From Cinnamomum chago (taxonomy: Eukaryota > Streptophyta > Magnoliopsida > Laurales > Lauraceae): a stretch of DNA of 64,000 nt. Positions 1 through 64,000 of this stretch are shown here, one piece after another. The position numbers were made by a program, and so were the translations under genes. The stretch lies in NCBI GenBank assembly GCA_038049695.1, contig CP142453.1, forward strand, positions 126,269,001 through 126,333,000. The letters are read 5' to 3'. Position 1 is the first letter of the stretch; every line of letters starts with the position of its first letter. The notes beneath the pieces were generated by a model. That model saw nothing but the letters and a program-made list of their open reading frames with translations, had not been told where the DNA came from and ran no database searches.

Positions 1-1274
1 TTGATTGAAGATGTTCCCGTCCTCTTAAAGTCGGATGATATAAAAAGTGTTCAAGATATCCTTACTGTTTTGTTTACATCTCTACCCACTAACATTGGAG
101 AGTTCGTCAAATGGGTTGCAGAAGTTCGGAGACAAGAGGAAGGGGGATCTAAATTGAGTGAAGAGGAGAAAGCAAGGCTTGCTGTTAAGGTGTTTTCTAG
201 CTCCTACCTGATCTCCCCTTTGTTCACTTTTTGGGTCCTTGTTTTTTGCCTTCTAGAACATCAAAAGTATTCTGGCCCTCATGGATTCGAGCCTGGAACA
301 CTCACATGAAAGGGCTTATGCCTTGCCAATGTACTGCATGCTGCTTCAGCTTTACAGTCCATTTGGATGTACCAAGTTGTGAGTGATTTGAATAAACATG
401 TTGGCAGGACCAATGGTCACCTGCTCAGCTATGCATCTGGGCTCGAACAGTTTCAAAACTGAATATTGTGGGATACTGTTTTTCTACTTCTACATCTTCA
501 ATTGTTTCGAGTTAAATTAGTGATGTTAGTTGAGGATGTAGAAGTTGGAAAAACAGTGCCCTGCCCATGTGCCTGGTAAAACCTGAATCTCGAATGGTCT
601 TGGCGCAATCAATGTAAGTCTGTGTTCCCAACTAGGCAGCCCAGGTGTCTAATCTTACAAGACACTCAGCAGAATAGATAATGATTCTGTCTTAAACTTA
701 TATTTCTTATTTCTAAATTTCATCTTGATTTTCTGGGTTTCAGGAAGAGGTATTGAAGGAGGTACATGAAACTGAACTATATAAATGTGTGAAAGAATGG
801 CTGTCTTCTGCAAGCTCATGTTGCAGAAAAGTCTCATCTTTGCATGACAAAGACAGTTTATCTGAAATTGCTGCCAGTGTTTGTTGCCAAGGTGCAGAGT
901 TGTTGACAGGGATGCGTGGAACGGCTGGAGGATTTTGCTGTAGTGCAACATGTGTGAAATGCTTAAAGGGTGATGGTGACCCGCCAAAGACAGTTGTCTC
1001 CGGGATGGTGACGAGTGGTGGTGGGGAGCAAGGGTTTGATATGCTGGTTCCCATGTCTCAGACAAAGCTTGGGAGTGACTGTGGTTGTGGTCCAAGTTGC
1101 ATTGGGATGCATCCGGCGAGCAATGATGTCCTAACGGCTTTGTTGCTGGCCTTGCCTCCACAAACATGGTCATGTATCAAAGAAGAGTTGTTGGCAAAAA
1201 CCCAAGGTCTTATGTCCACCGAAAATCTTCCACCTATTCTCCAAGAGGAGGCAAGTCTTTTTCTTTCTTAGTTT

Positions 1275-1312
<38 letters not shown>

Positions 1313-2481
1313 CTTCCGTTTCTTTGCATGTCATTCTTGTTGGAGATCAGCTTTTAAAGATGAGAGTCCCATTAATTGGAAAATTATCGAGTCTGCACAA
1401 CTTTTATCTGATTGCAACCCCCGGTTGGGATATTGTGTCTATAATTACTATAAGAACCGTGCTTAAGTGACCACCCCAGTCACAATGGTGATTATGACTG
1501 AGGTTGGGTCAATGACACGTGGCATGTTGATGGGTCCATTGACCAAAACTTGGCTGCATTCGATATTCTGAGCTGTCATACACCAAGGGTTTGATATAGA
1601 TGATTAAATAAAAATCACTGGATGCCTCCATCATTGCTTTCAATGGGACAACTAACAATCTACAACCCCTCTTTGTCATTGTGCTAGTTTTTGGTAGGTG
1701 GCCAATCTACAACCCCTCTTTGGCTATGGTCAGTGGATCCATTAACATGCTGCATGTCACCACTTTGACCTTGGTCAAAATAACTGTTGTGATGTGGTGG
1801 TTACTTTTCTATCTATTCTCATTTCTTTCGTTGACAAAGAAATGTCATCTTATATTTTACTAGGAGACTGACCTGTAAAGTTGAGCAACATTTGGTGTGT
1901 GCTGCTGCTGTCACGATTATCACTGGTATTTTGAAACCACAGCAGTAATAACACAAGATTGTTTTTGGGAGTTGACTAGTGAATTTAGTGAGGTATTGAA
2001 ATTTGAAAACACTAGCTTATCACAATATTTCCTAAACCTTTGCATTTTATGTAAACATCATAGCATTTAAAACATATTTTAATTAGTTTATTTTCCACAA
2101 TATTTCTAATTAATCCATGAATCAATTTTTTTTTTTTTTTGGAAACTCTCCCAATACCCACTTAATGTAGTCTACTCTTGATTCCTACTGCATCTTCTAA
2201 TGTTTGCATGTAACATGAAAAACTCAGGGCTAATTTGGAGGAGAGAAAAGGTGTAGTTTAATATGAGGATACCTTATGAGGATGATAAACAAAGCAATGT
2301 CTATGACTGTCCACCTCTTACCTAACTGGTGTGTTAGTTACTAATAGGCCTTCCTTGGAAGATCTAAAGAACCCAATTTGACAATTCCTCTACATGGCCA
2401 TGGCAGGTGCTGCAATTGCGATGGCAGCTCAATATCCTCAAGAGATACCAAGATAACGAGGTCGATGATGATGTCTACTGA
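1..2481 (+). CDS. PCS: Phytochelatin synthase, C-terminal part (last three exons; 5' end outside window)
   Basis: Phytochelatin synthase is a cytosolic gamma-glutamylcysteine dipeptidyl transpeptidase that makes metal-binding phytochelatins from glutathione. Coding exons read as 1-189, 744-1250 and 2407-2481, all joined in phase 0, giving 256 residues ending in TGA. The translation fits the family's variable C-terminal domain: a stretch with FTSLPTNIGEFVKWVAE, then KEVHETELYK, Cys-rich runs (SSCCRK, SVCCQG, FCCSATCVKC), the conserved TALLLALPPQTW and a final VLQLRWQL helix. The papain-like catalytic domain with its Cys-His-Asp triad must lie left of position 1. The second intron (1251-2406) starts with GC, not GT; no nearby GT donor keeps the frame. 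A poly-T tract follows at 1277-1307. The family call is firm; exon ends are inferred from splice signals and from family continuity across the joins. Confidence 0.93.
1251..2406 (+). other. GC-AG intron of the phytochelatin synthase gene
   Basis: The upstream exon ends in AAGAGGAG and the intron begins GCAAGT, which matches the consensus of GC donors. It ends in ATGGCAG. Joining 1250 to 2407 continues the family's C-terminal helix in phase 0. Apart from a poly-T tract at 1277-1307 and AT-rich sequence, nothing coding is seen inside. Confidence 0.8.
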
Positions 2482-4521
2482 TGTTCTTCCGTGATCAACT
2501 GCTCTCTATATGTAATCATGGCTTATTGCTGATCATTTGGAGTCGTAACATATTTACGAGACCTGAGCCTAAGAACAATATATTTATTGTCCCTTGGTTG
2601 TTGCTCAGCTGATTAGAGACATGGATAGTTTCTATGGGTGCATGAGTTTTGAGTCACTTGTTAAAAAAAGAAAAAGAAATAAAGAACTTAATCAACAAGA
2701 GTTGAATAAAGATGTCAATCAAACAAGAAGTGCTTCTATCAGAGGCCATGGCATCAACATGCTCCATTGTGCAGGTTTGCATTGGGCTTTCTTCAGTGTC
2801 TGGCTTTGTTCCTAGTCCACCAAAATGGTGTCTTTTTTTATTTCCAATACATGTTCAATTAAAGATACTTCCAGTGGTGAAGAAATTGATAAGTAAATAT
2901 GAAGGTTATGGCGTATGTAACCTCCTGCCTGTTGCCTTAGGTAAGGGTGCCGCTGCTGCTGCAGCGTCATGGAGAGGATGATGGGTAATGCTTCTGACTT
3001 GATCATTTTGAGAACAGATCAAGGTCCAATGGTGCAGTTAAAAGGTCATTGCCATTAACTTAGTGGTGTTGACACATATTTCTAACCACCATCCCTTGCT
3101 TTCTAATCTGTGACTGGATTTGGATCAACTTTAACACATCCACTTTTATGTGTACTCCAAATCATTCAGGTTTCATTTCTATCCTTCTAGCAACAATGTC
3201 ATCCAAGGGTAGGGCGGATTTGGTTTAAATTCTTATGTAGAAATTAGGCATGGGTGAAGATGATTTTGATTGGAAATGACAAATGAAGGTTGGGCGTATG
3301 GGTATCAGAGTATCTGATTTCAAATAAAGTGTGTATGAAACCGATATTTGGATCTGGATCTGGATCTGTATCCAGACTCATGCTTGTGTGATCCAGAACA
3401 TTTGGACCCGGACCGGATCCGATTCATGTATGTTCTGACTTGAGGATTTCTGTGATGCTAAGTGGAGTTTTTGAATGTTTAAGGGTTAGATTTGTTAGAG
3501 CTGAATGCTATATGGAGTACAATGTCCACGAGAAACTGGGGTGAAGTGGTGGAACACAAGTGGGCAATGAATTGTGATGGGGCAAACAAGACCGATTTGG
3601 TAGGGACTAGATGGATGGTTTGGGTGAATTTGAGGTGGATAGATTAAAAGTGAAAAACTCAGTTACCTGAAAGCTCCACTAGAAAAATCAAAGGGAAAAT
3701 GTGTTTTTCCATTTTGCCTCTATTCTTGCAGTCCAGATCCTGAAACCGAATTGGAAAATTGCTGAGTGGAAGGAGTGTATAGATCTCCGGCTGCATGTTG
3801 GAGTCTCACACATCCAGATCTATCATGTCCTACAATCACGGTGCTGAGGCGAAAATAATATAATAATAAAAAGACGTCACCTCTTGAGCTATTATGCACT
3901 AAAATGTCACTCTAATTTCCATCCATCACTCTGCAATATGAAGCTTCAAAGAAGAATTAGCTCGACAATTCAGCAAGTAACTACTTTTAATCATTAGGTT
4001 TCACACTCCGTTAAAACATAAATCATCTAAATCAAATAATTTGATCTCATCTGTTGTCAAAAATACTAATGACTTTTATAAAAAGGAAGCATCTTTCTGA
4101 CCTAATTCTAAATATTAGAGTTCAAGAAATGGCATTTAGAACAACCTCACAATGAAATATAGAAATTAGAAATACAAGGCACTAAGTTTCATACAGAACA
4201 TAACAAAATTCTCTCCCAGATTACAATTAGAGAAACTGCCCAAACTGTTGAGATTAACTAATCATGCATATGTATAGCATATAACTAATGATGAAGATAA
4301 ATAATAATAATAATAATAACTGGATACAGTAGATGCCCAGGCTAACATGTTCCTATATGAGCACCTGCAATGGTATACACATGAGTTGGATTCCACTCCA
4401 AAAGAAATTGGATAGTTTGTTTTTGAAATTAGCCACTTTCTTTTATGGCTCTATTTTGGATGGCTTTGTTGGAATAAGAGTAGAGATACCAACAAGGCCT
4501 TACCTTCCCCTCCCTAAGCAT
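2482..4521. other. Intergenic; dispersed repeat but no gene seen
   Basis: This covers the phytochelatin synthase 3' flank and AT-rich intergenic DNA. The part at about 2690-3210 is related to 14400-14720, with shared phrases around 'cttctagcaacaatgtc' and 'ggatttggatca'. A short (AAT)n run is at about 4299-4318. Short open frames here show no family resemblance. Confidence 0.5.
2690..3210 (+). repeat. Dispersed repeat, copy 1 (related to 14400-14720)
   Basis: Several collinear stretches match 14400-14720: a segment with GTTGAATA.AGATGTCAA, one with CCAGTGGTGAA.AAATT, and one with ACACATCCACTTTTAT followed by CTTCTAGCAACAATGTC. The order is the same in both places, so this is an old shared repeat. 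Its class is unknown. Confidence 0.5.
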
Positions 4522-4815
4522 TCATGAATGACTGCTCCTCCCTTGCAACTCCAATTCGGTGTGGGGGGGGGGGGGGGGGGGGGGGCGTCTAGACTCATTA
4601 GCAAATTCTTCTTTGAGATATTTCCTGATTTGCCCAGAAGAATATGAGGGTGTCATCAGCGAATTGAAAACATTGATCAGGTCGCCCCTAGGGGCTAAGG
4701 TTGAAAAAGATGAAGGGTTTTGCACTGCAAGCAAGGCCATAGATTGGGCCAGAACTTCAGCATGCAGGAAGTATGGATATTGTGATAGCGGATTCCCCTG
4801 CTGAAGGCCTCTCAC
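4522..4815 (-). pseudogene. Possible LINE reverse-transcriptase fragment
   Basis: Read on the minus strand, 4815 to about 4720 gives GLQQGNPLSQYPYFLHAEVLAQSM. This resembles the LINE reverse-transcriptase block 'G-L-R-Q-G-D-P-L-S-P-Y-L-F' that precedes the catalytic box. The rest of the frame loses the resemblance and runs into a poly-G tract at about 4562-4585. It is a short, decayed remnant with moderate to weak support. Confidence 0.4.
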
Positions 4816-4989
4816 AGGACAAATGGTTCAGAAAGGGTAACCTTTAGAGTAGAGTTTTCCCTTTAGCAGCAACATCTGTTTGATAAAGGACCATGTATAG
4901 TTCCGGTTCCACGTCATTCCAAAATTTGCATTCCTGGTATGTTTGGGTCTGGTTATCTGGGTTACAAGAAAAAGGGTGTTGATAAGGAA

Positions 4990-7030
4990 TATATTTGGTT
5001 TTGGATAAGGTACCCCAACCTATCACGCCCCCAAACTGGAACTTAAATAACATCTCCGAATTTCGAGGCACAACATCTCTGAATTTTGAGGCGCAACGGG
5101 TGTGGAGTCTACAAGCCATGGAAAATCTACCCCACACTGGTGTTCTCATAGGATATCACGTGTAAGAATGTACATAGTTCCATTACATTCATAGCACATT
5201 TCATAATTCATTTTAAAGGAAGCAATATCAAGCATAGCATCAAGTATGTATCATAACCATCCAATAAGAAATAGGATGTCAGAGCATAACCAGTTCATCA
5301 AAGAAGTGCAGTGCAGAAGTGTATATGTTCAACCATTATTACATATTTTCATCAAAATACAAGTCTCACAACTAACATCAACTGTCACTAGCACTCAAGA
5401 ACACAATCTCCAAGACGGCAATGTATCGCCCCACACAAATGGATGTCGAGACAACATCATCCAGGGTCCACTACGCTAGCTCAACTACCAAATCCTCCGG
5501 TGTCTCGACCTCTGGGATAACAGCGACGGTAAAGTCTCCTATAGCACCAAGGGTAACAAGTGATAGCAAGTAAACAAATATAATAACAAGATATGTTGCA
5601 TCAAATAGAATTGAAGACATAAAGATTATAAAGATGGCAAGAAATAGGATAACTAGGCATGATAGGTCAACATCAATGAATCATGTGAGACATCAGACAT
5701 ATCTAACAAGTACAAACTAGCAAACGGCAATCCACGGGAGCTCATTCTTCCAACTACATGATATAAGCAAGATGTCCGTGGAAAGAGCTAGATAATATAA
5801 GCAAGACAAGGGGTACCGCAAGCTCCATATAGGAATTAATATTGTGGCAAGTAAATAAAATAAGAATTTGGTTGTTGTACACTAACGGTTAGCTGTTTTG
5901 TAGCTTACGACTAACGGTTAGCTGTTCTATAGCTTAGGACTAGCCATAAATGGCATACGATTAGCCATGAATCTCCAGTTTTGAAACTCAAAATGGCGAA
6001 TCCAATTACAATGGGGATCTCAATTCTAACATCAAAACTTGCAGATTTCCATTTTCAACATCACCTTACCAATCTAATCCACTACATACAAGACCTAACT
6101 CTACCAATTTAGCCATTAACAAGCCATAACATGTAATTAACCCTAAAAACCACAAAAGAGCTTGAATTAGAGTATTCTAGAGTAGATCAACTAAACTATC
6201 AATTCAAGGAAATCAAGCATGCATGTTATGAAATTATAGTCGTATATTTGCCTCAAGCCAAACCTAGTTGAATTCCCCCAAGATCCTCCAAGAATCTTCA
6301 AGATCTTTAGCAATTCCCCAAGAAAACCCAATCTAATTCCCCAAAGAGAGATCATACACAAAAAACAAGGGAATTGGGGCTAATAAATCATGCAAGCGAG
6401 GATCTAAGCAATAAAACCCTAGATCTAGACGAAAGAGAAGGTTTGGGAAGGAAATTGCTTACTAATTGAGATCCAACCAAGAGAATTGAGAAAGGAGAGA
6501 AGATCTTGATGAAGGAGATGATCAAGGGCTCTTGATGCTTGAATTGGCTCCTAACTTAGATTGACGAGATCTAGGTCTCCTTGGTTGCAAGGGAAGAGGA
6601 GAGAGAGAGAGAGAGAGGGAAATGAAATGAAATGACTTAAAAGCTAAATTATATAGGTTGAGTGAGTTTTTTGTATTTACAAGAAAGTCCTTGGCTTTAG
6701 TGGTTCTAGCAAATGGGTCCTTTATGAAATTGAGTCCAACAAGAAGGGTTTAAATGCAAGGGCAGAGTAGTGGAGGGTATAATTTCCAAGTCCAAGGTGT
6801 CTAGGACCCACAAAAATCTAAAATTACAAATAACCCCCTATACTTAACTAGCCTTACAACTAGGTCCTTCTAGGTCCCCAACTAGGTCCAAACCCTCCCA
6901 AGACCTCCTTATTCCTATCCTAACCCCTAAAAACTAGCTAATTACCCAACTAAGCCTGACTAATTAGCCAAAAACACGGAATTAGGATACAAGGCCTTAC
7001 ATAACCCGACCCATTTTCATCCCCATCCAA
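4990..7030. repeat. LTR-like retrotransposon-derived repeat
   Basis: There is no coding capacity. The region has the texture of a Ty3-type LTR or its flank: an ATCACGCCCCCAAA start, (CATA)-rich stretches, a short internal duplication at about 5880-5970 built on ACTAACGGTTAGCTGTT, and a purine-rich GAGAGAGA tract at about 6599-6620. On the minus strand a TATA-like CCTATATAATTT lies near 6648, followed by a leader-like sequence. No TG...CA ends with target duplications were found, so the limits and the orientation are uncertain. Confidence 0.4.
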
Positions 7031-7097
7031 TCCCTTCAATTAGAAACTGAAGTGATACAACTTACAAGACTGTTGTTCCTACATTTGCGAGCAACAG

Positions 7098-7190
7098 TCA
7101 AGAGACTGCAGCGTAGTCTTGCGCAAGTTCCATAACCTGTTCCTCTCTTTGTTCAAGAAGGATAGCAAAGAAACCAGCCATGATCTCAGC
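7098..7190 (-). other. Orphan exon-like open segment, unknown protein end
   Basis: On the minus strand, a pyrimidine-rich stretch ending in CATCCAG precedes an open frame reading AEIMAGFFAILLEQ then REEQVMELAQDYAAVS and a TGA stop at 7098-7100. The composition (amphipathic, Glu/Gln/Leu-rich, no low complexity) and a plausible splice acceptor make it look like a genuine last exon. No upstream exons were recognised between 7200 and 9600, and I do not recognise the family. It may be a relic of a broken gene or chance. Confidence 0.3.
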
Positions 7191-7209
7191 CCTGGATGTG
7201 AAAAACAGA

Positions 7210-8700
7210 CTGAACAATTACTAGGCAATCTGAGTTCACTTTTGTTCCACTAATTACTTGGTTTGGGCAATCTGTACCATTGTACTATTTGTCACTTTTT
7301 AAGATTCTTGAAGAAAGAGTATGGAGAAGCTAAAATGGGGCTTCCTCTGGAAATGAATGAGAAGGAAGTCAATGTACATCTCTTTAGTTCAAAGTATCAA
7401 TGCCAAAAAGAGGTATTGTCTTAAGAAAATCATTGAGAAAACTTGGCTCTATTAAGTGGTGGTAGAGGTTTGGGGAAGAAAGAGAAGCATTACAAAGAAA
7501 AGTCACTTTGAAAATTTAAGGGAGAAGTGAGGAGTTGGAACTAGGTAGTTTCCCTATGCAACGCGCAAGGGGTTGGGGGGCGGGGGTGTTTATGTTAGGG
7601 AAGAGCTGCTTAAATTGGATTTTCCTAAGTTGTGTAGGGTTACAATTGAAAAAAGGTTGGTTTGTTAATTGGTGTCTTTCAGTTTTTGGGTGGAAACGGG
7701 CATGGAGTATAATTCTTAAGGTCCTTGTCTGAATCAATGTCGGTTTTGTATGAGTCCCTTACATTTCTTTTTCTCTCTTTCTCTCAATTACACATGTTTA
7801 AAATTTTAGTTTATGGTTCAATTTTTAGCATTAAGAGTATTTTAGGATTTTCAAAATTTTAGAAATTCTTGTTTCTAACATCTTATTTATTTATTATACA
7901 CATATATTATTTTCAATAACAAAAGAATGATCAAGTACGAGCTAACTCAACCCAACAGATATCAAGTTTTCCATTTTTTAACCAACATTTCCACCAAAGA
8001 TGTCAAACATGTCGAAAATAACAAGCTTCCAGTTTCATGAGCTGAAAGTAGCTCAAGGTCATTCATTTCATTACCACTCTAGCGATACCTAATATCTGTG
8101 AATTGTGGACTACACCAAGTACTATCCATGGAAATCATGTATTTTCTGTTACTGAAGTTTGTGGAGAACAGTGACTTGAACCTGTAACCTCGCAGTTGCA
8201 ACAATTTTATTTTATTTTATTCGTTTGATTAGCAACATGACTTGAACCAGTAGCCTCATGTTGCAACAATGAGCACCTTTCAACAGTGCTATGGATTCAA
8301 ACAATTATTCTATACGTACATCAACATGGGCAAGTACAAAAAGAGTAGAGTGTATAACTATATTTTGGGGTGGCAACAAGTCAGAGTAAACCTAAACCCA
8401 CCCCAGATAAGACTTACCTCAACCCATAACTGCCCCAACCTGCCATGGGTTGTTGGTATATGGAACCAATGACCAAACCCACCCCGTGAGTTACAGGATG
8501 TGTCAGGTCAACTACCTTTTACTAGTCATTTATTTTTAATTTTTTAAAATATAAAAGTATTAAATATATTTACATTTATCACCTGCACTGGGGGAGCTTA
8601 AACCTTCAATGTTAGCACTCCCACTTCTATAAATATCCAATACTGAGCTAGGAGGGCTGCATATTTTTTTTTTCTATATGAAAATTGATCATAAACAAGG
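7210..8700. other. Intergenic, no gene seen
   Basis: AT-rich DNA with a TTTTATTTTATT run near 8210. Several phrases typical of plant repeat debris are present, but there is no recognisable coding or element end. Confidence 0.5.
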
Positions 8701-9671
8701 TGCGTAGGGGTAGCCAAAACTTGAACCCTGCCCAAACCACACCCCAGTCAAAATTCATAGACCCATGTTTTCCTCAAACACAAGAAAATCACAATCAAGC
8801 CTGTCCTTAATAAGGGTGGTTCAGGGACGATCACCAGTTTAACCCAACCCACTGCCATCCCTAACTACACTTTAGCAGGTTATGTCTCCATATGTCATTT
8901 ACAACTATATGTAACACAAGCAAATAGAAAATAATACTTGCTAAAAAAATGAACTGGCCAGATTCAATTGTGCTTTCCCAAAGTGCAAAATGACTCTTAA
9001 ATTGCAAGTATAGAAACTACGATTTACTTAAATGAAGATGATAAAAAAGGACAAAAACAAGGATCTTCTACACTATGATGCCAACATTAAAGTGAAGAAT
9101 CAGATGCGATATGACATGATACGTTGCCTATTTAGAAGTATTTGTGCATCATAGCTTCTACATTGATATGTGCAATGATAATAACAGAGATGAACAATAT
9201 CCAAATTACAGAAAGAGGCTTTCATTAGGCAAAATTACTGTACAGTGTAGCGGATGGTACAATCATATTTTATTTTTAATGATAACACAATGCACATGTG
9301 AAGAGAAAATACTTGATGCAAAGAAAACCAAGATAGATCATGTGCAAGTGTGTCACTTCTTCAAGTATATAGACAAATAGACAATTGAAAGATCATTATA
9401 TGGATGGATTCTACAATTATAGAAGCTCCGATGAAGTTTAAATGTACCCCAAATCTAAACCAGTCAGCAAACATTGATGTTGACTTGGGAGTTTGGACAC
9501 TAAAGGCAGATAACCATCTACTTCACCACACTATTCAAACTGCTTCTGACTTGGGGTACAGCAAAACCAGAGGGAAATTCAACTACGAACTGACTGCAAA
9601 TTAATAGCCATTTCATAGACGAATTTTCCTCATCAAAACCAACCCTGGTAAGTTAAAACTGCATCTGGAAG

Positions 9672-12600
9672 TTAATCTATTTTACTCTTCATTACCTTTT
9701 TTGATTTTTTTTCAGGAAGAACAAGAAGATGAAGTTCCGAACCCATCACAATCTTGTAATTTACCAAAGGACCCCAACCAAGCTCCTTTCCACAGAAAAG
9801 TAGCAGTTGTTTGTCTGTAGATATCCCAGTCCTCTTATAGACCATTTCTTTGACATCATTGATGGTACTTGATATAGTCACAACAAGTGTGATGACATCT
9901 TTATTGGGTGCTCTAACATATATATGTCTCTTCGAGCTTGATGCCGACATGACCAACTGGATAGTGGATTCCTTCTGGATGTTGTAGTTGACCAGAGACA
10001 GATGATTCTCGAGTCGTCTTCCAGAGAAAATGAGATGCTGATGACAGATAGACGATCCCAACTTCTTCTCAATCTTGGCCATGACATGACTGATAGTATC
10101 AGAGCTCTGGACTTCAAGTGTTATGGTTTTTCCCTCCCATGTCTTGACAAATATTTGCATCACAATAGGTGTCAGATGAAGAGTGGATCCTTGACCGATG
10201 TTGTAGTCAATCAGAGTGCAACTGTCTATGAGAGTTTTTTCAGCATGGATGAGTTGTTGTGCATTTAGCGGGACACCCAAGATGCTCTCAATCATGACCT
10301 TGACATCTTCAATTGTATACCATATCTTTAAATCAAGCATAATGTTTTTCCCCTCTGGTGTATTGATGAATATTTGTAATTTATCCGTGGGACAAATGAC
10401 CAAGTGAAGCGTTGAGGCTGCAAGAATGTTGTAAGCGGCCAGAGTCTGACTGTCCTCAAGTGTCCTTCCAGCATAGATGAGTCTTTGCTGTTCAGGTGCC
10501 ACCCTCTCCTTGTCGTGAATGATGGCCTTGATGTTCTGGATGGTATCCCAGGGCTTGACATCCAGTGTAACTGATTTATTGGTTGATGGTATCTTAATGA
10601 AAATTTGCATTCCGACCTTGCTTTGGACAAACAAATGGAGGGTGGAGTGCTTCTGGATGTTGCAATCAGCCAGTGTTTGATTGTTGTTGAGATGATTGCC
10701 TGCAAAAAACATCTCCTGAAGAGTTTCGGGAATGCCTTCCTCATCCCGAAATCTGGCTTTGACATTTCTGATTGTGTCGGACTTCTTTATTTTCAAGGCA
10801 ATGGTCTTCAGAACCTTCACAAAGATTTTCATCTACAACAAAAAAGAAAAGAAGGCACTGGTAAATTGCCATCATAGAGATAAGAGTCCAAATAAGTAAA
10901 ATGAGAAAAACTAGAGTGCACTTCTTCTTTTTTTTTGGCTTTCCCTTGGCAGCAAATTAATCTTGCTAGTTGGTACATGCAGCACATTGACAATCTTATG
11001 GGACTGCATAAGGACCGCAATGATGCCTGTTTGAACAACCATAAACCTTCATATGGAATTTTTTTTTCAGGGAAAAAAATGAATGGCCTATGGTTCTGTT
11101 GACTTTTCATTAACCGCTCTTCCACAACCATCCATTCACTTTCCCAAATAGGTACAAAAAAAAAAAAAAAAAGAATAGAAAAGGGCAGGGTGGGGTGGGG
11201 GGTTTCAGTTTGGGCAATCTATTGGGTGAGAATAGAAACATAATTAATTTACAAGGGACTGTTTGTCTAAATGGGGCAGAAGAACTTTTTTATTCCTGAA
11301 ATCCCATGGCAAAATGTTGGAGAATGGACATTATGGCCAGACATTTTTAGCCGAAATTGCAAAAAGAAACTTCTGGAAAACTCTAGATTTTCTACTTCCA
11401 AAGCTACTAACTTGCAGGAAGAAACTAGCACAATGTACAATAGGACCACCGGCACCTCTATACTCTGTCCACAACCTAGATGGTATTGAATCCCATGTGA
11501 AAGCATATGAGACATCCTGATGAAACCCTTTCTTAGGATCCATTAAAACAATGGCATCCCAAACAACATGTGAGACCTATAAGTCCCTCTTTGTAGATAA
11601 AACTTAAAATTCAGCAAAAGTAAAAGCTCTTGTCCATCTATCTTCATCAACCTCTTGTCGCTTCCATCTTTCTCCAAGGGCTCATTTGTTTCATGGAATC
11701 GAATTCCTACGGGTTCTAAGAAAAATATTTCCAAAAGTGGATACAGTCAAAGAAATAAAGGTAAATTTCCAAAAATGGCTATCAAATAATCTCTTCTTTT
11801 CATGGAAAATGAATTATCGGGAGATTGAAAAAGACTACCCATCATCATACCAGTAAATCATCTTTCCACGTCCCCTTAATTTATTTTCCATTAAAGGGGA
11901 GATATTTGATAGCTATTCAAGGCCGGTTCAATTCATGTAAATAGAGTCTTAGGAATCTTAAGACTTGTATTTCTAAAAGTGACTAAAATTGAAGAAAGAA
12001 GGGTGAATATCCAAAACTAAAAACTGGAGCAATCTCTCCTTCAATGGAAAATGAACCAAGGGAGATCCAAACAACGAAATAATTAGTCAGGCATCACCCA
12101 AGCAATTCAAATTCTAGAAAAGTCAAGTTCCTATCCACATCTCCACCCTATAACCTTCACCTCTCAAAGGTCTCACCTTTTTCCATAATCCTTGGTTGGA
12201 GCCCATGTGACCATTAATTCCTATTAATTAAGTTGCATGAAAACAGACTGACCCCTACGGATATAAACCACTTCAGGAATTCCGATAAAAGAAAAAAAAA
12301 ACCACTTTTGGAAAACGATCTACCAGAAATTCCAAGAATCCAATTCCTCTAACATGTTCCCACCCATTATCAATCCAAACCCTCCAACACACAACAAACA
12401 ACAAACACCATGGATTGAATCATCATTAAATGAAACATATTCAAGGGATATTCAACCAAATACCCATCTCTCATCTCCCTTACTCCTTACTTCTGTGGTT
12501 GCCATGCACCCACAGGTGGCACCCATTCAAAACATGGGGTGCTAGTAGAAAGAACTCAATTGCATCATAACCCAAGTACAAGGCCCTCGTCAACATATGC

Positions 12601-12814
12601 ATGGTGCATTTGTAGAGAGAGAAAAAAAATACAAAGGGTGAAGTCTAAGAAAAGCAACAAGTCGATCGATCGAGAGAGAGAGAGAGAGAGAGGAGGATTT
12701 CATGCACACCTCGCCTTGATCGCTGGACTGCGATCCGTTATCAGCATCTTCAATGGAGCCTGGAGTTGATGCAGTGATTGATGGAGAAAAAGGCCTTTCG
12801 TCGTTGTCCGCCAT
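9672..12814 (-). CDS. Five-domain ubiquitin-like protein, copy A
   Basis: Two exons, complement of 12710-12814 (35 codons, start ATG at 12814) and 9672-10832 (386 codons plus stop), joined in phase 0 to give 421 aa. The donor is GAG|GTGTGC; the acceptor TTGTAG lies directly before an ATG. The first exon encodes an acidic, Ser-rich leader ([12 protein letters not shown]...). The second holds five diverged ubiquitin folds, at exon residues about 1-74, 75-151, 152-224, 225-301 and 302-373. Each keeps the marks of the fold, such as (M/L)QIF.K at its start, DTI..VK..I, QQ.LI.AG..L and STLHL at its end. No repeat ends in RLRGG and none has a diglycine, so processing and conjugation like polyubiquitin are unlikely. 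The C-terminus is Lys-rich ([10 protein letters not shown]). Likely a non-conjugated adaptor, but the function is unknown. An intact paralogue lies at 24447-27357. Confidence 0.85.
10833..12709 (-). other. Intron of ubiquitin-like gene A
   Basis: GT-AG intron of 1877 bp, matching in position and content the 1657-bp intron of copy B. Short open frames at about 11260-11540 are intron noise: both copies share the DNA, but not an open frame. A poly-A tract lies at about 11155-11173 and a (GA)n run at about 12671-12693, both absent from copy B. Confidence 0.8.
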
Positions 12815-13036
12815 CTCTGAATCTATCTATTGATTTGAGAGAGAAAAAGGGTTTCAGGCTTTTCTATTCTAGAATCCAGAGGTAATGAAAGGTGGTGTTG
12901 CGTTTCAAGTTTCAAAAGCTTTGTATTGAATGAATCATATTCTCTTAAAGGACGGTTCTAACTAGAAGAAAGTGGATTCTGGCAGATCCCGTTCCAGCTG
13001 ACAACTGTACGTGCGATATACCAGGTTTTTTTTTTA

Positions 13037-13508
13037 GGGAAAGTTTCAAATAAGTCATTAATTCCTCCCTAAGTGTTTTTTTATTTTTTTTATTTTTTAT
13101 AAGTTTTCAATTAACGACATCCAGCGATTTAAACATACTTTTTGGTGACCTTCTCCCTTAATTTTTTTTAAAAAAATATTCAAAATATCTTTCATTTAAA
13201 GTTACGATGTCCGGCAGTCATTACATGCAACTGATGGCCGTGGGATGCTAGTTGTCATGGATTATTCTGAGGGCGTCGATAAAGGAAATGAGAAGAATTT
13301 AGAGGAAGTGAAAGAAGATTTTTATTTCAATGAAGTGTAATTTGGGTATTTAATAATAAAAAAATAAAGAAAAAAGTTATCGAAAAATAACTTTAAATTG
13401 ATGGATGTCCTTAATTGAACTTTCCGAAAAACTTAATAAGTAATGTGAAAAGTTTTTAAACTTGTGTCATTTTTTGAAATAAGACAATTTTAAGGCCTTA
13501 TTTAGAAA
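13037..13508. mobile_element. MITE with long inverted arms
   Basis: The left end, around GGAAAGTTTCAAATAAGTC, and the right end, around GGCCTTATTTAGAAATTTTTC, are imperfect inverted copies. The match goes inward through the motif GTTTTCAATTAA..ACATCCA and its reverse complement over roughly 150 bp. There is no coding capacity. A single arm of the same family is present at about 14851-15100. Exact ends and target duplication are not clear. Confidence 0.6.
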
Positions 13509-14850
13509 TTTTTCAGTTTTTTTTTTTTTTTTATGACACAGACAAGTATCCCTAACCCTAAGCCTTTGATACAACTAAGCTAATCATCCAGGTAGTGCCC
13601 GTTCAAACCACACAAACACAAACTTTTACATCTTCATTTTGTTGTTGGTTTTTTTTAGTAGAACCCTCATTTTGTTGTTAGAGCATGGTTTCCACCCTCA
13701 ACCAATTTAATCCTTTCTTTTGCATGAATTGGTAAATTCCCAATTATACATTGTTTAGATTTTATTTATTCATCGTTGGATTTCATCACAAAAGGTACTA
13801 TGACGTATATTTTAATCTTAGACTTTAAGGACTTAAAAACTAAGAGTTATAATCATGTGATTAGGTTGATGTCTCATATTCTCATCATTTATGTCCAAAC
13901 TTTGTCATTCTACAACCTTCACGTAGAGGCCATGCATCTAGGTTGGCTCCAATGAGAGGGGCATTTTCTAGTGTCCTCCGTATTTATATTATACTAGCAC
14001 AAAAATCCATGCTAGTTACGGCTATGCATAAAAAGATAGGATTCTATGTATATTAGAAAGGGGGAAGATAGGAGTCATAAATAAGGAGTAAAGTGGAAAG
14101 TGGAGGGAGAGGATGATAGTAGTTATAGAAACCGAAACTAACTGCTAGTTAAAATTAAAAAGTAAAGTCAAAACCAAATCCAAAACCTTCCAGCTTAATA
14201 TATTATAATAGCACTGATCAATTGCGACGTAAAATATAGTGTGATGATTGTGATGCATTTTTAAAACCACGTGAGGCTCCTTTTCCCGGTCTCTCCATGT
14301 AACAAGAGAAAGATCTTTATTGCTGGGTAGGAACATAGGTAGTGTCAGATCGTATGAGTTCGAGGTGTAAGGTAAAAATATGAAAGAATGAGATATTAAT
14401 TCAAACAGAGTTGAATACGATGTCAAGAAAACCGGGATTCATGACATTTCCAGTGGTGAATAAATTAGTCAATGGATATAGAGCCACTGGAATCTATAAC
14501 CCTCTAATGTTGTAATTTAGAAGGTCATTCGATTTAACTTGTGATTGCATTGTCCCAATGCAGTCAAAATGTAGCACATACCTAACCATCTTCTCTGACT
14601 ATCTAATTTGTGATTGGATTTGGATCAGCTATAACACATCCACTTTTATTATGCATATTCCAAATCATTTCAAGTTCATCTCTAACCTTCTAGCAACAAT
14701 GTCTCCAATGGTGAGTATGACTGATTCTTCTCTTATCTTCACATCTCCCTGTTCTCTTTTTTGCATATATTTCTCTTTTCTTTCATGGATGGAGGGGTAA
14801 AATGCATGGTGTAGATTTGATAAGATAGGGGGTTGGTTCAAGTGAAATAA
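13509..14850. other. Intergenic; repeat fragments, no gene seen
   Basis: AT-rich DNA. On the minus strand near 13994-14025 there is a sequence resembling a worn Helitron 3' end (CTAG followed by T after a hairpin-like stretch), not strong enough to call. About 14400-14720 is a copy of the dispersed repeat also found at 2690-3210. Confidence 0.4.
14400..14720 (+). repeat. Dispersed repeat, copy 2 (related to 2690-3210)
   Basis: It shares collinear phrases with 2690-3210, ending at the CTTCTAGCAACAATGTC motif. It is noncoding and of unknown class. Confidence 0.5.
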
Positions 14851-15100
14851 ATAAAGGAAAATTTTCAAATGAGTCCTTAAGTTTTTTACTTATTTCAAAA
14901 AAGGACACAGATTTTAAAACTTTTCAAATTAGTCCCTAAGTTTTCCATGAAGTTTTCAATTAAAGACATTCATCCATTTAAAGCTATTTTCCGGTAACTT
15001 TCTTCTTCAATTTTCTAAACTACCCAAATTATCATTCAATGAAATAAAACCCCCTTTCACTTCCTCTATATTTTTTCCTTTTTTTCACTAAATGTCTTAT
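14851..15100. mobile_element. Single arm of the 13.0-kb MITE family
   Basis: The sequence from GGAAAATTTTCAAATGAGTCC through GTTTTCAATTAAAGACATTCATCC closely follows the reverse complement of the right arm of the MITE at 13037-13508. No opposite arm is found nearby. Confidence 0.55.
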
Positions 15101-15763
15101 AGTGATCGAGAAAAAACTAGCATTTCCATAGAGATTGGCTAAATCCAGTGGCTGCCAAAACCATGTCTGGACTTCAATCTTCTCGAAAATTTCTTATTTG
15201 GTGGGGGCACCTCTCTTCCACAAAATCCGACAATCCTGTTAGGAATTTTGTAGATTGCAATTTGATGGATGCATTATCATTCAATCATCATTTGATTCAC
15301 ACACTTGCATTATTTTAGATAAACTTGAAATCTTGTTTTATTCATGCATTGTTTTTAAGAGTTGTAAAAGTTTTGATTTATGCATGATTTGTTTTTAAAT
15401 CTTGGATGCATTTGTTTTAGAAAAGAGTTTTATCAAATCAAGCTAGCCTTTGGTTTTAAAGTTTTGAATCATTTTAGGCTTTTTATGTTTCATGTTTTTA
15501 AACCTCTTAGAATGATTTAAAACATGTATTCTAGCTTGGTTTAGTGGCCCAAAAATCCTCCCAAAGAAATACCTTCAAATGTGCAAAAATTAGAATTTTT
15601 GTCAAAAGGGGGGTGGCCCGGCAGTGTCGCCGGTCGACCGGCGCAGAGGTCCCGATCGACCGGGAACACTGCAGGTAGAAAGTGGGTCTGGCGCCCCAAC
15701 GGTCATTTTTCTGACCGTTGTGTGATCCCGGTCGACCGAGAACTAGCCGTTGGGCACTTTTTG

Positions 15764-15776
15764 CTATAAATATGAG
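15764..15776 (+). promoter_or_regulatory. TATA-like box inside the solo LTR
   Basis: The sequence TATAAATATG just after the GC-rich U3-like part is a likely retrotransposon core promoter. The call rests on sequence alone. Confidence 0.45.
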
Positions 15777-15931
15777 TTCTTTCCTTTGCCAAAAGTTGGG
15801 AATTTTAAGGCCCTCCTTGAGGGGATTTGAGGCAAATAGAAGGGAAATGAACTAAGGGATGAATGGGAGCATTAGGATAGCTAAAGCTTGGATTAATGAA
15901 GTTAAATCACCAAGTAGGCTTTACTTTCCTT

Positions 15932-16535
15932 AATCATATGTTTTCATGCTTTGTTTTATTTTTGGTAAATCATTTCTAGCATGTTAAACTATGTTTGTGT
16001 TGTGTCCTTAACATGTTTTATGTTTTGAGTTGATTTATTGTTTTGGATACAACACCATATGATTCAATCCAAGTAGTACTTGAATTGGTAAATCTAAGTA
16101 GATCATGTTAATGAAAGAACCTTTGAAATTATATGTAACATGATTCCTATACTTGGTTGAATCTTTGGTTGTTGTTTTCCATCATAAGAAAATCACTTTC
16201 AAAACTATCTTATATTTTGGACTCAACTTCTTTACAAATCATATGTTTTCATGTTTTGTTTTATCATTGGTAAATCTTTAGTAACATGATAAACTATGAA
16301 GTGTTGTATCCTTAGCATGTTTTATACTTTGAATAGATCTATTGTTTTGGATGCATCACCATTTGATTCAATCCAAGTAGTACTTTATCTTTGGTAAATC
16401 TAAGTAGATCATGTTAATGAAATATGTAACATGATTCATATACTTGGTTGAATCTTTGGTTGTTGTTTTTCCATCATAAGAAAATCTCTTTCAAATGTAT
16501 CTTATGTTTTGGATTCAACATCTTTACAAATCATA
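15932..16535 (+). repeat. Internal tandem duplication within the LTR
   Basis: Two diverged units of about 304 bp begin with AATCATATGTTTTCATG at about 15932 and 16236. Both continue through TTGTTTTAT.....GGTAAATC, AAGTAGTACTT and AAGTAGATCATGTTAATGAAA. A third start, AAATCATATGTG, is seen at about 16535. Confidence 0.75.
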
Positions 16536-17878
16536 TGTGTAATATTGTTTTAAAGTTTCACAACTTGCCTTACTTTGATAGGTATATCATATTCAAGTTG
16601 TATTTATAATTACATATGATTTATCCCCTAATTTCAATCAAATCTATTTTTATGTTTTGAGCTACATTGTTGATTTGATTGACATCCCTATGCATCACAT
16701 GTTTAGAGCTGATTCATTTCATACAACTTGTGTATCTTTGACATCATTAACAAGTTGTTACTTTTAACATGTGATTGCATTCTATCCTCAATCATAAATG
16801 TTTTTATGAGTTAAAACTTTCAAAAGCCTTAGGCATACATTTATGAGCTTTCATTTTCAAAATGATTGAAGACCACACACACACACTTCATGTACTTTCA
16901 TCTTTGCATTCATAGTGTGAGTGTGTATTAGTTTTTCACTTCCATATCCGCCTAATTAAGAGGCATTGTAATGAGCTTAATTGAATCTCCATTAAGTGTT
17001 TATAGACACTATCTTAATGAGATAACCAACCTCATGGTTGAAGAGGTTATTGCTTAGCCTATAAAAGCATAATGTATAGGTTGATGTTAAGCCTTGAAAA
17101 ACATCAATGTAAAGGTTATTGCTTAGCCTTGGAAAGCATATTGTAAAGGTTATTGCTTAGCCTATTGAAAAGCATAAGTAATGGAAATCCGGTGGGGTGT
17201 TGGTTCACAAGCCAGTAGTGGATGTAGGCATTGAGGCCGAATCACTATAAATACTTGTGTGATGGTGATTGCTTTGTGGTAATTATTTTGTTAGCTTCCG
17301 CATCTTGTATGATTAATCATCACATGTGACTAGTTTGTTTTAAAGAAGTTAAAATTGATTAAAATTGATCATAGTTGAAGCTCACCCTATTCACCCCCCC
17401 CACTAGGGTTCGGGTCCCCGGACCTTACAAATCCCTGGCTCTAGGGTTGATGGTAGAGACTTCGGTGAGTGTGTGAGTAATTACCTTGAAGAAGAAGAAG
17501 AAGAAGAAGGAAAAAAAAAATCCTAAGTTCAGTTTGTGTTCGGTTGGAATTCCACAATAAGACCCATGTATTGGAAATCTAAGCCATTCAAAATGGATGC
17601 CTTCAATATGTATGTGTTCTTCAAATTTTACTCTAATAGGAGTTAGCCCCACCACCGTAAGATTGACCATATATGATGAATAAGCGCATTAGATCATATT
17701 AATTGCATCATTCATCATATAGGGCAAGGGCATTTACATTGAGTGGCTCAATTTTCCAATATATGGGCCCCACTGTAGGGTTCCACCTTTTCAACTCAGG
17801 AGTTTTCTCAGGCGGCCCCTCAAAGGATCCGTACTCATTATTTTGCAAACTAATGTAGCATATTGGGATAGTTAAAAG

Positions 17879-17985
17879 GCATACAGATGGTATACATTTC
17901 CATGCAGAACCAAGGTAATAATATTCATCAAGCATACAGATGGTATATATTTCCTTGCAGAACTAAGGTAATAATATTCATCCAG
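17879..17985 (+). repeat. 54-bp direct duplication
   Basis: Two adjacent copies run from GCATACAGATGGTATA to GGTAATAATATTCATC, differing at a few positions. Confidence 0.8.
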
Positions 17986-18160
17986 CCAAGCAAAGAGAGG
18001 CACAGGAAAACCATATGTGAGGAAACAAAAAAATCAAAAGCTAACCTTTGATGAGTAGCTTCTACTACATGCAATAAAAAGTTTAGAAAATAGAAAACCC
18101 GAAATTCTATCATGAAAGGGAACAAGAAAAACCCAACGCTGTGCACTTTCAGCCTACCCA

Positions 18161-18490
18161 ACTTTTATTAACCAACACTTCTATATCAAACTCTGCCAAA
18201 GCATAAACATTTTTTTCCCATCTCCATGCTTCAGATTCACCATCTACATAACCTTTTAAAGAAAAGGTAAACTTTTATTAACCAACACTTCTATATCAAA
18301 CTCTGTCAAAGCATAAACATTTTTTTTCCAATCTCCATGCTTCAGATTCACTATCTACATAACCTTTCAGAGAAAAGGTAAACTTTTATTAACCAACACT
18401 TGTATATCAAACTCTGCCAAAGCATAAACATTTTTTCCCCATCTCCATGCTTCAGATCCACTATCTACATAACCTTTCAAAGAAAAGGTA
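18161..18490 (+). repeat. Tandem repeat, three copies of about 110 bp
   Basis: Units begin with ACTTTTATTAACCAACACTT near 18161, 18271 and 18382. Each runs through AAAGCATAAACATTTTTT, TCCATGCTTCAGAT and CTATCTACATAACC to GAAAAGGTAA. Divergence is low, so the expansion is recent. Confidence 0.85.
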
Positions 18491-19964
18491 AGCCGTCTGC
18501 ATATATGCAAGTTCTCAAGAAAGGGTTTTCAGGAGGGTCACGTTCCAAACAGGCTAAACGGCCATCAAATCGGAACAGGTAACACATACTTCAACAAACC
18601 ATTGTCAATTGCAAGGAGTTCTTTTTTTTTTTTTGGTAAATCAATCAACTTGCAAGGAGTTAATAGAACTTGACCTATGTGAGATTTTCCCCTTGAGGTG
18701 ATGTCAACATTGCTGGGGAGCCATCACAAACTCGAACCCCCCTAAATTAAAGGCAACTACGTGCACAAACATTTTGGAGGAGAAAATCCCAGTGTAGCAT
18801 ATTACTATAGGTATAAAAGTTCTGCACTGTAACTGTCAAACTGGCCTTTACAGAAACAACTGGCAGAATGTTTCCTGTCCAATCAATCTATAGACTTCAA
18901 AAGTAACTATTACAAAATGATTCACCTATAAACAAGTGAGATTTTAGTATGCGGTTGAAACTCCCAGCAGCTAACTGACGATATCTGGGGAGAGAGAGAG
19001 TCAGTCAGTCAGTCCGTCCGAAAAGACAACAATAGGTCAAAATAATGACCACAAAATATGGCTAAAAAGATGACAAAAAATTAATTATAGTTCTATAAAC
19101 ACTGCATGACATGTGCAATTACCAAATACCTGGTCGGGAAATTTGATATTTTCTTCTAACAGATTATTATGTCAGCAAACCACACAAAATATTGAAAAAA
19201 AAAATCTACAAGTATTTTTCAAGGTAAGGAACAATTTATCACTTAAAAGGGAGCGAAAGCCATAAAAATACAAATAAAAACAGCTACAAGGAGGGAAGGC
19301 AATTGCCCGACAGTGTTTTGAAACACTCCACTGCCGTGATTGTTGCTTAAGCATTAGGCAACACAGCTGGAGAATGGAAGCAGCAAGATGGTAGTCAAAT
19401 AGAGAAGCAAAAGAGTGGACAATGACCTGATAAACTGGTCCAAGGTAAACAGAGACCTTCACAAGTGAAAGCAGATGAAAGGGCTACAGAGGAGAAGAGA
19501 GAGACCTCTCTCTTCAGAAGAGGAAAGGAAAAAAGAAAAAGAAAGAAAGAAATAAAGAAAAGAAGAAAGGGGAACAGGGCAGTGGGGTGGGGAATTCATG
19601 GCTGTGGAGACAAAAGTTGTGAGCACTATGCAATGACATCCGGATATGTTAAGGTCTATCATAGAAGGATGACCCAACTGGGTGCAACAAGCCAAAACCA
19701 AGTGTGCGAGGCCCACCAACACAGACAAAGAAGAAACTGCCTTGTAGGTCTCAGCCAGATTGTAGGGTCCTCAGATCATATCAATGATAAATGGGGTCCA
19801 CAGCCTCAAATGTGTCCACCAGGGGAACCAATGCAGTTTTGGTATTTTTAAAATTAGTTTTTATTTATTTTTTGCAATGTCAAGTGTAATTAGTGAACTG
19901 TCTGAACAATTAGAAGGCTTAAAGCTAATATAATGAAGTTGGTTTATTTTAATTAGGAATCAAA

Positions 19965-20344
19965 TCAGCCGCTAAGGCATCAAAGACATCAGGCTCACCA
20001 ATCTAATTGGTTCCATACTTTCCATGTACCAAATTCTAGCTAAAGTGTGGGCGGGAAGACTTCAAAGGTGTTTTCATCCATTAGTCCCCCTGCCCAAGGA
20101 GATTTCACACATGGAAGATCGATTTTAAATGGGGTCCTCATCACCAATGAGTGACTTGGTTTATTTTGCAAGCTCAACCTCGAAAGGGCCTTCAATAGAG
20201 TTGATTGGGGCTTTCTTCAACATATGTTACTGGTGGAGATCTTCTTTTTTTGGCACTTATATGGGTCATTTGGAAAGAAAGAAACATGCAACATTTTGAA
20301 GGAGAATTCTCTGATGTAGAGATGTTAGTGAGGCAACTCACAGG
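19965..20344 (+). pseudogene. LINE reverse-transcriptase remnant with internal deletion
   Basis: The plus-strand translation in shifting frames gives KDIRLTNLIGS, YQILAKVWAGRLQ, GDFTHGRSILNGVLITNE and FNRVDWGFLQHMLL. These are consecutive blocks of a plant L1-type reverse transcriptase. It then jumps to LALIWVIWKERNMQHFEG, which belongs to the far C-terminal end of such elements. So the middle of pol is deleted at about 20230, and frames are broken. Confidence 0.75.
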
Positions 20345-23285
20345 TATCCTCCGCCATCCTCCACCACCAAACTTATTACCTTCCTCCATTCCCTCAATTG
20401 ATGAGACACCTCACAAATATCCTCTTCAAATTCGCAAATATGTTGATAGTAATGACTTTATTGCTTCTCACCATTTTTCTCTAGCTTACAAATAGTTCCT
20501 TGCAGCCCTTCACTCTTATATTGAGCCTCAGTCATACAAAGAGGGCCCCCACCTCTTCACACTAGCAACCTGTTATGACGAAAGAACTTGAAGCTTTGCA
20601 CAAGACTCATACATGGTGTCGTGTACCTCTCCCTGATGGCAGAAGTGCTGTTGGTTGCAAATGGATATATAAAATCAAGAACCAATCTGATGGCAACAAC
20701 TAACACTTCAAGGCCCGCCTAGTTGCCAAGGGCTACAAGCAAGAATATGATATTGATTGTGAAGAGACCTTTGCTCTATTTGTCAAAATGACCATTTTTC
20801 ACACTCTAATATATGTGGTTGCCGCTTGTCATTAGCCCTTATTTCAAATGCATGTCAAGAATGCCTTCTTAAACATGGTTTAAAATTGTGGTATCGGTTG
20901 CGGTATCGGTCAAGCCAAAAAACCAGTATGGTATCGATATCGGTCGCGGTTATCGGTCCGTCGCGGTCGTCACGGTGTGGATTTTTTTTTTAGTCCAAAA
21001 AAATCTGTAAAAATATTCAAAAAATCCAAAATATTGGAAAATGCTGGAAAACAATGTTTATTTTCATTAGTACGCATTATAACTAAAAAAATGGGTCCCT
21101 CCTAAGTCTAACTTTTTCTATCGCTATTTAATCTTTAATTGTTGAATATCTTAAGCCATACAATTTAATTTGGGTCATCCTTATAATGTAACAATTGGCG
21201 CCCACCTCAATTTGAGTAAAATCTATTCAGGGCTCATTCAAAAGGGAGTTATTTTTTAGTGTAGATTTTTCATAAGTAAACTGCATTAGAGTGTAGGTTT
21301 TTTAATGTAGATTATTTTAAGTGCAGATCTTTTTAATAGTGGGCTCAAATACTCACGTTTTAGTAAACTTTGCATAAATTTGAGTGATTTTAACATCAAT
21401 GTGTCAAGTGGGCCCCTTCTTAAAAAGTGAGATTTGGCCAAGGTCATGATACAGAGGAGCAACATTCCACATGCCCACATAGTGCAGCTCACCAATCCAC
21501 GTGTGACTTGCCCGCCCCAATACAATCTTTGATGGCATACGAATCTAGGGCTAAATAAGAGCAGTTTCTTTCGCCCCTTTCGCTTTGAGTTTTGACCGCA
21601 GCAAGTGAAAACGGGGAAATGGAAAAGAGGAAGAAGATGGAAAGAAAAATGGGGAGGACAGAGGAGGAGCAGCAGGATCCAAGTGTATGTAGGGCAGCAC
21701 CAGGCAGACCCAGGTGCCTCTCTCTCCCTTTCCATCTATTTTTTCTGTAGCAGCCTGAAATATGCTTGAGATGAGATTGAGATCTTTTTCATTTTATTTA
21801 TTCTGCTACATATATACATCGATTTCTCTTCCTTTTCTGTGGGAATGGAGAAACTTCTGCCAATTTCTTTTTCTTTTTTTTTTTTGTGAAAATCGAAAAA
21901 AAGTAAATTAAAATGAGTTGGAAATGTACTTGACTGATATTTAAAAATATCGGCCGATATATTGGTCGCAACCGATATTTCCAAGATATCGGCTGAGACA
22001 GACCGATATTTGGAGGGACCGAATCCGAAACCGATAAACGTCAAAATATCGGATCAGTATGGACCGATACCGGTTCGTATCGGCCAATACGAACCAGTAT
22101 CGGCCGATATTTTAACCCATGTTCTTGAACGACCTTCTCATAGAAGAAATTTACAGGACTCCGCCGCTGAAGCCTTCTTCTTCCATCACATTATGTATGA
22201 GATTGCGCCGAGCTTTGAATGGAATCAAACAAGCCCCTCGGCTTGGTTTGACCGATTCTGCAATGCCTTCCTCAATTTTGGTTATTCCCATAGCTTCCAT
22301 AATTTCACATCGTTCTTCTTCTCTACCACCAGCGGTTACATGCTTCTTCTTCTCAATGTTGATGATATATTTATCATAGATGATGATCAAGAAGGAATCT
22401 GATCTCGCAAGACCTTTCTCAACTCACAGTTTGACATGAAAGATCTTGGTCCTCTGTGCTGCTTCTTGGGCATGGAAGTTGACTACTCACCATAAGTCTA
22501 TCTTATAAAACAAATGAAGTATCTTGGAGGTATTCTTGAGTGAGCAAGGCTAACTTATTCCAAAACAGTTAGCACTGAACATGAGCTTAACCAAAAGCGC
22601 TCTGCTTTTAATGGCACTACTTTCTCTGATTCCACTCGCAATCAGCAGCTTGTAGGCAATTGTCTACTTAACTATCTCTCAACCTGACAATACTTAGCCA
22701 ATCCGAATGGTAAGTCAGTTCGTCTTTGCTCCTAATTCTATTCATTGGGTTGTTGTTTTTAACTTGGCTTAGCTCCTATTTTTATTCATTGGGTGGTTTT
22801 TTAATTTTATTTTGCTCTATCTTCAAGGGACAATGAATCAAGTCCTTCTTTCTAATGATAGCTCTCTCCAACTCACTGCCAACTTTGATTCTAATTGAGC
22901 TTGATGTGTTGATAGTTGTCACTTTAGTATGGGTTCCTACATCTTCCTTGGCCCCCTTTTCTGATTTCCTAGAAGAGAAAGAAACAATCAGTTGTTTCCC
23001 ATTCTTCCACGGAAGCCAAATACTGTGCTTAGCTCATACTACTGCTAAGATTATTTGGCTTTGTGGGCTACTTGCTGATATGGGTGTTTTCTTACATACT
23101 CCAACTCCTCCATATTGTTGACCATGCAAGTGTTCTCTGGATTGTTCACAATGATGTCTTCCCTGACTGCACCAAACATATAGAGATCGATTGACACTTC
23201 GTTCAGCATCATCTTCCCAAGCACACCATCCTTCTTCATGCCATCTCCATTAGCCTTTTGATCTCTTCACTAAGCCTCACCCCAG
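20345..23285 (+). pseudogene. Ty1/copia pol remnant, interrupted by an insertion
   Basis: Before the interruption (to 20873) the translation includes YVDSNDFIASHH, LAALHSYIEPQSYKE, GCKWIYKIKNQSDG, ARLVAKGYKQEYDIDCEETFA and FQMHVKNAFLN, the N-terminal copia reverse transcriptase. After 22122 it resumes with FLNDLLIEEIYRTPP, ALNGIKQAPR, LLNVDDIFI (the catalytic VDD box), DMKDLGPLCCFLGMEV and RNQQLVG. It then enters RNase H (ANFDSN, LLADMGVFLHTPTPPYC). There are many stops and frameshifts and no LTRs at the ends, so the element is dead. Confidence 0.85.
20874..22121. mobile_element. 1.25-kb terminal-inverted-repeat element inserted in copia pol
   Basis: The left end CATGGTTTAAAAT and right end ATTTTAACCCATG are inverted copies. 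Copia sequence flanks it with TTCTTAAA (20866-20873) and TTCTTGAA (22122-22129), an 8-bp duplication with one change; a 9-bp reading (TTCTTAAAC/TTCTTGAAC) is also possible. Both inner sides carry many GGTATCGG/CCGATACC motifs. The size of the duplication fits hAT (8) or MULE (9). No transposase is seen, so it is non-autonomous. The centre (about 21300-21740) has a different composition and could be captured host DNA. Confidence 0.8.
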
Positions 23286-24446
23286 TCTTAGTTTTCAGCA
23301 GTTAATGTCCATATGGTCCTCATGTACCACCATAACCTCCAGAGGATCACCACTATTTGATAGTCTCTCATGTACCATACATTTTCCCGGATTCAAATAG
23401 TTAGCCAAAGTTCATTATATTTGTGTAGATAAGCTCATCATTACCAATATGGTACATGAGACTCCATTATAAATAGAGTGGTTGGGAACATTGACACACC
23501 ACAACTTCTTCAATCCCTGGGCTTCTTGAGTTGTTTTAGAGGTAGCCAAAACTCAAACCCAGCCTGAACTGCTCCCCAGTCAAAATTTATAGACCCGTAT
23601 TTTCCTTAAACCTAAGAAAACCATTATCAAACCTGCCCATTATAGGGGTGGGTTGGAGAGGGTCACCATTTCAACCCAATCAACTACCATCCCTAACTAC
23701 ACTTTAGCAGATTATCCCTCCATGTATCATTTACAGCTATACGTAACACAAGTGAAGAAAAAGAATACTTGCTAAAAAAACGATTGTGTTTCCAGAAGTC
23801 TATATAGATACTTAAATTGCATGTATAGAACTTATGATGTGTTTAAATGATGAAGATAGAAAAAGGAGAAAAGCAAGGATCTCCTACATTATAATGTACA
23901 ATAATAATAATAATTAACAGACAGAACAATATCCAAATTACAAAAAAAGGCTTTCATTAGAGTAATACAATCATATTATATTCATAACGATAACACAATG
24001 CACATGTGAAGGGAAAATACTTGATACAAAGAAAACCAAGACAGTTCATGTGCAAGTTGGTCAATTCTCCAAGTATATAGAAGATTGAATGATCAAGTAT
24101 ATGGACAAATTCTACAATGTCCAAATACAATTATAGGAGATCTGATGAAGTTTAAATGTACCCCAGATCTTAAAACAGTATGCAAACAATGATGTTGACT
24201 TGGGAGTTGGAAAACTAAAACGGTGGCCCACTCAAAAATTTTCCTGATTTAATGTCAATGTAAACACAGAGTAGACAACCATCCACTTCACCACAATGTT
24301 TAAACTGCTTGTAGCGTGGGGTTCATCAAAATCAGAGGAAATTTTCACTGCGAACTGGCTGCAATTTTATAGCCATTTCATAGCCGAATTTTACTCATCA
24401 AAACCAACCCTGATAAGTTAAAACTGAATATGGAGGTTAATCTATT
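23286..24446. other. 3' flank of ubiquitin-like gene B
   Basis: From about 23540 the sequence aligns with 8708-9670 downstream of copy A. There is no open frame of interest. A short (AAT)n run lies at about 23901-23912. Confidence 0.6.
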
Positions 24447-27357
24447 TTACACTTCATTACCTTTTGAATTCTGATTTGTTGTAGAGGAAACAGCAAGACA
24501 AAGTGTTGATCCCATCCCAATATTGCATTGTTCCAAAGAACGCTTACCACGAACCTCGTCTCCAGAGTAATATAGGATTTGTTGGTTGGTAGGAACCCTG
24601 GTCCTCTCACAGACCATTTCTTTTACATCATTGATGGTACTTGAAAGGTTCACATCAAGTGTAAGAACACCATAATTCGATGTCTTGACATATATGTGTT
24701 TCACCAAGCTTGATACTGACATGACCAACTGGAGGGTGGATTCCTTCTGGATGTTGTAGTCAGCCAGAGACAGGTGATTCTTGAGCTGTCTTCCAGAGAA
24801 AACAAGATGCTGATGACAGGGAAATGTTCCTAACTTCTTCTCAATCTTGGCCATGACATGATTGATAGTGTCAGAGCTGTGGACTTCAAGTGTTATAATT
24901 TTTCCCTCCCATGTCTTGACAAATATCTGCACAAGAGACATCAGATGAAGCGTGGACCCTTGACTGATGTTGTAATCAATCAGAGTGCAGCTGTCTGTGA
25001 GAGTTTTTTCAGCATGGATGAGTTGTTGTGCATTTAGCGGGACACCCAAGACGCTCTCAATCATGACCTTGACATCTTCAATAGTATACCATATCTTTAC
25101 ATCAAGCATGATGTTTTCCCCATGTGGTGTATTAATGAATATTTGTAATTTATCTGTGGGACGAATAACCAAGTGAAGGGTTGAGGTCGCAAGGATGTTG
25201 TAAGCAGCTAGAGTCTGGCTGTCCTCAAGTGTCCTTCCAGCATAGATGAGTGTTTGCTGTTCAGGTGGGACCCTCTCCTTGTCATGAATAATGGCCTTGA
25301 TGTTCTGGATGGTATCCCAGGGCTTGACATCCAGTGTAACTGATTTACCAGTTGATGGTATCTTAACAAAAATTTGCATTCTGGCCGAACTATGGACATA
25401 CATATGGAGAGTGGAGTACTTCTGGATGTTGCAATCAGCCAGTGTTTGATTGTTGTTAAGGTGATTGCCTGCAAAAAATATCTCCTGAAGATTTTCGGGA
25501 ATGCCCTCCTCATCCTGAAATCTGGCTTTGACATCTCTGATTGTGTCAGACCTCTTTATGTCCAAGGCTATGGTCTTTGTAACCTTCAAAAAGAGTTTCA
25601 TCTACACCAAAGAAGAAAAGAAGGCATTGATAAATTGCTATCATAGAGATAGAATCAAAACAAAAAGAGATAATCTAGAGTGCACATGGAAGCAACTTTA
25701 GCTTGGAACATGCAGCACATTGACAAGGATTAGAACTGATCATCTTATGGGACTACAAATGGACCCCAACAATGCCTGGTTCAACAATCATAAATCTTCA
25801 TGTGGAGAAATTTTCTCAGAAAAAAATGAATAGTCAATGGTTCTGTTGACTTTTCATTAACCACTTTTATCTCAACCATTCATTTACTTCTCCAATAGGC
25901 ACACCAAAAAAATGGGTTTTGGGCAATCCATTGGGTGAAAATGAGAAATTATAATTAATTACATGACTCTGTTTGACAAAATGGTAGAGAGCATCTTTTT
26001 TATCCCTGAAATCCCATGGCAAAAATGCGGGGGAATAGCCATTACAGACATGTCTAGAAAAAAAAAAAAAACAGTTATATGGTTCGTTGAAAACAGTAAC
26101 TTTCTGAAAACTCTAGCTTCTCTACTTTCCAAAAGTGACTAACTTGCAGGAAGAAACTAGCACAAATGAACAATAAGATCACAAGCACCTCTATACCCAA
26201 GTCCACATTCTAGGTGGTATAGAATAGAATCCCCTGTGCAAGTATATGAAACATCTGAATGAAACCCTTTTCTAGGATTCATTAAAACATTGGCATCCCA
26301 TTCAATGTTTGGAAAGTATATGTCCCAGTTTGTAGGTAAGACTGGACATTCAGCGCCATATAAAAGGTCTTGTCCATCTATCTTTCATCAACCTCGTCAC
26401 TTCCATCGTTCTCTAAGTGCTCATTTGTTTCATGAAATTGAACTCCTAGGAGTTTTAAGAAATGTTTTTCCAAAGTGGCTAAACTTGAAGAAATAAAGGT
26501 GAATATTCATAAGTGTCTATCAATTAATCCCTCCTTTAAATGGAAAATGAACTAAAAGATGGAAAAATAATACACTCCATCACCCTACCCTAGTAAATCA
26601 TTTTCCATATAGCCATTTAAGGCATGTTTGTCCGTACAATTGAATTCTTAGGACTATTGAGACTTGTATTTCTAAAAGTGGTTAAAATTGAAGAAACAAT
26701 GATGAATAACCAAAAATGAGCATGAAATAATCCCCCCTTCAATGTCAAATGAGTCAAGGGGAGATGTGAAATCAATACTCAGCCACCACCGTAGTAATTC
26801 AAATCCTAGAATGCTCCGAACACCTTATATCCTTCACCCCTCACCTATTCAATAATCCTTTTTTGTAGCTCATCCGACCATAAATTCCTATGAATCTAGT
26901 TTCACGCAAACATGGGCGCCCTTTTGGATATTACCCACTATTAGAAAACCATTTCTTAGAAATCCAAGGAATCCAATTCCATGAAACAAATGAATATTAG
27001 GAATAACTAACCAAATTGACACTAACCCAACAATTATCCACTTCCAGAATGAGTCGTGATCAAATGAAACTTAATCTAGGATGAGGATTATCTGTTCAAA
27101 CCCATGTAATGTTCGACCAACCCCTAATTCACACAACACCCATCTCATCTCCCTTCTTCAACATATGCAAAATCTAGCGGTTCAACAACCCTGCAACTGT
27201 GTGAAGTCGATCAAAGGACAGTATAAGAGAAATGAACAAGGGAGGTGGGCATGTATACCTCGTCTTGATCGTTGGACTGCGACCTATCAGTGGCATTTTC
27301 AATAGAGATTGGAGGTGGTGTTGAAGGAGAAAGAGGACTTTCGTTGTTCTCTGTCAT
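24447..27357 (-). CDS. Five-domain ubiquitin-like protein, copy B
   Basis: Exons are the complement of 27259-27357 (33 codons, start ATG at 27357) and 24447-25601 (384 codons plus stop), joined in phase 0, for 417 aa. The donor is GAG|GTATAC; the acceptor GGTGTAG lies directly before ATG, as in copy A. The leader reads [16 protein letters not shown] and is acidic, Ser/Pro-rich and probably disordered. Five ubiquitin folds follow, starting with KLFLKV, MQIFVK, LQIFIN, VQIFVK and KHIYVK. The fourth has lost the starting Met found in copy A. None has a C-terminal diglycine. Both paralogues are open with the same gene structure despite many substitutions, which suggests selection to keep the proteins. 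Role unknown; adaptor or shuttle functions are possible. Transcription would run away from BLOS1. Confidence 0.85.
25602..27258 (-). other. Intron of ubiquitin-like gene B
   Basis: GT-AG, 1657 bp, homologous along its length to the intron of copy A. No coding sequence seen. Confidence 0.8.
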
Positions 27358-27585
27358 CTCCTCTTCTGTACCCAATTTTGATCTATTGATTTGAGACTTA
27401 GGGTTTAAGATTGCAGAGGAGATGTGTGCGGGTTTTGTCTTTCAAAAAGTAACCCTCTAATATTTGTCTAAAGGCCTCTGATTCTCTGAAGATAGATGGG
27501 AAAGGCCATGTATAAAGTGCATATGTATCAGCTTTATTATTTATTCTAACTGGACGGTTCGATTGGAAGAAATCAAAAGCAGAGG

Positions 27586-29267
27586 AGTAGGTGAAATTTT
27601 TTTTAGAATATCCGCAATGCAAAGTGTGCCACTTTGTTTTAAAAAATTGTGAAAATTCTTATGGGGGAAAATTTTTAGAATTCTAAATGTTGTCTTATAA
27701 TTTGAAAGGTCAGAATTCTAAAAATTTATTAGGTTAAAGTGCCTTTCTAAAAATTCTGAATTCTTACATCAAACAGATTATTTGAAATGTCAGGAAATAT
27801 AATGTCACGTCATGTTAGAAATTTACGGCAACTCAAATTCCTTATTAGTAATGCCCTTAACCGAATATGTTAAAGAAGAATGGCCTTTTGCAAATGTAGT
27901 GACATGCGTCCGCATTTTATGTAAAAAAAAAAAAACCGATAAACCAAATTTTAGTGGAAGAACATGAGCATGCAATGCAATATATTCATACTGGAGATTT
28001 AAAAAAAAAAAAAACCTTTTTTACACCCTCATTTTTATAGCATGGCCCACCTTTGCATGTACAATCCCTGTGAACTGACATAAGCCTAAGTTTTATGCTA
28101 TTTCAAATATTATTCTCCATTGAATTTCGTTAACAAAAGGAATGATAGTGTATAATCATTAAACTTGAAACTATGAATTTTTTTTTCCGGTGAAAAAAAT
28201 AAGAAAACTAAGAGTTAGAATCTTGTGATTAGGCTAATATCTTTTATTATTGTATATGAAAGTTGTTGATGATTTCTAAAATTTCTTTACTACGTTGTGG
28301 ATTAAAAATCTCTAAATACTCTCTCTTTCCAATATAAAATAACTCAATCAACTATATATCAATTAATGTTGAATCATCGTAGAAGTTTTTGATTTGTTTG
28401 TTTCTTTATTTTTGAAAGGCTTTCATTTCATATCCCTAGTACCTATCCGGTTTAGGATCAACCAACAATGGATTTGAAATAAACCCAAGAACAATGTATT
28501 TAAAAATAAATCCTAGAAATCTAAAAACCTTCCACTATTTAGTGATTGTCCAACCATTTTGTGATGTGCCATGGTCGTTTGTCTTTTATCCATGAGATAT
28601 AATTATTATTATATACAAATGTTATGCATATGAAACATAGTAACATGTTTGTCAAAACCGCGAGTTTTGGATGTGTAAATATAAGTACATCCAATGGTCT
28701 TAGGTACATTATGATGTCGTATAGGTCTAAGATTTGGACCCATTATAAAGATGGGTCCAGGACTGGGTCCACTGCAAGGACTTGAATAAAATTTGGATAA
28801 GCTACATTGGATTCATATCCCCAGACCTGAAAAGTGCTAGACAACCTGATCTACAATTACAGTCCAACAAACTGTGGCAAGGCCGGGTATGGTCACCTGT
28901 TCATTTCTTGTCAGGTTTTCTAGAGATAGATGAAATAGATAGATAGATATTTAACCAATGTTGTTGTTTGGTTGTAGGAAGGGATATGACGAGGTTTACG
29001 TTTTCACCTAATCTTCAGGCCATGAGACCTGCCCGTGCATTTTCACAAATTTCTCAAAATTTATAAAGATTTAAAATATGAAATTAAAACATCTTGATGC
29101 TAATTGTTAAAACCAAAATATTAAAAGGTGCACACATGGTGATTTTTTTTTTACCTCAAAATTTTTAAAAAACACCCAAAATTTTAAAAATATTGTGTCG
29201 TAGCGAAAAATAATATTTTTTTTATTAGTAACAACCATAATTCAAAACATTGGTCCCCTTAAATAAT
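27586..29267. other. Intergenic, no gene seen
   Basis: AT-rich, with two poly-A runs (about 27923-27936 and 28000-28014) and palindrome-like AGAATTCTAAA stretches at about 27670-27770. No coding frames or clear element ends. Confidence 0.45.
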
Positions 29268-29274
29268 ATCTTAT

Positions 29275-30642
29275 AGAGGATTTAACCGAAAAAATCCCCT
29301 TAAACTCATTGAAGATCAAAAGGGGCTTAGAAAGTCTCCATGCACTGCAATGGTCCTATAAGCCTGATTTGGTTTAGTTTTTTTCAGTTTTCCCTGAGAG
29401 GGGATATCGCCGCTTATCTTGCCTTTTTACAATCAATCAAAACTCATTTTCCCCATTTTTCATCTTCCTCATTCCTCTCACTTCCTCCATCGATCTCAAC
29501 CCAATTGGTCTCAGGCGCTCATCGTCGATTGTATTTTTCATCTTCGTGACCTACAACTCATCGGACCTACAACTCATCGAAGATCAAAGAGTATAGAACA
29601 CGAAAACCTACCATATTCCACTATTGTGACATTTAATATGTGAGGTTTGGGTTTGATATTGAGTTGGAGTTGGAGGAATGAGGACGAAGATGAAGATGAA
29701 AAACGAGCGGATGAGGAAGATGAAAAACGAGTGGAGGAGGAAGAAGAATAAATAAGAGCAGGGATAAACGCGGGTGAGTGGAGATATACCCGCTCATGAC
29801 AAGTGCAGCTCTCAAATTAGTGTGTTCATCCTTTAGAAAAACTCAGGGGTGGGGATATCGCCACTCATCGCATATAAGCTTCATATATTGAGCGGGGACA
29901 TCCCCTTACTTAAAAAGATTAAGCTCCTAGTTCATCCTTGGAAAAATCTTTCATGAGAAGGGATATCGCTGCCTATCACCTATAAACTTCATTTATTGAG
30001 CGGGGATTTCCCCTTTAAACTCTCATATAAATGTGTTCATCATAGGAAAAAAATATATGTCATGAGAGGGGATATCGCCGCTCACCCGCGATTGTCCCCG
30101 CTCATTTTTCTTCTTCCTCCTCCTCCTCTTCCTTCCTCATCCACTCATTTTTCATATTCTTCCTCCTCCTCTTCCTTCCTCATCCGCTCGTTTTTCATCT
30201 TCCTCCTCCTTCCTCCAACTCCAACTCAATATCAAACCCAAACTTCACATATTAAACGTCACAATAGAGGAATACTTCTTGAGATCCAATGAGTTATGGG
30301 TCACGAAGAGGAAAAATACAACTAAGATCTTTACGTGCTTGCTAGAAGGTGAAAAGAGGTGGAAGATGAATCATTGCAATCGACGGGGATTGCCTGGGAC
30401 CAGTTGGGTTGAGATCAATGGAGGAGGTGAAGGAAAGAAGGAAGATGAAAAATGAGAAAAATGAGTTTTGATCGATGGTAAAAAGGCAAGATGAGCGGCG
30501 ATATCCCCTCTTAGAAAAACTGAAAAAAAAAAAAAAAAACTAAACCAAATTAGGCATGTAGGACCACTGCAGTGCATGGAGACTTTCTCATCCCCTTTTG
30601 ATCTTTAATGAGTCTAAGGGGATTTTTTTGGTAAAATCCTCT
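29275..30642. mobile_element. Fold-back element, 1368-bp imperfect palindrome
   Basis: The left end AGAGGATTTAACCGAAAAAATCCCC matches the reverse complement of the right end. The pairing continues inward through the motifs GATCAAAAGGGG, AAGTCTCCATGCACTGCA, GGGGATATCGCCGCT, AAAACTCATTTT and CAACTCCAACTCAATATCAAA, so most of the element can fold on itself. Identical ATCTTAT flanks it at 29268-29274 and 30643-30649. The centre holds repeated GAGGGGATATCGCCGCTCA and TTGAGCGGGGA motifs. Ser-rich open frames here are by-products of CTT/TCC repeats. No transposase is present. Confidence 0.8.
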
Positions 30643-30649
30643 ATCTTAT

Positions 30650-31660
30650 ATTGCAATCTTATCTGAAACTATCTAAAATATGTTCAAGATAAAATAGAGT
30701 TATACGTACATATTAAAAGAAGTAAAATAAAATAAATCGATGCATAATTTAATCTTTTAACTATTTTCTCACATATTTGTTAAGTATAGGTGACAATGGG
30801 CCAACTCTCATGGTAATAAAAATTTATAAGGACACTCTAGGCTATATAGAATGAAACACTTTCTAGTAGTTTAGAGTTTCCTTAAATGATAATTCGTAAT
30901 CGATATAATAAAAGGTCCCATTACCATCATCATTAAGATTTTGCGCAAACCGTTATTTTCTCTTATCTCTCATTCGAACTGTAGTTTTATCTAAATAGCT
31001 CCAAAAATTACAAATTCATAGGTATCACAGTGTGGCTTACTAATTGACAATCTAAGCCATTTAAAAAAAAAATGCCCCACTTTTATAAGAGTTTCTTCTA
31101 ATTTTAATGTAATTGAGATGTACTCACTGTCAAATTTATTAATAGCAATAAATCAAAATCCATTGAATTTGACAATGGCCCCATTTGTAGTTGGTGTGTG
31201 AAGTTTTACATGGGTGATATAACAATGGCCAATTAAACAACTTTTAATTCTAAGGGGTTGGTCAGGACCACTGTTCCTCTTTTTATCGGAACTAAAAGTC
31301 TTGGTATTCACTCTCGGTTCTTTGCTCTTCATATCGAAGGTTGAGCCATAGCTGTTCTACCCGGCTTCTTCTTGAGTCCGGATGGAATAGTCCAGCACAA
31401 GGGGGGTTGGAAACCTCTATTATCATAAATAAATAAATAAACGGCTTTGATTATTGACACGTGGGTCCTTACCATGGAGTCTTTCCAAGGCGACAAGGGC
31501 ATAGGGAAAAATTGCAGAGGAAGGAGGAGAAGAAGAAGAAGGTGACGCTGATTCGGTAGCAACTAGCAAGCGAGCGAAGGAGAAACAATCTTCGAGTCCT
31601 GATACGCTCCTTTTGGTTGTTACTCTCCCTGAATAAGACTCGGATGCTCAGCTGCAATCA
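30650..31660. other. Intergenic and BLOS1 promoter region
   Basis: AT-rich intergenic DNA to about 31300, then the likely 5' flank and leader of BLOS1. A run rich in GAAGAAG lies near 31520-31545, which is common in plant leaders. No clear TATA box could be chosen. Confidence 0.45.
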
Positions 31661-31671
31661 ATCTTAATGAT

Positions 31672-34588
31672 ATGGAGAAACCAAAAGCAGATGTGGGAAG
31701 CTTAGAATCGTCACTGTTGCAAATCATTGAAGAGCATAACCAAACTTACATCCGTATTCGAGATCAATCTGGTTGGTTCTACTCTCTCTTCCTCTCATCT
31801 AATCTGCCACCCAATACAATTAACAAAGGCATATTGGATGTTTCTTGTCCCTTGTTTTTTTCTATCCCATATCAGCATCTGTTGCATTTCATAATCAAAT
31901 GATTTTTAAGACTGTACTTTTCCACTGTAAGGGGGAGAAGCTACAAAACATTAGATATTCTCCCAACAAAGCAGCTATTAAGGTATTGAGGAACTGTAAG
32001 TAATAAGATGCTGAAGTCAGCATTTATATAAAACTCACATTTTGGAATGATCCTCACTCCTGATTTGATTTCTCATCCTATCACAATGGTTTGATGCTAT
32101 GACTGATTAATAAGAGAATCTTGCTGCTGGGGATGGGCTTTTGTGCTCCCAAAATTAGATAGACAATAATAATGTGGAGGACAGATGCTAATAAATATGT
32201 TCACAGCCACTTTGCACATGCAGTATATACTATGATTGTGATTTGTGGGTCTTAGCCTATTAGTAAAGTTCCCTCATCAACCAAATTGTGTCTGGTACAA
32301 GTAAATGTAGGGAATTGGTTGGGACAGCAGTAGCCAGTCTTTGACATCTCTTTTGTCCAATCTCTATCAGTGATTCACTTTCTAGGGTATGTTTGGAGCT
32401 TTGAATGTCCATTGTTTGTTACATATACGGATATGGGTCCGCAGGTTTTGGGCTGGGTGGCCTAAAAGGTGAGTCTCACTGGATATACAGCTCAAGGGAA
32501 TGGGCATGAAGGAACCACGTGCGGTATTAGCAGGTGATTGTGAGGAATTTGAGAATTTGAGTAGGTTACACACTTTAGATGCCCCACAGTATGTTTGGTA
32601 AATCTCAGATGGAAAGTTGAGATTGAGATGAATGGAAATGTTTCCTATTCAAAAGCTAGAGAAATCTGAATCCAAATCTATTGCTTGGTCCCCTGATCAT
32701 CACTTTTGTTGTACCTAAGGTATATGGCCTTGTATTTCTTGCAGAAAATGCGAAGAAGGATGCATTGAGAACTGTTGTGCGTGTTTCTAATCTGTTGGTT
32801 GATACTGTTAACAGTGGAGTTGAAGAATCCTTTATAAACGAGAAGCGAATTGAACTTGAGATTCGCACTTTAGTTAGTATTATCATGCGCTACATGAAGC
32901 AAACAAATCAATGGCTTGCTGCTTCACATTCTTTGAACTCTGCTTTAAAGGTTTGTTTCTTTTCTTTTATCTATCTTTTTTTTTTTTCTTAAAATAAATA
33001 CTGAGAAGCAATACATTTTATTTATTGAATGAAACAAAATAGTAACCATGTACAAATGCTAGACCATCAAATTGATCGAAGCATTTGAGTATAAGACTCT
33101 GATGACATGCACACCACACATTTGAAGCTTCCCTAAAGATGTCTGATTTAGATAGAGATCTGGCTTCTTCGTTGGCTTCCTCTAATTCATGATGGGACTG
33201 GTTGCTCCTAAACTAGTGACTTCATATCATTTACAACATGGTAATATTTCTAAGTTTCCATTTTTCCTTTTTATTTTTTTCCCTGTTTGGTCCATGGGAG
33301 GGCATTTTTAGAGTCCCATTCCACAAATCTTATTGATTGTAAGAATCTGAATGCACTTACAAATGCTGAACCACTAAATTGAGGGAGGCATTAGGGTAGA
33401 TGACACTATGGTAAGAAGCACCCCACATATAAATCTTTCCTTGATACATTGATTTAGCTAGGGAATCTACTTCTTCGTTGGCCTCCTTCATATATGAGCT
33501 GTACTCTTCTGCCCCATGGGACTGGTGACTTGTTTTTTTTTTTCTTTTTTTTAAATCCATTGGAGGACATTTATAGTCCCCTCCTGCAACGAACATGAAG
33601 AATGTGATTTGAAGTGCCCAAAGAATGCAACTCCAATTCCAAATGGGCTTAGAGTTCCCAAGAGCTATTTTCTAGATTGAGCTTTTCATAACTTTGTGAA
33701 TGGGGAAATTTTTTAGTTTTTCGCTCCAACATTGTCCCATCATTACCGGCAACAAATCCTTGCCCAAATCAAAGAATAACACATCCTGAGATTCTTTAGC
33801 CTTGATTTCCCTGCTCATCAGGTACTTTGGTTTTCTTGGCCACTGCTACTGGCGGAGCCGTGTATTTTCATTTATTCTTCAATTCTTGTCCTCTAATATG
33901 CTACCATAGACTAGCCACACAATCATTCTCTAGAGGATTTGGCATCTTGGGTGAAAGGAGGGCAAATGAAGTTCCAGGGCACACAAGAAGTTGTTGAAGT
34001 ATGAAGAGATGATATAAGATATCGTGGTGTTGGGTATGAATCATATATTCAAAGGAGGTGATGAATCATGTGTTCAGAGGAGGTACACACTGTCACACAA
34101 AACGATAGCATGCAATTGGTTGCTTATTGAGGCTGTTGATCTTCTGGGCTCACCTCCATCGGCATGAGTGCCCTATTAAGTATCTCAGATTGGATAACCC
34201 CTCTCCCTTTGGTCTTATTCCTCACTGCAGATCAATGATAGTAAAACTTTTCCATGTTGAAAGATCCGGGACAAGCAATGTCTGATCTTCTGATTGCGGT
34301 GCTTGTCTGCGCGACTAGGTGGGTCATCCACCTTGGGGTGCACAAGCACTTTTCAGTCCTTCTAATTATATTAATTTGTCATTGATGCTCAAATTCTTCG
34401 ACAAAATGTAAACTTTTGTGCTGCAATTCTTAGTACCTGTAACATATAGTTATTATCATGCAAGTCAGAACCTTTTTATATTCACTAGCTCTGTGATGCA
34501 GGAGATTGGTGACTTCGAGAACTGGATGAAAACTATGGAATATGACTGTAAAAGCATAAATGCTGCACTCCGCAACATTCACCAATGA
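31672..34588 (+). CDS. BLOS1: BLOS1, subunit 1 of BLOC-1 (GCN5L1-like)
   Basis: Plant BLOS1 is a small coiled-coil protein of the BLOC-1 complex, which acts in endosomal sorting and vacuolar delivery of membrane proteins. Exons are 31672-31771, 32745-32950 and 34502-34588 (393 nt, 130 aa). Donor and acceptor pairs are TCTG|GTTGGT / TTGCAG|AAAATG (a split Glu codon) and TTAAAG|GTTTGT / GATGCAG|GAGATT. The protein starts MEKPKADVGSLESSLLQ. It then has the family core: KKDALRTVVRVSNLLVD, VNEKRIE-type FINEKRIELE, YMKQTNQWLAASHSLN, EIGDFENWMKTMEYDC and the terminal AALRNIHQ. The length is normal for the family. Intron 2 carries a repeat pair (33030-33590). The start was chosen as the first in-frame ATG with family-like downstream sequence. 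Confidence 0.93.
33030..33590. repeat. Diverged repeat pair inside BLOS1 intron 2
   Basis: Two related segments, about 33030-33310 and 33350-33590, share ACAAATGCT..ACCA, ACTTCTTCGTTGGC-like phrases, ATGGGACTGGT and a CCAT.GGAGG.CATTT end. They are noncoding on the gene strand. The minus strand of the second unit is open and reads EANEEVDSLAKSMY, which may be a worn retroelement piece. Confidence 0.55.
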
Positions 34589-35740
34589 TGAATGACTCAA
34601 GGATATCCGAGTATGTACTCATTTAAGTGTATCTATGCAGTGTCTACTTGCATTTTTCCTTGAAGATGCACTGTTACAATTAATGTTATGGGGATTTGGG
34701 CAAACCCTGTTGTTGTAATTGATGGACACACTTGCCAAAGAAAGAGCTGGAAGAATTTAAGAACAGGACAATGATATCCTCAATTCTTTTAAAAGAGCCC
34801 TGTCTTCCCCATCTATTATATCCACAGCTGGCTGGCTGTGAAGTGTCATGCCAGTGATTGCCATTCTCATCTCCTTGCTTATTTTCTGGACAAGAATGTT
34901 CCTCTTACAAAGCCTGAATGTTGAAACTAGAACTCTACTACTATGTAAGAACCTCTTATTTGAGTTGCAAATATCCATAAAAACTAGAATTTTTTTTCTT
35001 TTTAGAACATTCTGATAAAAAGATGCATGGCAGAAGGTTTTTCCCCCCCTTTTGGAATTAAGACTCGTCATGAGCGTTTTTTTGTAGTTGGAGAAGAATC
35101 AACTTTTAAATTGTTGGATGGGTGAGAGGAGATGGTTGTTCTATACTTCTTTTGTCCCAGGTGCATCCTTAATATCAGGATTGAAGGGTCTCACTCTCTG
35201 GTGAGATGCAGGTTGGAAAAGTAAAAAGAAAGGGTGGAGAAAATGTAGAGTGATCATCTGAGGCTTGGACTCGTGAGGCTCCCCTTCGCGGGCCATAGTT
35301 GAAAAATCTTAATTGCTCAAAATAAACTGCCTTTCTTCCCAAGGTCTTGTCCAAATTTCGACCCAGTAGTATTTGTCTCACTATCAAATTTATCACTTAC
35401 AAATCCGTGTTACAAGCTCCTCTTGCACCCTGACCTCGTGAGTCACCTGGGTCCCACCAACATGCCTCAAGGATACTTGGCATGTAGGCAAATGGTGCTC
35501 ATGGCCGTGGGTCAGGGCTTGATTCCTGGCCCTATTAAGCCCAGGCCCCTGGTTTTAAATGTCTGTCCGGGCCTTTCACCATATATAAGCCTGGCCTGTT
35601 TTTTAATAATGGGGTCGGGTCATACAATAACCCATAATGGCTGAGTACATACAATGGGCCTAAAATAGAGCCCGGATTCAGCCTAATACGGGATGGGCCC
35701 AGTGGGTCTGGCCCATTCGACTATTAACAAATTTGAGAGA
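34589..35740. other. BLOS1 3' flank and intergenic DNA
   Basis: No coding region recognised. About 35400-35720 has repeat-like GGGCC-rich text (GGGCTTGAT, GGGCCTAAAATAG). Confidence 0.45.
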
Positions 35741-35743
35741 TTA

Positions 35744-36062
35744 GAGCTTCTCCAATGGCACATTTAAATCTCACATGGACACCCAAACGGCAGTATTTGG
35801 CCTTGAAAAAGGCACATGTTAAATAATACTTTGGTATATTTTATTCTAAAAGGGGGCCCACATTCTCAAGAATGTAAGATATAAAATATTTTTTTCTTTT
35901 ATTATGCGGTTTCCATAAAAAGAAAAAAAATATATAAAACAATAATTTGGCATACAGGATGAAGTCTCATATTTTAGAAGAGGTTAAATCTCGAATCTTC
36001 AAATTGATACGTTAAGTCAATTGAAATTTGCCATCTCCAAATTCACATATCTAGAGATGCTC
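35744..36062. mobile_element. PIF/Harbinger-type MITE (319 bp)
   Basis: The left end GAGCTTCTCCAATGG and right end CTAGAGATGCTC are inverted relatives of the widespread GAGCATCTCCAA MITE end. A 3-bp TTA flanks both sides (35741-35743 and 36063-36065), the target size of PIF/Harbinger elements. No coding capacity. Confidence 0.75.
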
Positions 36063-36480
36063 TTAGCTACTAATGACAAATTAGTTTTATTGGACACTAT
36101 TAAGTGAACGGAGGATTGCTTCTTTTGAGGGTACAGACCTAAGTGCCTAGAGTGGGAGCGGCGAAACGCTAAGTTTTAAAATAATTATATATCCGGATTG
36201 CCTCTGAAGCGCTAATATAATATAGTGCTTGTGGGTTTATAAACAATTAACTAATGGGCACACATATATCTTATCCATATATTCAAGTATAAAAAATAGA
36301 GAAAAAATTAATTTTGTAATTTGATAATATAAAATAGACAATAATCAATAAGTCAAAAGATTTTTTTTTATTTAAAAGATAAATATCTAATTTATATAAA
36401 AAAAATACACAAAAAATTAAAAATTTGTACGGATCATTTTATATACAATCAAACCGCACTCTGAAGACGGATGACTCTAA

Positions 36481-36886
36481 GGGTCTGTTTGGGAGGGGGG
36501 GGGGGGGGGAAATGGGGGGAAAGTGGAGGGAAAGTGATTTTGGGAGGTGTTTGGGAAGGGGGGAGGGAAAATGGAGGGAAAAATTAATATTTTTCCCTTA
36601 AAAATTTTTCCCCCAAAATAGGGGGGAAAATGAGGGGAAAGTGATGAGAAAGTGATAAAATGACTAAATTGCCCTTTTACTCTATTTGAATTTTTTTCAA
36701 AAGCAACGGTAAAATATTCTTTATCTCTGTACCTCACAAACAAATAAAATTATACTTTTTCACTTTTTTTCCCCCTACTTTTTTACTTTACAAACAAGAG
36801 GAGGGAAAATTAATTTTTCCTCCCCTCCCCTTTATTTGTTTTCCCCCTCAAATTTTTCCTCCCCTCCTCCCTTTCCAAAAGGAGCC
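36481..36886. mobile_element. PIF/Harbinger-type MITE (406 bp), G-rich ends
   Basis: The left end GGGTCTGTTTGGGA and right end TTCCAAAAGGAGCC are imperfect inverted repeats. TAA flanks both sides (36478-36480 and 36887-36889). The arms are rich in GGGGGAAA on the left and TTTTTCCCCTCCC on the right and could fold. Noncoding. Confidence 0.7.
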
Positions 36887-37045
36887 TAAAAGCACAATAG
36901 ACGTTTTGGGAGCAGGATGGAAAGAGGTGAGGAAGGTTCCGCGCAGTACAGACAGCTAGAAGTATCCAATAAATGATTTTGACCGTTCATTGCCCGTCTC
37001 TTTTGAGTTTACTAACCACTCTGCCTGTAGTTTTGATGACTCTAA

Positions 37046-38215
37046 TCTATACCTCTATTGGAATGTATTTTCCCTTCTTTAACCACAGGCCTCCAAACTA
37101 ATAATCCTAATTTTAGAAAATACCTTAACACAGGTGTCAACATCTCAATCCACCCTCCACTGCCTCCTCTCTCTCCACTCTCCTATCTCCTCTCTCTAAA
37201 ATAACTAAACAGTATAACTTCCTATTATACTTTTCAAGCAACTTCCTTATTATTTTCTACATTCAATGTTTTATTGGATTGATTTTGTTATATCATCTAG
37301 ATTGGATTTAGTTTATCTTGATTTAGGGCTTTGAGTTTCAGATTTCTAAAATTGTTTAGATTTCTAAAATATGGGGTTTTCAATTGGTCATCAGATAAGA
37401 AAGGAAGAATTTATGATTTTGGAGTTTTTGGATGGGGCCCACATGTGATCAATTTTAATAAAACATGACCACCTTCGAAATGATGGATTCATGATATTGG
37501 AGTTGTTGGCTGGGGCCCACATGTGATCAATTGTAATAAAACTTGACAAGTTATGGGATTGGAGAATAATACTAAGGTTGTCTCAGTATGCAATTATTAA
37601 AATATACGCAGAAATGTATTTACTATACATCTATACCTCTATTGGAATGTATTTTCCCTTCTTTAACCACAGGCCTCCAAACTAATAATCCTAATTTTAG
37701 AAAATACCTCAACATAGGTGTCAACATTTCAATCCACCCTCCAATGCCTCCTCTCTCTCCACTCTCCTATCTCCTCTCTCTAAAATAACTAAACAGTATA
37801 ACTTCCTATTATACTTTTCAAGCAACTTCCTTATTATTTTCTACATTCAATATTTTATTGGATTGATTTTGTTATATCATCTAGATTGGATTTAGTTTTT
37901 AATCTTGATTTAGGGCTTTGAGTTTCAGATTTCTAAAATTGTTTAGATTTCTAAAATATGGGGTTTTCAATTGGTCATCAGATAAGAAAGGAGGGATTTA
38001 TGATTTTGGAGTTTTGAGATGGGGCCCACATGTGATCAATTTTAATAAAACATGACCACCTTCGAAATGATGGATTCATGATATTGGAGTTGTTGGCTGG
38101 GGCCCACATGTGATCAATTGTAATAAAACTTGACAAGTTATGGGATTGGAGAATAATACTAAGGTTGTCTCAGTATGCAATTATTAAAATATACGCAGAA
38201 ATGTATTTACTATAC
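37046..38215 (+). repeat. Tandem duplication of the Helitron 5' end (2 x ~585 bp)
   Basis: Unit 1 is 37046-37629 and unit 2 is 37630 to about 38215. They are nearly identical over their length, differing by single substitutions and a small insertion after TTTAGTTTTT. Each unit holds two copies of TGGGGCCCACATGTGATC. Both start exactly at the TCTATACC terminus. Confidence 0.9.
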
Positions 38216-38440
38216 AGAAATATATGCATCTAAAAAAAAAAACACAGTGATGAACCATTTGCTTTCTCTGTTGGACTAAATCAGATTTGTTAGAGCAAAT
38301 AGAATAAAATCACAAACTCAAAACCACCGTAACATTCAAAATTGAAAATAACATAAATACAAAAAAGATAAAGTAAGCCAATTAGAGGATCTATATTTCA
38401 AATCAACAAACCAGTAATTTATATTTTGAAATTCTACCTT

Positions 38441-39455
38441 AATCAATTCATGAGTCTCATCCCGCATCATATGATTTTACGGACGGTTAGAATAGAGGTG
38501 GTGGACCCCATTCATCATGGTCCCACTTAAATAGGCTAGGTTTGGTCAATTTGTGAGGTCTATGATCATTCGATCATTTGATCTTTATCAATCAATTCAT
38601 GGGTCCTAGCCCGCATCATATGGTTTTATGGACGGTTAGAATAGAGATGGTGGATCCCATTCATCTGGGTCCCACTTAAATATATTTGGTCAATTTGTTA
38701 GGTCTATGATCATTTGATCATTTGATCTTTCCTAATCAATTCATGGGTCCCATCCCGCATAATATTGTTTTATGGACTGTTTGAATAAAGATGGTGGACC
38801 CTATTCATCTGGGGGGTTCCACTTAAATAGGTTAGGTTCGGTCGGTCTATGATCATTTGATCTTTATCAATCAATTCACAGGTCTCAGCCCGCATCATAT
38901 GGTTTTATGGATAGTTAGAATATAGATGGTGGAGCCCATTCATCTGGATCCCACTTAAGTATGTTTGGTCAATTCGTGAGGTCTATGATCATTTGATTAT
39001 TTGATCTTTATCAAGCAGTTCCCAGCCTGTATTATATGATTTTATGGACGGTTAGATTATAGATGGTGGACCCCATTTATCTGGGGGATCTCACTTAATT
39101 AAATAGATTAGGTTTGGTCAATTTGTGAGGTCTATGATCATTTGATCCTTTCAACTTTATCAATCAATTAATGGATCTCAGCCCGTATCATATGGTTTCA
39201 TGGACGGTTAGAATAGTGATAGTGGACTCTATTCATCTGGGTCCCACTTAAATATATTTGGTCAATTTGTTAGGACTATGATCATTTGATCTTTCTTAAT
39301 CAATTCATGGGTCACATCCCGCATAATATGGTTTTATGGACGGTTATAATAGAGATGATGGACCCCATTTATCTAGGGGGTCCCACTTAAATAGGTTAAG
39401 TTTGGTCAATTTGTGAGGTCTATGATCATTTGATCTTTATCAAGCAATTCATGGG
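38441..39455 (+). repeat. Minisatellite of about seven ~142-bp units inside the Helitron
   Basis: Units begin with AATCAATTCATGGGTC-like sequence near 38441, 38591, 38733, 38868, 39011, 39161 and 39300, with a partial unit at about 39441. Each runs through CCCGCATCATATGGTTTTATGG, ACGGTTAGAATAGAGATGG, CCCATTCATCTGGG and TCTATGATCATTTGATC. Period varies from about 135 to 150 bp. Confidence 0.88.
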
Positions 39456-39606
39456 TCCCAGAAACATCTATAAAAAAATATAAATATCAAATTAGCAATA
39501 AAAAGGACTCACAAGTTTACTAATTAATAAATTTATTAAAAATAATTTGTATTAGTCCGTACATTTAGTAATTCCGTAGTCCGTGCATAGCACGGGGTTT
39601 TGCTAG

Positions 39607-39955
39607 TGACAAGCCTTTCGAAGATGCGGAATGCATTTAGTAGTCCTAATAAAAAACTTTGAAATTTGAAAGAATCCGTAGAAAACTGGACCCCACATGC
39701 ATTAAATCCATCTCACGGAAAGAGGGTTGGTTGGTTGGGATGGGCCATCATGGGTCACGCAGACAGGTATGAATGTATGATTGTACGCCGACCTTCAATG
39801 AAACTGACCCGTCACCCCTCGCCATCTTCTTTTCTGTAGCGGGGACCCCCGACTCTGCCTATATTTACTGTATCACATGTCCCTCACCATGACCTCCGGT
39901 GTAACTCATACTGAGAACCGTGAAGTGCATTGTTTCTGCCTTGTGGGCCTGTTTA

Positions 39956-39987
<32 letters not shown>

Positions 39988-40518
39988 CAGACCTGTGTTT
40001 TCACACAATCCAAAAAAAAGCTCCTACATCTTGTGTAAATTGGAGGGTCCCGTTACAGTTTTGCCGATATACCTTTAGACGTGTTTGGCACTTGATTAGT
40101 AAAGTTAAAGTGAAGTAAAGCCTTTATTATCCAGACAAGAAAAGACAAGGGGTCACATTAAAAGTACATAAATTTAAAATTTCCTCCTCTTATTTTAAAA
40201 AAAGTAAAAAAAAAAAAAAAACAATCTCCTTTCTCCACTAAATAATAAAGAAATATTTTCTTTTTACACAAAAAGCCAAAAAGATTTCCTATTAAATAAT
40301 TAAAAATAAAAAGACCATCATAACTCCTTATATTTTATTTTCTTTTGATTCGATGCTTCACCTTACTTTACTTCAATTCACCATACATTTAAACATGTGT
40401 TATTGTTAAAGGCTGAAATCCTAGATGCAAGATGGTGCACTCAAACTCATACTTGTCCTTGTAGAGGAGAACCATTTCATTTTCACATGAGTTGGTGTTT
40501 TCTCTTTTGAGATGCCAT
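39607..40518. other. Intergenic with a small MITE, no gene seen
   Basis: It includes an ATT run (about 39954-39985) and the MITE at about 40077-40399. No protein-coding frame is recognised. Confidence 0.45.
40077..40399. mobile_element. MITE, copy 1 of a two-copy family
   Basis: The left part GTGTTTGGCACTTGATTAGTAAAGTTAA and internal ACAAGGGGTCACAT, then TTTGATTCGATGCTTCACC and a right end near CATACATTTAAACATGTG, match in order the MITE at 42639-42948. The ends are worn. Confidence 0.6.
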
Positions 40519-40526
40519 AGAGGTTA

Positions 40527-41481
40527 GGGTTGCAAAAAAAAATCCGGTATTACCGCAAAACCGAACCGACCGAACCGGACGATTCGAATTGGTTTTTAGA
40601 AGACCAGTTTGGTTAACGGTTTGAAAATCATAAAAACCGCTTACATCGTAGTAATTTAAGTGTTGCTTTTTTACTATTTTAGTCTTAGGGTTTCGTTTTT
40701 TACTACTTTCAACGTTACATTCCACAACTCCATTCTCACATGAACTCAACCGTCAATACTGCTTCAGTGCATCTCTTTTAATCTCTCAAATGCTTTTTGA
40801 TACTTCATTGCATATGGAGGGGTTACTGCACATGGTGTTTTCCTTCCATCGTAATTCCTACCTCGTTTAAATGAAGTTTTTATCAGAAAGCTGCACTCTT
40901 GAGAATGTTAGAAAAACCAGTATAGCCTAGCATTTTGATGGTTGGTTTTGGTCTCACCTAACTAATGTGTTAAAAAACCTTCATTTATGAAAAATACAGT
41001 GGGTTCTGATACAGATTTCGTTTGTGTGTGACTTTTTTTGACATGAACTATTATTCTATTGTAATTCCAAATGGTATTATGTGGAATGAATGTTTCACTG
41101 CAAGTTGGTTATTGTTTTTTTTTTTTTTTTTTTTTGCGCGCTTGCGTTTAATCCAAACTCTCTTTTTGGAGTAGAATTATTTTTTATATGCGTTTAGTTC
41201 AGTCTGAAATGTTGGATTTTTATGTTTGCACTAAACATTAGAATAAATGTAAAGGACGAAGTATCATCATTTTGAAATTTTCAATGTCTGATTTTCAAAA
41301 AAAATAAAAATGAAAAACAACGGTTAAACCGACCGAATTGAACCGAACCGTTTGGTTTGGTTTGGTTCGGTTTAAGCCCTCTCCATCGGTCGGATCGGAT
41401 CGGTTAATTAAAAAATCGACAGGTTCGGTTTGGTTGTTGATTTTAGTGTTAAACCGATCCAAACCGCACATGTGCAACCCT
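40527..41481. mobile_element. hAT-like non-autonomous element (955 bp)
   Basis: The left end GGGTTGCA and right end TGCAACCCT are inverted. The flanks AGAGGTTA (40519-40526) and AGAGGCTA (41482-41489) match at 7 of 8 positions, the hAT target size. Both subterminal parts are packed with ACCGAACC/GGTTCGGT motifs that can pair. A poly-T tract lies at 41117-41136. No transposase frame is seen. Confidence 0.72.
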
Positions 41482-41489
41482 AGAGGCTA

Positions 41490-44157
41490 CCCTTTCTCTA
41501 AGTCTTTTCCTCTGAAACCACAAGAGATTTTATCATGAAGTCCAAATTTGATTCTTTTCCAGTTTCAGGTCAGGTGTCTATCCTTCTCAATCTTGTGCCC
41601 ATGGTGGACTGTGTACTTCAATCCAGGCCGTCAAAGATAGGGAGTCCATCTCATGCATGTTGTATGTTTCAACATTGAGGGAATCAAAGCGGCTTATCAC
41701 ATGGTGGGCAGTGGCTACCAGGCTGGGCAAGGTATTAGTGCTTACTTTGTGGTAATTAGGTGGGGCCCTTGATCATAGGGTAGTTGATGGATAATGTCCA
41801 CACAAGTATATGGCTTGGAAATGTCACATGGACTCTTTAAAATCAAATGGGATGATCAAATGATGTAGGGCCCACATAAATTTTTCCTGTTACAACGGTT
41901 GAATTGTTTTTGCTTAATGGGTAAGCTTTTCAAATAGCTAGCAGTGTCACTTGACCAGTTGCCACAGATAACTGTGAAATTTTTTCAGAAAATTAAAGAG
42001 GCTTTGTCCGAATTTCATAAACTACAGGGGCTATAATAGAATTAGAGTAAAAGTTAGGGGGCATGGTGAGCATTTCAGAAAATTGCATCCTTTTATTAAT
42101 TAAAAACATGGCATGTGGATGCTTTCAATCAGACCCCACAGATCCATGAGATGCAAAAGTGGCTTTTGCACCATCCATAAAAATACAAATACAATTGGTG
42201 TTGATTTCTTTTCTTGAATGCAATTGATGTTAATAAGCACCCAAAATGAGGCAGCAAATTAAGCTGTCAAAATAAAGTCTTCACCCTTCTAACTATATAT
42301 ATGCTCTTATGTGGTCTTCCATAACATCTAACCGACCTAATTTATTTACTGACAATTAACTAAATTCTAAAATTCTCTTCGTAACTTGTGAAATAGGGGC
42401 ACCCAACTTTACATGAGATATTTTAAAGGCATAAAAGATTTGCTTCAAAAGAGGAACTCCGGACAGCCCATGTGGTAAGCGCGTCCAATCTCACACGTCT
42501 GTTAATAGATTGATTGATCCTTGAGCACGTAGATAGTCTCACATCGTATCCACCACTCATCCAACTAGCAATAAATAAATAAATAAAAGAGCTTCAACCA
42601 CTGAAGCTATAATAGATGGTATGAACAAAATAAGTCCCGGTCCCGTTTGGCACTTTATTAGATTAATAAAAGTTAAGTATAGCATTCATTTTTCAGACAA
42701 GGGGTCACATCAAATAACACTTTAATTCAAAATCCCCTCCATCTTAAAAATAAAAAATAAAATAAAAAATCAACATCCCTTTTCAACTAAAAGACAAAAA
42801 AACTTCACTTTTCTGTACAAAAAGTTGAAAAAATTCTATAACAACCAACTAAAAATAAATTACCATTATAACCCTATTATATTTTATTCTCTCTTGATTT
42901 GATGCTTTACTATACTATATTTTACATGTAAAATTACCAAACGAGCCCGGATTTCAAAAGCTTAACAATTGTGTTGGTTGTTATTATAATAAATGAATAT
43001 AGGAACAGTCGGTTGTTAATAAATAAATATAGTAACAGTGGCATATAAGCTGGGCCTATTGCTCCTAAGCCTTTTGGGGAGTTTATTTCTACATAAGCTG
43101 GCACTTAACATTGTGGCTATTTAATGAAGGACAGCTGCTCATTGCTTGTATAATTTTTTTCTTCACTTTTATCTTTTTACCTTTTTTTTGTTGAGATAGT
43201 AACACTTTTATCCTTTTATTTTGGAGTTGGTAGCTAGTAATTTTCAATAACATTGATTTTTAATACACAGTTAATTTAATAAAACATTTTCCTTCCCTTC
43301 TTTACTTGCCCATTCGCTCTTTCTTCAATTCTCCGTCCTTCAAATTCTATAGGAGAGTGCCATTTCATAAATATCCTTCTCATAAGTCATTTTTTTACCA
43401 AAAATGTTTGCTTAAATTATGGGTTTTTTTCGAGATAATACTACGAAATTTCATGTGGAATAACATGATTTTTATCCACTATAGTAACAAATAGTATGAA
43501 ATAAATGTGAAATACCACCTTCTATGAACTTAAAAAAAAAAAAAAAAAAGACCATTAAAGAAGACAAGGATGCAGGATGCACCAAGAGACTTTTGTAAAG
43601 GAGAAAATAATTGCAATATCAAAACTCATGGCCATTTTCATCCAACGATAAACTTTAAACTCTCCCTTAATCATTTTTTGGCAAAAATTTGAATTTTTGT
43701 TACTACTTGGTGTTTAGTGGGATTTATTTTTTTTCTTTTTTTAATTAAAACTTTTTTTATTTATTTATGGAATTTCCTCTCTCCCAACAGTGCACGTGAA
43801 CTATGATAGGCCCACATGCCCAACTGCCCAAAACTCTTACTTTTGGGTTAACTATGGAATTAAAGCATTAAATGGCTACACTTGTAGTATGTTGTTTGCA
43901 CACCCATTTATTTGGTGGGGCCTTTGCCAGGGAGCCATATGTTCCTCTTAAAATCAGAGATAACTCTAAAAATCTACATTCTACAGACAATTACAAGCCA
44001 AGGACGAAGATGTTAAATTCAGGACATTCTAAATGCTTGGGTAGTAAAGGACCCAAAGCTGAAAAAATTAGGGTATGGTTACAGTATTTGGCACCACTCT
44101 TGAATGCAGTCCCTAGTTTAATTGCACGATCAGGGATTTCATATATACTTAATGCGT
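41490..44157. other. Intergenic; one MITE, no gene seen
   Basis: Mostly AT-rich. About 42639-42948 is a MITE. A poly-A run lies at 43531-43549. Short frames (43306-43494, 43872-44171) have no family features. Confidence 0.45.
42639..42948. mobile_element. MITE, copy 2 of a two-copy family
   Basis: The ends GGTCCCGTTTGG and CCAAACGAGCCC are inverted repeats (10 of 12 positions). The interior shares GGCACTTTATTAG, ACAAGGGGTCACAT and TTTGATGCTTTAC with the copy at 40077-40399. Target duplication is unclear. Confidence 0.65.
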
Positions 44158-45025
44158 GGGCTCCACCATGATCCATCCATTCTTATCACCCACACCACCC
44201 CATCTTAATGTCATGATCCATGTTTTCACACTTGTCCGAATGAGATGGACCGTGAATGAGATCGACCGTTTGAAATATATATAAAAGAATATGCATTCTA
44301 AAACCGTTAAACTTAAATGGCCATGGATAAAGGAATTAGGCCAATCAAATGAACCTTAAATTTTGCATTAATGTGGGTCCCACTTAGATATTTTGATCGG
44401 CCACCTATCCAAGCTTGGTGGGGGCATCAACTGGACCCCCAATAGCCAGTCCATATGGTATTCCATGAGACACATCCGTATCATGGCAGAGGTTGAGAGG
44501 TCCCATTGTGAGTTTATAGCCCTTAAATTTAAATTTGAGTAGGGCACAGGTCCAAAACGTGGACCCTGTAGAACCCCTGTGTATATTGATACAGGGTCAG
44601 GTCTTGGTACAATTTGTATTTGTTAAGAGTTTAATTCTTTCTGGGACCCATCTTGATTGACTCACGTAACTCGTAAAATTTCATTTTTCACGTTTCATGT
44701 GAAACAACTAACAAATGAACGGCCCTGACAAACACTAGAAGTTATGTACCTTTCTATGAATGTTATGTTTCCATTCTACGCTTCCAATTTCTATGAATGT
44801 GGGGCCCAGTAATCAATGCCATATATTGTGCTGATCTCAACTCGGCATTATTTGTGGAACATGTATCAAATCAGACCTGTATAGGATGGTAAATTGGTAA
44901 ATAGGATTCGTGGGGGCACATTGAGGTTTTAAATAATGCCAGACGTAGGATTGTTATATAGATATAGATATATAAACAGTCATGAAAAAAGTCCAGGCTC
45001 TCAAGAGTCTGTTGCTACTTTGGTT
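44158..45025 (+). repeat. Upstream copy of the FAO promoter region
   Basis: Collinear with 45637-46907, just upstream of the alcohol oxidase gene. Shared phrases include CCACCATGA.TCATCCA, GGCCCTG.C, CAACTAACAA, AATTTCTATG.ATGTGGGGCCCAG, AGGATTGTTATATAGATATAGATA and CTCTCA.GAGTCTG. It lacks the 384-bp MITE found in the gene-proximal copy. It ends before any coding sequence. Confidence 0.8.
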
Positions 45026-45636
45026 ACTAATAAATAGGGTTGTAAACTGGTATCCGATTTTTCAATTATCCGAAAGTTCCGACCCATAAAAACTCGGATT
45101 TAAAACATATTTTAAGTTTCGATTCATAAACAGGTCCGGGTTCGAAACCTAATTTTGGTTCCAATTGATAAACGGGTTCGAATCCGGGTTCATATAGGTT
45201 CCAACCCGTGGACCCAGGACCCGACATATGAGCCTTTGATATTGTAAATTGTATTCAAAATCAATTTTATTTGAACATTTTTATGTACAATATTAGAGGT
45301 AGTAGACTTGATGCATTGTTATAAGCTGAATGATATGCTTATTTTAAGAAAAATGAAGAATAAAAATAAATTAGAAACGATTTTGGAACTAGATTTCAGT
45401 TCTTTAAATGGACCTGGTTTCGGATCCGGGTATCCCTATTGGAACTGGGTCTGAAACCAACAAACAGGTTCCGAATCAAAATCGGATCAAAATCGGAAAT
45501 CGGAACTATTATTTGAAAACGGGTACTAGAATATCCAATGTCATGGCATTGTATCATACATAAATATATACTTATGTAAGTATGGGTTTTGCTTAAGTGC
45601 AGATATCTTTGTTTCGTGCGAAACCTCCTATCTGTC
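45026..45636. other. Repeat-derived spacer between promoter copies
   Basis: It begins near AGGGTTGTAAACTGG and is rich in alternating CCGGGTT/AACCCG and TTCGGA motifs, resembling the arms of the hAT-like elements nearby. A matching right end was not found. Noncoding. Confidence 0.45.
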
Positions 45637-46269
45637 CCCACCATGACTCATCCAATCCTGTGATGCCACTACCACTCCATGAATGGTACCGATCTCATGT
45701 TTTTTACACAGATCAATGGGACTGACCATTGTATTGAAATAAAAATGAAGACTTCTAAAAGCGTTTTACTTGAAGGCTATCGATCAATGGATTATGATGA
45801 TGAAACAGACTTGAAATTTTGCACACAAATAAGTTCCATTGAGATCTATCAACATCCCGACTCTCTCATGATTGGTGGTGCCATAGGTAGGCCCACAAGA
45901 TACTCTACTTGGAATTCCTTGTGAGACGTCCACACAATAGCAGGACCCATAAGTATGTTACATTAATATGTGAAGTTTTTGAACCGGAGTTTGGGTTTGG
46001 GTCCAACCCTTTTGAGAGTTCCTATTGTGAGTTCACACAGTTCAGACCTTAACTCAATTCGAGTCGAGTAGGGTACGTAGCCATCCAGCATCCTGTTAGT
46101 TACATAGGTTCAGGACTTGGTACAATTTGCATTTGGTATGGATACGTTTTAGATCAGTTGACTTATAGGTTACGCATAAATTTGACTTTTCAAATGTGTC
46201 ACAACTAACAATTCAATGGCCCTGGCCACTGGCCCCTGACATACAAAAGAAGTCATTGGAAGTATGCGC

Positions 46270-46653
46270 AAAGCTACCATGCAGCGGCACTGCATCATCA
46301 CAGTATGATACTGCGCCTAGGATATGCAATTGGGTGGAGCCCACCTGTTAGAAATTCAATCTGTCCATTTGTTCTCACACCCATCGTAGGATATACATAT
46401 AAAATATTATTTAAATTAATAATATGCACACTGCTGAATTAATTAAATTTTGAACACATGATTCAACTTTATTTACTTTTTCTCTCTTTTCTTACATAAA
46501 GACACATATTTAAAATTAACAAGACAATCTAACAATATGCCCTATCAAAATATACTTAAGGAGGGATTGGATTTTATTAAAGATGACCTCATCCAATTGT
46601 ATATGTCAGACTATGCGTCATACTAAGATAAAGTACTGCTTTATGGTAGCTTT
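46270..46653. mobile_element. MITE in the FAO promoter (384 bp)
   Basis: The left end AAAGCTACCATGCAG and right end CTGCTTTATGGTAGCTTT are inverted repeats. The insert is missing from the homologous promoter copy at 44158-45025, which supports it as a discrete later insertion. Target duplication is not clear. Noncoding. Confidence 0.75.
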
Positions 46654-46854
46654 AGCCTGGATGTATTGATCCTTTAGACTTCTAATTTCTATGCATGTGG
46701 GGCCCAGTAGTAATGCCATTGATTGTGTGGATCCCAACGTTGGCATTAATTGGAAACTTCTACCAAAGAGTTGGACGGTTCAAATCAGAACTGCAAAGGA
46801 TGGTAGGTTGGGTTCCTGGGGTACCTTGAATAATTCCAAAGAGGGTAGGATTCT

Positions 46855-46870
46855 TATATAGATATAGATA
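46855..46870 (+). promoter_or_regulatory. Likely TATA box of the FAO gene
   Basis: TATATAGATATAGATA lies about 100 bp upstream of the coding start. The same motif is kept in the upstream promoter copy at about 44955, which supports a role but does not prove it. Confidence 0.55.
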
Positions 46871-46953
46871 ATGCTCTCAGAGTCTGGATTATTTGTCGCA
46901 TGTAAGCAGAGTCCTGTAAAGCAAGAGAACTAGAAGAAGCAGAGAAGGTGAGG

Positions 46954-49900
46954 ATGAGGAAGACTAGGAGAGAAGCTCATCCTCTGCTGAGAGGGGGGAG
47001 AAGAGAAGGCAGTTACAGTCATGGGTTCTCTTCATCTGAGATCCAGTCACTGTCTTCCATCTGTGGAACCTTCATACCCTCTGTTCCAATGGAAAGCACC
47101 TACATTACTGGAAAGGGGGACCCACCAAGCAAGACCCTTGAGTCCTACTACCTTGCTTCTGGCTCTCAGCATCCTATTCCAGATGAGGTAGTTTGGGTTA
47201 CCCTTATTTTATTTGTTTAGTTAGCTTGAAGTCTGGTTTGGTATTGTGTGTGGTGTTTTCCCCCCTAATTCTTGTTTGCCTTTTTTTTTTTTTTTTTCCC
47301 TTCATTTATTTTTAAATCTTTTGTTACTAATGGGTTGCTGAACAAGTCATCTGTGATCTAATATATTTTGTACTGATAAGAAAACAATAAGAATATTGCT
47401 GTTATTGCCACTATTGCTATTTTATTGTTGTTTTAGGAGATGAAGAATGGTATGCCTAGTGGTATTGTACAGTTTCCTGATGCTACCAATTAAGTACAGT
47501 GCTGGCCCCAGATTCAGTGGTCTAGTCATGAAAGCTCATAGTCATGTGTTTCTTATTTGTGTGTGTTGTGTGCTTGCAATTTACCAATTAAATGATTAAA
47601 TCCTCCAATGAATAAGTCTTATTAAGGAATCTCCACTAGGGAAGCTGATCCAGGGATTGAGTTTCTGAGGATCTATGATGCAAAGATACCTCATGGATAC
47701 GTCTTAGATAAGGCAGTAACACGGATTTTACGCATAAAAAGTGAAGTATCGGATACGATACACATGATTCCTTGCCCATTTTGAAGTATCCCTGCATCAT
47801 ATCTGAGGATGTGATTCGGTCTTTCCCATCCAGCAATGATCATGAAGAAGAAGAAAAAAGTCTAATTAATCATATCAATGGTATGGATTATCAAATAAAC
47901 CACTCTGCGTTTAGGTTTTCTTTGTATTGTATCGTTATTTGGATACAGGGTTTCTGTAATTACTTTGTTGGAGAGGGTGGAGATCTATTTTCTCAGAAAA
48001 TTGGCCATCCAAAACAGTGATTTAACCATGGGATAGTTCTATTTCACACATTAGTAGTTGCGAGATGTTGGAACACTGGAACCTGTAAAGTTATGAAAAT
48101 GCTTTAGAAGGTTTTTGCAATTCCTCAAGAAAATTGGTCTTTACACCAATGGCCCCTTTTCCTGTTTTCCTTCTATATGAAAAATGAAAAAGCCAGAAAC
48201 TTAAGGACAGAGCTTCAGGGTGCCAAAAGATGAAAATATTTAGAACATTGTCACAGAAAATTATGGATATGTTATAAGAAACGCAATTGAATGCTACCTC
48301 TTCCCATTCAACATCCCCATGCCCCCCTCTATTTTTTTTTTCCGGTGGGGGCCACTATTTTAGAACCCAACCTTCTAATTTATAATTGGCTCTAATTACT
48401 CCAACAAGAATACGCTGCACTGCATTCAAAATTTAACCCATTAAAAACTCATGAGGGTGAAGTAATTAGAGGGTTGAATTCAAGGACACTGATGACACAT
48501 ATAAATGTGCATTGTTTTGTAGTGTAGCATGGTAAGGGGTAGCACAGGATCCTTACTCATACAATAGTAAGTAGAGCAATTGATTTCTAAATCCATAGGT
48601 AGGTAACTTGTGCATCATTGTGTGTGTGACCAGAATCAGAACTTTTCATCCTGTGGAATAAATTAGTGATGGACCACAGTACAAAACTCATACCATTTGA
48701 TCACCACAATCCTTCGTCTGGGGATTTCGACGAAGACAGCGAAACATAAACTTTTATTTGTTCATTTATTTTATTGGTACAGACTCAATCCATTCCTAAC
48801 TTTGGTTGACTTCTTTCTTAAACATGTGCTAAAAAATCATTGGGTTTGTGTAATCAGTGTTTATTTTGAATTCTGTCTTATCTAACTTAGAGCCTACTTG
48901 ATAATTTGTATCTTTCATATGTTCTTTCCATGTGTACTAAATCTAAGCATTGATATTAAAAAAGAATGATATAGGTTAAAAATATATTTGTCTCATAATT
49001 ACTTTTGGCATTTTCTTTAGAGAAAGACAATGATTTTTGAAGGGGCCTTTTCTCAGAGGGGCGAACAATAATAATGAGAGAAGTGGAAGAGTGGAACTAG
49101 GAAATGAATGGAAAATTTCCATAAGGAAATGACTCTCCACTCATCATTGTCATTGTCGACGTCTTCATCACCATCATCATCATTTTAGCCTAATCCTATT
49201 GATCTCGGATTCTGGGTCAGGATAAATGCGTTCTACTCATAAAATCACATAAACTTTGGCCATTTGTGCTGTCTTTCTTTGGTGCACAAGTGTGAGATTA
49301 CACTCTCTCTCCACCTTTTTATATGGAGATCTGAATAAATGAGATGGTATTGGATGTGCTTTTCCTCTTCCTTTTCAGAAAAAAAAAAAATCTGCACTAA
49401 TTATGAAAGAGCCCCCCTCCTGGGAAACTATTTCCTTTGTGTATGAAAAGGACAAAACTGCTTATAAGTCTTTCAAAATTGTAATTATTAAGAATTGATC
49501 CACTTTTCCTTTGGAGATCATTGTGGGTTTCCAGCTACTGCTGTATCTTCAGAGGTGGTAGACCTGTGCAAGATGCAAATAATTCTCCTGGCAGCTCCCA
49601 TTGTGTAGATGCTCTAGCCCACTGATCAAGTTAGAATGTTCTTCAAATTGGCCACAAAGTAAAAAAAATAAACAATGGAAAAGAAATTTTGGTCAGCAGC
49701 CCTCATTAAATGTTCACATAGTCTATTAATTTAATAGATTGGCCTGATTTTCAAGTAGCTGATCTATTTTTCGATTCTTTTGTATAGATTGTCACTATCT
49801 TGAAGTACTTTGTGGTCGCCCCTGGATGCTTCACGTATATTTTGTGCTAGTGTGCTTTGTTGTCATACGCTACTGAATAGAAATGAAGTATATTGTATCA

Positions 49901-50548
49901 CACTAACTACTAATGATATGCACCACAATAAATTCTAATCAGATTAAGTTTATACATGATATGCTCATATTTCTATTTAAAGTGGAAGAAGTCCAGTTTC
50001 TTTACAGAGAAAAAAAGAAAAGAAAAGGAAAATAGATAAGATTCATTTAGTGCATATCTTTCCAACTTGGTTTCTGCATAAAGAATTGAAGAGGCGAAGA
50101 CTTTGATGAAGTGGGAAAGGTTGAAGGGTGGAGATTACATATTTTGGATTTCATTTTCGTAGGAGTTCGGTGGAGTTCTACTTTCTGCTGAAACTTGACT
50201 ATCTACTCCATGAGCATAGCTCTATTTTGCTCACCTTAGTGCCTGCCCTCCCATTTTCATGGAAATAGTAAGAAAACACATGAAAGTAGGATTTTTTTTT
50301 TCAATAAACTTCATGGCTTATATCAAAAGATTAATAAAACCTATCAAAGATGTTCAAAATATAAAACAAGCAATACTCTCTTTTAGAAACAATGCTTCTG
50401 TTCGTATTGCTTGGCTACTTCATTGTGAAACAAAAGCAATATCATGTGCTATAATATCAATATTCTAAAAACTGTTTGTTTCTAGTTTCTTAGTATAACT
50501 CACCACTTTTTTGCTAGTGATATGAATATTAGAGAAGTGTATCATAAT

Positions 50549-50601
<53 letters not shown>

Positions 50602-53600
50602 GTTGAGGCATGAATCATAATTTTGGTCCTTATGTTTCCATCTATCCATCAACTTGAGACAGGTTGCAGAGATTTTGAGGAAGAGGGCTATTCCAGAGGC
50701 CGTCTCCTTAATTAGATGGGTCCTATGGATATTGGCTACCAGATTGGGGACACTGATTCTATGTGGGTTTGCTAGTTTTAGCTGGAAATATCCATTCATT
50801 TACAAGTTCTCAGAAATTCCTGCGGAGAAGAGAGAGGAGATTCTGAAGAGTTGGTCAAGAGAAAGGTCTCTAATTGCTTTGAAGTTGGCCTTTGTGCTGC
50901 TTAAGGTCTTCTGCTTCTACGTATTCTTTTCATTGGTAAGGTGTCTGTCATACATACTACCATTTCTACCATGTGTCATTTCTCATCATGGGCTGGGTTG
51001 CATTTGGTTGCTATAACTATTTACTTAAATATTAAACATTGGTCTATTAATGAGAATGTTGAAAAGAAATGAGCACTGGCCTGCATTCAGTTCAAGTACA
51101 TAACTGGATTTATGGATTCCACCAGTCTCCTGAAATGGCAGTCTTCAGTGAAGATTTTCAGATGTTTGCCCCTAGTTATCTTCACCCTCTTCTAGTACAG
51201 GCAGGGTATTTGATTTCTTTAATAGAAACTGAAATGGGAATCTCAACCATTTCCCAAATCCAAACAGCTTCGCTTCTGAAAATGGGAGAAAATCTACCTC
51301 AGGGTATTTCAACTGAAGCACCTGCAGCGTTTTATTCATTTCAATCATTTTCAGGATCTCATCCCTTTCTAGTGCTTGCAGCTCAGCTGTTACGATGACC
51401 TCCTCAACCCACATTTGCAGTGGGCCCTTCTTATAAAGGGGCTTAATTCTCATATCTCATGATTCCATATATATAAGTTCCTAGACATACATGCTTGGAT
51501 AAATTATGCATCTCTTGGTCTTGAGTGGTTTGTGCACACACGTGTGCAAGTGTCCCTTACTATTTAGACACACCGTAATAGCAGCTTAGTTGCACCATAT
51601 TAAGGTGCATATTACATGTATTCGGACCTGTGGTGTGAACATCCAAAACATCCATCTGAACCATCTGATTTTGGTCTGTGCCTCAATGCAACTAAAGCCA
51701 AACATGGTCGATTAGGAAGTCCATTCGGTTAGGAATTAGGATTGCCTGCTAAAGGTGAATCTTGAGATAAACATGGGCAATTTAAGATGGGAGTATCATT
51801 TTGCAAATATCAATTGCATATTATCATCTTTATTTATTTATTTTTTGTAGAAGCATATTACCATCTTAATGATGTGATTTTGATGAAGTTCTATCTGGGG
51901 GGAAAATGTCTTAGGCAAGTGTACAGGCAAATGAAGACTCTCATGCCGCTGTACCATTTCAAGTTCCTGACTATTCTTTCTTCTCCTGCAGACTGATGAG
52001 AATTCAGAAAACCCAGTATTCAATGCAATTGGGTATAGAATAGACACTGGTGATGATGGTGATGATGAAACATTATCTAAAAACCAAAGTGAGAGGCCTC
52101 TCCAAAAGGGTATCATAGACACTGCCAATCTATCAGAAACATCTTTCCTCGACTCCCTTACTGAGAAAGGCATACAAGTCACATTGGATCCTGTCCTTGA
52201 CCTTTACAAACTCAAATGCGACGTTGTCGTTGTTGGCTCTGGTTCAGGCGGTGGAGTTGCAGCAGCAGTTCTTGCAAGTTCTGGCCAAAAGGTCATTGTC
52301 CTTGAGAAAGGAAACTACTTCACACCTGAAGATTATTCCAGTATTGAAGCCCCTTCCTTGAATCAAATGTATGAATCAGGTGGAATTCTATCAACACTTG
52401 ATGGGAAGACGATGATATTTGCTGGATCAACAGTCGGGGGTGGTTCAGCAGTAAACTGGTCAGCCTCAATAAAGACACCAAAAGGTGTCCTCAATGAATG
52501 GGCAGAAATCCAAAAGCTGTCTCTCTTTGCAAATGCAGAATATCATATGGCTATGGACGCTGTCTGCAAGAGGCTCGGAGTCACAGAGAATTGTCTGGAG
52601 GAAGGATTGCAAAATCAAGTTCTTCGGAAGGGGTGTGAGAATCTTGGTCTGAAGGTAGAATATGTTCCACGGAACTCCTCAGAGAGGCATTACTGTGGTT
52701 CTTGCGGTTACGGTTGTAAAACAGGAGAGAAAAGAGGAACTGATTCAACATGGTTAGTTGACGCTGTAAACTCAGGTGCTGTGATCTTAACAGGATGCAA
52801 AGCAGAGAAATTTATACTGGAAGACAACAAATCAGGCCAAAAGAAGAGGAAGGAGTGCTTGGGAGTGATGGCACAGACTCTCAATGGTAACATTAAGAAG
52901 AGATTACAAATTCAAGCAAAAATCACTATTTCAGCATGTGGGTCTCTCTTGACACCCCCTTTAATGATATCTAGTGGGCTACAGAACCCTAACATAGGCA
53001 AAAACCTTCATCTCCACCCTGTTACAATGGTATGGGGATATTTTCCCGACTCTGCATCACATCTCAAGGGTAAAATATTTGAAGGCGGGATAATTACATC
53101 GTTACACAAAGTGTTATCTGATGATTCAAATGTTCGGGCTGTCATAGAAGCGCCTGCGCTTGGGCCTTCTTCATTTTCTGCTCTGGTTCCTTGGGTATCT
53201 GGACTGGATATGAAGGAGAGGATGCTAAAATACGGGCGGACTGCACATTTATTTCCACTGATAAGAGATTGTGGGTCTGGAGAGGTGAAGAGAGAAGGGA
53301 GGATAACATACAGGATGGCTAAATTAGACAAGGAGAATTTAAGAGCTGGAATGCAGAGGGCGCTAAAGATTCTGGTTGCGGCTGGGGCGGTGGAGGTGGG
53401 TACCCATCGGAGTGACGGGCAGAGATTGAAGTGCAAAGGGATAAGACAAGAAGATTTGGATCAATTCTTGGATGAGGTAAATGTAGTGGGAGGACCAAGG
53501 TCAAGGGAAGAGCACTGGACTCTCTACTGCTCTGCTCATCAGATGGGGAGTTGTAGAATGGGTGCCAGTGAGGAAGAGGGTGCAGTTGATGAGAATGGGG

Positions 53601-53737
53601 AGAGTTGGGAGGCAGAAGGGCTGTTTGTATGCGATGGGAGCATATTACCAAGTGCAGTTGGGGTGAATCCCATGATCACCATCCAATCTGTTGCTTACTG
53701 TATCTCCAAAAGAATGGCAGATTCTCTGAAGAACTGA
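46954..53737 (+). CDS. FAO: Long-chain fatty alcohol oxidase (GMC oxidoreductase)
   Basis: Membrane-bound flavoenzyme that oxidises long-chain fatty alcohols to aldehydes with oxygen (EC 1.1.3.20), acting in omega-oxidation and wax lipid turnover. Exons are 46954-47187, 50663-50935 and 51992-53737, all phase 0, for 750 aa, a normal family length. Exon 1 has the plant FAO opening ([23 protein letters not shown]). Exon 2 carries two hydrophobic stretches at about 92-114 and 148-169, likely membrane anchors. Exon 3 has the FAD motif GSGSGG (251-256), [13 protein letters not shown] (314-326), [25 protein letters not shown] (His near 685) and the closing GVNPMIT of GMC oxidases. The start is the first ATG after an in-frame GTG at 46948. 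No break is seen and the gene looks functional. A decayed fragment of the same family lies at 55365-55790. Confidence 0.95.
47673..47802. mobile_element. 130-bp MITE with perfect 8-bp target duplication
   Basis: The left end CTATGATGCAAAGATAC and right end GTATCCCTGCATCATAT are inverted. Identical CTGAGGAT flanks it (47665-47672 and 47803-47810), which fits hAT. It is related to the element at 58476-58818. Confidence 0.8.
50552..50599. repeat. (CT)24 microsatellite
   Basis: An uninterrupted CT run in FAO intron 1, about 65 bp upstream of the splice acceptor. Confidence 0.95.
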
Positions 53738-55364
53738 CTGGGGAAATTTATCTATTGATGCAGTTGCTAGTTTCTCACCTTTTTTTTTTCTCTCTGAATG
53801 GCAGTCTCTCTAAGCAATCCTAGTTTCTCACTTGCCAATTGTAGATTTCATAAATAACATGAAGTAGAAAATAAGGCAGAGGTATAGTTGTGTAGACCTA
53901 GTGTTCAAACTGCTTTATGCAGTCAATGATTGTGATTGATTATAATAAACTTTTCAGTAATTTTCCTTCACATTTCGTTACATTATGAAGGCTCTTGAGT
54001 TTTACTGGTGTTACTTTTGGTACCTAGCCGCGGGCGCGGGACCCATGAGAAATTCTGGTAGAACCCTCGGCAGTTGAATGAGAAACAGGCTATCCAACCA
54101 ACTGGGCAACCCCTAGTTCTCTTAAGTTTTACTGGTGTGGATGTATCAACACAAACCGCTAAGCTTATTGTTACTCTTCACGAAGCACCTTCCTTCTCGA
54201 AATTGTCATAATTCACCCATTCTCGTTGTACTTTCCAAATAAAACACTCTTTACCTCATAGAAAATCTAGGTTTGGCCCTCAAACCAGCTAATGTTCTCT
54301 TCCTGTATTTAATCGTCTCACACTTTTACCTCATAAGTCATACTCTCAGAGTTTAAACTTTAAAAGCGTCTCTTCACGCTATTCAAAGAAAAATGCTCTC
54401 TCTGTTTAAACTTTTGTTTGTTTGGTAGAACCTTTCAGTTTAAACTTTTTTAGCATCTCTTCACACTATACAAACAGAAATTTCAGAAAAGAGGCCTCTT
54501 CAGTGTCAAACATCAAACAGAACCATCTCTCAACTCCCTCATTCATTCAGGGACCTGCCCAAAATCTCTATAGACTCGAGTGCGACTAAGGCTGGCAGTG
54601 GCAATGGGCTGGCTAGCCGGTAGGGTCCTGAAGTCTGGCCACGTTCATTCAGGTTTGGACATGTTTATAAGGCTAGTGTTATGGTCAGCCCCTAAAAAGT
54701 AAGCCCAATAAACATGAGGATCAGGCTTGAGCATCTACTTCAAAACCTGTCAGCTCAGCCTATATCATTTATGGCCTGATCTTATTTGTTCATTCCTTTT
54801 TTTTTTTATCTCAAAAGAGCCTATACAAGTGGGAAGAGGAAGCTTACACAGTAGAAGGAAGTCTACAAAGTGAAAAGGATAGCCCACGCACATGGGACGA
54901 GAATACCGCTGTTATCTGTTAATGAATAGATTGCTTCTATTAAACCACATTTACTATCGTTGGGCCATTCATATATGATCAAGTATACTAGTTACTTTTC
55001 CTTTTCTCTAACTATCTGACTCATATTTTGATGATCATGGGCTAATGAACTCTACAATTTATGTTAGTAAATTTGAACGAACAATTTATTGTTCTTTATT
55101 CTCGAAGGATATGACCTAATGATAACCTTACTTAGCCTTTGAAGGGTATTTTTATATATATTACTTGGTAGTTCATTGTTAAAATTAAAAACTAAGATGC
55201 CTTTAAATGGAATACTAGATAAGACTTCGGAGCTGGGTAGGCTTGATTATTTTTGCAGTGACCGTCCTTGGGCTTGACATGTAGTCCTGTAGAGCTATGT
55301 TGGACCTAATTCTGAGACTCAAAATATAAATGGCCTGAGCTTGGATGGCTAATTACACCTGCCA
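53738..55364. other. FAO 3' flank and intergenic DNA
   Basis: A possible polyadenylation signal AATAAA lies near 53944. Beyond it there is repeat-like DNA without coding frames. About 54340-54500 has a short internal duplication around TTTAAACTTT..AGC.TCTCTTCAC.CTAT.CAAA. Confidence 0.5.
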
Positions 55365-55790
55365 GTGAGATGGTGTGGTGTGTGGTTGCAGCTGTGATTG
55401 GTGCAAGTTCTAGTAAAAAAAGGTTATTGTTGGGAAATCAAAGTACTACACACCCGAATTGAATTGAAAAACTACCACACACCTGAGGATTCCCCCCAGC
55501 TCGTTCCTTCTTTATTGGTGAATCAGGTGAAATCTTCTATAATCGGTTGATGAGATGATAAAATGGTGGGCGATGTATCAGCTAGGCCTCCATAATGAAT
55601 GAGCAGAAGTCCACAAACCTCTGCCGGGTGAGCTCACAATACTCACTTGGCTACGGACAGGCTGCGACAGGAGCAGAACTCCAGATAAATTTCAAGAGTA
55701 AGGGTTTCAAAATCAAGTTCTCAGCCAAAGGTTAAGGAGTCTTGGTCTGAAGTAGAATTAAAAATCTGGCTAAGAGAACAGGAAGAAACG
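55365..55790 (+). pseudogene. Decayed FAO fragment
   Basis: The order of matches follows FAO exon 3. First comes GTTGCAGCTGTGATTGGTGCAAG (the [10 protein letters not shown] region), then ACACACCTGAGGATTCC (the FTPEDYS region) and GGTGAAATTCT-like text. Next come ATGAATGAGCAGAAGTCCA (NEWAEIQ) and CAAAATCAAGTTCT then CTTGGTCTGAAG (QNQVL...LGLK). Stops, frameshifts and deletions are many. It probably remains from a tandem FAO duplicate. Confidence 0.75.
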
Positions 55791-56325
55791 CTTCAGCTAG
55801 TTTCTTAAATATAATCTAAGCTTCTTATTTCTGCTCTTGCCTCCTGCAGGCCATCTTGAAATGGTAAATGCCAACCGATACTAGAGTATGGAACATGGCA
55901 AACAGCTACAAAGACTTCAGACTGCTTGATGTAGTCATAGGTTACCGCTGAATATCAACTAGTCTTGCCTTCATTTTTATTCGTCTGGAATTCTGAAAAA
56001 TCTCTTCTGCAGTTTGCAATGGACTGATTATTGACTTTAGCAGCTATACCATAACACGTTAGTTTTAAAGTAGAATTAAAAAGGACAACCACAAAAAATA
56101 AAGGTAAAACTAGAATCTATGATAGAGTGATTAATGACAGAATGGAAGGAATATAAATGAGGTACAAGAAAAGAGCTCCGGCTCATTTAACACCCTTATT
56201 TAGCAATTTATCTCAATCACAAATTCGATTGAGATCTTTGAAACAATTTTCAGTCTTGCATTGCACAAGGTACACAGCAAACAAGAGATTTATCAAAAAT
56301 AAAAAAGCCGCAATCAGAAGAACTC
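55791..56325. other. Gap between FAO relic and ligase gene; ligase 3' flank
   Basis: AT-rich. On the minus strand the ligase 3' UTR should begin at 56325 and run leftward. No certain polyadenylation signal was chosen. Confidence 0.45.
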
Positions 56326-59300
56326 CTAACTTGATGATGCCTTCACGGCCTTCTCAGCCGCATCATCCAGATCTTCTGCTGTGATTAATGCCATCCCACT
56401 CTCCTACACATTTATACTCAAAGATATTATTCCACAACAACAGAGAAAGAGTGCTGTTATTTCATCAGAACAGTAAAGGAATAGTTCTAGTGCGCCAGAT
56501 TCAGGACCAGTTGTATACCTTGAGAATTCTCTTCCCTTGGTCAACATTAGTGCCTTCCAGACGAACCACCACTGGTACTTTCAGTTGGACCTTACAAAGA
56601 GATCAAAATAAGTTTTGAGTCTTTCAAATCAATACTTGTGAAAGGAGCTTTGTTCTTAAAAAGAAAAAAAAAGAGTGAAAGAAAACAAAACGAAGAGAGC
56701 TTCATTCAACACAGATCTAGGTGGGTGACTGTAAATTTTCAACAGATTACTTGAAAAATGATATAAAGACATCATATTAATTGTTCATCGACTGTTACAA
56801 GAGGCAATGGTGACAACTGACAAGTTTTAGGGTGATGAATCTTCTTTTTCAAGTCAATTTGAAAAAGAGAGATAAGGTGAATATTGAAGTTCAGATGTGC
56901 TTCAAACAGGGTCTAAAATAGCCGCAGGAGGGCAAGTATCAGGCCTGCCCAAAAGATCAATAATAAATAGCGGTTAATGAATGAGGCAATCCATATAGTA
57001 AGGTATTCTTCCAAAATATACATATATATATATATTTATCTTAAAAAAAAATCCAAGAAATTTCAGAATAGCATTTACTGTTCATTAGATTAATAGATTT
57101 TGATTTTATTCCCTTTTTTGTACATTCTGACACAGTATATGCACATGCGCCAGACCTCAAAATGTCATGTAGGTCAAATTACCACTACTTGATCCTAAAC
57201 TGTTAAATTCTGATGAGGTCAGCTATTCTTTGATTGGCTAAAATACACTTTTTTAACTTAAATGCAAGTCATTAATTGTTATACATTTTTAAAAGGAAAT
57301 TTCTCAAAAACGGCCCACTTTAGAAACGCCCCTTTTTCCGCGCCTCTTATTTTTGGTCATGGGGCCCATGTTGAGTCAATCTAATCTTTTCACACACTAC
57401 CGCCCATGAATAGTCACAAGTTCACGTTTGACACTCATCTAGCTTTTCCTCACTGTTGGATTGAAATCATGATAAAATGATGCCTTTGAACCATTAAATC
57501 TTAGGGTCATTGACCAAAAGGTTAGGATGATCTTATGGACTCAAGATTTTGCATATAGGTAGGCCTCATATGGAGCTTTCCATCCAATGGACTCCCATGA
57601 TCATCATGCATCCCAATGGACCCAACTAGGAGGGACGTTTTCTCCTAAAAATTGCCCAGGCGCTGTGTAGCGCTCCCCTTTTTAAAATGTGCCAAAAGTA
57701 ATATATGTTATTTTACTTTATTTATGAACTAAGGAATAAAACTCATACCATATGAAGATGAAGTACAAAACTATTTTGAGTATGGACACCAAATGTGGCA
57801 ACAAATTAAGCAGCATAATTAGACAAGGAATTAAGTAGGTAAACATATTTTTGTTTGGTTTTTCAAGGATCGGCAAATAGAGTCATTACTTTAAAGAAAT
57901 AGCAAAAGTTAGCTCAAAACACAGATTTGGGAATCTGAACTTTTGGACATACTATAACCAAAATGTTGGCACTTCTAAATATATTTTTAAAGTCAAATCT
58001 GACCTTGACTACCCAAACACATCATACCCCTAATCTCTCCGAGATATAAAGAAAACCAAGTGAATAAGAAAAGGCAAACCCTTCCAGTTTTAAGTTGGTT
58101 GTATCAGTATGTATCAATGTGTACAGTCAGCATCATCCGTATTAGATGAGACCTGTGAATTTACAACCATGCAGCCTCAGTTAACCATGGCTCCAAACTC
58201 CAAACCAAGAGCTTTTCTAAAATTGAAATTTGATAGGCAGGGAGAGCAAACCTGGTAGATTGAGGATGTGTAATTGATAACTAGTGAGAAACTTAATTGA
58301 TTGATTCCAGTCTTATTAGTGAGAAGAAGCATAAGCTTTCCCTAAAGGTTTTAATAGTATTTAGCTTCACAATCCTACGCATAAAGGGCACTCAAATTCT
58401 ACTCCTTAGTTCTCGATAAATTTGGGTATGAAGCCATGCTGGTATCATTGATGACATTGTGTGTTTAGGTAGAAGCTATGATACCCGGATACTTGTAACA
58501 GCCCAACATATCCGTATCGAACCGATACGATACTTGTATTGGTACCTGATATTGCACCAATACTTCTAGGGAACAAGTTTAACATAACTTAATTATAAAG
58601 TCCTTTATTTCATATAGTTCTTTTAATATTTTTACTTCTTATCATAAAAAAAATGCTAGAAAAGAACAAAAGCAATGATAATTTCATTGATTCCATAGTG
58701 ATCTAAAGAAAAAATTGGGACCACCCCGTACCCGTGTCCTAAATTTTCAAAAGTGAGGAGTAGTATCACCGATCCCTGTATCAGTGTACGTATCCATATC
58801 TGTATCTGGGCATCATAGGGTGGACAATATATGTCTTTTCGTCCTACTCTTAGGGCCCGTTTGTTTGCATTAAAATACATAGCAATTGATGCTGATATGA
58901 ACTCAACCAAAGGACTATCAAAGAGGTGATGGGTGAAGGATATAAGGTGGAGGTGTAGATAGAATTTCCACTTTATTGTGCATTGAATTACTAAAATGGT
59001 GGCTGGTTATTCATCTCCCATCTTCTTTTTACTCTATTTCCCTAAAAGAAAAGGTTATTTGATGCTCATTCTTGGAAATTCACCTTTGATCTTCATTTTT
59101 AATCACTTATGGTATGAATCATGTGTATTCAATTCCTACATATTCTTATGCAAGTAAACAGGTTCTCAATAAGGTAAACCCCATCATTAGCAGTAGGATT
59201 TTAAACTTATCAGGCCAGGCTATTGCATTGGGCCTATTTAAAATTCAGGTTCTCCCTTGTCCATGCTCAGCCCATTGACACCCCTAGTTTCAGATAGTCG

Positions 59301-61125
59301 TGACTCGTGATGTCTTATGCTTGTGATGCATTTGCTCAATATCTCTAATACAGTATGTCAAATCTTACACACCCGTGAAGAAATACTAATAAAAAATAAT
59401 ACTAGCTTGAACACTCACATGTTTGGCAGCATTGACAATGCCACTTGCAATTATATCACATTTCATGATCCCTCCAAAAATGTTGACCAAGATCGCTTTC
59501 ACCTTGTCATCAGATGTTAATATTTTGAATGCTTCCACCACCTGAGCAACAAAGTCAAATGCAGGTCAAAGCCAGTGCATACCTTACAGAGAAGGTGGGC
59601 ATCATAATGGGTGGCACATGTTAAAATGAGATTAGTTCTTCAAAAGAATCAGAGATGTGTAAATCAGTGTCAGCAATATCGAAAAAGGCAATCATGCATA
59701 TAGCTACGGAAGTAAGACAAATGTTCTGCACAATCTTTCCATTCAGTCCATATTTTTTTGGGCCACCTGGCCCACCTATGGTCAGATTACCCACCGTTCA
59801 CACACTAACTCCCATGAATTGACGCAAGCCCAAACCTTCTCTTGGGGTTGGGCCTGGCAATTTAGTTTTCATCTGGGCTACAACTTATGGTCCCTGCAAT
59901 ATAGGCTCCGTGCAAAATGCCTAAAAGGGAAGTGACCATCACGAGGCATGAGCTATACAGCCCAGACTTTCCTGATTAAATCAAATGGTCATGCAAAAAA
60001 AAAAACTACCATAAGCAATGCAATAAGTTCAACCTCATTTGAATCCGAGCACTGCAAAGGACCCAGGAAAGTACAGCCCACCCGAACAGTTCAATAAAAC
60101 CTAGAGATACCCAGATAACTCCAAGTTTTAGAATGCTGGTACAACTGAAAACCAGAGGAAACCATACTTTTTTTTTTGTTCTGGTGTTGAGAACTCTAAT
60201 TCCTCGGTTACAAATATCATGATCATCATATTCAGCACCCCCTACTGGCAGGACTTATATAACATTAATCATCACATCAATCTAGTGATTTATTTCCTTG
60301 GATGAAACATAGGCAATCAACTCGTAATACCTGGCCTTCCGATGCATTTCCACCAACATCTAGAAAATTGGCAGGCGTTCCACCATGTAACTTGATTATA
60401 TCCATTGTAGCCATTGCCAAACCAGCACCATTCACCATGCATCCAATTTCTCCATCTAGACCAATATAGTTCAAATCTGCCTTTGAAGCAGCCACCTGTA
60501 TAAGTAAAGAGAACATGAGAATACTAAGAATGATATGGAAGAATACCATATTCTAATCTCTTGAATCAGACCTCTCTAGGGTCCTCCTGGGATGAATCAC
60601 GGAGAGTAAATATCTCTTTCTGTCGAAATGCAGCATTATCATCAAAGTTTAACTTTGCATCAGCAGCAACTAGCTGACCATCAGAAGTCTCTGCAATTGG
60701 ATTTATCTGACGAAGGAACATGCATATCAACCAAATTACACACTAGAATAGGAAGCTAAATAGTCTAATTTACTTAGAATTTGGATTCTGGTTATTTAGG
60801 ACTTCCTTCACCTCCAACATTGTGCAGTCGCATTCACAAAAAACCTTGTATAGCTTCTTCACTTGTTCTATGGAATCATTCCTGTCTGCTAGCTTAGGAG
60901 CCAAACCATCAACAACTTTAGCAGCATCTTCATCTGTTATACCTTTGAAAACATCAATAGGCACCTGATAATCAAAATAGAACATTCAATTGTAGGTTTA
61001 CAATCGCAAGTTAGAAACACTGGAAAGACACAACTAATATGAGAGAGAACCTTAATGATCATGTCAGGAAACTTCTCTGCAAGGTCTTCAATGCTGGTTC
61101 CACCCTTTTTGCATGCTATTATGAT
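56326..61125 (-). CDS. Succinyl-CoA ligase (ADP-forming) beta subunit, mitochondrial (3' seven exons)
   Basis: This is the beta subunit of the TCA-cycle enzyme that converts succinyl-CoA to succinate with ATP formation (bacterial sucC homologue). Exons on the complement are 61051-61125, 60812-60964, 60572-60706, 60331-60495, 59419-59541, 56519-56590 and 56326-56403. All are phase 0, with GT-AG borders, and encode 266 residues to a TAG stop. The order of motifs is as in the family: [127 protein letters not shown] and a final [15 protein letters not shown]. The N-terminal ATP-grasp portion and the transit peptide are beyond the right edge. CFCECDCTM-like Cys enrichment ([11 protein letters not shown]) is unusual. 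A LINE lies antisense in the upstream intron. Confidence 0.95.
57316..57694. mobile_element. Possible MITE in the ligase intron
   Basis: The left GGCCCACTTTAGAAACGCCCC and the right CCCCTTTTTAAAATGTGCC look like worn inverted ends. Target duplication was not found, so support is weak. Confidence 0.35.
58476..58818. mobile_element. MITE in the ligase intron (343 bp)
   Basis: The ends CTATGATACCCGGATAC and GTATCTGGGCATCATAG are inverted repeats, and the family is that of the 130-bp MITE at 47673-47802. The interior is rich in GTATCG/CGATAC motifs. The flanks match only partly (GGTAGAAG and GGTGGACA). Confidence 0.7.
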
Positions 61126-61576
61126 CTGATGAACAAAAAATGCAATTTAACACCATAGAGTCCAACAATAATCTTAAAATAACTAGATAGATAAGAAATA
61201 GACAGACACTATATATAATATATACACACAATATATATGGGCCCGGCTCTTGTACATCCTTATGATACATGCCAGCTGTTGGGGCCCACCTAGGACCCAC
61301 GGCTCATTGGATAGAGGAAGATCGAAAAATCCATGTGGGACCACCCCAGATATCAAATTTGAAGTCAATCTGATGCCCTTACCCCCTTCATCCATGGCCA
61401 ACAAGTTTAATGGCTTTATATATATAGACACACGTACACACCCTTGACCCAATGGTCCAGTCCACCCAGATGGGTCAAAAGGTGGGCCTCACTAGGTAGT
61501 ATATAGTATTAGTAAGACAGTACATAGGGAAAGTCTCTCCTAAGTCCTAAGGACATCTCTCATGAGAGACAATTTG

Positions 61577-61577
61577 T

Positions 61578-61639
<62 letters not shown>
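61577..61639. repeat. (GT)n(GA)n microsatellite
   Basis: GT repeats run directly into GA repeats inside the ligase intron. The GA part borders the LINE insertion. Confidence 0.95.
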
Positions 61640-61642
<3 letters not shown>

Positions 61643-63578
61643 GCCTATGATAGAGTGGATTGGAAATTGAAAGTGGATCCAGGAGTGTGTCTCGTTAGCG
61701 TGCTTCTCTATTTTGGTGAATGGGTCTCCAAAGGGCTTCTTTCTGGCTAGAAGGGGGCTAATACAAGGGGATCCTCTCTCCCCTTCTCTTTCTAATAGTG
61801 GGAGAAGCCCTGGGCAGAATGATTAAAGAGGCAATGAGCGCGGGTTTGTTTGAAGGCTTTAAAGTGGCTAGAAATACCCCTGCATTCAACCACTTGCAGT
61901 TTGTAGATGACACTCATATTTTGTGGAGCTGAAGAAGACCAAGTTAGAAAGGTCAAAGCCACTATCCTATGTTTTGAAGTGGTATCAGGTCTAAAAGTTA
62001 ACTTCTTCAAGAGTGAGGTGATTGGGCTAAGAACCAAGCTGCCGATGCTTCTTAAATATTTAGAAAAATTGGGGTGTAAGGTTGGGAAGCTGCCAGCTTT
62101 GTATTTAGGCATGCCTTTGTGCTCGGGGTGGGTAACTAAATCATTATGGAACCCAGTAGTAGAAAGGGTTAAGAGGAAGTTGTCTACATGGAAAGCAAAT
62201 TACTTGTCTATCGGAGGAAGGGCCACCCTAATCAAATTAGTGTTATTGAATCTGCCAGTCTATTACTTCTCCATCTTTAAATGCCCGGCCTTAGTTATTA
62301 AGAGATTGGAAAGGTTACAGAGAGAATTCTTCTGGTGTGGAAATAGTACCTAGAAGAAGCTTCACTTGGTGGATTGGGCTTCCATCTATAAACCAAAGGA
62401 AGGAGGTTTGGGAATCATGCCTCTTAAGCAGATGAATCAAGCCCTATTGGGCAAATGGTTGTGGAGGATAGGAGAGGGCACAGATGACCTCTGGAGACAG
62501 GTGCTGGAAAGGAAATTTAATCTTCCGAGACAAGGATGGGAAGTCCAGGAAGCCCCAACAAACTCGTCTGCAATATGGAAAGGAATCCTCTCGGGTAAGA
62601 AGCTTTTCATGGAGAACATTAGAAACCAAACATGAGATTCTCTTTTGGAAAGAACGGTGGGCTGGAGAAAGGACTATGAGTACTCAATCCCGGATCTGTT
62701 TAGGTGTGCGCAGGATAAGGAAGCAAAGGTCAATTCTTGTATGAATAGAATTGGTGGGAAGGTGGTTTGGTGTCCTACTTTTAGAAGGAACCTAGAGGAC
62801 TATGAAGAATCTCAATTTATATCACTCCTAAACTTCCTGAATGATATAAACATCCCGAATAGTGGGGAAGATGCCACGTGTAGGAATCCTCAAAAGACGG
62901 GACCTTTTCACTTTCCTCTTCCTTCAAGACTATTCTTAACAATCCGAAGGAGAAGAGTATAGTGTACAGCATATGGAAGCTGAAGGCTCCCCCAAGGGTG
63001 ATTGATCGGCTTCGGGTGGCTGGCACTCCGGAAAAGAATTCCTACTATGGATATCTTGAGGAGAGGGATGACTATAGTAAATGGCTTCCCTATGTGCTTG
63101 AGGTACGAGGAATCTGTGGACCATCTCATGCTGACTTGCAAAACAGCTCAATATATTTGGATGACAGTGGTAGGGTGGTTTGACAGTTGCTGGGCCTCCC
63201 TAATTCTCTCCTCGGGCTTTTCCAGGCTTGAAAGGCTTCATTCGGGGATCCTAGAGGCAAGGAGATGTGGAGGTTGGCATTTATTGCGGTGATCTGGACG
63301 ATATGGAAGGAAAGAAATTCTAGATGTTTTGAAGGGATAGCATCCAACGAAAGTAGTTTGGTGGAGAAAACCAAGCTTTTAGTGGCTCTCTAGGTGTCCA
63401 TCAATCCGTCTTTTAAAGAATACTCCACATATCAAATAGTGTATTAATGGAAAGAGCTGGCCTTCTCGTAAGCAGGGCCTTAGTTGGATGGTTTTGGGTT
63501 CTTGCTTTTCTTTTGTTTTCCTGCTTTCCTGTCTTAAGCTTGTCATTACTCAACTCTTATTAATCAAAGTAACCATTC
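61640..63578 (+). mobile_element. 5'-truncated L1-type LINE, antisense in the ligase intron
   Basis: The plus strand encodes reverse-transcriptase blocks: AYDRVDWK at the truncated start, [16 protein letters not shown], the catalytic FVDD (61900-61911), SGLKVNFFKSE, YLGMPL and LSIGGRATLIK. The C-terminal L1 region follows (KPKEGGLGIMPLKQMNQALLGKWLWR) and a zinc-finger-like end (LRYEESVDHLMLTCKTAQYIW). It is broken by a frameshift just after FVDDT, a stop after FWCGNST and another after ENIRNQT. GA repeats on both sides (61598-61639 and 63579-63592) could be the target duplication. It is not active. Confidence 0.88.
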
Positions 63579-63592
63579 AGAGAGAGAGAGAG

Positions 63593-64000
63593 ATAGTAGC
63601 ACAACACCTAAAGCAGTGGGGGTGATGGAAGTGTGCCAGAATGAGATAAAACTGTGTAACAATGAGAATTCAGAGTATGGGGATACAACATATAGAATTA
63701 CAACAGCGTACAAGCATGCATATCTTTTCCTACGAAGCAATTGTAGCATATCTTGGTGAGAACTACAAAACAAGTCTACAAAGATGATATCAATCATCAG
63801 CATCACCACTATCGTCATTGCAGTCATCATTATATCCCATCTATCTGGGGCCAGCTTGTTAGTTCTGCACTTCTTCTCCACTCAACCTTCCATAGGACTA
63901 AGTTCTACAATAACCCACTACCTAATGGCTTCTTGTCTTTTTCCTTTATGAATTGTATAGTCATTGTCTTCTCATTCCAAGAACCTAAGATCTATGTTTT
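63593..64000 (-). other. Rest of the ligase intron, no exon seen
   Basis: No ligase exon is recognised before the window ends. A TCATCATTATATCCCATCTATCTGGGG stretch at about 63825-63852 resembles a common plant repeat, also hinted at near 49160-49190. Confidence 0.5.

Follow-up and report, generated by a model that had tools for sequence, protein, structure and literature searches.

Within a 64,000-nucleotide stretch of the Cinnamomum chago genome (the window), two neighboring tandem genes with open frames are best explained as functional duplicates that encode a fixed five-domain ubiquitin-like protein, derived from polyubiquitin and putatively mimicking a ubiquitin chain; we assign this reading a probability of roughly 55%. 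Genes A (12814-9672) and B (27357-24447) each consist of a short acidic exon 1 and a single long exon 2 containing five Pfam ubiquitin domains. The preliminary description of two intact genes, with a five-fold exon and an acidic leader exon apiece, proved accurate: its coordinates are exact, and the leaders carry net charges of -7 (A) and -6 (B). Coordinates below are positions in the window, and both genes lie on the minus strand.

12710..12814, minus: gene A exon 1, ATG and an acidic leader of 35 codons rich in Ser, Thr, and Pro, probably derived from a 5'UTR exon
10833..12709, minus: gene A intron, phase 0, ending directly before the domain 1 ATG and holding a dispersed repeat of ~300 bp
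9672..10832, minus: gene A exon 2, encoding the five ubiquitin-like domains, with its stop codon at 9674-9672
10611..10832, minus: gene A domain 1, first hairpin short by three residues
10380..10610, minus: gene A domain 2, the constrained domain
10161..10379, minus: gene A domain 3
9927..10160, minus: gene A domain 4
9675..9926, minus: gene A domain 5 with the C-terminal tail, a rapidly evolving part
27259..27357, minus: gene B exon 1, 33-codon leader
25602..27258, minus: gene B intron, position and phase as in gene A
24447..25601, minus: gene B exon 2, encoding the five ubiquitin-like domains, with its stop codon at 24449-24447
25380..25601, minus: gene B domain 1
25149..25379, minus: gene B domain 2
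24933..25148, minus: gene B domain 3
24699..24932, minus: gene B domain 4
24450..24698, minus: gene B domain 5 and tail
8705..12066, no strand: tandem duplication segment A (BLASTN), in blocks 77-83% identical to segment B
23537..26765, no strand: tandem duplication segment B, BLASTN partner of segment A

The two exon 2 sequences are 86% identical across 1,158 aligned bases, so the resemblance of the pair is not due to chance. Predicted intron borders are GAG/gtgtgc...ttgtag/ATG in gene A and GAG/gtatac...gtgtag/ATG in gene B, both in phase 0.

Pfam PF00240 identifies five ubiquitin stretches per exon 2 (whole-protein E-values of 4.9e-83 for A and 2.4e-95 for B), and in the genome search all ten single domains score above the family cut-off. 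Identity to ubiquitin ranges from 33 to 61% among the domains, and domains at different positions share 27-46% identity; 74 of 75 core cells are hydrophobic in each copy. In structure models of both copies, domains 2-5 adopt the beta-grasp fold, and linear tetra-ubiquitins are the top Foldseek matches; the first hairpin of domain 1 is shortened and poorly modeled (pLDDT 36 and 42 over the first ten residues). None of the ten domains has a full canonical Ile44 patch: each lacks Leu8 or has another residue in its place. Domain 2 keeps Ile44, His68, and Val70.

Without a C-terminal GG, a ubiquitin domain is neither released by deubiquitinases nor activated by E1. As had been noted previously, no repeat ends in GG (0/10 domains). 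Ubiquitin positions 72-76 read QSKVG, CPTDK, IV---, SASSS, and LPEKK in the five domains of gene A and HSSAR, RPTDK, L----, SVSSL, and SSTTN in those of gene B, and the C-termini of both proteins have neither LRLRGG nor GG. Because GG is missing from every domain, the product would be expected to stay a single chain and act without conjugation. That the genes might still encode a ubiquitin-type precursor, cut at non-canonical sites to free UBL modifiers, draws on polyubiquitin descent and nothing else; it is at odds with the ten GG-less domains and with the decayed relatives described below, whose still legible junctions show no GG by eye, and we regard it as very improbable.

The retention of open frames in both copies had been proposed to reflect selection, and comparison with the intron bears this out. 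Between A and B, the intron has accumulated 33 indels per 1,605 aligned bases, 18% of them multiples of three. The two exons together differ by four indels (6, 3, 3, and 4 bases) per 1,257 aligned bases, three of which are multiples of three, whereas ~26 would be expected from the intron rate. In neutral simulations with intron-derived rates, not one of 20,000 runs kept even a single copy intact under either of two rate sets; with substitutions only, 26 of 20,000 runs left both copies intact and 1,497 left one or both intact. Gene conversion was considered as the sole cause of the open frames and rejected. The 3' half of the intron has a JC distance of 0.235, not much above the dS of 0.18 from leader to domain 4; since this half is similarly diverged yet rich in indels (19 per 858 aligned bases), conversion alone is insufficient. 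Both genes are very likely functional, or were until very recently.

These observations bear directly on a reading of the pair as two polyubiquitin-derived pseudogenes that have lost their diglycines and not yet acquired a stop. The absence of intact frames in the neutral runs and the indel counts speak against it, as do the constraint on domain 2 and the lower divergence of domains 1-4 (93/900 bases) than of two intron blocks (123/794, p=0.0017). In its favor, a 4-base gap in the A/B DNA alignment past domain 5 places the terminal residues in different frames, no fewer than five related copies elsewhere have decayed, and omega, the dN/dS ratio, is 0.74 overall and not significantly below 1 by codon-model maximum likelihood (ML; p=0.09), with values of about 1 in the leader and domain 5. 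We consider this reading improbable.

dN/dS is weaker evidence for selection than the open frames. For the whole protein, NG86 gave an omega of 0.53, and we adopted the less favorable ML value of 0.74. The per-domain dN/dS check proposed in the preliminary description upheld constraint for domain 2 (ML omega 0.215, p=0.0016), the sole single part significantly below 1, and did not do so for the protein as a whole or for the leader, domain 1, and domain 5 (omega 0.9-1.05); domains 3 and 4 were likewise not significantly below 1. From leader to domain 4, omega was 0.64 (p=0.035). Changes at third positions are in excess in domain 2 (13/20, p=0.004) and across the whole coding sequence (80/196, p=0.017), and this excess is significant in just one of the six parts tested.

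Such domain-by-domain patterns would fit a functional gene of which only a part matters (domain 2, perhaps domains 1-4), with domain 5 and the leader free to drift; in that case the leader may be a 5'UTR and translation may start at the exon 2 ATG, which in both genes stands at the polyubiquitin start position. On the other side, both genes preserve the start codon and phase of the leader, which differs between them by a 6-base indel, and domain 5 retains its fold signature: its core is hydrophobic at 15 of 15 positions in both copies, and A/B identity is 12/15 in the core vs 24/55 elsewhere (p=0.012). Core and remainder differ at p<0.05 only in this one of the five domains (all five pooled, p=0.042). 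We view a partly dispensable array as possible, with a chance well below even.

Domain 5 has also diverged more than noncoding DNA close by. It differs between A and B at 56 of 209 bases, compared with 26/164, 41/292, and 82/502 in nearby noncoding blocks, and its divergence exceeds that of the 3' flank (p=0.012) and of two intron blocks (p=0.0002). One explanation is that domain 5 forms the contact surface for a partner that itself changes, for instance a protein of a pathogen, and is under diversifying selection. The difference from adjacent noncoding blocks and domains 1-4, the changing surface around a stable core, and the presence of changes on both copies (16 and 15 polarized sites, with 27 undecided, using a very distant outgroup of 43-46% identity) are all consistent with this. 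However, dS is raised as well (0.44), leaving omega at about 1; the same pattern would arise from a local bias in mutation or from conversion by a copy not seen here; and the distance of the outgroup weakens the polarization. We therefore think diversifying selection rather unlikely. We rejected the idea that a copy from the decayed family had taken the place of domain 5, because both window copies are only 43-46% identical to that family.

That the array was once polyubiquitin-like, as earlier suspected, is supported by gene structure and by domain relationships. Few proteins are as resistant to change as ubiquitin, and the units of polyubiquitin are maintained in similar form. In the window genes, domains 1, 2, and 4 are closer to ubiquitin than to each other. 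New here is that the predicted intron stops immediately 5' of the ATG that opens the first ubiquitin unit, an arrangement shared with six other polyubiquitin genes of this genome: an acceptor directly precedes the first ATG in six of nine other ubiquitin-gene starts found by pattern in the fetched loci, one of which (L046) lies within an array carrying a stop, and the remaining three (L050-L052) have no acceptor signal. Because the intron ends at this same point, a polyubiquitin gene is the probable ancestor of the array, and the leader probably derives from that gene's 5'UTR exon.

Decayed GG-less copies are present on two other chromosomes of the same genome. Their domain 4 groups with that of the window genes (tree support 83/90), and the domain 4 DNA of gene A is 72.5-80.0% identical to the decayed copies vs 66-73% to polyubiquitin; judged on sequence, these domains appear to share descent. 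The domain 2 and 3 pieces of the decayed copies resemble ubiquitin at least as closely as they resemble the window domains, the domain 3 piece being 40% identical to ubiquitin vs 27% and 31% to window domain 3. In the domain tree, each of the five A/B pairs forms a starred branch. Of the 24 inner branches, however, 11 are open, and some long branches come together; we therefore relied only on the domain 4 link and on nearest-neighbor distances. Since the relatives also lack GG at their still legible junctions and share this link, the array has probably long been fixed rather than being a recently broken polyubiquitin. We rejected the latter as a main reading because both frames are open against neutral expectation; the GG-less junctions of the decayed relatives, read by eye, agree with this rejection. 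Relatives were sought within this genome and viral_contigs, and the gene pair is one pair in one genome. A scan of viral_contigs with the two-protein alignment returned 109 stretches that fit the pattern, none encoding a relative. A DNA search of the own genome returned mainly the dispersed intron repeat.

Polyubiquitin genes of this genome, such as L024, resemble the window genes in carrying head-to-tail folds in one exon and an intron ending before the first ATG. Unlike the window genes, L024 encodes seven identical units ending in RLRGG; the window units lack RLRGG ends and are near-identical neither to ubiquitin nor to one another. The Arabidopsis UBQ family reportedly includes polyubiquitin-derived genes with diverged units, which are said to be nearer to ubiquitin than those described here. 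Also in this genome, two-UBL kinase-like ORFs (L009 and L010), which we take to be of the PI4K-gamma type, and small multi-UBL ORFs (L011-L015 and L018) contain two or three UBLs each. By eye, the translations of L009-L015 and L018 have no diglycine end, and rows from L009, L010, L012, and L013 form no starred tree branch with the window domains. Conjugable tandem modifiers of the ISG15/FAT10 type have a C-terminal LRLRGG or GG, unlike the window proteins. UBL-UBA shuttle receptors (RAD23, DSK2, and DDI1) pair a UBL with a UBA or another ubiquitin-binding domain, whereas Pfam listed 13 and 22 families at E<=1 for the two exon 2 sequences, none of them a UBA or other ubiquitin-binding domain. 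The UBL (HUBL) region of USP7, a row of five UBL folds in a larger protein, is among the fold matches (8-9% identity); its UBLs adjoin a protease, and exon 2 has no Pfam match to a protease domain at E<=1. Mammalian OASL also has a tandem UBL without LRLRGG, which is reported as a likely poly-ubiquitin mimic that binds RIG-I; avian OASLs are reported to carry LRLRGG (PMC8764230). The chicken OASL tandem (7sbi) is among the fold matches at 26% identity. The OASL tandem differs from the window proteins in belonging to animals and in comprising two domains that sit C-terminally in an OAS protein. We found no described plant family of this kind in the open-licence literature, which is no evidence of absence.

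Returning to the preferred reading of a functional, fixed five-domain protein, we speculate that its product may serve as a preformed linear ubiquitin-chain mimic that can be neither cleaved nor conjugated. Ubiquitin-binding proteins would bind mainly through domain 2, the best kept; the other domains may supply valency, spacing, or other partners, with domain 5 diversifying. This mechanism is tentative, and we hold it somewhat less likely than its opposite. A fuller scenario, in which a polyubiquitin gene lost all cleavage sites and escaped homogenization, its 5'UTR exon became a coding leader, and the resulting uncuttable linear chain acquired specialized domains, the last diversifying against a changing partner, is unlikely to hold in its entirety. 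If true, these genes would show how a modifier precursor can become a stable multi-domain protein, its cut sites lost and five distinct ubiquitin folds kept, and they would provide a natural, plant-derived, non-hydrolysable analogue of linear ubiquitin chains for tests on ubiquitin-binding proteins.

Genes A and B lie in tandem at C3:126269001-126333000 of a 1.06-Gb, 14-contig genome, and each joins an acidic leader exon to an exon with five ubiquitin-like domains (D1-D5), giving predicted proteins of 421 (A) and 417 (B) residues:

12814-12710, minus strand, gene A exon 1 (leader)
10832-9672, minus strand, gene A exon 2
27357-27259, minus strand, gene B exon 1 (leader)
25601-24447, minus strand, gene B exon 2

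The Pfam family PF00240 matched five times in each exon 2, and all 10 single domains scored above its cut-off in our genome search. A tandem duplication carrying both genes is evident from BLASTN blocks (8705-12066 versus 23537-26765; 77-83% identity). The introns of both genes share a dispersed repeat of ~300 bp (~446-744 of 24447-27357, minus-strand reading) with at least 38 further copies at 72-82% identity, 40 of 2,842 candidates having been scored; it is probably a small transposable element that predates the duplication. Elsewhere in the window are a plus-strand open frame at 729-1271 matching Phytochelatin_C (PF09328, 2.7e-68), which covers the C-terminal portion of a phytochelatin synthase and exemplifies the gene content that marks this genome as a plant's; a minisatellite of about seven 144-bp units (38439-39461); and a 588-residue plus-strand open frame at 51971-53737 encoding a GMC oxidoreductase (PF00732, PF05199), which resembles a plant long-chain alcohol oxidase.

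The preliminary description stated that no repeat ends in diglycine, and indeed GG occurs at ubiquitin positions 72-76 in 0 of the 10 domains. Identity to ubiquitin (A/B) is 55/50% for D1, 57/61% for D2, 45/46% for D3, 58/59% for D4 and 36/33% for D5; domains of different position share 27-46%, and A-B counterparts 78, 92, 88, 78 and 45% from D1 to D5. D1, D2 and D4 thus resemble ubiquitin more closely than they resemble one another, which fits a separate divergence of each from ubiquitin. In the domain tree, D1-D4 of gene A, the four listed of ten window rows, had ubiquitin as their closest neighbour once the gene B counterpart was set aside. Hydrophobic residues occupy 74 of 75 core cells in each copy, and structure models built from a two-sequence alignment (mean pLDDT 78.6 for B, 77.3 for A) contain the fold in domains 2-5, the first hairpin of domain 1 being weak. 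Domain arrangement in these models is not reliable (pTM 0.43 for B, 0.32 for A); linear tetra-ubiquitins were the first Foldseek matches, with TM-scores of only 0.2-0.4 because that arrangement is not reproduced.

Gene architecture also bears on ancestry. In both genes the intron end directly adjoins the ATG of domain 1. Among 15 rows returned by a ubiquitin-start pattern run on the fetched loci, a pyrimidine-rich tract and CAG precede the ubiquitin-gene start at six loci (L001, L005, L006, L024, L033 and L046, the last in an array with a stop), three starts (L050-L052) lack this signal, and the remaining six are internal repeats or gene A itself. A polyubiquitin 5'UTR intron is treated, for Gladiolus, in part of PMC3406973. 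We infer that exon 1 is a former 5'UTR exon, now an open frame with an ATG of its own in both copies that may be translated; across its 33 aligned codons, changes show no third-position excess (8/23).

Retained open frames in both copies had been taken to point to selection, a view that our simulations uphold. The A and B introns differ by 33 indels over 1,605 aligned bases (18% multiples of three); over the 1,257 aligned bases of the two exons together, indels are one of 6 bases in exon 1 and 3, 3 and 4 bases in exon 2, the 4-base gap being placed in the C-terminal tail. When the coding sequence evolved neutrally in 20,000 runs (a copy counting as intact if the first 95% of its length had no stop), at least one copy stayed intact in 0/20,000, whichever of two sets of intron rates was applied; when only substitutions were allowed, both did so in 26/20,000 and at least one in 1,497/20,000. 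The evidence for selection on the frames is strong. For amino acids it is strong only for domain 2. Omega between A and B was 0.53 by NG86 (bootstrap 0.38-0.74) and, by maximum likelihood under a codon model, 0.74 overall (p=0.09) and 0.64 from leader to domain 4 (p=0.035). Taken part by part, dN/dS fell significantly below 1 for D2 (0.215, p=0.0016) but was near 1 for the leader (1.05) and D5 plus tail (1.03) and not significant for D1 (0.91), D3 (0.53) or D4 (0.77). Third positions held 80 of 196 changes across the coding sequence (p=0.017), an excess confined to domain 2 among six parts.

Between the copies, domain 5 has diverged beyond the neighbouring noncoding DNA, in the following stretches:

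9675-9926, minus strand, domain 5 of gene A
24450-24698, minus strand, domain 5 of gene B

The copies differ here at 56/209 bases, compared with 26/164 in the 3' flank (p=0.012), 41/292 and 82/502 in two intron blocks (p=0.0002) and 93/900 in D1-D4. Core residues are identical in 12/15 cases versus 24/55 elsewhere in the domain (p=0.012); with all five domains pooled this test gave p=0.042, and for each domain other than D5 p=0.18-0.90. Since synonymous as well as nonsynonymous sites are fast, the divergence may reflect diversifying selection, local mutation or conversion from an unseen copy.

Searching this one genome with the gene B exon, with every one of 84 candidates scored, returned at least 66 places. 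Among these, matches along all five domains were limited to the window's own two genes, and the other strong matches were ordinary polyubiquitin loci. Further places were covered at 6 of 16, as short stretches. Decayed relatives, with stops and frame changes, lie on two contigs:

C2, 3.263 and 3.268 Mb, decayed copies (L028)
C6, 63.609, 63.650 and 63.807 Mb, decayed copies (L019, L020, L021)

Their surviving pieces follow the order of the window array. Features common to both on visual inspection are Trp-Asp-Thr-Ile-Gln and a first hairpin one residue longer in D2, Ile-Trp-x-Thr in D3, Trp at position 8 in D4, and junctions without GG. The tree joined decayed and window domain 4 (support 83/90), and gene A domain 4 DNA matched L019, L020 and L028 at 72.5-80.0% identity (78-103 bits) versus 66-73% (50-54 bits) for polyubiquitin loci L026 and L027. 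The D2 join is weak (73/51), decayed pieces being about equally close to ubiquitin (46, 49%) and window D2 (47-51%), and the single D3 piece is nearer ubiquitin (40%) than window D3 (27, 31%). Given this unevenness, it is at domain 4 that the sequences best support a GG-less array older than the divergence of intact from decayed copies, which is probable, not proven. Three decayed copies are 94-95% identical to one another in the domain 5 stretch, so they probably represent the recent spread of one already dead copy. Separately, small diverged ubiquitin-like open frames occur in several copies on C11, C10 and C9 (L011-L015, L018; 180-297 residues, two or three domain matches, no diglycine end in the translations by eye).

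Without GG, a ubiquitin unit is neither cut by deubiquitinases nor charged by E1. An array of such units should act as one piece, without conjugation, and the five-domain protein would stay uncut and work in non-conjugated form. Of the five domains, domain 2 is the strongest candidate to offer a ubiquitin-like contact surface, since it is constrained and keeps Ile44, His68 and Val70, though not Leu8. As a working model the mammalian OASL tandem comes closest: it has no LRLRGG and is proposed to mimic poly-ubiquitin (PMC8764230); by analogy, the window array may act as a poly-ubiquitin mimic of the OASL type.
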